Position numbers and translations under genes: made by a program. Of a stretch of 34,696 bases of DNA, positions 1 to 34,696 are shown piece after piece; within the stretch, counting starts at the first letter, position 1, and each line of letters begins with the position of its first letter. Below the pieces are notes generated by a model. It was not told the DNA's origin. It did no database searches and saw nothing but the letters and a program-made list of their open reading frames with translations. The stretch is from Thermotogae bacterium (GTDB lineage: Bacteria; Thermotogota; Thermotogae; Petrotogales; Petrotogaceae), in assembly GCA_022704305.1 (NCBI GenBank), contig JAKJGQ010000009.1, forward strand, positions 1 through 34,696, in the 5' to 3' direction.

Positions 1-68
1 AAAACTTCCAAAATGACACAGCTTTATCTTCTGAATGCTTTGAAAATCAGTCCGGAGGGAAAAAGAGT

Positions 69-785
69 ATGTCTGACTTGAATGTTCTTGTTGCTGAAGA
101 TGATTTCATTAACCAAAAACTTATCGGCAATATTCTTGCTAAAGAAAAAATATCCTGCTTCATTGTATCCGATGGACAGAAGGCTGTAGATGAGTATATC
201 CGCAATCCTTCTTACGATTTTATTTTAATGGATATACAGATGCCTGTTATGAACGGCATAGATGCCAGTAACGCCATAAGAAAAATAAATCCAACGGTTC
301 CTATTGTTGCTCTTACCGCTGATCTTTCGTCAGAAGATAAAGACATGCTCAAAGCTGCCCGAATTGATAAGCTTTTGGTAAAACCTTTTCAGACAAGTGA
401 CCTTCTTGAAACACTTAAAATCATTAATATCTGCACCAGCAGTTCAGAAGAAAGCCTGAAAGAGCTTATTGGAAAGGTTCAGGAAGAAACAGGACTTGTG
501 GAAAGTGAGGTTCAGGAGTTGCTTGGTGACTATGTCAAATACACTTCATCTGAATTTGAAATTCTCGGAGAGATGGTTGAAAAAAATGATTTTGAAGGTA
601 TTTCAAAGCTTTCTCACAAATTGAAAGGCTCATCCCTTTCTCTAAGAATATCAAATATTGCTGAAATTTTACAGAAAATGGATGAAGATGCAAAGAATAA
701 AAACAATCTTAATTTCCAGGACTATCTTGATGAACTGGACATATATCTTAAAGCCATAAAAAACGGGCTTAGTGGACAGAGGTGA
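69..785 (+). CDS. REC-Hpt two-domain phosphorelay protein
   Basis: A receiver domain (about residues 4-118) is followed by a histidine phosphotransfer domain (about 140-235). The receiver has the acidic pair D11/D12, phospho-acceptor D55 in FILMD, T83 and K105-P106. The Hpt domain has H183 in the LSHKLKGSS motif. By family knowledge it would take phosphate from a kinase and pass it through Hpt to another receiver, possibly the HD-GYP regulator encoded 4 bases downstream. The ATG at 69 has a good ribosome site (GGAGG at 54-58). However, the same frame is open back to the window edge, and REC-Hpt is the usual tail of a hybrid histidine kinase. The true protein may therefore begin outside the window, with 69 an internal Met. 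A second upstream frame ends at 81, so a separate gene overlapping this start is also possible. Confidence 0.85.
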   Translation: MSDLNVLVAEDDFINQKLIGNILAKEKISCFIVSDGQKAVDEYIRNPSYDFILMDIQMPVMNGIDASNAIRKINPTVPIVALTADLSSEDKDMLKAARIDKLLVKPFQTSDLLETLKIINICTSSSEESLKELIGKVQEETGLVESEVQELLGDYVKYTSSEFEILGEMVEKNDFEGISKLSHKLKGSSLSLRISNIAEILQKMDEDAKNKNNLNFQDYLDELDIYLKAIKNGLSGQR

Positions 786-789
786 CATA

Positions 790-1875
790 ATGGATGACTT
801 TCTGAGCTTTGCACAAGAAACCCAAAACACTTGCGGTTATACCAAAGAAGCATGGAAAATTCTCATAGTTGATGATGATGTGATGATACATAAAATAACC
901 AAAATAGTGCTTAAGGATATGACTTTCAGAAATAAAAACATCGAATTTCTCAGCGCTTACAGTGAAAGGCAGGCAAGAGAAGTACTTTTCAGGGAAGACG
1001 ATATTGCCGTAGTGCTTTTAGATGTAGTGATGGAGGAAAACGACTCCGGTCTTAAGCTGGTAGAGTACATACGTAATGAACTGAAAAACAGTATGCTCCG
1101 TATAATTCTCAGAACCGGACATCCTGGTTCGGCACCGGAAGAAAAAGTTGTGCTTGAATACGATATAAACGATTACAAAGAAAAAACAGAGCTGACCAAA
1201 GGCAAGCTTTTTACTTCAATTATAAACGCTCTCAGAAGTTATGATGATATGGTGCAGCTTGATTTAAAACGTAAAGAACTGAAAGAGACTCAAAAAGATA
1301 TAATAATGACACTTTCGGAAATAGCTGAAACCCGTTCGAAGGAAACAGGAAATCATGTAAAAAGAGTATCAGAATTTGCACAGCTAATAGGAAAAAAATA
1401 CGGTTTTTCAGATGAAGACAATGAAATACTTAAAAATGCCGCAGCTCTGCACGATATAGGCAAAATAGTAATAGCTGACAGTATTCTTCTGGCTCCCAGA
1501 CAGTTGACAGCTGTGGAGTTTGATATAATGAAAAATCATACCGTTTATGGGTATGATCTTCTGAAAAGTTCAAAACAACCGATGCTTCAAAGTGCTTCAG
1601 TAGTTGCTCTGCAGCACCATGAAAGGTATGACGGAAAAGGTTATCCAAACGGTCTTTCCAAAGACGAAATACATATATTTGCACGTATCGTGTCCATAGC
1701 CGATGTCTTTGATGCACTTAGCACTGACAGGGTATACAGAAAGGCATGGACTCTTGCCAATACACTGGAATATATGAAACGTGAACGTGACAGACAGTTT
1801 GATCCGTTCCTTCTGGACATTTTTATAAACAGTATAGATACAGTTAAGTCCATAATGAATAAGCTCAACGACTGA
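790..1875 (+). CDS. Response regulator with HD-GYP domain (probable c-di-GMP phosphodiesterase)
   Basis: This is a 361-residue protein with an N-terminal receiver (about 20-150; DDD near 28-30, phospho-acceptor D78) and a C-terminal HD-GYP domain (about 170-361). The HD pair is in LHDIGKIV (H221, D222). The downstream HHERYDGKGYPNGL carries the GYP signature (G284-P286). HD-GYP domains hydrolyse cyclic di-GMP, so phosphorylation probably tunes second-messenger level. The receiver wording (SAYSE, LLDVVMEE, IILRTG, YDINDYKEKTEL) is that of receivers normally paired with DUF3369, yet here the receiver joins HD-GYP directly. I chose the ATG at 790 over the in-frame GTG at 772 because GAGGTG at 779-784 is well placed. 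It begins 4 bases after the REC-Hpt stop, so the two are probably co-translated. Its 3' end overlaps the convergent kinase gene by 11 bases. Confidence 0.93.
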   Translation: MDDFLSFAQETQNTCGYTKEAWKILIVDDDVMIHKITKIVLKDMTFRNKNIEFLSAYSERQAREVLFREDDIAVVLLDVVMEENDSGLKLVEYIRNELKNSMLRIILRTGHPGSAPEEKVVLEYDINDYKEKTELTKGKLFTSIINALRSYDDMVQLDLKRKELKETQKDIIMTLSEIAETRSKETGNHVKRVSEFAQLIGKKYGFSDEDNEILKNAAALHDIGKIVIADSILLAPRQLTAVEFDIMKNHTVYGYDLLKSSKQPMLQSASVVALQHHERYDGKGYPNGLSKDEIHIFARIVSIADVFDALSTDRVYRKAWTLANTLEYMKRERDRQFDPFLLDIFINSIDTVKSIMNKLND

Positions 1876-3868
1876 CAGAAGATACAGGAAATGAGACGGT
1901 AAAGACTGTTCCTTCGTTTTTGATACTTTGACATTTAATACTGCCCTTGAGCGTCTGGGTGACAAGGTTATAAACTATGCTTAGTCCCAGACCGGTATTG
2001 CCTTTAGTCCTGTTAGTTGTAAAAAACGGATCGTATATTTTTTCTATATCCTGCTGAATTATCCCGTGACCGTTATCGCTGTAAACCAGTTCAATCATCT
2101 GTTTATTCTTATCAGACTGATCGGTTATAAGAACAGCTTTTATTTTTATCGTACGTTTCTCGAGCCCTTCAAATCCATGAATAACCGAGTTGGAAACAAG
2201 GTTGGTAATTATTTGCGACAAAGCTCCTGGGAAGCTTTCTATATCAAGATTTTCATCACAGTCTATTTCTGTACGGTGACCATTTTTCTTCAGAGGATAG
2301 TTCATGGTAAGAACTATATCCTCAAGATACTTTTTTAAGTTAAACTGCCTTTTTTCCTGACTGGACTGATCCACAGAGATCTCCTTGAGACTGACTACCA
2401 AACCGGCAGCCTTTTTAAGATTCAAAACTATTATATCCGAAGTTTCAATATTTTTCCTCAGGAACTCCTCAAAACAGGATTTTGTAAGTTCTCCTTTACT
2501 GTGCATATTCAGTATTTTCCTGTTCTCGTCAGATATATAGGTACTTCCCACCAGACCGTTTCCAAGAGGTGTGTTTATCTCGTGGGCTATCCCACCGACA
2601 AGCTTACCCAGAGCAGCCATCTTTTCGCTTTCAATAAGACTTTTCTGTGTTTTTCCCAGTTCATCCAGAGCTGCCTGAAGCTCTTGGTTCATAGCCAAAA
2701 GCTCCTGATTCATCGCAACAAGACCCTCGTTCGCTTCATCCAACTGCGCATAAGCTTTTTCAAGATTCATAGTCCGCTGCTGTATAAGCTTTTCAAGATT
2801 ATTGTTAAGCTCCATAAGTCTTTTCTGAGTTTTTATTCTTTCCGTGATATCCTGTACAAAAGAAAAATTGTACTTCTTATCTTTGTACACAAGATAGTTT
2901 GAAGTAACTTCAACATCGTAAAGAGAACCGTCTTTCCTTTTCTGCTTTCTCTGAAATACCGTGCTTTGCTCATCTTTTATTTTTTCCATGTGACTGCTCC
3001 ACAGCTGCTCATCCAAATCCGGATCTATATCAAATACAGTGAGTTTTCCGAACTCCTGTTCACTGTAGCCAAGATTCTTCCTCGCTGAACTATTTGCATA
3101 GACTATACTTCCGTCAGTTTTTATCCAGTAAGCTTCTATCATAGACTTTTCAACCGCAAACTTGGAAACCTCCAATGCAGTATCAAGCCTTTCCAGTCTG
3201 TAAGAGCTCTCTCTAAGCTTTGTCTCACGGTTTTTTATCTCCAAAACCATCTTTGCAAAGCTTTCTTCTATCTTTAGGAACTCTCCGCAACTCTTCTCAA
3301 TCTTTTCATCATATCTGCCGTTAGAAATATTCTGAATATAAACCATAAGCTTGTCCAAAGGTTTTTTAATAAACCTAGAAAACAAAAATGAAGATGAAAA
3401 CTGGATAACTGCTATAAGAACCACCACAAGCAACAAAATCATGGCTATACTGTCGACAAAATCGCTTATCAGCGCATCATATCCAAAAGAAACCTTTAGT
3501 TTTCCCAGTGCCTTATTCCCATAGAATATGGTTTTAGAAACGGATAAATGATTAGACGGTACTTTTTTTTCCTTAATGAACACAATACTATCGTGGACAT
3601 CGTACACAGTTATGCTTTTCACACTGTCGTCAAGAAAAAAAGTATCCGCAGCTTTTTCCATCCCCTGAAAATCCTTCTCTTGAAGTTCTAAAGACATAAG
3701 TTCTGAAAGATTTGCTGTGCTTGATTCATACACACTTATGAAATCCTTTTTTCTTAGGTCGTAGCTCCACAAAACACCTATCATTCCAACAACAAAAACA
3801 GATAAAGCAACTATTGCACCAAGATAAAATGAAAACTTTGAAGCTATAGACATACCGTTTTTTTCCAT
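1865..3868 (-). CDS. Membrane sensor histidine kinase (HAMP-PAS-coiled coil-HATPase)
   Basis: The protein has 667 residues. Two membrane segments (about 13-34 and 139-162) bracket an extracytoplasmic sensor region of about 100 residues. Then come a HAMP-like stretch, a PAS domain (about 235-345), a long coiled coil rich in repeated AMNQEL-type heptads (about 350-415), the phospho-acceptor helix with H429 in GGIAHEINTPLG, and an ATPase domain with N-box region NSVIHG, DNGHGI, DPFFTT and GNTGLGLSIV. It is a complete sensor kinase without a receiver of its own. The nearby REC-Hpt, Hpt and REC-PPM proteins are natural partners. The ATG at 3868 is preferred because AGAGGTAAGC lies just before it; an upstream ATG at 3901 would add 11 residues without a good site. 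It is separated from the upstream acetyltransferase gene by a terminator, so it probably has its own promoter. Confidence 0.93.
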   Translation of the reverse strand: MEKNGMSIASKFSFYLGAIVALSVFVVGMIGVLWSYDLRKKDFISVYESSTANLSELMSLELQEKDFQGMEKAADTFFLDDSVKSITVYDVHDSIVFIKEKKVPSNHLSVSKTIFYGNKALGKLKVSFGYDALISDFVDSIAMILLLVVVLIAVIQFSSSFLFSRFIKKPLDKLMVYIQNISNGRYDEKIEKSCGEFLKIEESFAKMVLEIKNRETKLRESSYRLERLDTALEVSKFAVEKSMIEAYWIKTDGSIVYANSSARKNLGYSEQEFGKLTVFDIDPDLDEQLWSSHMEKIKDEQSTVFQRKQKRKDGSLYDVEVTSNYLVYKDKKYNFSFVQDITERIKTQKRLMELNNNLEKLIQQRTMNLEKAYAQLDEANEGLVAMNQELLAMNQELQAALDELGKTQKSLIESEKMAALGKLVGGIAHEINTPLGNGLVGSTYISDENRKILNMHSKGELTKSCFEEFLRKNIETSDIIVLNLKKAAGLVVSLKEISVDQSSQEKRQFNLKKYLEDIVLTMNYPLKKNGHRTEIDCDENLDIESFPGALSQIITNLVSNSVIHGFEGLEKRTIKIKAVLITDQSDKNKQMIELVYSDNGHGIIQQDIEKIYDPFFTTNRTKGNTGLGLSIVYNLVTQTLKGSIKCQSIKNEGTVFTVSFPVSSVSR

Positions 3869-3922
3869 TCGCTTACCTCTGACTTTTATTTTTAAAAACA
3901 CATTTTACATGATATCTACTTT

Positions 3923-3951
3923 ATAATACGTTTTTTTGTTAAGAAGGTAAA
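3923..3951 (-). promoter_or_regulatory. Possible promoter of the sensor kinase gene
   Basis: On the minus strand, TTTACC (3946-3951) and TATTAT (3923-3928) are 17 bases apart in an AT-rich stretch between the upstream terminator and the kinase start at 3868. Both boxes depart from consensus, so this is a moderate call. Confidence 0.4.
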
Positions 3952-3961
3952 TATATCTTAC

Positions 3962-3996
3962 AAAAAAAAGAATAAGACCTGCCGGTCTTATTCTTT
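3962..3996 (-). terminator. Intrinsic terminator after the acetyltransferase gene
   Basis: A 13-bp perfect stem (3967-3979 with 3984-3996, loop TGCC) is followed on the minus strand by a run of T (complement of the A run at 3962-3969, part of which is in the stem). The stop codon of the acetyltransferase gene lies inside the stem. It has no T run in the plus direction, so it serves the minus-strand operon only. Confidence 0.9.
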
Positions 3997-4743
3997 ATAG
4001 TAGCTCTGATTCTTCAAAAGCTGTTCCTGCGGAACATCTCTGAGTACTTTGGCGGGTGAGCCTATATAAACTTTACCTGCCAAGGTACTTCTGGTTACAA
4101 CGCTTGCAGCTGCTACAAGGGTATCCTCAGCAATCACCACACCAGGCAGTATAGTAGAGTTAGCCCCTATTCTTGCACCTTTTTTCAATGTCGGCCCTTT
4201 GAAATATTTTTTTCTTTCTTCTGTTCTCCCCAAAAAATTATCGTTGGTAAAGGTAACCTCCGGAGCAATGAAACAGTAGTCCTCTATAACGGATATTGCC
4301 GTGATATATGCATTAGTCTCGACTTTTACGTACCTTCCTATAACAGTTTTATTTTCAACGCTCACACCACGTCCTATAATCGTAAACTCCCCGATGGAAA
4401 CCTCTTCTCTCACGCTTGCAAGATCACCTATGAAAACATGGCTTTGTATTAAAGCTCCAGCATATAGTATACAGCCCGCACCTACCGTAACGCACTCTCC
4501 TATAGCAAGAGGATCAAGTAAAACGTCCTTGGTAACAGCCGAGTTGCTTGCCTTGAAAGGTCTTTTGCCCAAAACAGTACTATCGCCTATCACGCTTGAC
4601 CTTCCTATTTTAGTACCTTCATGGATAATTACCAAATCGCCTATAACTGAATTTTCACCTATTACTACACCATCATCAATCACAACATTCCTTCCGATTT
4701 TAACGTTATCTCCTATAACAGCCTTTTCTGATATGCTGTTCAT
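3988..4743 (-). CDS. Hexapeptide-repeat (left-handed beta-helix) sugar N-acetyltransferase
   Basis: Nearly the whole 251-residue chain is built of isoleucine/valine-glycine hexapeptide repeats (for example VIGDNVKIGRNVVIDD), as in LpxA/WbpD-type acyltransferases. The C-terminal half (APEVTFTND, then GPTLKKGARIGANSTILPGV and GSPAKVLRDVP) most resembles WbpD/WlbB-type enzymes that N-acetylate an amino group on a nucleotide-linked sugar with acetyl-CoA. The product would be a surface-polysaccharide building block, but the substrate cannot be read from sequence. The ATG follows GGGAGGGA and overlaps the Hpt stop by 4 bases (ATGA), so expression is coupled to signalling genes. This is unusual, because no other sugar-pathway gene is in view. 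A generic member of the LbetaH superfamily with another acyl acceptor is the alternative. Confidence 0.85.
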   Translation of the reverse strand: MNSISEKAVIGDNVKIGRNVVIDDGVVIGENSVIGDLVIIHEGTKIGRSSVIGDSTVLGKRPFKASNSAVTKDVLLDPLAIGECVTVGAGCILYAGALIQSHVFIGDLASVREEVSIGEFTIIGRGVSVENKTVIGRYVKVETNAYITAISVIEDYCFIAPEVTFTNDNFLGRTEERKKYFKGPTLKKGARIGANSTILPGVVIAEDTLVAAASVVTRSTLAGKVYIGSPAKVLRDVPQEQLLKNQSYYKE

Positions 4744-5060
4744 AATATCCCTCCCGATTTTTGAAATGCTTCCGCCCTGCGCACAAGCTCCGCAATGCTG
4801 TCCTCATTCTGTGAAATAGCCGCCTTTTCAATATCAGAAAACAAAACCGCAACCTCATCGTACATTATATTGGCACTTGCACCCTTAAGTGAGTGTGCAC
4901 AGTTTTTGATCTGTGTGTAATCAAGCACATACAATGAATTTTTTAGTTCCTCTAGCTTTTGAATAAATAACTGACGAAAATCCTTTATTATATCCAAAGC
5001 TTCTTCTTTTGTAAGCCCGTATCTCAAAACCAATTTTTCGCAAAGTTCGTTTTCTGTCAT
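4740..5060 (-). CDS. Stand-alone histidine phosphotransfer (Hpt) protein
   Basis: This is a 106-residue helical protein with the Hpt signature CAHSLKGASAN; H56 is the likely phospho-acceptor. Stand-alone Hpt proteins shuttle phosphate between receiver domains. It lies between the REC-PPM phosphatase (22-base gap upstream) and the acetyltransferase (4-base overlap downstream). The sensor kinase downstream lacks a receiver, so this protein probably belongs to a branched relay that includes the receivers of the phosphatase and of the plus-strand regulators. A strong ribosome site (GGAGGAG) precedes the ATG. Confidence 0.9.
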   Translation of the reverse strand: MTENELCEKLVLRYGLTKEEALDIIKDFRQLFIQKLEELKNSLYVLDYTQIKNCAHSLKGASANIMYDEVAVLFSDIEKAAISQNEDSIAELVRRAEAFQKSGGIL

Positions 5061-5082
5061 AAAATCTCCTCCATCATAAAGT

Positions 5083-6231
5083 CTAGAGAATTTTTAAAAC
5101 CATGATACTGGTGTCATCGGAGCATCTTTTTCCCTGACACTTAAGAAAATTTTGCTTTATTTTCCAAACTGTATCTTCAGCAGTCATTAAGTTCATATCA
5201 AGCTTGTTCATAAAACCGATGAGTTGTTTTACCCAGACTCTTACGGTAAGCTGGTCATCATCAGCATTGTTTTGAAATCCATCGCTGTACAGAATTATAA
5301 AGTCGCCTGCAGCTACCTCTGTCTGCATCTGAAAATATTCTGCTTCCTTCATAATACCTACAATGAACCCATTTTCCTCTATAACAAAAAAATCCTTGGA
5401 TACAGCTTTGTAAACCAGAGGATATGGATGTCCTGCGTTGCAGAAGGTAAGACAGTTATTCTTTATATTCCCTATAAATGCCGTAAAGCTAAAGTACAGA
5501 TTGTCTTTTATACTATCACAAAAAAAATCGTTCATCCTTTTTATAACCCCGGCAGGAGTTTTCTCTAACTTGATATAATTTTCAAACATGACCTTTACCA
5601 TGGAAGATATCATCGAAGCAGCCACTCCATGTCCGGAAACATCGGCTATTATGAACCAAAGTCCATCCTGGTTTTCTATACAGTCAAAAAAATCACCGCC
5701 AACCTTGGATGCCGGAAGATAATCACCGTACATCTGAGCTACCTTAAGCTCTTTGGTATTATTTATTATCATATGCTGAAATATGTTGGCAAGTTCCATC
5801 TCCTCCTGCATCATACTGTTTAGCTCCATAATGGTTCTGATATGCTCAACTTCCTTAAGAGCATTTTTGACTTTTAACGGAAGTATAAACTCTATCTGTT
5901 CAGATGTAAAGGGCTTTGTAAAATAGTCATCTGCCCCCAGCTCAAGAGCTTTTTTTACATATTCAATCTCATCTATGGCTGAACTAACTATTACTGGAAT
6001 ATTACTGTATCGATCACTGCTTTTTATCTCCTTCAAAAACCCAAAACCATCAAGCTTGGGCATCAAAAGATCTAAAAAAATAAGATCTACTTGGTTATGA
6101 TAAATAATTTCAAGGGCCTGAACACCATCAGAGGCTTCATAGAAATTCAGTTCTGCCATATTCTTTGATATTACTGCCTTTATAAGTTTGCGGTTGATTG
6201 AAATATCATCCACAATAAGTATAGCTTTCAC
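5083..6231 (-). CDS. Response regulator with PPM-type (RsbU/SpoIIE) serine phosphatase domain
   Basis: The N-terminal receiver (about 1-125) has D8/D9, phospho-acceptor D54 in IFLDLLMP, and a KPF lysine near 107. A short helical linker leads to a PP2C-like SpoIIE domain (about 175-382) with metal-binding motifs SKVGGDFFD, ADVSGHGVAASM and ILYSDGFQNN plus the final SDDTSIMVL. Such proteins dephosphorylate an anti-anti-sigma factor or similar STAS protein when their receiver is phosphorylated. No STAS or anti-sigma gene is visible here, so the target is elsewhere. Translation starts at a GTG with GGAGGAAA 5 bases upstream. It is the first gene of the phosphatase-Hpt-acetyltransferase operon that ends at the terminator near 3967. 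Confidence 0.93.
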   Translation of the reverse strand: MKAILIVDDISINRKLIKAVISKNMAELNFYEASDGVQALEIIYHNQVDLIFLDLLMPKLDGFGFLKEIKSSDRYSNIPVIVSSAIDEIEYVKKALELGADDYFTKPFTSEQIEFILPLKVKNALKEVEHIRTIMELNSMMQEEMELANIFQHMIINNTKELKVAQMYGDYLPASKVGGDFFDCIENQDGLWFIIADVSGHGVAASMISSMVKVMFENYIKLEKTPAGVIKRMNDFFCDSIKDNLYFSFTAFIGNIKNNCLTFCNAGHPYPLVYKAVSKDFFVIEENGFIVGIMKEAEYFQMQTEVAAGDFIILYSDGFQNNADDDQLTVRVWVKQLIGFMNKLDMNLMTAEDTVWKIKQNFLKCQGKRCSDDTSIMVLKIL

Positions 6232-6270
6232 TGTCTTTCCTCCATAGAAAAACCTGCCTTTTTATTTTTA

Positions 6271-6276
6271 ATTATA
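6271..6276 (-). promoter_or_regulatory. Possible -10 box for the phosphatase-Hpt-acetyltransferase operon
   Basis: TATAAT on the minus strand sits 39 bases upstream of the GTG start at 6231. The matching -35 position falls in a T-rich run (6294-6299) with no good TTGACA, so only the -10 is convincing. Confidence 0.35.
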
Positions 6277-6293
6277 CCCTAAACCTCATCTAT

Positions 6294-6325
6294 AAAAAAA
6301 GACCCCCAAGGATCAGCTTGGAGGT
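6294..6325 (-). terminator. Intrinsic terminator of the export operon
   Basis: On the minus strand a 9-bp stem (6317-6325 with 6302-6310, one G-U pair, loop of six) is followed by TC and seven T (complement of 6294-6300). It is about 155 bases downstream of the last export gene (stop at 6480). I see no gene or clear signal in 6326-6479, an AT-rich stretch. Confidence 0.85.
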
Positions 6326-6479
6326 GGGGCTAATATTTAAATATAAGAGATGAAGCTATCTATTATGGGTTATAAGTTTTTTATCAGATACTAATCTTAT
6401 AATTATATACAGTATAACTCACATTAGTTACATTTAGGTTAAAATAAAGCTATGTTTAGAAAAAAAAGAAAACATACCT

Positions 6480-7706
6480 CTATTCATATCTTAAAGCCTC
6501 TATCGGGCTAAGTTTAGACGCCTTGTTGGCAGGATAAATACCAAAAAACAGGCCTATACCAGACGAAACCCCGAAAGCAATAAGAATTGAAGGTAGTGAC
6601 ATTACAGCTTTCAGCTCATACTGAACAGCAAAACTTTCGATAAGCTTCGAAAGACCAATACCGAAAACTATCCCTATGATACCCGCTACAAAAGTGATCA
6701 TAATGCTTTCAACAAGAAATTCAAGAAGAATCCTTTTACGTGATGCACCTATGGCCTTTTTAATTCCTATCTCCCTTGTTCTTTCGGTAACCGAAACAAG
6801 CATAATATTCATTATACCAATGCCGCCTACAAGCAAAGATATCCCAGCAATCGCCATGAGAACAAGATTTATAACTCCGGTAACCTGTCCAACCATCTGG
6901 GAAAGAGATTCCTGTGCAGTGATCACGTATTTTTGTATATTCTTCAGTCTCAAGTACAGCACATAGTTTATCTCAAGACACGCTTTGGCAGAAAGTCCAT
7001 CTTTGGCAGAAACGATTATGCTGTCAACAGTTCCATTGGACTGCTTAATCCTCATATCTCCGGTTGAGTACGGTAAAAAAACCGTTCTGTCTGCATTGAA
7101 AAAAAACTTACTTCCTGTCTTCTTCAATACTCCTATAACCTGAACAGATGTTTTGCGCCCGGACTCGCCGTAGTTCTGATTTAAGAATACTGTTTTCCCT
7201 ATGGGATCAGATTGCTTAAAAAGTTCAAGCGCAAGATCGGAACCTATCACACATACTTTAGCGACATTTTTTTCATCTTCATTATCAAGTATCCTTCCGG
7301 CCTGAGTTTCAAGTCCCATCATCTCAAAAAACTCCGGACGGCTTGCTATAGTCATGGAATAAACGCTTCTTTTTTCATACTGAAGCTCCAAACCTGGGTT
7401 TAAAACCGGAACCACATACTTTACACTTGGTGCCATACCTCTTATGTTATCTACATCCTGTATAGAAAGGGCATTTTTGACAGATGAAAGTGACATTCCG
7501 CCATAACCTCCCATATACCCCTGTTCTACAAGTATTACATTTGATCCCAGTGAGTTCATCATCTCGCTCACTCTGCTGGTTGTTCCCTGCCCAAGGGCAG
7601 TAACGGTTATTACCGCCATGACTCCGATTATTATTCCGAGCATCGAAAGAAAGGTCCTCATTTTATTGGTCAGAAGTGACCTCATAGTCTCTTTAAGTAT
7701 TTCCAA
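6480..7706 (-). CDS. MacB/FtsX-type ABC exporter permease
   Basis: This 408-residue MacB-type permease has one N-terminal membrane helix (about 18-38, after the conserved MRSLLTNKMRTFLSMLGIII start), a large periplasmic domain (about 45-275), and three C-terminal helices. The last part includes the family motif SVTERTREIGIKKAIGASR and ends PANKASKLSPIEALRYE. MacB-type permeases do not carry substrate across the inner membrane. They use mechanical motion to push periplasmic substrate through a MacA-TolC conduit. The ATPase domain, fused in MacB of enterobacteria, is here a separate upstream gene overlapping by 14 bases. Translation begins at TTG, 6 bases after GAGGTGACC. It is the last gene of the ten-gene operon. 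Confidence 0.93.
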   Translation of the reverse strand: MEILKETMRSLLTNKMRTFLSMLGIIIGVMAVITVTALGQGTTSRVSEMMNSLGSNVILVEQGYMGGYGGMSLSSVKNALSIQDVDNIRGMAPSVKYVVPVLNPGLELQYEKRSVYSMTIASRPEFFEMMGLETQAGRILDNEDEKNVAKVCVIGSDLALELFKQSDPIGKTVFLNQNYGESGRKTSVQVIGVLKKTGSKFFFNADRTVFLPYSTGDMRIKQSNGTVDSIIVSAKDGLSAKACLEINYVLYLRLKNIQKYVITAQESLSQMVGQVTGVINLVLMAIAGISLLVGGIGIMNIMLVSVTERTREIGIKKAIGASRKRILLEFLVESIMITFVAGIIGIVFGIGLSKLIESFAVQYELKAVMSLPSILIAFGVSSGIGLFFGIYPANKASKLSPIEALRYE

Positions 7707-8388
7707 TACCGGTCACCTCTATTTTTTCAATAAGACCATCCCTCAGCTTTATCAGCTTGTTCCCTTTTTTTGCCATATCCGGATCATGAGTGACTATGAT
7801 CACGGTCTTACCAGATGAGTTCAGTCTGCCAAATATTTCGAGTATCTCCTTGCCACTCTGAGTGTCAAGGTTGCCGGTAGGCTCATCGGCAAGAATTATT
7901 GAAGGATTATTTGAAAGAGCCCTCGCTATTGCCACACGCTGCTGCTGTCCTCCAGAAAGCTGATTAGGGCGGTGGTTTATACGCTCATTCAGACCGACAT
8001 CCTGTAAAAGCTCTTTTGCCCGCTCTGTTCTTTCCTTACCCTTGTAAACATTTCCGTATATCATCGGAAGCATTGTATTTTCAAGCGCAGTAAGTTTGGG
8101 AAGCAGATTGAAGCCCTGAAAAACGAAGCCTATCTTACGATTTCTCACTTTAGCAAGCTGATCTTCGTTCATCTTTGAAGTCTGTGTACCGTCTATGGAA
8201 ATTTCGCCGCTTGAAGGTCTGTCAAGACAGCCCAGTATCTGAAGCAAAGTAGATTTACCGCTTCCGGAAGGCCCCATTATAATAACATAGTCCCCGTGTT
8301 CTATTGAAAAAGATATGCTTTTTAGGGCATTCACCTGAACATCGCCCATCTTATAGACTTTTGAGATTTCTTTAAATTCTATTACAGG
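7693..8388 (-). CDS. MacB/LolD-type ABC exporter ATPase
   Basis: This 231-residue ATPase has Walker [15 protein letters not shown], signature [15 protein letters not shown], Walker [13 protein letters not shown] and the H-loop in VIIVTHD. These features place it in the MacB/LolD/FtsE group that powers FtsX-fold permeases. I place the start at the ATG at 8388 ([13 protein letters not shown]), which follows AGGGTGG. An ATG at 8457 would add 23 residues that read as an out-of-frame copy of the adaptor gene's end. It overlaps the upstream adaptor gene by 17 bases and the downstream permease by 14, so all three are probably made in fixed ratio. Confidence 0.93.
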
Positions 8389-9439
8389 CATCGTATCCAC
8401 CCTGCTTACAAACAGATGCATAATAACCTTTTCCAAGATTCTCCGGAACCGGGACATCCGGACTTTCTTCTATTATTATCTCTGTCCCTTCTTTTATTCC
8501 TTCTATTATTTCAACCACATTAACTGTGCGCTCGCCGGTTTTAATATATACTTTCTGCCTTTCACCCTTTTCATCCATCACGAGAAGATACTCGCCAGAC
8601 TCATCTGAGTAGACAGCTCTTACGGGAACAACAAGTATATTCTGTTTATGCATCAGCAGAACTTTTATTTTGCAGCTCATGCCGGATATTACCCCATACT
8701 TTGACGCATCCTCATCAAAAGAGATCTCTACCGGGACAGAAACCATGCCTCCCGAATTTGCAGCCGAAGGGCTTACATAACTTATATAACCGCTTATCTT
8801 AACATTCAACGAAGAAAACTCTATTATCACCCTGCTACCTTTCTTTATGACAGGTATGTCCAGTTCGTCTATGGAAGCCTTAGCCATAAGACTCGATGTA
8901 TCGACTATGCTTACAAGCTCACTGCTTTGGGAAGAATACTCCCCAACTTTAGCGGAAACACTTTTTACTGTTCCGTTGGCGGGGGATTTTATTATCACAT
9001 TATCCAGATTTTTTTTAGCCAGATCCAAATCTATTTTTTTCTGCTGAACATCAATAGGAGCACCGGTAAGTGAGCTTTCATAATCCCTGTAGGCAGCAAG
9101 ATACTTTGAGCGCAGCCCGGTTTCACTAAGCCTCACCAGAGGATCACCAATTTTAACGGTATCTCCCTGTTTTACATAGACCTGCTCTATCTCCTCATTC
9201 ATCTTGGAAGTTATTTTATAAACATCGGCATCAACACTTCCAAACAGTTCAACCGCATCAGGTATTTCTTTTTTTTCAACCCTATAGGTTAAAAAATAGC
9301 CACCGACACTTCCATTCTGAGTTAACTGGTTTTGACCGGCATCAGCAGCAGTACTGCCGCCTCTGAAGAATTTTATTGCCACAAATACTATTAAAATTAA
9401 AACTACAATCCAAATAATGACCTTACTGCGTTTTTTCAA
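8372..9439 (-). CDS. MacA/HlyD-type periplasmic adaptor protein
   Basis: The 355-residue protein has a single N-terminal membrane anchor (about 7-24). It then shows the usual adaptor order: a lipoyl half, a short helical hairpin (about 105-150), the other lipoyl half (IIKSPANGTVKSVSAKVGE), a beta-barrel region (about 185-260) and a membrane-proximal domain ending near 335. It would link the MacB-type permease to an outer-membrane channel. The helical hairpin is short compared with Escherichia coli MacA. The TTG start overlaps the stop of the preceding gene (TTTGA) and has GGAGGTACGC before it. This position between outer-membrane factors and the ABC pair is the standard tripartite arrangement. 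Confidence 0.9.
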   Translation of the reverse strand: MKKRSKVIIWIVVLILIVFVAIKFFRGGSTAADAGQNQLTQNGSVGGYFLTYRVEKKEIPDAVELFGSVDADVYKITSKMNEEIEQVYVKQGDTVKIGDPLVRLSETGLRSKYLAAYRDYESSLTGAPIDVQQKKIDLDLAKKNLDNVIIKSPANGTVKSVSAKVGEYSSQSSELVSIVDTSSLMAKASIDELDIPVIKKGSRVIIEFSSLNVKISGYISYVSPSAANSGGMVSVPVEISFDEDASKYGVISGMSCKIKVLLMHKQNILVVPVRAVYSDESGEYLLVMDEKGERQKVYIKTGERTVNVVEIIEGIKEGTEIIIEESPDVPVPENLGKGYYASVCKQGGYDACNRI

Positions 9440-10734
9440 AGCGTACCTCCTCCTGCAGGCAATCCATACTCCTGCAAAAGTTTAACGCAGGTCAGATACA
9501 TGCTCTGCAAAGTTTTTTCATAATCAAGTTTTTTTGACATATGTTCATAAGATCCCAGATCATACTTTTCCTTAGTAAGATATCCTTTTTCCATAAGGAG
9601 CTTGTTTTTAGCGAGTTCTGCAAGTGAATCATCCATATTAGCCTTACTTGCAAATACCTCCATTTTATAAATTTCAAGATCCTTTTTTAACTTCTCAATA
9701 CTGTGCTGTGTACTCTCTTTTGCATTAGCAGTCTGTAGAACAGCTATCTCGTACTGTGAAATCCTGTTGGAGCTTTCAACAGACTTGCTTGATACCGTAC
9801 CTTTTTCAAAAAACGAATATTCAAAGCTCAATCCTACATGCCATTTTAAACTGTCTAAAAGATCTATGCCAAAAGATATCACCGGATTAGGAAGATACGG
9901 TAAAAACCACATTTCCTTCTGACGGCGGGCTATATCCTCCTTAAGTAATACTGAAGGAAGTTCCGTTCCATTGAAATTGACCTGTGTGCAGTCCTCAGAA
10001 ATCAGAACCATCTTTTCACAAATCTGAACTGCCTGGCTGTAAAGCTCTGCACAGTATTCAAGATTCAGCCCGTTAAGAACAAGCTCGTTGTTTATACTCA
10101 GCTTATTCAGCTCGGTAAGCTGTTGTCTGTAAGTTTTTTTCTTTTCATTATCATTTTCATTTTCATATAGTATCTCAGTCACATAAGTTCTTCCGTTGAT
10201 AAGTTCTCTTGTTGAAAGCGCATTATGATAATTGAAAATATCCTGTAAAAGCTGGCTGAAAATATCCCATCTGGTTTTTTCCATTGCATTTTTGCTCTGC
10301 ATAACACTCAGCTCAGCCTGCGGAACCTCAAGATAAAACTCCGTGAACAAAGGTCTTGAAACGGTAAGATTGAAGTTTTCAAACTTCCCAGAATAATCGG
10401 TAAGATCGTATACATACGGAAGACTTACACCTATGCTCGCACCCAAAATCTTGACAAAGTTGGCTTTTAAGTTTAGTCTTATACTTTTATGCCCGTTAAC
10501 AATATTCTTGTTTTCAAGACCGTCCTTTCCAAAAATTATCTGATCGAACCCTGCGGTTAATCCAGGTATCCAGAAGGATTTCTTTTCATCAAGAGTCCGT
10601 ACTGCCTGGTTAAAAGAGTTTTCAGACAACATAAAGGCAGTACTCTTTTCCACTCTTTCATTATAAATTTCTGTTATCCCGCCATAAACAACAGTTACAA
10701 TAAAAATCAACATAGCTATGAAAATTTTTTTCAA
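9436..10734 (-). CDS. TolC-like outer-membrane efflux protein (second of two)
   Basis: The 432-residue protein has a signal peptide (MKKIFIAMLIFIVTVVYGG, about 1-19). Long amphipathic helices alternate with short strand-rich segments, and the C-terminal helical stretch (about 320-425) includes SYEHMSKKLDYEKTLQSMY. This is the outer-membrane efflux protein (OEP) pattern, but conservation is low and the assignment also rests on context. It overlaps the first such protein upstream and the MacA-type adaptor downstream, each by 4 bases. It starts at TTG, with GGGGAGG 7 bases before, in a TTGA stop-start overlap. The central region 120-190 (FNLTVSRPLFTEFYLEVPQ) reads like channel strands. Whether it forms a homotrimer or pairs with its neighbour is not evident. 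Confidence 0.75.
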   Translation of the reverse strand: MKKIFIAMLIFIVTVVYGGITEIYNERVEKSTAFMLSENSFNQAVRTLDEKKSFWIPGLTAGFDQIIFGKDGLENKNIVNGHKSIRLNLKANFVKILGASIGVSLPYVYDLTDYSGKFENFNLTVSRPLFTEFYLEVPQAELSVMQSKNAMEKTRWDIFSQLLQDIFNYHNALSTRELINGRTYVTEILYENENDNEKKKTYRQQLTELNKLSINNELVLNGLNLEYCAELYSQAVQICEKMVLISEDCTQVNFNGTELPSVLLKEDIARRQKEMWFLPYLPNPVISFGIDLLDSLKWHVGLSFEYSFFEKGTVSSKSVESSNRISQYEIAVLQTANAKESTQHSIEKLKKDLEIYKMEVFASKANMDDSLAELAKNKLLMEKGYLTKEKYDLGSYEHMSKKLDYEKTLQSMYLTCVKLLQEYGLPAGGGTL

Positions 10735-11732
10735 AGAACTGCCTCCCCGACAGAAAGACCACAGTTAAAAATTAAAGAGACAAGCGCTTTGATATATGAT
10801 TTTATGTTTTCGTTATATGCCTTTTGAGCACTCATATACGATATTTTTTGATTAATGTTGTCTTTTTCAGAAACAAAGCCTTTTTCAAAACGCTTCTGGC
10901 TGTCTTCGTAAACACTCTGCTTAATCTGAAGCTTCACACCACTGCTCTGCAAAGAGGAATAAAGAGAACTGACCATTGCCAAAGCAGTTTCATAACTTTC
11001 AGATACACTTTCCTCTTTATTTTTGAGATTCATCTGCGATATCTCAAGTTTTATCTCAAGTCCTCTTTTTTCATAGTAGGATGAGTTAGATGAAAGGTTC
11101 TGCAGGTCGTACTCTGCAAGCTGAAGGTTTATCTGCTGGGCTTTTAGGCTCAGATCATTTTCTTTGAACGCTTCATATGAAAAACCGCACTCTTTATAGT
11201 CGCACGGCTTTACTTCGTAATCGGCATACTCCGTACCGGTAGCTCTTTTAAAAGCTGTAAGCGCATCATTGTAATCCTTTCGTGCTTTTTCTTCCTGACT
11301 TTGGGCATCTATAACTGCCACCTCAGAATCTTTGAGTGAGTTGAGCGATATCATACCTTTTTCAAACGAAAGCTTAGCGTTCTTATGATCATTTTGAACA
11401 ATTCCAAGCTGGAGCTGCGATATTTCAAGCTCTATCTGAGCCGATTTTACGGCAAAGAAAGCATCGACAACCTCTGAATAAAAATCAGCCTGACCTTTTC
11501 TATATGAGGATCTTTCATTCAGCATAGAAAGCTCCGCCGAAAGAAGAGCCTTTTTATTTGATGACTCTATAAGAGCTTTTTCATATTCCATCTGTGCACT
11601 CTCAAAATTAAGCATAGTCATCTTAATACCCTTATTGCTGTTCAAAGCACTTTTGAACAGTTCACCTATCGGATTGGTGAATGAAATTACTGCAAATCCC
11701 AAAATCATAATGATGAAAAATGTTTTTTTCAT
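10731..11732 (-). CDS. TolC-like outer-membrane efflux protein (first of two)
   Basis: This 333-residue protein has a signal peptide (about 1-19, ending near ISFTNP) followed almost wholly by heptad-rich helices, including QIELEISQLQLGIVQNDHK and the tell-tale OEP phrase FEKGMISLNSLKDSEVAV. The same phrase recurs in the second half as FEKGFVSEKDNINQK. The internal repeat is the hallmark of TolC-family proteins, but at 333 residues it is well short of the usual 420-490. The strand-forming segments appear reduced. It may be a minimal channel subunit or a periplasmic coiled-coil partner of the larger protein encoded next. It follows the 825-residue protein gene after a 44-base gap. Confidence 0.75.
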   Translation of the reverse strand: MKKTFFIIMILGFAVISFTNPIGELFKSALNSNKGIKMTMLNFESAQMEYEKALIESSNKKALLSAELSMLNERSSYRKGQADFYSEVVDAFFAVKSAQIELEISQLQLGIVQNDHKNAKLSFEKGMISLNSLKDSEVAVIDAQSQEEKARKDYNDALTAFKRATGTEYADYEVKPCDYKECGFSYEAFKENDLSLKAQQINLQLAEYDLQNLSSNSSYYEKRGLEIKLEISQMNLKNKEESVSESYETALAMVSSLYSSLQSSGVKLQIKQSVYEDSQKRFEKGFVSEKDNINQKISYMSAQKAYNENIKSYIKALVSLIFNCGLSVGEAVL

Positions 11733-11776
11733 TTAAGTTTCTCCTCTCTTTTAAATTATCTTTTAGCATATTACAG

Positions 11777-14254
11777 CTAATTACTTAAAGGCATCTTAAA
11801 AACCGGTACTTTATAAGAATAATTAGCCCAGTATGATGTTTTAAGGTCTAGTATGAAATAGACCGAACATGACATCTTCCGATCTTTAAAGTTATAATTT
11901 AAGGTGCTTTCGACTGAAAAACCGTTTAAACCTCTTTTGCCGTCAAAAATATTCCAGTGGGGATAGTATAGATCTCCGTAAAGTGTTGCTCCCGCCAAAG
12001 TATTCCCAAGACTGTCATACTCAAAGAAGGGTGTCAGTCTGAAGTTATACAGATAAAACGGTTTAAATATTCCTACACTGAAATACTGAGAATTTTTGGT
12101 ATTGTCGTATAAATAGGATCCGCTCAAAGCAACATCGTATAGACTTATCTTGTTTATGGAGTATGGATTTTGAAACAGCTGAGCCTGCACGCTTACTTTT
12201 TCAGGAGTTATTCCATCAGCTGATCCGGTAGCTGCCAACTTCAGAAAGTACATGTCTTTAAGGTAAAAAGAAAAGTCTTTACTGACTTCAAGAGCTGAAT
12301 GAATGTTTTTTTCGTAGATAAGCTTTAGATCCACTGCCGCCAAAGAGTTGAAATACAGCTCCAGGTTATGTTTTAATGACTCTTTTTTAAAGACAAGACT
12401 ATAGTTCATCATATAGTTGTAAGCATCGGAAATTACTGCCACGCCCATTCCGTAATTAAGAGTCAGCTTAGAAAGATCCATCTCTAAGATATCATCAGAG
12501 AGTTCTGCATACGGATAAACAATTATATGCTGCGGATTTTCAAAGTACTTCTCGGCAGAAAGATCGTTTTTTCCCACAAATCCGGTGCTTTCAAACATGA
12601 AAGCTTTGGCAGAAAGTGTTTCTGACTCGGTGGATAGAGCAGGATCTGTTTTGGAAATATAATAACCCTCCCAGTCATATGAAAGAAAGTAAAGCTGATC
12701 TCCCAAAACTGCCGGAGAGAAAGCTCCCATCTCCGAAAAGGTCATCTGCCTGACAGCCATGTCCTGCAGATCAAGACTGAATATATTAAAAATCCCGTTA
12801 TAGTTCTTAGTGTAAAAAAGCTTTCCCTTGGCATATGACAGATCAGCTTCATACTCTTTATCGTCTGTAAGTCTTTGCATAGATGCGTTCCTTCTGTCAT
12901 ACCGGTATATGTCCGACTGTCCGTCGTATGTCAGTGATAAGTAGATATCCTCTTGTGTACCGCACACGCTATTCATAACGTACTTGTCCCAGCCAAGGAT
13001 CTGAGAAGACTTCTTCTCAATCAGATCATATACAAAAACTCCGCTCAGTCCTTTGTCATTGGCGGTGTATACTACCGTTCGGCTATCCGCAAACCCAAAA
13101 TTAAGAACTCTTTGGGCTATGAGAGTATCTGATATGGGACAGTCACATTTGATATAAAGACTGTTAAAAGCGTTGCCGTCATTACTTATAGTTTTTGAAA
13201 ATATCACCTCTCCGTTTGACGAAACATCAAACTTGCTTACTTCGGGAATAATAAGCTCTTCGTTTTTATATACACCTGCTCTGGAAAAAGGCATAACCTT
13301 ATAAGCATATAGATTTTTACCGTCAGTTCTGAGGTTTCCCGTCCGCTCATACTCTTTTCCGAGTTTCTCATATTTTTGAATATTTCCGTTATCACCAACG
13401 ATACTCATCTGTTCTATATACTTTAACTTAATTTTCTGAAGAAACTCGCTCCACTTATCTCCGGTTACCTTTTCAAAAGCACCGGATATACTGGAAAAAA
13501 AACTGCTTGAAGTCAATCTGACTATCTCCCTTAGTACTTCTTCAGAATAAAAGCCGGCTATTTCTTTTGTAAATAAAGCTCCGTACATATAGTTGAAGCC
13601 TGCCGGGGACCACACCTTAACCTGTGCGCCTGATCCCAGCTCGTATCTGGGGTACTTAGGACTCAAGACTTCAGCTTTAAGGTACATATTAAAAAGATCA
13701 TTTTCAAACCTTCCGCCAAAGTACTTGCTCTCCATATAAATACTCAGCCCCTCATGAAGATAACTGGGCTGAGAAGACATGTTAGATATTTTCTTTATGG
13801 TCTGATTCGGTATCCAAGAAATAAAAGGATTGCTGACCATGTTACTGTAAAAAAGATGATTCAGTTCATGGCAAAAAATCATGCGGTTTGAAAGAAAGTT
13901 GGAACTCAAAAGTCCGCTTGAAAAGTCCGCCGTATTGACATACATTCTTATCTTATTGTCAAATCCTACGGCAAAAGCATTTACATAATCAACATCATCA
14001 AGCATGTAAACCTTTATACCCTCAGGCCTTACCCCGTAAAAAGAAGCATAGTCTTCATATACAGAATCGGCCGACTCCATTATATCCTGAACATAAAAGT
14101 AAAGCTTCTCTTCATAAATATACTCAAAGTTCTTGGTTTTAAGTGTAAGAAGCTCTTTAGGCGGTGTAAATATCACAGTACTTCCGAAAAAAACAGTTCC
14201 GACCAGAAGAAACAGAAAAAGCACTTTCAGACTCTTGTTTTGTGGACTGACCAT
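11777..14254 (-). CDS. Predicted MA-type metallopeptidase, beta-propeller and outer-membrane barrel protein
   Basis: This is an 825-residue exported protein (signal or anchor about 9-27). Residues 35-290 look like an MA/gluzincin peptidase domain. They contain H129-E130-L-N-H133 and a later LHEGLSIYME whose E168 is the expected third zinc ligand. Residues about 300-560 are repeated short strands of WD40/TolB-propeller style (SNGEVIFSK, VFVYDLIEKKSSQILG, DIYRYDRRNASMQRLTDD, LFYTKNYNGIFNIFSLD). The rest (about 590-825) is alternating aromatic/polar strands like an outer-membrane barrel, though it does not end in the usual aromatic residue. I do not recognise a named homologue. Placement between a YtrBC-like ABC pair and efflux channels suggests a role in processing or sensing exported or envelope proteins. 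Catalysis and barrel are predictions. Confidence 0.7.
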   Translation of the reverse strand: MVSPQNKSLKVLFLFLLVGTVFFGSTVIFTPPKELLTLKTKNFEYIYEEKLYFYVQDIMESADSVYEDYASFYGVRPEGIKVYMLDDVDYVNAFAVGFDNKIRMYVNTADFSSGLLSSNFLSNRMIFCHELNHLFYSNMVSNPFISWIPNQTIKKISNMSSQPSYLHEGLSIYMESKYFGGRFENDLFNMYLKAEVLSPKYPRYELGSGAQVKVWSPAGFNYMYGALFTKEIAGFYSEEVLREIVRLTSSSFFSSISGAFEKVTGDKWSEFLQKIKLKYIEQMSIVGDNGNIQKYEKLGKEYERTGNLRTDGKNLYAYKVMPFSRAGVYKNEELIIPEVSKFDVSSNGEVIFSKTISNDGNAFNSLYIKCDCPISDTLIAQRVLNFGFADSRTVVYTANDKGLSGVFVYDLIEKKSSQILGWDKYVMNSVCGTQEDIYLSLTYDGQSDIYRYDRRNASMQRLTDDKEYEADLSYAKGKLFYTKNYNGIFNIFSLDLQDMAVRQMTFSEMGAFSPAVLGDQLYFLSYDWEGYYISKTDPALSTESETLSAKAFMFESTGFVGKNDLSAEKYFENPQHIIVYPYAELSDDILEMDLSKLTLNYGMGVAVISDAYNYMMNYSLVFKKESLKHNLELYFNSLAAVDLKLIYEKNIHSALEVSKDFSFYLKDMYFLKLAATGSADGITPEKVSVQAQLFQNPYSINKISLYDVALSGSYLYDNTKNSQYFSVGIFKPFYLYNFRLTPFFEYDSLGNTLAGATLYGDLYYPHWNIFDGKRGLNGFSVESTLNYNFKDRKMSCSVYFILDLKTSYWANYSYKVPVFKMPLSN

Positions 14255-14257
14255 ACC

Positions 14258-15079
14258 TCACAGCCTTTCAAACGGATTAAAGGCTTTGCCACCCTGAAGA
14301 TATGCAAGCGCTATCTCCTTGAAGTTGGGATATCTCCCCGCATCCTCGGAGGTTCTTATAAGAGTTCCTTCATTCAGCAGACCTATAACATCCCCGTGCG
14401 GAATCCTTTCACCTTTTTCCACAATTCTGTGTGATGCCTTGGCATCGTCTATAGTGTCAGTATAAAGAACCTTTCCTTCGTTTATTATGGCAAAAGAAGA
14501 CGCAATCTCCTCAAGCTCGTAGATCTCGTGTGAAGAGATAACTATGGTCTTATTCTCACTCAGAACAAAATCATGGAGCATATTAAGAACCTCATGTCTT
14601 ATTACCGGATCTAAATTCTGTGTTGGTTCGTCAAGAATGAGCAGGTCAGCTCCGCTTGCCATATCCAATGCAAGATAAAACAGAGTCTTCATACCCATCG
14701 AAAAGGTTTCCACTCTGTCTTCAAGATTAAATCTGTAATGCATCATAAAACTGGCAAAAATGCTTTCATTCCATCTTGGATAAAGCATCTTCCACAGCTT
14801 AAGATAATCGGCTCCCTTAAACCGCTTAAAGGTAAGACGGTCTTCCGTCATAACAGCTATTCTTTCCTTCAGCTTTGAACTGACCGGAGAGGAAAAAACC
14901 TCAACTTTACCGCTTTCAGGCATCAGCTCCCCGAAAATACATCTGATGGTTGTGGTTTTACCTGCGCCGTTTGGTCCTATAAGGGCAAAGATCTCCCCTT
15001 CCTGGACTGAAAAAGATATATTGTTGAGAATATGCTTACTGCCAAAACTTTTATTGACATTTTCAATATTTATTATCAT
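14258..15079 (-). CDS. ABC transporter ATPase (YtrB-like)
   Basis: This 273-residue ATPase has Walker A GPNGAGKTTTIRCIFGE, Walker B LLILDEPTQNLDP and the H-loop in IVISSHEIYELEEIA. The signature motif is FSMGMK rather than LSGGQ, a variant common in YtrB-type ATPases that pair with a GntR regulator. With the adjoining six-helix permease it forms an ABC-2-like transporter. It overlaps the permease gene by 4 bases (ATGA) and lies 3 bases before the 825-residue protein gene. A cell-envelope export or antibiotic-response role is usual for such modules; the substrate is unknown. Confidence 0.93.
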   Translation of the reverse strand: MIINIENVNKSFGSKHILNNISFSVQEGEIFALIGPNGAGKTTTIRCIFGELMPESGKVEVFSSPVSSKLKERIAVMTEDRLTFKRFKGADYLKLWKMLYPRWNESIFASFMMHYRFNLEDRVETFSMGMKTLFYLALDMASGADLLILDEPTQNLDPVIRHEVLNMLHDFVLSENKTIVISSHEIYELEEIASSFAIINEGKVLYTDTIDDAKASHRIVEKGERIPHGDVIGLLNEGTLIRTSEDAGRYPNFKEIALAYLQGGKAFNPFERL

Positions 15080-15642
15080 TTCTGAATTCCCTTCCTTTCA
15101 AACAGATAAAATGAAAAGACAAAGACTACCGCTGCAAACACCGCTGAAAACAGAAGATTGCCGTTATGAACAGGACTTATATAGCTGTAAAAATTACTCC
15201 ACTTAGGTCCTATAGCTCCGAATATGGCATCGGCAAAAAATACTAAAAGCGGGATGCCAAGATTATCCAAACCGTATAAAACAGCCACCATAGAAACTCC
15301 GTAATAAAAAGCACAAAAAATAACACTCTTTAAACACTCCACCATAAGATAGGCTATCTTAACTCCCAGCAATGCTCCGCCTATAAACTGGGTTGAAATG
15401 CTTACTGCAAGTACGAAAACAAATCCGGATAAAAATATTTCCCTGTGCGAAAAAGGCAGGGATATTAAGAGCGAAAACCTTTTGTTGTGTATATCAAAAG
15501 GCAGCATAAGACAGATAAGAAGAAGCAGGAATATAACACGTCCGTAGAAGTTTGGTATAAACAGAAGCAGGGATAAAATGGCTATCAGACCTGCTTTATC
15601 AGCAATTTCCTTCATAAAATAAGCTTCTATTTTTTTCAGCAT
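15076..15642 (-). CDS. ABC-2-like transporter permease
   Basis: This small integral membrane protein (188 residues from the ATG at 15642) has about six hydrophobic segments: around 18-33, 37-47, 67-90, 98-118, 122-145 and 160-180. Between helices 2 and 3 lies FDIHNKRFSLLISLPFSHREI, the 'SLP' loop typical of ABC-2 permeases paired with YtrB-like ATPases. An ATG at 15651 is possible, but it sits almost on top of the GGAGG site. The inner ATG gives proper spacing and a 7-base overlap with the regulator stop. It is the membrane partner of the downstream ATPase. Confidence 0.85.
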   Translation of the reverse strand: MLKKIEAYFMKEIADKAGLIAILSLLLFIPNFYGRVIFLLLLICLMLPFDIHNKRFSLLISLPFSHREIFLSGFVFVLAVSISTQFIGGALLGVKIAYLMVECLKSVIFCAFYYGVSMVAVLYGLDNLGIPLLVFFADAIFGAIGPKWSNFYSYISPVHNGNLLFSAVFAAVVFVFSFYLFERKGIQK

Positions 15643-15992
15643 TCCTTCCATACCTCCTCAATAAGAAGACCAAGCATCTGAAGATCTATTTTTTTTGTTT
15701 TAATATCCCTCACAAACTCCATTATCTGTTTAGGAATATCCGGGTCTATTATAACATCAGAAGTTATAAAGTATCCTATTCCGTGTTTGGCCTCCACTAT
15801 CTTTTCAAACTGGAGGTACTCCAGTGCACGCATTATGGTATTCATATTCACACCGAAAATATTTTCCATTTCTCTCACCGGCGGTAGCTGGCTTCCGTCT
15901 GTAAACCTTCCGAGAAATATCTCTTTTTTTATCTGATTCATTATCTGAAGATAGGCAGGAACACCGCTATGCTTATCTATCTTTGTTAGCAT
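15636..15992 (-). CDS. GntR-family transcriptional regulator, YtrA type
   Basis: The 118-residue protein is a winged helix-turn-helix domain (about 10-78: VPAYLQIMNQIKKEI, then LPPVREMENIFGVN and TIMRALEYLQ) with only a short helical C-terminal tail. That is the size and layout of the YtrA subfamily, which lacks a large ligand domain. YtrA proteins repress their own ABC operons, and relief comes with cell-wall-active compounds in Bacillus. Here the perfect inverted repeat over the operon's -10 box (16956-16985) is the likely operator. Its gene follows the 310-residue membrane protein after 12 bases and shares bases with the permease gene. Confidence 0.92.
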   Translation of the reverse strand: MLTKIDKHSGVPAYLQIMNQIKKEIFLGRFTDGSQLPPVREMENIFGVNMNTIMRALEYLQFEKIVEAKHGIGYFITSDVIIDPDIPKQIMEFVRDIKTKKIDLQMLGLLIEEVWKEC

Positions 15993-16004
15993 ACAGATCT
16001 CCTC

Positions 16005-16937
16005 CTAATACAACGTGCTCAAGACAGTGACTCCGTCCTGAGTTCTTATATCGAGTGTTCCTTCATTGTTTCTGGGCTGCATTACTTCTATCCTTCCGGA
16101 GTTTGAACTTATACTAAGAATACGGACACCCTCCCAGCTGTCAGTATACTTTATTCTTCCGTTGGCGTAAAGGCTGTCTATATTAAATGTTTTTACCTCA
16201 GAAACATTAAGATCCAGTTCGCATATGTTTCCGTTTATTATCATTTTTTCAGCTTTTACCATTCCCTTTGCCTTAAGATCATCAGCAATTAAAATAACAG
16301 TTTTTTCTGCAGTAAGTGTAGCGTCTATGGTACACACCTGAGTGTCCGCACTCACCCTCTGTGCATAAAACTCTCCACTGATGCTTACAGCGGAGTTTTG
16401 TATATCAAGAATCTCTATCCGTTCACCACTTGGCAATGAAATAGTTGCTGCTTCAGACGTGCTTCTGACATAGTCCAGAGCACTTATATTATTGACATCG
16501 CCTTTCTTTTTAAATGCAACCTTTCCTATGGCACGCGGATTATTTTCATCAGAAGTGAATTTTATGTTCAAAGCCCCACCGCTCACCCTGTAACTCAAAG
16601 CAGGCAACAACGCACCGTCCTCTACTACGGTGTAGCCTTCATGAGAATACTCGGACTCCCAGTCCGAAAAGTAAATATACCTCCATGAAGAGCTGTTAAA
16701 AAACCTGCTCACCAGATTATAATCCCTGGATATAGCAAGGAACAGCACCGGAATGATTACAAAAATAACCGCAAGTACTATGAAAAGCGTTGAGAACCTT
16801 TTAATGTTCATCGCATACAAAAAAATTGCAACACTGGCAAGAATAATCTTCAGCGGCACAAACGGCACCAGAACCGCTGCGAGCGATATAACTATAACAA
16901 TAAGGAATCTCGCAAGCTTTTCGTATTCTTTCAACAC
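16005..16937 (-). CDS. Membrane-anchored beta-rich protein of unknown function
   Basis: This 310-residue protein is the first gene of the export operon. The N-terminal 70 residues contain about three hydrophobic helices (10-26, 27-43, 48-69). The rest is a Gly/Ser/Val/Ile-rich region of short repeating strands (ATISLPSGERIEILDIQNSA, AEKMIINGNICELDLNVSEV, SNSGRIEVMQPRNNEGTLDI), like the beta-helical domains (DUF4097/LiaF-like) found in envelope-stress operons. I do not recognise a specific family. Start: GTG with GGAGGT 6 bases upstream, about 28 bases from the predicted transcript start. As leader gene next to a YtrA-type regulator it could be an envelope-stress sensor or a transporter accessory protein. 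Confidence 0.75.
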   Translation of the reverse strand: MLKEYEKLARFLIVIVISLAAVLVPFVPLKIILASVAIFLYAMNIKRFSTLFIVLAVIFVIIPVLFLAISRDYNLVSRFFNSSSWRYIYFSDWESEYSHEGYTVVEDGALLPALSYRVSGGALNIKFTSDENNPRAIGKVAFKKKGDVNNISALDYVRSTSEAATISLPSGERIEILDIQNSAVSISGEFYAQRVSADTQVCTIDATLTAEKTVILIADDLKAKGMVKAEKMIINGNICELDLNVSEVKTFNIDSLYANGRIKYTDSWEGVRILSISSNSGRIEVMQPRNNEGTLDIRTQDGVTVLSTLY

Positions 16938-16955
16938 AAGTACACCTCCAATAAC

Positions 16956-16985
16956 TTTAGTGTTCTATAAAATTATAACACTAAA
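16956..16985. promoter_or_regulatory. Probable operator of the YtrA-type regulator (inverted repeat)
   Basis: A perfect inverted repeat, TTTAGTGTT - 12 bases - AACACTAAA, covers the -10 box and likely +1 of the export operon promoter. In Bacillus the YtrA site is an AGTGTA/TACACT pair with a 13-base spacer; the core here (AGTGTT/AACACT) is very similar. Position and symmetry indicate autorepression by the GntR protein encoded second in the operon. Confidence 0.8.
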
Positions 16986-17000
16986 ACACATCAATGTCAA
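16972..17000 (-). promoter_or_regulatory. Consensus sigma70 promoter of the ten-gene export operon
   Basis: On the minus strand TTGACA (16995-17000) and TATAAT (16972-16977) are both perfect and 17 bases apart. The expected start is about 16965, leaving a short leader before the GTG at 16937. A promoter this strong needs a repressor, consistent with the overlapping inverted repeat. Confidence 0.9.
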
Positions 17001-17054
17001 CCTGAATGCTTATACGCATTTAATCCTCAAATAATAAGCACTTTCAGCCTTATT

Positions 17055-17072
17055 AATATATCCGGATATATT
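17055..17072. promoter_or_regulatory. Perfect 18-bp palindrome upstream of the cobalamin promoter
   Basis: AATATATCCGGATATATT is an exact palindrome ending 4 bases before the -35 box of the plus-strand cobalamin promoter. It has the size and position of a dimeric regulator site. No candidate regulator is identified in the window, since it does not match the AGTGTT operator of the GntR protein. Confidence 0.5.
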
Positions 17073-17076
17073 CTCT

Positions 17077-17105
17077 TTGACATTGCCTTTTTTTTCTGCT
17101 AAAAT
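17077..17105 (+). promoter_or_regulatory. Sigma70 promoter of the cobalamin operon
   Basis: TTGACA (17077-17082), 17-base spacer, TAAAAT (17100-17105). Transcription should begin near 17112, shortly before the riboswitch aptamer. It is divergent from the export promoter; the -35 boxes are 76 bases apart. Confidence 0.88.
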
Positions 17106-17130
17106 TTAAAATAGAAAATTAAATATGCAT

Positions 17131-17276
17131 TCTTAAGGTGAATAACAGGGAATCGGGTGAAAAACCCGAGCGGTCCAGCCACCGTAATCAGGGACGAACA
17201 TCACATATGCCACCGGGCTTTTCCGGGAAGGCGTGATAAGTAGGAGGATCTGAGAGCCGGGAGACCTACCTTAAGA
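17131..17276 (+). promoter_or_regulatory. Cobalamin riboswitch aptamer
   Basis: The aptamer is closed by a 9-bp P1 stem (17131-17139 with 17268-17276). Inside are the CGGGT/ACCCG hairpin, the core CCAGCCACCGTAATCAGGGA, the TATGCCACCGGG...CCGGGAAGGCGTGATAAG arm, and the B12 box AGCCGGGAGACCTACC (17255-17270). This matches the established cobalamin aptamer, which turns expression down when adenosylcobalamin or a related cobamide binds. It lies 60 bases before the first ring-synthesis gene. Confidence 0.95.
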
Positions 17277-17285
17277 TTTGTTGGC

Positions 17286-17325
17286 TTTGCTTTCTCTTGG
17301 AATAGAAAGCAGATATTTTGTTTTT
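17286..17325 (+). terminator. Possible riboswitch expression platform (P13 / attenuator hairpin)
   Basis: A 10-bp stem (17286-17295 with 17304-17313, one wobble) with loop CTTGGAAT is followed by TATTTTGTTTTT. That is a plausible intrinsic terminator placed directly before the GGAGG of cbiC. The loop's GGAA (17299-17302) could kiss UUCC (17221-17224) in the aptamer's L5 region, as in known cobalamin switches. Translational control through the nearby ribosome site is the alternative. Confidence 0.5.
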
Positions 17326-17335
17326 GGAGGCAGAA

Positions 17336-17953
17336 ATGCTGGAGTATATAAAAGATCCTGCAATGATTGAGAGAAAAAGCTTTGAAATAATAGCAGAAAA
17401 ACTGGATGGAAAACTTTCCCATTTAGGCAGTATAGAACAAAACATCATAAAAAGAGTTGTCCATTGCTCTGGAAATCTTGATTTGTGGGATAAGCTGAAC
17501 TTCTCAGAAGATTTTTTTGAATCTTTTCTTTCATTTTTAAGATACAAAACCGTTTATACAGACGTAAATATGGTAAAAAGCGGGATAAACAAAAAAATTA
17601 TTCCCGAGCTTCAAGTATACTGCTTCATAGATGAGCCCGAAATAGCTGAGCTCTCAAAAGAACAAAAAATTTCCAGGGCATATCTTTCAATGCAAAAAGC
17701 ACTTCGTGCAAATCCAGGCATCTTCGTTATCGGTAATGCTCCAACTGCTCTTTTTAAACTGCTTGAAAGTACAGAAAAACTTTTTATAATAGGCGTTCCG
17801 GTAGGTTTCGTCGGTGCTGCCCAGAGCAAAGAACTGCTTGTTGGGTCTGTTCATTCATATGTAACCCTATCCGGTACATTCGGAGGCTCAAATATTGCAG
17901 CTGCTATAATGAACGCACTGCTTAAAGAGGCTTACAATGCAGCAATACGTTAA
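17336..17953 (+). CDS. cbiC: Cobalt-precorrin-8 methylmutase
   Basis: The 205-residue protein matches CbiC/CobH, which moves a methyl group from C-11 to C-12 to give cobyrinic acid. The catalytic histidine is H43 in RVVHCSGN. GNAPTALFKLLE and the PVGFVGAAQSKELL loop are family landmarks, and the usual length is about 205-220. I use the ATG at 17336 with GGAGG at 17326-17330; a TTG at 17318 would run through that site. It is the first gene after the riboswitch. Its end overlaps cbiD by 17 bases. Confidence 0.96.
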   Translation: MLEYIKDPAMIERKSFEIIAEKLDGKLSHLGSIEQNIIKRVVHCSGNLDLWDKLNFSEDFFESFLSFLRYKTVYTDVNMVKSGINKKIIPELQVYCFIDEPEIAELSKEQKISRAYLSMQKALRANPGIFVIGNAPTALFKLLESTEKLFIIGVPVGFVGAAQSKELLVGSVHSYVTLSGTFGGSNIAAAIMNALLKEAYNAAIR

Positions 17954-19049
17954 CGTTAACGGGCAACTGCTCAGACGTGGCTTTACAACAGGAACATGTG
18001 CGTGTGCGGCACTTAAGGCCTGTATCCTATGGACTCTTTACGATAAAAAAGATCCCGAAGTCTCTGTAAGACTTAACGAAGGCAGTCTCGTTAATCTGAA
18101 AATAGAAAGTTATGAAATAATGGAAGGCAAAAAGTATGCTTTCATAAGAAAAGATGCCGGTGATGATTCAGACATTACAAATCACTGTCTGATATATGTA
18201 TCTTATAAAGCTACAGAGCCCGGCACTGGTTTTGTCTTCACTTCAGCAGAGGGCGTCGGACTGGTAACCAAAAAAGGTTTGGACGTCAGACAAGGAGAGT
18301 ACGCCATCAATCCAGGCCCACGGAAGATGATGAAATCAGTTTTACAGGAATACGGTATAAATGACGCTATAATAACCGTTAATGTCAAAGATGGGCAAAA
18401 AATTGCCATAAAAACTCTCAACTCCTCACTGGGAATAGTAGGAGGAGTATCGATCCTCGGAACAAGCGGAATCGTTGAACCCATGAGTGAAGAGGCGTGG
18501 AAAGAATCGTTGGTTCCCCAGATAAGAATGATTGGCTCATACTTTACTAGCATAACACTTCTAAGCGGTGGGAAAAGTCGGAAGATTTATGAAACTTCTA
18601 CGTTCTTCAAAAATGATTTTCTTCTTTGTGGAAATTTTTTTGGGTTTTCAATAGAAAAGGCTATTGAAAACCATATAAAAACTATCCACATTATGGGAAG
18701 CTTCCAAAAAATAATCAAGCTGGCAGGGCTAAACCTCAATACCGACAGCAGGCTTTCCGACAGTAAAAATGAACTTTTAGCCCTAATGTACATAATGTTT
18801 AAAAAAACCTACGATGAAGAGATAGTCAAAAAAATTCTTTCTATGAATCCGGTTTACAGCATAATTGAACTATTTGATGAACACCCCGGTGAAAGCAAGG
18901 CTTTTTTTGAATTCTGTGGTTCATACATAGCTCAAAAGCTCGAGAAAAGATTCAATCAACCTTTTATAATAACATTGTGCGAAAAGGAAAGTATACTTTC
19001 GCATACGGGAGGCTTACTCTATGCTTTACATAATGGGAACACAGATTAA
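17937..19049 (+). CDS. cbiD: Cobalt-precorrin-5B C1-methyltransferase
   Basis: The 370-residue protein opens with LRRGFTTGTCACAALKA, the diagnostic CbiD N-terminus, and carries NPGPRKMM and GILGTSGIVEPMSEEA-type motifs (here VSILGTSGIVEPMSEEAWKE). CbiD adds the C-1 methyl in the anaerobic (early cobalt insertion) pathway, so its presence marks that route rather than the oxygen-dependent one. It overlaps cbiC by 17 bases and cbiET by 29, so the three are probably translationally coupled. Confidence 0.96.
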   Translation: MQQYVNVNGQLLRRGFTTGTCACAALKACILWTLYDKKDPEVSVRLNEGSLVNLKIESYEIMEGKKYAFIRKDAGDDSDITNHCLIYVSYKATEPGTGFVFTSAEGVGLVTKKGLDVRQGEYAINPGPRKMMKSVLQEYGINDAIITVNVKDGQKIAIKTLNSSLGIVGGVSILGTSGIVEPMSEEAWKESLVPQIRMIGSYFTSITLLSGGKSRKIYETSTFFKNDFLLCGNFFGFSIEKAIENHIKTIHIMGSFQKIIKLAGLNLNTDSRLSDSKNELLALMYIMFKKTYDEEIVKKILSMNPVYSIIELFDEHPGESKAFFEFCGSYIAQKLEKRFNQPFIITLCEKESILSHTGGLLYALHNGNTD

Positions 19050-20226
19050 CTGTGAAGAGAATTTTACAGCCAGACAGCTTGATATTATTTCAAAGGCTGA
19101 TTTTTTTGCCGGCTTTTCATTCTCTCTTCAGATCGCAAAAAAAGTAAATCCGACTGCAGAACTTTACTGCATGAACATTTATGACTCGCTAAAAGAAGAA
19201 AATATAGATCATCTGGTATCCATTCTCAGAAAATATAAAAATCCGGTCATTATGGTTTCTGGCAACCCCTTGATGTTTTCCTACACTAAAAACATTACGT
19301 CCAAGCTTAATCAAGATGAGTATGAAGTTCTCGTTTCTCCATCAAGCGTGGATTATCTCGCCCAGAAAACCAAGACAATTCTGAACGGCTTATGCTATGT
19401 GAGCGGCCATAACTCACACAATCTCCAAAAAACATATAATGAAGTACTTTTTTTTCTTAATATGGGCAGACCTGTTGCCTACTTCGTCAAAAACATGGAC
19501 GATTTCTCAAACCTTTCCACGCTTCTTGGAAATGTTAAAGTAACCATTGCAGCAGGTTTTGAACTTGGAACTGCACAGGAAAAAATTTTTAACTTTGAAA
19601 GTCAGAACTTTCCTGATTTTATACACGGAAGATGGATTCTCATCCTCCAGCCTGCACAAAAAGATTTTCTTGACAGTTTTCCGAAAAACTCAGACTTAAA
19701 CTGCAACAACATACCTGTATCACGTGAGTGGACAAGATTTTTGTGTGTAAACTCCCTTAATCGCCACGATAAGCACGATATCATCTGGGATCTCGGAGCC
19801 GGAAGCGGCGCCACATCAATATATATCTCTTCTTTCTACGGGCGTAACTGTTCGGTAAAAGCTATAGAAAAAGAGAAAAACAGATTCGGACATCTTGTTG
19901 AAAATACCGCCATGAATCCTGAAATCTTCTGTATAAACGAAGATTTTAAGAACATACTCAGAAATCTTGACAGACCTGATATAGTCCATCTTGGAGGAGG
20001 CATAGACAGAGAAAGCCTCTCACTTATTTCTCAGTACATGCCCAAAGGCAGTATTCTGATCTCCAGCGCTACAACCCAACAGAGTCTTTGCACAGTTCTG
20101 CAAAGTCCGGGATATGCTTTTGAGTACTCCATGTATGCAAAATTTAGTTCAAACAACATATCAAACAAGGATGCTTTCAAAGGCGAGTATGTTTTTTATT
20201 GTATACGGGGTGAAAAAATTGATTAG
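19021..20226 (+). CDS. cbiET: Fused cobalt-precorrin-7 C5-methyltransferase and C15-methyltransferase/decarboxylase
   Basis: This 401-residue fusion has a CbiE-like tetrapyrrole methylase (about 1-200) followed by CbiT (about 230-400), which has the SAM motif WDLGAGSGATSIYIS and VHLGGGIDRESL. Together they methylate C-5 and C-15 and decarboxylate the C-12 acetate. In the CbiE half the usual N-terminal GxGPG loop reads MGTQINCEENFTA, and the SGDP motif reads SGNP, so that domain is unusually divergent. It starts at the ATG at 19021, inside cbiD, with GGGAGG upstream. Its stop overlaps the cbiF start region by 8 bases. Confidence 0.92.
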   Translation: MLYIMGTQINCEENFTARQLDIISKADFFAGFSFSLQIAKKVNPTAELYCMNIYDSLKEENIDHLVSILRKYKNPVIMVSGNPLMFSYTKNITSKLNQDEYEVLVSPSSVDYLAQKTKTILNGLCYVSGHNSHNLQKTYNEVLFFLNMGRPVAYFVKNMDDFSNLSTLLGNVKVTIAAGFELGTAQEKIFNFESQNFPDFIHGRWILILQPAQKDFLDSFPKNSDLNCNNIPVSREWTRFLCVNSLNRHDKHDIIWDLGAGSGATSIYISSFYGRNCSVKAIEKEKNRFGHLVENTAMNPEIFCINEDFKNILRNLDRPDIVHLGGGIDRESLSLISQYMPKGSILISSATTQQSLCTVLQSPGYAFEYSMYAKFSSNNISNKDAFKGEYVFYCIRGEKID

Positions 20227-20929
20227 TTTTATCGGATGCGGTCCGGGAAGCAAAGATTTTCTTACCATAAAAGGCTATGAAAGGATCAAAACCGCCGATG
20301 TTATTATTTATGCTGGTTCCACGGTAGACCACCTGCTTACGGATATATCGGGGGCTGGAAAAATATTTGACTCTTCATCTATGACCTTGGAAGATATAGA
20401 AAAGGTTTTTTTAGATAATAGAAGTCTCAACATTGCAAGGATGCACTCCGGAGATACATCCCTATACTCTGCCATAGACGAAGAGATAGCCCTGGCTGAG
20501 AAAGCAAATATAGCCTTCGAGGTTATACCGGGTATAAGCGCATACTCTTATTTTGCATCCAAACTTGGAATTGAACTTACTTCACCAGGAATATGCCAAT
20601 CGGTTGTGCTTACACGACTAAATGGCAGAACTCCGGTACCGGAAAACATAGAAAGTTTTTTTGGGGAACAGCCCTCATGTGCAATCTATCTTTCAGGTTC
20701 TAAGCCATATGAAGTACTTTCGCTTCTGAAGAAACACTACGACAAGAACGCCATGCTGGCCATAGGCACACACCTTGCACGCGAGCAAGAAAGAATTGAG
20801 GTGAAACCTTTGCATAGCTGGCATGACATTGATTTTCCTTCCAATCTGACTCTTTTTTTAATTTTCAGGAAAGGAAGCATAAAATCCTGTCTGTACGATA
20901 AAAATTTCAGTCATGGAATGAGAAAATGA
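20219..20929 (+). CDS. cbiF: Cobalt-precorrin-4 C11-methyltransferase
   Basis: The N-terminus ISFIGCGPGSKDFLTIKG has the canonical GxGPG SAM loop, followed by ARMHSGDTSLYSAIDEE and GISAYSYFASKLGIELTSPG, as in CbiF/CobM. The enzyme methylates C-11 before ring contraction. I place the start at TTG 20219, which has GGGGTGA 6 bases upstream and gives the usual family N-terminus. A GTG at 20210 is nearly as good. The reading frame stays open further upstream into cbiET, but those residues have no family match. The stop shares ATGA with cbiG. Confidence 0.92.
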   Translation: MISFIGCGPGSKDFLTIKGYERIKTADVIIYAGSTVDHLLTDISGAGKIFDSSSMTLEDIEKVFLDNRSLNIARMHSGDTSLYSAIDEEIALAEKANIAFEVIPGISAYSYFASKLGIELTSPGICQSVVLTRLNGRTPVPENIESFFGEQPSCAIYLSGSKPYEVLSLLKKHYDKNAMLAIGTHLAREQERIEVKPLHSWHDIDFPSNLTLFLIFRKGSIKSCLYDKNFSHGMRK

Positions 20930-21921
20930 AAGTCTGCATAATATCGGTAAGAGATGTACCTATTCCTTACGAACTTCAGGCACTTAACCTATACCAGATA
21001 AAAAACGGTTCCCTTGCAGACAAGGCCGCAAAAGCTTTTCGTTTTTTTGACAGCATACTGTTTATAGGAAGCTGTGCGATAGCTATAAAAACTCTTTTCA
21101 GACATCTTTCAGATAAAATGTCTGACCCAAGTATTCTAGTGTCAGATGAAAAATTCCTTAATACCGTTCTTCTCTGCGGTTCACACATGGCTGGCGGACA
21201 GAGGGCCGGAGAAAAAATATCTTCTGCGCTTAAAAACAACTTTGTCTTTTCCACAGCCACAGACATAAACGGACTTACAGGAATAGATCTTTTCTGTCGG
21301 GATAACTGTATGACTATGGAAAAAAAAGAGATTCTGCACATAAACACAGAACTGCTCAAAGGAAAACAGATCGAGCTTTCAAAAGATTTTTCGGATTTCA
21401 GTCTTCCGAAACAGTACGTGTTGTCCGAGACTCCAAAAATACGTCTTAACTCATACAACTCGGATTCGGTATCGCTCTATACTAAAGACTTTTCAATCGG
21501 TGTAGGCTTTCACAAAAACACATGTGCACTGGAACTTATACGAGAGTTCCAGACCTCAGTTCCCGGTTGGATTAGACAAAGAACAGGGACAATAGCAACC
21601 ATAGAAAAAAAGTATAATACCCTGGTCTTCCATGAATTTGCAAGAACCTGCAACATCCCCTTCACAGTCTGCTGTGAGACACAAAACCTTGATATAGCGG
21701 TAAGAGAGCTTGGACTCAAAGAAAATCCAGTTGTACGTAAAAACACAGGTGTTGGAGCGGTATCTGAACCATGTGCATTTATAGCTTCTGGAAAAGGAAA
21801 AAAAATAATGGAAATAAAAAGAAAAAACTGCAAGTTTGTAGTATACCAAAATAAAAATATCAAACCAGATAAAGACCCTTATAATTTTGAAAAAGTTCCG
21901 GAGGTGTTTAATGAACTCTAA
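20926..21921 (+). CDS. cbiG: Cobalt-precorrin-5A hydrolase
   Basis: This 331-residue protein has the CbiG layout. The N-terminal half includes SILFIGSCAIAIKTL and the LLCGSHMAGGQRAGEKI segment. A variable linker follows, and then the compact C-terminal domain SIGVGFHKNTCALELIREF with LGLKENPVVRKNTGVGAVSEPCAF. CbiG opens the delta-lactone of precorrin-5A and releases acetaldehyde, a step only in the anaerobic pathway. It overlaps cbiF by 4 bases and cbiH by 11. Confidence 0.94.
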   Translation: MKVCIISVRDVPIPYELQALNLYQIKNGSLADKAAKAFRFFDSILFIGSCAIAIKTLFRHLSDKMSDPSILVSDEKFLNTVLLCGSHMAGGQRAGEKISSALKNNFVFSTATDINGLTGIDLFCRDNCMTMEKKEILHINTELLKGKQIELSKDFSDFSLPKQYVLSETPKIRLNSYNSDSVSLYTKDFSIGVGFHKNTCALELIREFQTSVPGWIRQRTGTIATIEKKYNTLVFHEFARTCNIPFTVCCETQNLDIAVRELGLKENPVVRKNTGVGAVSEPCAFIASGKGKKIMEIKRKNCKFVVYQNKNIKPDKDPYNFEKVPEVFNEL

Positions 21922-22636
21922 ACTTTATGTGGTCGGAATCGGACCGGGAAAGTATGAGTTGCTGACAGCCCAGGCGGTAAAAACTCTGAACCTGAGCGAT
22001 TATATAGTTGGATATGAAAGATATATAACGTATATTCAGCCCTATTTTGATAAAAAGTACGTCTCAACCGGAATGACCGATGAAATACTTCGTGTTGAAC
22101 AGGCTATAGAACTTGTAAAAAACGGATTTAACGTAAGTATTGTTTCAAGCGGTGATCCGGGAGTTTATGCAATGGCCTGCCTTGCCATTGAAAAAACCCA
22201 AAACACCAGCATAGAGGTTACCGTGATCCCCGGCATAACCTCAGCTAACTCCGCCGCTGCCGTACTGGGCTCTCCGCTTACACTTGATTATTGTGTGATA
22301 AGTCTAAGTGATCTGCTGGTACCATGGTCACAAATAAAGAACAGACTGGAATGCTTTGCTAAAAGTCAGGCTGCTACGGTTATTTATAATCCCAGAAGCA
22401 CCAAACGTCTCTGGCAGTTGAAAGAGGCTCTTGAAATTTTCAGAACACACCGAAAAAAATTCATAGTGGCCGTAGTGAAAAATACTTATCTTGAAGACCA
22501 GCAAGTAATTATATCTGACAGCACATCTGAAGATTGGATTGAAAAAACGGATATGATGAGCACTGTCTTTTTTTGCAGCGAAGAGACCATTATCTTAAAC
22601 GGAATGGTTGTCATGCCCAGAGGCTATTTAAAATGA
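21911..22636 (+). CDS. cbiH: Cobalt-precorrin-3 C17-methyltransferase (ring contraction)
   Basis: The 241-residue tetrapyrrole methylase has LYVVGIGPGKYELLTAQAV, VGYERYITYIQPY, VSSGDPGVYAMACLA and IPGITSANSAAAVLGSPLT, all typical of CbiH/CobJ. It methylates C-17 and contracts the macrocycle. The ATG at 21911 has GGAGGTG at 21900-21906. Earlier in-frame starts lie in the end of cbiG and are not needed. It lacks the C-terminal extension seen in CbiH60-type proteins. It overlaps cbiJ by 4 bases. Confidence 0.94.
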   Translation: MNSKLYVVGIGPGKYELLTAQAVKTLNLSDYIVGYERYITYIQPYFDKKYVSTGMTDEILRVEQAIELVKNGFNVSIVSSGDPGVYAMACLAIEKTQNTSIEVTVIPGITSANSAAAVLGSPLTLDYCVISLSDLLVPWSQIKNRLECFAKSQAATVIYNPRSTKRLWQLKEALEIFRTHRKKFIVAVVKNTYLEDQQVIISDSTSEDWIEKTDMMSTVFFCSEETIILNGMVVMPRGYLK

Positions 22637-23385
22637 AGTTAGGAGTAATCGCAGGAACATCTTCCTGTCGAAGTATTTCCGACTTTTTAGAAAATCAGAA
22701 CATAGAGTATTCAGTACATCTTAAAAAAGGATATCTCTTTTCAGAATGCTCCAAAATAACCGGACAGATATCGTATTTTTTTCCTGCCGGAAAGAAGGTA
22801 GGAGTATGCATCGGGAAAAAAAGATACTTTTACGATTATATTATTGATCTGTCCCATCCATTTGCTTTGCAGATAAAACAAAAGATGAACATGCTTGCCG
22901 CACATAAAATACTAAGGTATGTAAGAAGGCAGACTCAGTATTCAAACTTTTTTTATGGACCATCTACCATGTTTTTCTCTTTATACGGACAAGGGTATAC
23001 CAAAGTTCTGAGTCTTCTGGGACACAAAGGTACCTATGATTTTATAAAAGCACTGAAAAATTTTGATAATCCCGACAGATATCTCATAATAAGCAGAAGC
23101 ATTGAGCCTGTTTCGTTTGGTGTAAACTACAAGTTTGATCCGGATCTTCTTTTTGATAGAAACTGGTTTGACAGCATTCTGGAAAAATATCCTATTCAGG
23201 CGGTTCTTATAAAAGATTCGGGAAAAGAAGGCATGACCGAAGAAAAAATAAGATACTTTTCGCAGAAAAATAAAACTGTCTTTATGCTTAAAGCACCTAT
23301 AAACAATCATGCCATGATCTTTGACTCTCTTGAAACACTTAAAAAAGATATCCTTCAAAAGGTGATGAAACATGAAAAACCATAA
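22633..23385 (+). CDS. cbiJ: Cobalt-precorrin-6A reductase
   Basis: The 250-residue protein reads as a divergent CbiJ/CobK: MKLGVIAGTSSCRSISDFL at the NADH-binding start, DLSHPFALQIKQKM (family DATHPFA), LIISRSIEPV and VLIKDSGKEGMTEEKI (family TKNSG). It reduces the C18-C19 double bond. The ATG at 22633 overlaps the cbiH stop (ATGA). The frame is open 20 codons further up, but the family start is at 22633. Its 3' end overlaps the permease gene by 14 bases, and gene order agrees with the function. Confidence 0.87.
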   Translation: MKLGVIAGTSSCRSISDFLENQNIEYSVHLKKGYLFSECSKITGQISYFFPAGKKVGVCIGKKRYFYDYIIDLSHPFALQIKQKMNMLAAHKILRYVRRQTQYSNFFYGPSTMFFSLYGQGYTKVLSLLGHKGTYDFIKALKNFDNPDRYLIISRSIEPVSFGVNYKFDPDLLFDRNWFDSILEKYPIQAVLIKDSGKEGMTEEKIRYFSQKNKTVFMLKAPINNHAMIFDSLETLKKDILQKVMKHEKP

Positions 23386-24382
23386 ACTGAACTATGCTGT
23401 TCTTCTTTTGATTTTGGCACTTTCAATTATTTTTTTTGTAGGTCAGGGATATATAAAGATTCCGTTTAAAACAACCTTTGACATGATACTTGGAGAAATT
23501 ACCAACAACTCGTTGAAAGAACAGAACCTTAAGTTTTGGTACACCATTTTTGAAGTCCGTCTTCCGAGAGTTCTCATCTCAGGGGTATGCGGAGCAGGAC
23601 TTGCATTCTGCGGACTAATATTTCAGTCGGTGCTTCTTAACCCACTTGCTGATCCTTATATACTAGGTGTTTCATCAGGAGCATCTTTCGGTTCTGCCCT
23701 TGCCATAATGTTCAATCTTAATTTTTTAGGTCTTTTCACCACATCATTTTTTGCTTTTCTATTTTCTATTATTAGTCTGGTACTTACTATGGCAATATCC
23801 TTTATTGACAAAAGCATAAACAAAACATCGCTTATACTGGCGGGGATAATAGTAAACTCTTTTTTCTCGGCAGGTCTGAGCTTTATAAAGTATATTGCCG
23901 GCGATGAAGTAGGAACCATTGTTTTCTGGCTTATGGGTTCTTTTTCTTCTCGATCGTGGAACGATCTGCTCTGGGTAAGTCTGACTTTTTTTCCTTTGCT
24001 TGTAATAACATATTTTTTTACGGAAAAAATGAATATTCTTTCACTCGGAGACAGAAATGCGGCTACCCTGGGCATTAATACCACCAGGCTGAGAGTTGTG
24101 CTTCTTACACTCGCAAGCATCATAAGCTCCATAATTGTTTCAAGAAGCGGAATTATAGGATTTGTAGGTCTTGTTGTACCACACATATGCAGGTTCATAT
24201 GGGGCTCTGACAACAAAAAGCTTATCTTTTACTCTCCCCTTATCGGAGCACTTCTGATGTGCTATGCAGACAACTTTATACGTCTGGTTCTTCCTGCTGA
24301 GATTCCCATAGGTATTCTTACTTCTCTTATAGGAGCACCTTTTTTTGCTTTCATAATGCGCAGAAAAATGAGGAGGAGCTGA
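23372..24382 (+). CDS. btuC: Corrinoid ABC transporter permease
   Basis: The 336-residue FecCD/BtuC-type permease has about nine or ten hydrophobic helices. Landmarks are FEVRLPRVLISGVCGAGLAFCGLIFQ, NPLADPYILGVSSGAS, ILAGIIVNSFFSA and GFVGLVVPHICR. Such permeases carry B12, haem or siderophore-iron. Position inside a riboswitch-controlled B12 operon with a dedicated ATPase and binding protein points to corrinoids. AAGGTGA lies before the ATG. Confidence 0.92.
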   Translation: MKNHKLNYAVLLLILALSIIFFVGQGYIKIPFKTTFDMILGEITNNSLKEQNLKFWYTIFEVRLPRVLISGVCGAGLAFCGLIFQSVLLNPLADPYILGVSSGASFGSALAIMFNLNFLGLFTTSFFAFLFSIISLVLTMAISFIDKSINKTSLILAGIIVNSFFSAGLSFIKYIAGDEVGTIVFWLMGSFSSRSWNDLLWVSLTFFPLLVITYFFTEKMNILSLGDRNAATLGINTTRLRVVLLTLASIISSIIVSRSGIIGFVGLVVPHICRFIWGSDNKKLIFYSPLIGALLMCYADNFIRLVLPAEIPIGILTSLIGAPFFAFIMRRKMRRS

Positions 24383-24383
24383 T

Positions 24384-25166
24384 ATGGTTATCGAAATGAG
24401 AAATGTAGGATACAGCATAAACGGTCATGAGATACTTAAGAATATATCTCTTTGTTTACAAAGAGGAAGGTTTTACGGAGTACTGGGTCCAAACGGAGCC
24501 GGAAAAAGCACCATGATAGACATTCTATGCGGAATAAACAGACACTACAGCGGCGAAGTCTTTATTGAAGGAAAAGATGTAAAACTCACTACTCCAAGAG
24601 AGCTGTCAAGAATAATATCAATGGTGCCACAAAATTTTTATATAAACTTTCCTTTTTCAGTAAAAGAAGTCTTAATGATGGGAAGACATCCCCATAAAAA
24701 AACTTTTACTCCCTATACACATAAAGATTACGAAGTAGTAGAAAATATCTACAATGCCTTTGGTTTTGAAAAGTTTGAAAAAACATCGGTAATGGAGATG
24801 AGCGGCGGTGAAAAGCAAAGAGTATTTTTTGCCAAAGCTCTTGTACAGGAAACTCCAATAATAGTTTTAGACGAAGCCACATCTAACCTTGACATCTACT
24901 ACACTCACAAGCTTCTGTCAGTTATGAAACAGCAGGTGCTTTCGGCAAAAAAAACAGTTATATCGGTATTCCACGACATTAATACAGCTTTATGCTACTG
25001 CGATGACTTTATCTTCATAAAGGACGGAACAGTCACTGCCACCGGAAACATGGAACAAACCATGAATAAGGAAAACCTGAGGGGACTTTATAATATGGAT
25101 TTTAAAATAATAACCCAAAATCACAGGGCAGTATCAATACTGCCAAATCAGGAGGAAGCAGAATGA
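24384..25166 (+). CDS. btuD: Corrinoid ABC transporter ATPase
   Basis: This 260-residue FepC/BtuD-type ATPase has Walker A GPNGAGKSTMIDIL, signature MSGGEKQRVFFAKAL, Walker B IIVLDEATSNLD and the H-loop SVFHDINTA. It begins one base after the permease stop with AGGAGGAG upstream, and overlaps the binding-protein gene by 4 bases. It energises import by the BtuC-type permease. Iron-complex import is the family alternative, but the operon favours corrinoids. Confidence 0.92.
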   Translation: MVIEMRNVGYSINGHEILKNISLCLQRGRFYGVLGPNGAGKSTMIDILCGINRHYSGEVFIEGKDVKLTTPRELSRIISMVPQNFYINFPFSVKEVLMMGRHPHKKTFTPYTHKDYEVVENIYNAFGFEKFEKTSVMEMSGGEKQRVFFAKALVQETPIIVLDEATSNLDIYYTHKLLSVMKQQVLSAKKTVISVFHDINTALCYCDDFIFIKDGTVTATGNMEQTMNKENLRGLYNMDFKIITQNHRAVSILPNQEEAE

Positions 25167-26416
25167 AAAAGATTGCTTTGTTGCTTGTATCACTCTGTAT
25201 ATGTCTCATTGCATTTGCCAATGTTTATCCGTACACCTTCCAAGATGACTCAGGAAATACAATAACCGTAAGGCAACCGTTTAAAAGGATTCTGTCTTTA
25301 TATGGAGCCCATACTGAAAACTTCTACTACATGGGAGCCCAAGACCTGCTTATAGGTATTTCAGACAACGAGGCATTTCCGCCATCATTCAGGAACAAAC
25401 CATCTTTTAGCTACAAAGATGATCCGGAAAAGTTTATTCAGGCAGATCCTGACCTTGTAATACTAAGACCCATGATAGTTCAGAGATACCCAAAACTCAT
25501 CGAAAAACTTCAAAAGTATGGAATTACAGTAGTATCTTTACAGCCTGAAAACTACTCTGACATCTTCAACTATTGGGAAGTTCTTGGAGTCCTATGTGGA
25601 AAGATTCAGGAAAGCAAAGATATGAAAGACAGCTTTCTGAACCAGCTAAACATGTTTAAAGAGCTTGATAAGTCTGCATACACAACTGTTTTTTTTGAAT
25701 CTGTCCATAAAAACTTCAAGACTACCACCAACGGATCAATAGCCGATTTTGTCCTTAAAAGATCAGGACTTGACAATATCGCCCAGTCTGCCCAGCAGGT
25801 CAGAGAAGGCTCTACAATCGCAGAATTTTCAAAAGAACAGCTTATCGATAACGGAGATAAAATAGAGTTTTATATTGCCCAGGTCGGGGTTATGAACAAA
25901 ATAACCGTCCAGGCTATAAAAAAAGAACCCGGAATTGCTGCAGTAAAAGCAGTAAGAGAAGATAATATAATACTCGTTGATGAAAAGATAATATCAAGAC
26001 CTACACCAAGAATAATATATGCCATAATGGACTTTTACAAGATAATGCACAATGATCTTTTCATGTCAGAGTATGAGCTTTACAATGATGCTCCTTTAAC
26101 TAACCTCTCTTTTTCAAGAATCATTATAGACTGCCTTAAGATACCCTTTACAACACCTGAATACTTTACCGAAGAAAAAGAGAAGAACGGACATCTTTTC
26201 GGACAGTTCAAAGATATAGATTATGCAAGTACAGCTCATATATATGCAGAAACGGCTTTTTACAACGATATCGTCAATACATCTGCGGACAGGTTTGAAC
26301 CTGACAAAAAAATATCTTCACAATCCATAGCCGACACACTTAAAAAACTCACAGGAAAAACATTGGAAAAGACATTAAGTACCAACAGAGAACTTCTTGA
26401 TTACCTGAGAAAATAA
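25163..26416 (+). CDS. btuF: Corrinoid-binding periplasmic protein with SLH-like C-terminus
   Basis: The signal peptide (MKKIALLLVSLCICLIAFA, cleavage about 19/20) has no lipobox cysteine. Residues about 25-295 form a BtuF/TroA-type binding fold (TFQDDSGNTITVRQPFKRIL, ADPDLVILRP, GITVVSLQPENY, VREDNIILVDE). At 417 residues it is about 120 longer than usual. The extra part contains FKDIDYASTAHIYAETAFY, NDIV, FEP and an S...IADTLKKL tail (349-396), plus PLTNLSFSRIIIDCL (311-325). Together these resemble one and a half S-layer-homology modules. Such modules tether proteins to cell-wall polymers or the envelope. SLH identity is my inference; function as the B12 receptor comes from context. Confidence 0.88.
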   Translation: MKKIALLLVSLCICLIAFANVYPYTFQDDSGNTITVRQPFKRILSLYGAHTENFYYMGAQDLLIGISDNEAFPPSFRNKPSFSYKDDPEKFIQADPDLVILRPMIVQRYPKLIEKLQKYGITVVSLQPENYSDIFNYWEVLGVLCGKIQESKDMKDSFLNQLNMFKELDKSAYTTVFFESVHKNFKTTTNGSIADFVLKRSGLDNIAQSAQQVREGSTIAEFSKEQLIDNGDKIEFYIAQVGVMNKITVQAIKKEPGIAAVKAVREDNIILVDEKIISRPTPRIIYAIMDFYKIMHNDLFMSEYELYNDAPLTNLSFSRIIIDCLKIPFTTPEYFTEEKEKNGHLFGQFKDIDYASTAHIYAETAFYNDIVNTSADRFEPDKKISSQSIADTLKKLTGKTLEKTLSTNRELLDYLRK

Positions 26417-26420
26417 TAGT

Positions 26421-27695
26421 ATGCAGAAAGTTTTTTTTGTAACCTCTCTCTTTACATCAAGCGGAAAAACACTTTTTACTTTAGGACTTCTTAACAGCCT
26501 AAAAGAAAGTGTGGTCTCTTTTAAGACAGGTCCGGATTTTATAGATCCTTTATTTCATAAAAAAATCACCGGAAAAAAAGGATATAACCTTGATTCTTTT
26601 TTCCTTGATGGACCTGAACTTAAAAAACATTTTTTAACGGCAGCAGCCGGATATCCTAACATTGTAATAGAAGGTGCTATGGGCGTATTGGATGGAATAA
26701 AAAAAGGATACGCTTCGTGCGATGATGTGGCATATCAACTTGGTCTGCCGGTTATTCTGCTTATTGAAAGCTATCCCTCTATTCACACTATGGGTGCTGT
26801 AATAAAAGGCGTTATGTCCAGCATGAAAAGTTCAGTATCCGCTGTTATTATAACCAAAAGTAGGTCCCAAAAGCTTTTTGACCTACAGAAAGAAGACATT
26901 TTAAACAGTACCGGAATAGAAAAGATCTTCAGGTTTCCATACGATGAAGCTCTCACCGTAAAAAGCAGACATCTCGGACTTGACACCAGCTGCAATGAAA
27001 TCGTTAAGATCGCAGAATCATCTGCACGTATAATAAAAGAAAATATGGATCTTTCCTGTCTGTGCACAGAAATTCCTGAACTTTCTCAAACAGTTCTTCC
27101 GGAGAGTACATATGAAAAAACTGTTGCCATAGCTTCAGATGAAGCTTTTTTATTCTTTTACCATGAAAATATAGAGTTTTTCCAAAAATGTGGCTATAGA
27201 CCTGTGTTTTTTTCACCTATAAAGGACAGCATCCCTCCGGATGCCGATATGTACTACTTACCCGGAGGATATCCTGAGCTTTATGCAAAACAACTTTCCG
27301 CCAACAAACCCATGCTCCGCTCTTTATATGAACTCTGTACATCAGAAAAACCCGTACTGGCAGAATGCGGAGGCTTTATGTATCTGGGAAACAGTATCCA
27401 GGAGTATCCTATGGTAGGTTTTTTTGATGTTTCCAGCAGCATGAAGCCCTCTATGCAAGGAAACTTCGGCTATCAAAACATAAAAATCAAAAATTCTGAT
27501 CACACCTATAAAGGACATGAATTTCACTATGCACAGATGTCATACGGTGAAAAACCAAATGCTTTAAAAATCACTATGGAATCTTCAAAAAAGACTTCGG
27601 TGGAAGGACTGCTAAAACAAAAGACTCTGGGCAGCTTTACACACTTTTACTTTAGATCTTCAAAAAAGGATGATGCATTATGGCTATACCTATAA
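26421..27695 (+). CDS. cbiA: Cobyrinate a,c-diamide synthase
   Basis: This 424-residue protein has an N-terminal ATP-binding domain (VTSLFTSSGKTLFTLGLL, FKTGPDFIDPLFH, VIEGAMGVLDG) and a C-terminal class I glutamine amidotransferase domain (YYLPGGYPELYA, then LAECGGFMYLG with the catalytic Cys). CbiA amidates side chains a and c of cobyrinic acid with glutamine and ATP. It starts 4 bases after btuF with only a weak ribosome site, so it may depend on reinitiation. Its end overlaps cbiP by 16 bases. Confidence 0.95.
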   Translation: MQKVFFVTSLFTSSGKTLFTLGLLNSLKESVVSFKTGPDFIDPLFHKKITGKKGYNLDSFFLDGPELKKHFLTAAAGYPNIVIEGAMGVLDGIKKGYASCDDVAYQLGLPVILLIESYPSIHTMGAVIKGVMSSMKSSVSAVIITKSRSQKLFDLQKEDILNSTGIEKIFRFPYDEALTVKSRHLGLDTSCNEIVKIAESSARIIKENMDLSCLCTEIPELSQTVLPESTYEKTVAIASDEAFLFFYHENIEFFQKCGYRPVFFSPIKDSIPPDADMYYLPGGYPELYAKQLSANKPMLRSLYELCTSEKPVLAECGGFMYLGNSIQEYPMVGFFDVSSSMKPSMQGNFGYQNIKIKNSDHTYKGHEFHYAQMSYGEKPNALKITMESSKKTSVEGLLKQKTLGSFTHFYFRSSKKDDALWLYL

Positions 27696-29098
27696 TGGTT
27701 ACGGGAACCTCTTCTGGCGCCGGAAAAACTCTTGTGTGCGCCTGTCTATGCAATATACTTTCAAAGCTGGGATACAGCGTTGCCCCTTTTAAAATGCAGA
27801 ATATGTCTCTTAACTCAATCGTCTCACCTCTTGGAGGAGAGATGAGCATCGCCCAGTATATCCAGGCAGTTGCATGTAAAAAAACTCCATGCGTAAAGTA
27901 TAATCCTATTCTTCTCAAGCCACAGGATCACATGACCTATGTGGTATTCAACGGGGAGTACTACGCCAAATACTCTCCCCAGGAGTATATGAAGAGCAGA
28001 AAGTCGGAGTTTTTTGAAAAGGGCATTGAAATACTGAAAGAACTTATGCAGCAAAATGATTATGTAATAATAGAAGGCGCCGGCAGTCCGGCAGAAGTGA
28101 ACCTCATGAAGTACGATATTACCAACATGGCGGTAGCAAAAGCTGTGAAAGCACATACCATACTCGTAGCTGACATTGAAAGAGGAGGCTCTTTTGCCGG
28201 CATAGTAGGAACAATGGAGATTTTCAATAATGAAGAAAGAGAACTGGTAAAAGGCTTTATCTTCAACAAGTACTATGGTGACAAATCAATGCTGGACGAC
28301 GGTATCGACTACCTATACGACCGGTATAAAATCAAAACAGTCGGTATAATTCCCTACAAAAAACACTCCATACCCGAAGAAGATTCGCTTATAACCTGGG
28401 AAAGCAGAACGGGCGATCTTGATATACGGATAGTTAAGTATCCACATATCTCGAACTTTTCTGATTTTGAACCCCTGCAGAAAAAAAACGGAGTAAAGTA
28501 TATTTCAACTGCCCAAGAGGTTTCAGGCGATTTGATAATACTTCCTGGCTCTAAATCAACCGTCAGCGACCTTTTATGGCTTAACGAAACAGGAATATCT
28601 CAAAAGTTAAAAGATGCGGCTGAAGAAGGCTGTTTTATCCTTGGAATATGCGGAGGCTTTCAGATGCTTACCCAAAGTATAGATGATACCTTTGAAAGCA
28701 ACAGTCAAACCCCGGGACTTGGACTTATACCTTTGAAAACACACTTTGAAGAAAGAAAAATCACCGAAAGCGTTAAAGGGAAAGTTTTTTTCAACGGAAG
28801 ATCCTTCGATGTCACCGGATACGAACTGCGGCACGGAAGAACCGAATGCGCTGAAAACTGGCTTATAGACTTTGACAGTCATAAAGACGGCTTTTTTAAA
28901 GATAACGTTATGGGTACTTATCTGCACGGACTTTTCTACAACCATGACTTCACAAACTTTTTTCTGAACTATTTACGCATATTAAAAGGAGAAGAAGAAA
29001 AAGATTTTGGAAATTACTCATTATACGACGAGATAAGCAGCTTTTCAGATTATGTATCCGAACATATTGATATGAAGGAGATTTTACAATGGCGCTGA
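27680..29098 (+). CDS. cbiP: Cobyric acid synthase
   Basis: The 472-residue CbiP/CobQ protein has VTGTSSGAGKTLVCACL, FKMQNMSLNS, IIEGAGSPAEVNL and VADIERGGSFAGIVGT in the synthetase part, and ILGICGGFQML with the nucleophile Cys plus YLHGLF in the amidotransferase part. It adds four amides (b, d, e, g) to adenosylcobyrinic acid a,c-diamide. Length is close to the family norm. The stop lies inside the cbiB start region (10-base overlap). Confidence 0.96.
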   Translation: MAIPIMVTGTSSGAGKTLVCACLCNILSKLGYSVAPFKMQNMSLNSIVSPLGGEMSIAQYIQAVACKKTPCVKYNPILLKPQDHMTYVVFNGEYYAKYSPQEYMKSRKSEFFEKGIEILKELMQQNDYVIIEGAGSPAEVNLMKYDITNMAVAKAVKAHTILVADIERGGSFAGIVGTMEIFNNEERELVKGFIFNKYYGDKSMLDDGIDYLYDRYKIKTVGIIPYKKHSIPEEDSLITWESRTGDLDIRIVKYPHISNFSDFEPLQKKNGVKYISTAQEVSGDLIILPGSKSTVSDLLWLNETGISQKLKDAAEEGCFILGICGGFQMLTQSIDDTFESNSQTPGLGLIPLKTHFEERKITESVKGKVFFNGRSFDVTGYELRHGRTECAENWLIDFDSHKDGFFKDNVMGTYLHGLFYNHDFTNFFLNYLRILKGEEEKDFGNYSLYDEISSFSDYVSEHIDMKEILQWR

Positions 29099-30000
29099 TA
29101 ATTGCTGTAATTGCCGACTGCCTTTTTGGAGAGCCTTATCTGGTATTCCATATCGTCCATTACATCGGAGCAGTGGTTGATTTTCTGGACAAAAGACTCA
29201 AACACACAATAATGAATGGAATGCTCACATATGTGCTGACTTGCTCCATATTCCTTTTCGGTACATTCCTGCTGCTGCACACAGGCTCTTTACTTACGGC
29301 AGTTTTCCATGTGTTCCTTCTGAAATCATGCTTTGCTATCTCCTCACTTTACGTTCATGTTGGAAGATGCCGTCAAGACGATACCGTTGGTCTCAGAAAA
29401 GCCGTTTCAATGATCGTAAGCAGAGACACCACCAACCTTTCAAAAGGCGAACTGTACTCCGCCGCAGTTGAAACTCTTGCAGAAAATTACGTTGATTCGG
29501 TGCTTTCTCCTATCTTTTTCTATTTAATTTTCGGAATATACGGCGTGGTTATTTACCGTGTCACCAATACCATGGACGCCATGATAGGCTACCGAAACGA
29601 AAAGTATGAAAAGTTCGGAAAGTTTGCCGCAAGAGCCGACGATGTTCTGAACTATATCCCCGCACGCCTGAGTGTTCTGTTTTTCCTTGTTTTTTCACCA
29701 GTTGCAGTTTCAAAAAGCGTTTTTAAATTCGGCGGAATAAAAATAAACGGAACCAAGCCCATGGCAAGTATGTCCGGACTTCTTAAGATTAATCTTAAAA
29801 AGAACGGAGTTTATGACCTCAACCCGCAGTACAGACAGCCTGAAAAAAAGGATCTGGACAGGGCAATGCTTTACTATATCTTAATTGTCGCGATGACATG
29901 TATTATAGGAGCTGTGTGCATATGGATGATTCAAAATTTTTCATGGCTGAACATGGAGGAAACATTCCTCTTTCGTGGACTGATTTTTCAATATCTGTAA
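29089..30000 (+). CDS. cbiB: Adenosylcobinamide-phosphate synthase
   Basis: This 303-residue membrane protein matches CbiB: IIAVIADCLFGEPYLVFHIVHYIG at the start, SRDTTNLSKGELYSAAVETLAENYVDSVLSP, YRVTNTMDAMIGYRNEKYEKFGKFAARADDVLNYIPAR in the middle (motifs quoted in part), and a final helix near 270-285. It joins the aminopropanol phosphate made by CobD to cobyric acid. AAGGAG precedes the ATG. The last 20 or so residues after the final helix are coded by DNA that also codes the CobD start, a 79-base overlap. Confidence 0.94.
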   Translation: MALIIAVIADCLFGEPYLVFHIVHYIGAVVDFLDKRLKHTIMNGMLTYVLTCSIFLFGTFLLLHTGSLLTAVFHVFLLKSCFAISSLYVHVGRCRQDDTVGLRKAVSMIVSRDTTNLSKGELYSAAVETLAENYVDSVLSPIFFYLIFGIYGVVIYRVTNTMDAMIGYRNEKYEKFGKFAARADDVLNYIPARLSVLFFLVFSPVAVSKSVFKFGGIKINGTKPMASMSGLLKINLKKNGVYDLNPQYRQPEKKDLDRAMLYYILIVAMTCIIGAVCIWMIQNFSWLNMEETFLFRGLIFQYL

Positions 30001-30875
30001 ACCCTTACTACCCCGACTTTTTCAGAAACTATGAAAATGAACTGAGTGCTCTTTCACAAAGATACATCTACTTTGAAGATATTGAAAAAAACCTTGGAAG
30101 CATCGTCGGACATGAAGTGTTTCTTACTGCAGGAACTACTGAAACACTTTACGTTCTCAATATGGCATTTAAAAACAATATTGTAGTCGAGAATGGCTCG
30201 TACTCAGAGTATGAAAGAACGGCTCAGCTTTTCGGAAAAAAAGTTTTTAAAGTTGATTCTGTTGTTGAAAGCAACTTCAAAGACTGCTTGGTCTTTTTGA
30301 ACAACCCGAAAAATCCGACCGGAAGATTTTATACTTATCCTGAACTAAAAAAATTTACCGAACAGACCGTTAAAAACAACAGCATCCCTGTTATAGACGA
30401 TGCTTTTATGGACTTCATACCCGATATACCTGAATGGGAAAAAAACTGGGTTTTCAACGGAACCATACATATGCGAACATACACCAAATCATATGGACTT
30501 GCAGGAATAAGAACAGGTTACTTTATAGACCCGTATAAAAAGATGCACAGGTTCAGACCTCCATGGAGCATAGGCTCAATCGGCAGATTATTTATACAAA
30601 AACTTATACTTGATGACGGAAAGTTTCTTAAGGCATCCATGCAAAAACTTAACCTCGAAAGACAAAGACTGAATGAGCTTCTTGGAACTAAGTTCATATC
30701 ACCGTTCTTTCTTATAAAAGTTAAAGAAAAAACTGAACTCCTTGAAAAGTTGGCACAAAACCATATGATGGTAAGAGATGCCTACTCATTCGGACTGAAA
30801 GACCATATAAGGTTTTCGGTAAAAACACCGGAGGAAAACAACCGACTGATTCGGATACTTACTGCATATATATAA
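29922..30875 (+). CDS. cobD: L-threonine-phosphate decarboxylase-like PLP enzyme
   Basis: The 317-residue class I/II aminotransferase-fold protein begins with EHGGNIPLSWTDFSISVNPY, the typical CobD opening (HGG...DFS.N.NP). It has NNPKNPTG at 127-134, VIDDAFMDF (D159-D160) and the PLP lysine K189 in TYTKSYGLAGIRTGYF. CobD decarboxylates threonine phosphate to aminopropanol phosphate for CbiB. It resembles histidinol-phosphate aminotransferase, so context decides the call. It is shorter than most CobD proteins (about 360). The ATG at 29922 has AGGAG 10 bases up; the ATG at 29943 is a second choice with no site. No threonine kinase (PduX) gene is in the window. Confidence 0.88.
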   Translation: MDDSKFFMAEHGGNIPLSWTDFSISVNPYYPDFFRNYENELSALSQRYIYFEDIEKNLGSIVGHEVFLTAGTTETLYVLNMAFKNNIVVENGSYSEYERTAQLFGKKVFKVDSVVESNFKDCLVFLNNPKNPTGRFYTYPELKKFTEQTVKNNSIPVIDDAFMDFIPDIPEWEKNWVFNGTIHMRTYTKSYGLAGIRTGYFIDPYKKMHRFRPPWSIGSIGRLFIQKLILDDGKFLKASMQKLNLERQRLNELLGTKFISPFFLIKVKEKTELLEKLAQNHMMVRDAYSFGLKDHIRFSVKTPEENNRLIRILTAYI

Positions 30876-30899
30876 AAAATTCCCGGCCTGGCCGGGAAT
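30874..30899 (-). terminator. Intrinsic terminator of the alcohol dehydrogenase gene
   Basis: A 9-bp GC-rich stem (30879-30887 with 30891-30899, loop CTG) is followed on the minus strand by a T run. It lies directly between the convergent ends of cobD and the dehydrogenase gene. In the plus direction the stem is followed by TCTCAG, so it lacks a T run and is not a canonical terminator for the cobalamin operon. Confidence 0.88.
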
Positions 30900-30900
30900 C

Positions 30901-32064
30901 TCAGTAAGCTAACTTAAGAATATTAAGAATATCGTTTTGATCAAGACGCTTTATATTGCCTATTTTACCCTTCATAGAAGCATTAGCGGCTATCTTGGGC
31001 AGATCCTCGTAAGGAACATTGATTTCACTGAGCTTGGTCGGCTGCTGAATCTTTTTATAGAACTTTCTTAGCTCAGCTATTCCTGCTTTTGCTTTTTCAT
31101 CAGGAGTACCTGCGGTTATACCAAAAATACTTTCAGCAAATACAACCCATTTGTGAATACATTCCGCATAAACATAGTCCATCCAAGCTGGCATTACAAT
31201 AGCAAGACCGGCACCGTGGGCAACATCATAAAAAGCACTCAAAGAGTGTTCAATCCAATGTGATGACCAGTCTCCGCCCTGTCTTCCCACAGAGTTGGTT
31301 TTATTCAGAGCAAGAGTGGCACTAAGAGCAAGATTAGCCCTTGCATCATAATCGGAAGGATTTTTCATGAGCAAATCGGTAGATTTTAAAACCGTCTTTA
31401 CAATAGCATGCGAGTATTCATCCATTATCATATTGTTTTCAGTCTTATCAAAATACAATTCAAGAACATGAGTAATAGCGTCCACGGCACCGTTGGCCGT
31501 CTGATTCCACGGAAGAGAAAACTGAACTGAAGGATCGATTATCGAAGCCTTTGGAAACAAATCGGGAGAACCTATAGACCATTTTTTATTTTCACCTTCA
31601 TTGGTTATTACCGCTCCGTTGTTCATCTCCGAACCGGTTGCCGATATAGTCAGTATGGTAAAGATAGGAACATTGGTTTTGACAGGTGCCTTTCCCTCAA
31701 AAAGATCCCATACATCGCCGTCATAACCTATACCTGCGGCGATAGCTTTGGCAGTATCAATAACACTTCCGCCGCCAATTGCAAGAATGCCGTCTGTTTT
31801 CTCTTTCATGGCTGTTTTTATACCCTCATATACCTTTGAAAGTACAGGATTAGGCTTTATACCTCCTAGCTGAACAAAACCGACCTCATTATCCTTAAGA
31901 GACTTTACCGCAGCATCGTACACACCGTTTTTAAATATAGAACCGGAACCATAGAGTACAAGCACATTTTTGACACCACGCTTCTTTATTTCCTTGCCTA
32001 TACGCTTTATGGTATCCTTACCGAAGATAAGACATGTCGGATTACTGAACACAAAATTTTCCAT
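30901..32064 (-). CDS. Iron-containing alcohol dehydrogenase (butanol dehydrogenase type)
   Basis: This 387-residue group III dehydrogenase has NFVFSNPTCLIFGKDTIKRIG at the N-terminus, a GSGSIFKNGVYD segment, the nucleotide loop GGGSVIDTAKAIA, and metal-binding His/Asp in DAITHVLELYF, HWIEHSLSAFYDVAHGAGLAIV. The wording (GVYD, WSSHWIEHSLSA, GDVWDLFEGKAP) is that of the NADPH-dependent YqhD/BDH branch, which reduces short-chain aldehydes. ATG with GGGGTGA upstream. It is a single-gene unit pointing against both B12 operons, with its own terminator. A link with B12-dependent diol metabolism is possible but not shown. Confidence 0.94.
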   Translation of the reverse strand: MENFVFSNPTCLIFGKDTIKRIGKEIKKRGVKNVLVLYGSGSIFKNGVYDAAVKSLKDNEVGFVQLGGIKPNPVLSKVYEGIKTAMKEKTDGILAIGGGSVIDTAKAIAAGIGYDGDVWDLFEGKAPVKTNVPIFTILTISATGSEMNNGAVITNEGENKKWSIGSPDLFPKASIIDPSVQFSLPWNQTANGAVDAITHVLELYFDKTENNMIMDEYSHAIVKTVLKSTDLLMKNPSDYDARANLALSATLALNKTNSVGRQGGDWSSHWIEHSLSAFYDVAHGAGLAIVMPAWMDYVYAECIHKWVVFAESIFGITAGTPDEKAKAGIAELRKFYKKIQQPTKLSEINVPYEDLPKIAANASMKGKIGNIKRLDQNDILNILKLAY

Positions 32065-32115
32065 TGAATCACCCCACTGTATACGCTTTTAAAAGCAGAT
32101 TATATTATTAGAAAG

Positions 32116-32121
32116 ATTATA
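32116..32121 (-). promoter_or_regulatory. Possible extended -10 promoter of the dehydrogenase gene
   Basis: The minus strand reads TGGTATAAT, an extended -10 element, 52 bases upstream of the ATG; no convincing -35 is seen. A second TATAAT at 32099-32104 is an alternative. Confidence 0.4.
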
Positions 32122-32159
32122 CCACTTAAGTACGCTATTAGAATCATTTCCATAAATTA

Positions 32160-32188
32160 TTGACATCAATGGTTATAAGCTATATACT
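32160..32188 (+). promoter_or_regulatory. Sigma70 promoter of the cobT operon
   Basis: TTGACA (32160-32165), 17-base spacer, TATACT (32183-32188), giving a transcript start near 32195. The leader before the cobT ATG is only about 35 bases and cannot hold a cobalamin riboswitch. Confidence 0.88.
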
Positions 32189-32229
32189 AAAAGACAGACT
32201 ACACTTAAAATTATATGAGGAGGCAAAAA

Positions 32230-33243
32230 ATGCTGCTTAACGAAAAAGTACAGAAAAAGATTGATATGCTAACCAAACCGAAAGGAAGTCTTGGACTGCT
32301 GGAAAAAATAGCATTAAAATATGCTCTTATACAAGGCAGTTCTACTGTTTCCCTCCCCAAGGACAAAAGAGTTTATGTTTTTGCCGGCGACCATGGAGTA
32401 GTAGAACAGGGTGTATCTGCATACCCAAAAGAGGTTACCGCACAGATGGTATTCAACTTCCTTGCCGGAGGAGCAGCCATAAATGTTTTCAGTAAACATA
32501 ACAATACATCAGTTTATATAGTTGATGCTGGAGTAGACTACGATTTCTCATCAGAACCCAGAGTAATAAACAAAAAAGTAGGAAGGTCAACCAAAGACTT
32601 TTCTTCAGGACCCGCTATGACCTCAGAACAGGCTGAGCTTTGCATAAAACACGGCCGTGAAGTTGCTACACAGGCCATAAATGATGGCGCTGACCTTCTA
32701 GCTATAGGCGATATGGGAATAGGCAATACCACAACTGCGGCAGCAATATGTGCGGGACTGGGAATACCCGTTGAAGAAGTGCTTGATGTAGGAACATTGA
32801 TAGACAACCAGATGCTAACAAAAAAAGGAGAAGTTCTTGAAAAAACCATGAAACTGCATTCACCTTTCAAAAGCCCTATGGATGTTTTAATGAAAGCCGG
32901 TGGATTTTGTATCGGCGAAATGGCAGGATTTATGCTTGAATGCGCTGACCGAAAAGTTCCTTTTGTTGTTGACGGCTTCCCCGTTTCAAGTGCAGCCCTC
33001 CTGGCTTACAGAATAAACCCAAGGATACGTGACTACATGTTCATAGGCCATCAGTCAGCCGTAAAAAGTCATCTACCCATAATAAAAGAACTTGGACTGG
33101 AACCTATTCTGAAGCTTGAAATGAGACTTGGCGAAGGAACAGGAGCAGTACTCTCCTTCAACATAATAGAGGCAGCCCTGAAAATGCTCAATGAAATGAG
33201 TAGCTTTGAAGATGCCAATATATCAAAGAGTGATATAGAATGA
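32230..33243 (+). CDS. cobT: Nicotinate-nucleotide-dimethylbenzimidazole phosphoribosyltransferase
   Basis: The 337-residue CobT has TKPKGSLGLLEKIALKYA, VFAGDHGVVEQGVSAYPKEVT, LLAIGDMGIGNTTTAAAIC and the catalytic Glu in MRLGEGTGAVLSF. It activates the lower-ligand base as alpha-ribazole phosphate. I use the ATG at 32230, 6 bases after GAGGAGG; an ATG at 32215 overlaps that site and is unlikely. It overlaps cobU by 4 bases. Ligand preference (dimethylbenzimidazole or another base) cannot be read here. Confidence 0.96.
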   Translation: MLLNEKVQKKIDMLTKPKGSLGLLEKIALKYALIQGSSTVSLPKDKRVYVFAGDHGVVEQGVSAYPKEVTAQMVFNFLAGGAAINVFSKHNNTSVYIVDAGVDYDFSSEPRVINKKVGRSTKDFSSGPAMTSEQAELCIKHGREVATQAINDGADLLAIGDMGIGNTTTAAAICAGLGIPVEEVLDVGTLIDNQMLTKKGEVLEKTMKLHSPFKSPMDVLMKAGGFCIGEMAGFMLECADRKVPFVVDGFPVSSAALLAYRINPRIRDYMFIGHQSAVKSHLPIIKELGLEPILKLEMRLGEGTGAVLSFNIIEAALKMLNEMSSFEDANISKSDIE

Positions 33244-33725
33244 TTCTTATAACCGGAGGAATTAAATCGGGCAAGAGCAGCTACGCCCTGGAACTGGTAC
33301 AAAAATATCCCAGAAAAGCCTTTATAGCAACTGCAGAACCATTTGACGAGGAGATGAAACAGCGTATAAAAAAACACAAGCAGGAGCGTGACAGTTCTTA
33401 CGATACATATGAAGAACCCTTGGAAGTTGCCTCTCTGCTCCCTAAGCTGACAGACTACGATGTCATCCTTGTTGAATGTATAACCACATGGCTTTCAAAT
33501 CTACTTTACTATGAAAAGGATATTGAAAAATACACCGAAAGTTTTATGAACAATCTTACAGGCAAAGAGGTTATCATAACCAACGAAGTCGGACTGGGAA
33601 TAGTTCCGATCGACCCTCTGTCCAGAAGATACACTGATGCCATTGGAAAACTTAACTCAAAACTTGCCCGTAAAGCAGATGAAGTTTACCTTATGGTAAG
33701 CTCAATCCCGGTGAAAATAAAATGA
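33240..33725 (+). CDS. cobU: Adenosylcobinamide kinase / guanylyltransferase
   Basis: The 161-residue protein has the P-loop GGIKSGKSSYALEL, the guanylylated-histidine region IKKHKQERDSSYDTYEEP, LVECITTWLSNLL, and ITNEVGLGIVPIDPLSRRYTD (in part). CobU/CobP phosphorylates cobinamide and transfers GMP to make adenosylcobinamide-GDP, the substrate of CobS. It is slightly shorter than the usual 170-190 residues. The kinase activity also permits salvage of imported cobinamide. It overlaps both neighbours by 4 bases. Confidence 0.94.
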   Translation: MILITGGIKSGKSSYALELVQKYPRKAFIATAEPFDEEMKQRIKKHKQERDSSYDTYEEPLEVASLLPKLTDYDVILVECITTWLSNLLYYEKDIEKYTESFMNNLTGKEVIITNEVGLGIVPIDPLSRRYTDAIGKLNSKLARKADEVYLMVSSIPVKIK

Positions 33726-34318
33726 TAGGCTCAACTTCATGGGTAGTACCCGGAACCTACTATGAAAATGCCGTCATACTCCAAAAATATGTTGATTTTA
33801 TAGAACTTCTGGTTTTCACATGGGACGAAGAAACCAAAAAACTTTTTGATAAAGAACTCAAACATCTTAAAAAACTTAACACCAGATACTCTGTTCATCT
33901 TCCCACAGATACAGCCGAAAACGCTGCAAAGGTTATAGAGTACTTTTCCTTGAACGACTTTGAAGTACTGAACTACGTTCTGCATCCTATGCCCGGATGG
34001 CAAAAACTGGAAAAACTCCCTGGTGTTTCAGTTGAAAACCTTATAGGAACACTTGAATACTCTGAAAAGATGACCTTTGACATAGGACACCATATTCTCG
34101 GAAAAAAATTTGATGCTGCATATAAAACCAATATAGTTGAATACCATCTGATGGGAGTGGAAAACAGCACAGACCACATCCCGTTAAATGATTACGCCAT
34201 AGACACATTGAAAGAGTTTTATTTACCCGGAAGACTTTGCTGCTTTGAAGTGTTTGAACTTGAAGGACTTTTAAGCTCACTGCGGAGGTGGAAAGAGTAT
34301 GAAAAAAATTCTCAATGA
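33722..34318 (+). CDS. cbiR: CbiR-like cobamide remodelling phosphodiesterase
   Basis: The 198-residue protein has the xylose-isomerase/AP-endonuclease-like TIM barrel pattern. It starts IGSTSWVVPGTYYENAVIL and VDFIELLVF (E28), then YSVHLPTDT (H59), YVLHPMPGW (H88), a VENL glutamate (E105), FDIGHHILG (D120, H123), VEYHLMGVENSTDHIPLN (H142, D151) and CFEVFELEGLL (E176). These residues are plausible metal ligands. This matches CbiR, which cleaves cobamides between the nucleotide loop and aminopropanol phosphate to allow lower-ligand exchange. It is compact compared with the members I recall (about 240). Position between cobU and cobS fits remodelling. A generic sugar-phosphate isomerase-like enzyme is the alternative. 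Confidence 0.82.
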   Translation: MIGSTSWVVPGTYYENAVILQKYVDFIELLVFTWDEETKKLFDKELKHLKKLNTRYSVHLPTDTAENAAKVIEYFSLNDFEVLNYVLHPMPGWQKLEKLPGVSVENLIGTLEYSEKMTFDIGHHILGKKFDAAYKTNIVEYHLMGVENSTDHIPLNDYAIDTLKEFYLPGRLCCFEVFELEGLLSSLRRWKEYEKNSQ

Positions 34319-34696
34319 AATACGCATGACTGTCTCTTTTCTTTCACGTATTCCGGCAGGTGGAACCGGAGAAATTAAAAACATTCCAAGATACTTCACA
34401 ATAGTTGGATATCTTTCGGGTATGATATACATGCTTCTTACTCATACCTTGGGTAAAGGGGTTTTTCAGACCGTTCTTACTATGTCCGTAGGTTTTTTTT
34501 GCTTCGACCTTTTCCACTTTGACGGACTTTTAGACACTCTTGATGGTTTCCTCAACCAAAACAGAGAAAAAAGACTTGAAATAATGTCCAAAGGCGATAC
34601 CGGACCGTTTGCAATGTTCTACGGAATAGTTTTCACGGGTACCTTCTTTTACTGCCTGACTCAAGCAGACAGAATTATGTTGCTTTACAGCGGGGT
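34299..34696 (+). CDS. cobS: Adenosylcobinamide-GDP ribazoletransferase (cut by window end)
   Basis: About 132 codons are present before the window ends. The start MKKILNEIRMTVSFLSRIPAG and the motif FHFDGLLDTLDGFLNQ with IMSKGDTGPFA are diagnostic of CobS, the membrane enzyme that joins alpha-ribazole (phosphate) to adenosylcobinamide-GDP. Hydrophobic segments fall around 40-55, 62-75 and 105-120. The ATG has GGAGGTGG 8 bases upstream and lies 20 bases inside cbiR. The remaining half of the protein, and any cobC phosphatase, would be beyond the edge. Confidence 0.95.
   Translation, partial: MKKILNEIRMTVSFLSRIPAGGTGEIKNIPRYFTIVGYLSGMIYMLLTHTLGKGVFQTVLTMSVGFFCFDLFHFDGLLDTLDGFLNQNREKRLEIMSKGDTGPFAMFYGIVFTGTFFYCLTQADRIMLLYSG

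Follow-up and report, generated by a model that had tools for sequence, protein, structure and literature searches.

The DNA analysed here (the window; 34,696 nucleotides) comes from a 2.0 Mb, 80% complete MAG of a Petrotogaceae-like member of the Thermotogota. According to its ORF list, ten intact co-directional genes, g1 to g10, all encoded on the minus strand, run from position 16937 down to 6480 and are separated, in that order, by 12, −16, −4, 3, 44, −4, −4, −20 and −14 nt. These values assume that g9 starts at position 8391 (MPVIEF), rather than at the ORF start at 8457, since homology begins at M23 of the ORF. In front of g1 lies a promoter with an extended −10 element (TTGACA-17-TATAAT; positions 16972–17000, minus strand), which matches at 12 of 12 positions and is the sole such site in 13 kb, and behind g10 lies an intrinsic terminator (positions 6302–6325, minus strand) with a 9-pair stem, including five G-C pairs, followed by a T-run. 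Consistent with the sequence-only reading, these two signals enclose all ten genes. Internal promoters or terminators, which that reading had named as evidence against itself, are represented within the unit only by weak matches sited in coding sequence, and no promoter- or terminator-like match falls wholly inside any of the inter-gene gaps. Judging from the sequence, the ten genes are likely transcribed as a single unit. We divided this unit into module A (g1-g2-g3-g4), module B (g5) and module C (g6-g10). These genes recur, with ~94–100% identity, in a sister MAG from the same genus ('uncultured Petrotoga sp.'), where they lie on two contigs whose ends cut g5 and g9; the A–B junction and most of the B–C run are thus each supported separately. 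The domain assignments made earlier also hold: GntR, ABC_tran, OEP, HlyD/RND_mfp, a MacB-type ATPase, MacB_PCD with FtsX, and a TolB-like propeller are all present.

g2 (positions 15636–15992; 118 aa, HTH at residues 14–76; Pfam GntR 3.7e-14, PmtR 1.7e-10) is predicted to be a repressor of the YtrA subfamily, which is defined by short GntR proteins, of an HTH domain and about 50 further residues, encoded in operons with ABC genes (PMC4494728). g2 conforms to this rule, and the ABC genes g3 and g4 lie downstream of it. Upstream of g1 there is a palindrome, TAGTGTTATAATTTTATAGAACACTA, whose core, GTGTTATA-N6-TAGAACAC (positions 16960–16981, no strand assigned), covers the −10 box; the outer TA/TA is likewise symmetric. 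Published operators of YtrA-type regulators are long palindromes in which GT and AC lie well away from the centre, as established in a study that already covered 14 Thermotogae regulators (PMC4494728), and GTGTTNTA-N6-TANAACAC has this arrangement. The same operator core precedes g1 in about 30 relatives. Across 103 genomes the exact pattern occurs at 38 sites, versus 2 for the reversed control, and approximately 32 of the 38 perfect sites are located at module A. When two mismatches were allowed, the reversed control scored equally often, and therefore only perfect sites were counted genome-wide. The position of this candidate operator over the −10 box and its conservation in relatives strongly support the earlier proposal of a self-repressed single unit, in which the repressor would bind at the palindrome.

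Two other perfect operators are present in the genome of the window, both over good promoters. One (locus L151, near position 7553 of contig C198) precedes an ABC ATPase–permease pair with no regulator gene adjacent; the other (L152, near position 2292 of contig C233) covers the promoter in front of an operon of glycosyltransferases with an LPG_synthase_TM protein and is kept in the sister MAG (L159). The suggestion that the regulator senses envelope stress is plausible in the light of the genes that these operators face, and we infer it on that basis. Furthermore, in genome G006, which belongs to another genus and is devoid of the ten-gene fusion, a perfect operator is found about 200 bp before g6-g10 (contig C24, locus L050, position 14258), with the GntR gene on another contig. 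Since this operator precedes g6 there, coupling of a YtrA-type regulator to MacAB appears to be independent of the fusion.

The remaining members of module A are two ABC components and a membrane-anchored protein. g3 (positions 15076–15651) is an ABC-2 type permease, with six of 16 family members matching ABC2_membrane_5, and its family is present in 67 of the 103 Thermotogota genomes. g4 (positions 14258–15079) is a PmtA/YtrB-like ABC ATPase, which matches the PmtA model at 1e-47, a score below the cut-off of that model. g1 (positions 16005–16937) has an N-terminal transmembrane segment followed by a beta-rich extracytoplasmic domain of the toastrack/bactofilin-like kind, with weak family matches to DUF2807, DUF4097 and Bactofilin; a PDB search with g1 gave no relevant match. 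We regard g1 as a candidate envelope sensor or scaffold. In some Petrotogaceae (L088, L089, L100 and L101) a second g1 copy is located at the other end of module A or just upstream of it. Module A resembles PmtR-PmtABCD of S. aureus, the phenol-soluble modulin exporter, in that a YtrA-type regulator accompanies an ABC-2 exporter, with g2 similar to PmtR and g4 to PmtA. However, the scores of g2 and g4 are far below the family cut-offs and the unit lacks a second pair of the PmtC/PmtD type.

Module B, g5 (positions 11777–14254), combines an HExxH...E metallopeptidase domain with a TolB-like beta-propeller (TolB model 8.2e-8; TolB structures 5e-14) and probably, as far as the sequence indicates, a C-terminal beta-barrel. 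Residues H129, E130, H133 and E168, corresponding to the HExxH motif and downstream Glu of MA-like peptidases, are invariant in 25 aligned sequences, and g5 is accordingly predicted to be an active metallopeptidase. Pfam support for the peptidase assignment is weak; members of the g5 family match PD40 and Peptidase_MA_2. Relatives of g5 are found in 102 of the 103 Thermotogota genomes, in some of which only the propeller or only the peptidase part matches, whereas g6 is present in 55. Given this distribution, the earlier idea that the protease acts on the exported product is not supported, and nothing in our data ties g5 to any such product. A dedicated secretion system with g5 processing an exported peptide, which would give a role to a predicted active peptidase encoded in the same ten-gene unit, is most improbable, given that g5 occurs nearly throughout the phylum with or without g6 and that an inspection of the unit, unsystematic as regards short ORFs, brought no gene for a peptide precursor to light.

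The two proteins at the head of module C are both homologous to TolC-type outer membrane factors (OMFs), yet they differ in the part that forms the barrel. g6 (positions 10731–11732) consists of a signal peptide and two long helical hairpins; it matches Pfam OEP in two stretches (8.4e-17), as expected for a two-repeat OMF, and is the only protein in the genome of the window that reaches the OEP cut-off. In a control scan this family cut-off is also reached in Thermotoga maritima, a common laboratory organism. The AF2 model of g6 (pLDDT 90) is entirely helical, and its best PDB folds in Foldseek are TolC and OprM (1e-8). In profile comparisons, residues 77–143 of OprM (66 residues) correspond to only 20 residues of g6, and residues 234–348 (114 residues) to 65; similarly, residues 215–325 of TolC (110 residues) correspond to 51. 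The segments that are short in g6 are the positions of the two transmembrane beta-hairpins in OprM and TolC, both of which are absent from g6 in the sequence and in the AF2 model. This shortened form is not peculiar to the window: g6 is 317–368 aa long in all 41 non-redundant sequences, versus 416–523 aa for g7 in 36 sequences, a set taken at a length of at least 400 aa. A search of g6 against plasmids gave no match.

In contrast to g6, g7 (positions 9436–10734) has two helical hairpins and, in its predicted structure, barrel strands (AF2 pLDDT 84; Foldseek TolC 4e-11; 15 of 16 family members match OEP). Four of the predicted strands belong to the first repeat, where confidence is modest (block pLDDT ~45–80), and the other two to the second. 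Both AF2 models are of monomers and were built from 14–16 sequences. Six predicted strands per protomer, compared with four in TolC, would give an 18-strand barrel in a trimer. The description of the exporter as two-channel thus fails, because of the two OEP-type proteins only g7 has barrel strands.

The rest of module C corresponds to a MacA adaptor and a MacB transporter split between two genes. g8 (positions 8372–9439) is an adaptor of the MacA type that contains lipoyl and barrel domains (HlyD_D23; RND_mfp 1.7e-34). g9 (positions 7693–8391, from M23 of the ORF) is a MacB/LolD-type ATPase by model match, and g10 (positions 6480–7706) is a MacB-type permease with a periplasmic core domain (MacB_PCD 1.5e-40; FtsX 8e-24), so that all components of MacB are represented with the ATPase in a gene of its own. 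An apparent loss of g10 in some relatives was rejected, because tblastn finds the gene intact there. Overall, module C bears out the claim of a tripartite-type exporter and resembles the MacA-MacB-TolC pump in its MacA-type adaptor, its MacB-type ATPase and permease and its TolC-type OMF. It departs from that pump in three respects: MacB is encoded by two separate genes, MacA has a hairpin of about half the length, and the OMF role is shared by the barrel-less g6 and the barrel-bearing g7 in place of a single complete OMF. The hairpin of g8 has 45 residues, and it measures 39–47 residues in 34 of 34 relatives, versus 93 in E. coli MacA. Moreover, the RxxxLxxxxxxS tip, the TolC-binding motif of MacA, AcrA and MexA (PMC3391258), is lacking in g8. 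Most g6 proteins display an N-x3-L-x6-S spacing in their first hairpin, with S at the L position in the g6 of the window; the kinship of this spacing to the MacA tip is suggestive only.

There are hints that g6 and g7 are stacked or mixed parts of one duct. In the stacked arrangement, g6 would form a segment of the periplasmic tube between the half-length MacA and the barrel-bearing g7, yielding a four-part MacAB conduit; we put this forward tentatively, as nearly but not quite an even bet. A search of the open-access literature returned no such architecture, nor a description of a barrel-less TolC or of a Thermotogota MacAB. If, on the other hand, g6 and g7 were mixed in one hetero-oligomeric OMF ring, g6 would contribute helices and g7 helices together with extra barrel strands, and the six predicted strands of g7 against the four of TolC could compensate for a strandless g6. 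The 4-nt overlap between the two genes and their fixed order also fit a mixed ring. Such a ring is nevertheless rather unlikely, as it leaves unexplained the gap created by the shortened MacA hairpin. A reduced or lost adaptor hairpin has a parallel in BesA of the Borrelia BesABC system (PMC4446572). Unlike module C, BesABC belongs to the RND pumps; its TolC homologue is BesC, and no barrel-less OMF homologue was noted for it.

The function assigned to module C as an exporter has its own competitor, since the LolD score of g9 almost equals its MacB score. The MacAB part might instead export neither drugs nor peptides and work as a Lol- or FtsEX-like machine that releases lipoproteins or controls enzymes of the wall or envelope; g6 would then regulate or chaperone g7. 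We consider this distinctly improbable, because the set includes an adaptor, an OMF and the MacB periplasmic core domain, and Lol systems are not known to contain an OMF. What speaks for it, apart from g9, is the published discussion of YtrF of Bacillus subtilis as an effector resembling FtsX (PMC8060467, PMC12772383).

Neighbourhood comparison revealed that the three modules ordinarily stand apart in the genomes of relatives. Module C has g6-g7-g8-g9-g10 in this order in about 33 relatives, and the set of g6, g7 and a short MacA is widespread in Thermotogota. Complete joining of A, B and C is seen only in the genus of the window, in two MAGs, so that co-function of the three modules could be lineage-specific or accidental. 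Partial joins do occur elsewhere. In three genomes of family f10 (G074, G075 and G080) module A is directly followed by g5, forming a single g1-g2-g3-g4-g5 run (L106, L107 and L108); A and g5 are apart in other f10 genomes. In several Petrotogaceae genera B lies about 5–8 kb from C with other genes between them. The sequence-only reading had made its case depend on the parts not being always apart in close relatives, and the outcome is mixed: A and B are adjacent in family f10, B is near C in Petrotogaceae, and in G006 the operator of A also stands before C, but the full arrangement is seen only in one genus. A lineage-specific accident, by which three independent modules came to form the ten-gene unit without a common task, is in keeping with this separation and with the differing distributions of g5 and g6. 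We nonetheless judge an accident unlikely, as the three links, namely, A–B adjacency in another family, the B–C neighbourhood and the operator before the G006 MacAB, are hard to obtain by chance, and both ABC types also occur together in the ytr operon of B. subtilis (PMC8060467).

The ytrGABCDEF operon encodes the YtrA repressor, the YtrBCD ABC transporter and a MacB-like pair, YtrE/YtrF, of which YtrF carries MacB-like and FtsX-like domains (PMC12772383, PMC8060467). It thus has in one operon, as the Thermotogota unit does, a YtrA-type GntR regulator, an ABC ATPase with its permease, and a MacB-/FtsX-like protein with its own ATPase. The Thermotogota unit differs in adding MacA, two OMF homologues, g5 and the beta-rich g1, and in having one ABC-2 permease in place of YtrC and YtrD. 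By this analogy, it is in plan a diderm counterpart of the ytr operon. Consequently, the earlier claim that the combination is undescribed holds only in part, since regulator type, ABC module and MacB-like pair are already joined in ytrGABCDEF. What may be read as new is a variant of MacAB-TolC in which the OMF is divided between g6 and g7 and the MacA is short.

Taken together, we lean slightly towards an account in which a YtrA-repressed unit for envelope defence includes a MacAB exporter with the job of TolC split between g6 and g7. A dimer of the YtrA-type GntR protein g2 would bind the palindrome over the −10 box and keep the ten-gene unit nearly silent, until the promoter is released by a signal from the envelope, for which inner-membrane or cell-wall damage is the probable candidate. 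The derepressed cell would then make the ABC-2 transporter (g3-g4) with its membrane-anchored beta-rich partner g1, as well as the envelope metallopeptidase-propeller protein g5 and the MacAB-type exporter g6-g10. MacB (g9-g10) would push a substrate from the periplasmic side through MacA (g8), with its short hairpin, into a duct of alpha-helices formed by g6, and from there into g7, whose barrel would lie in the outer membrane, or toga, so that g6 would serve as the periplasmic tube and g7 as the outer-membrane pore. In this scheme repressor binding, the signal, the nature and direction of the substrate and the assembly of g6, g7 and MacA are those that we infer from the features described above.

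Descriptions of tripartite pumps name a transporter, an adaptor and one TolC-type channel, and the Thermotogota set would differ from this composition. If the four-part conduit is true, TolC ducts are built in modular fashion and two proteins can share one between them. A divided channel combined with a halved adaptor hairpin would, moreover, amount to a natural experiment on what determines the length of a pump and on the docking of adaptor to channel. The operator, for its part, defines a regulon in which envelope stress can be tested for in a phylum of diderm thermophiles, and it forms a bridge to the still unexplained Bacillus ytr operon.

The flanks of the unit are occupied by genes of other kinds. 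A cobalamin riboswitch (positions 17119–17287, plus strand; Rfam 93.8 bits) adjoins the export operon promoter and heads a divergent cobalamin-synthesis operon, which extends from position 17318 on with CbiC as its first gene. Downstream of the unit, positions 69–6231 hold a signalling cluster comprising a response regulator with Hpt, a response regulator with HD, a PAS histidine kinase and a response regulator with a SpoIIE phosphatase, as well as a small Hpt-like ORF at positions 4740–5060.
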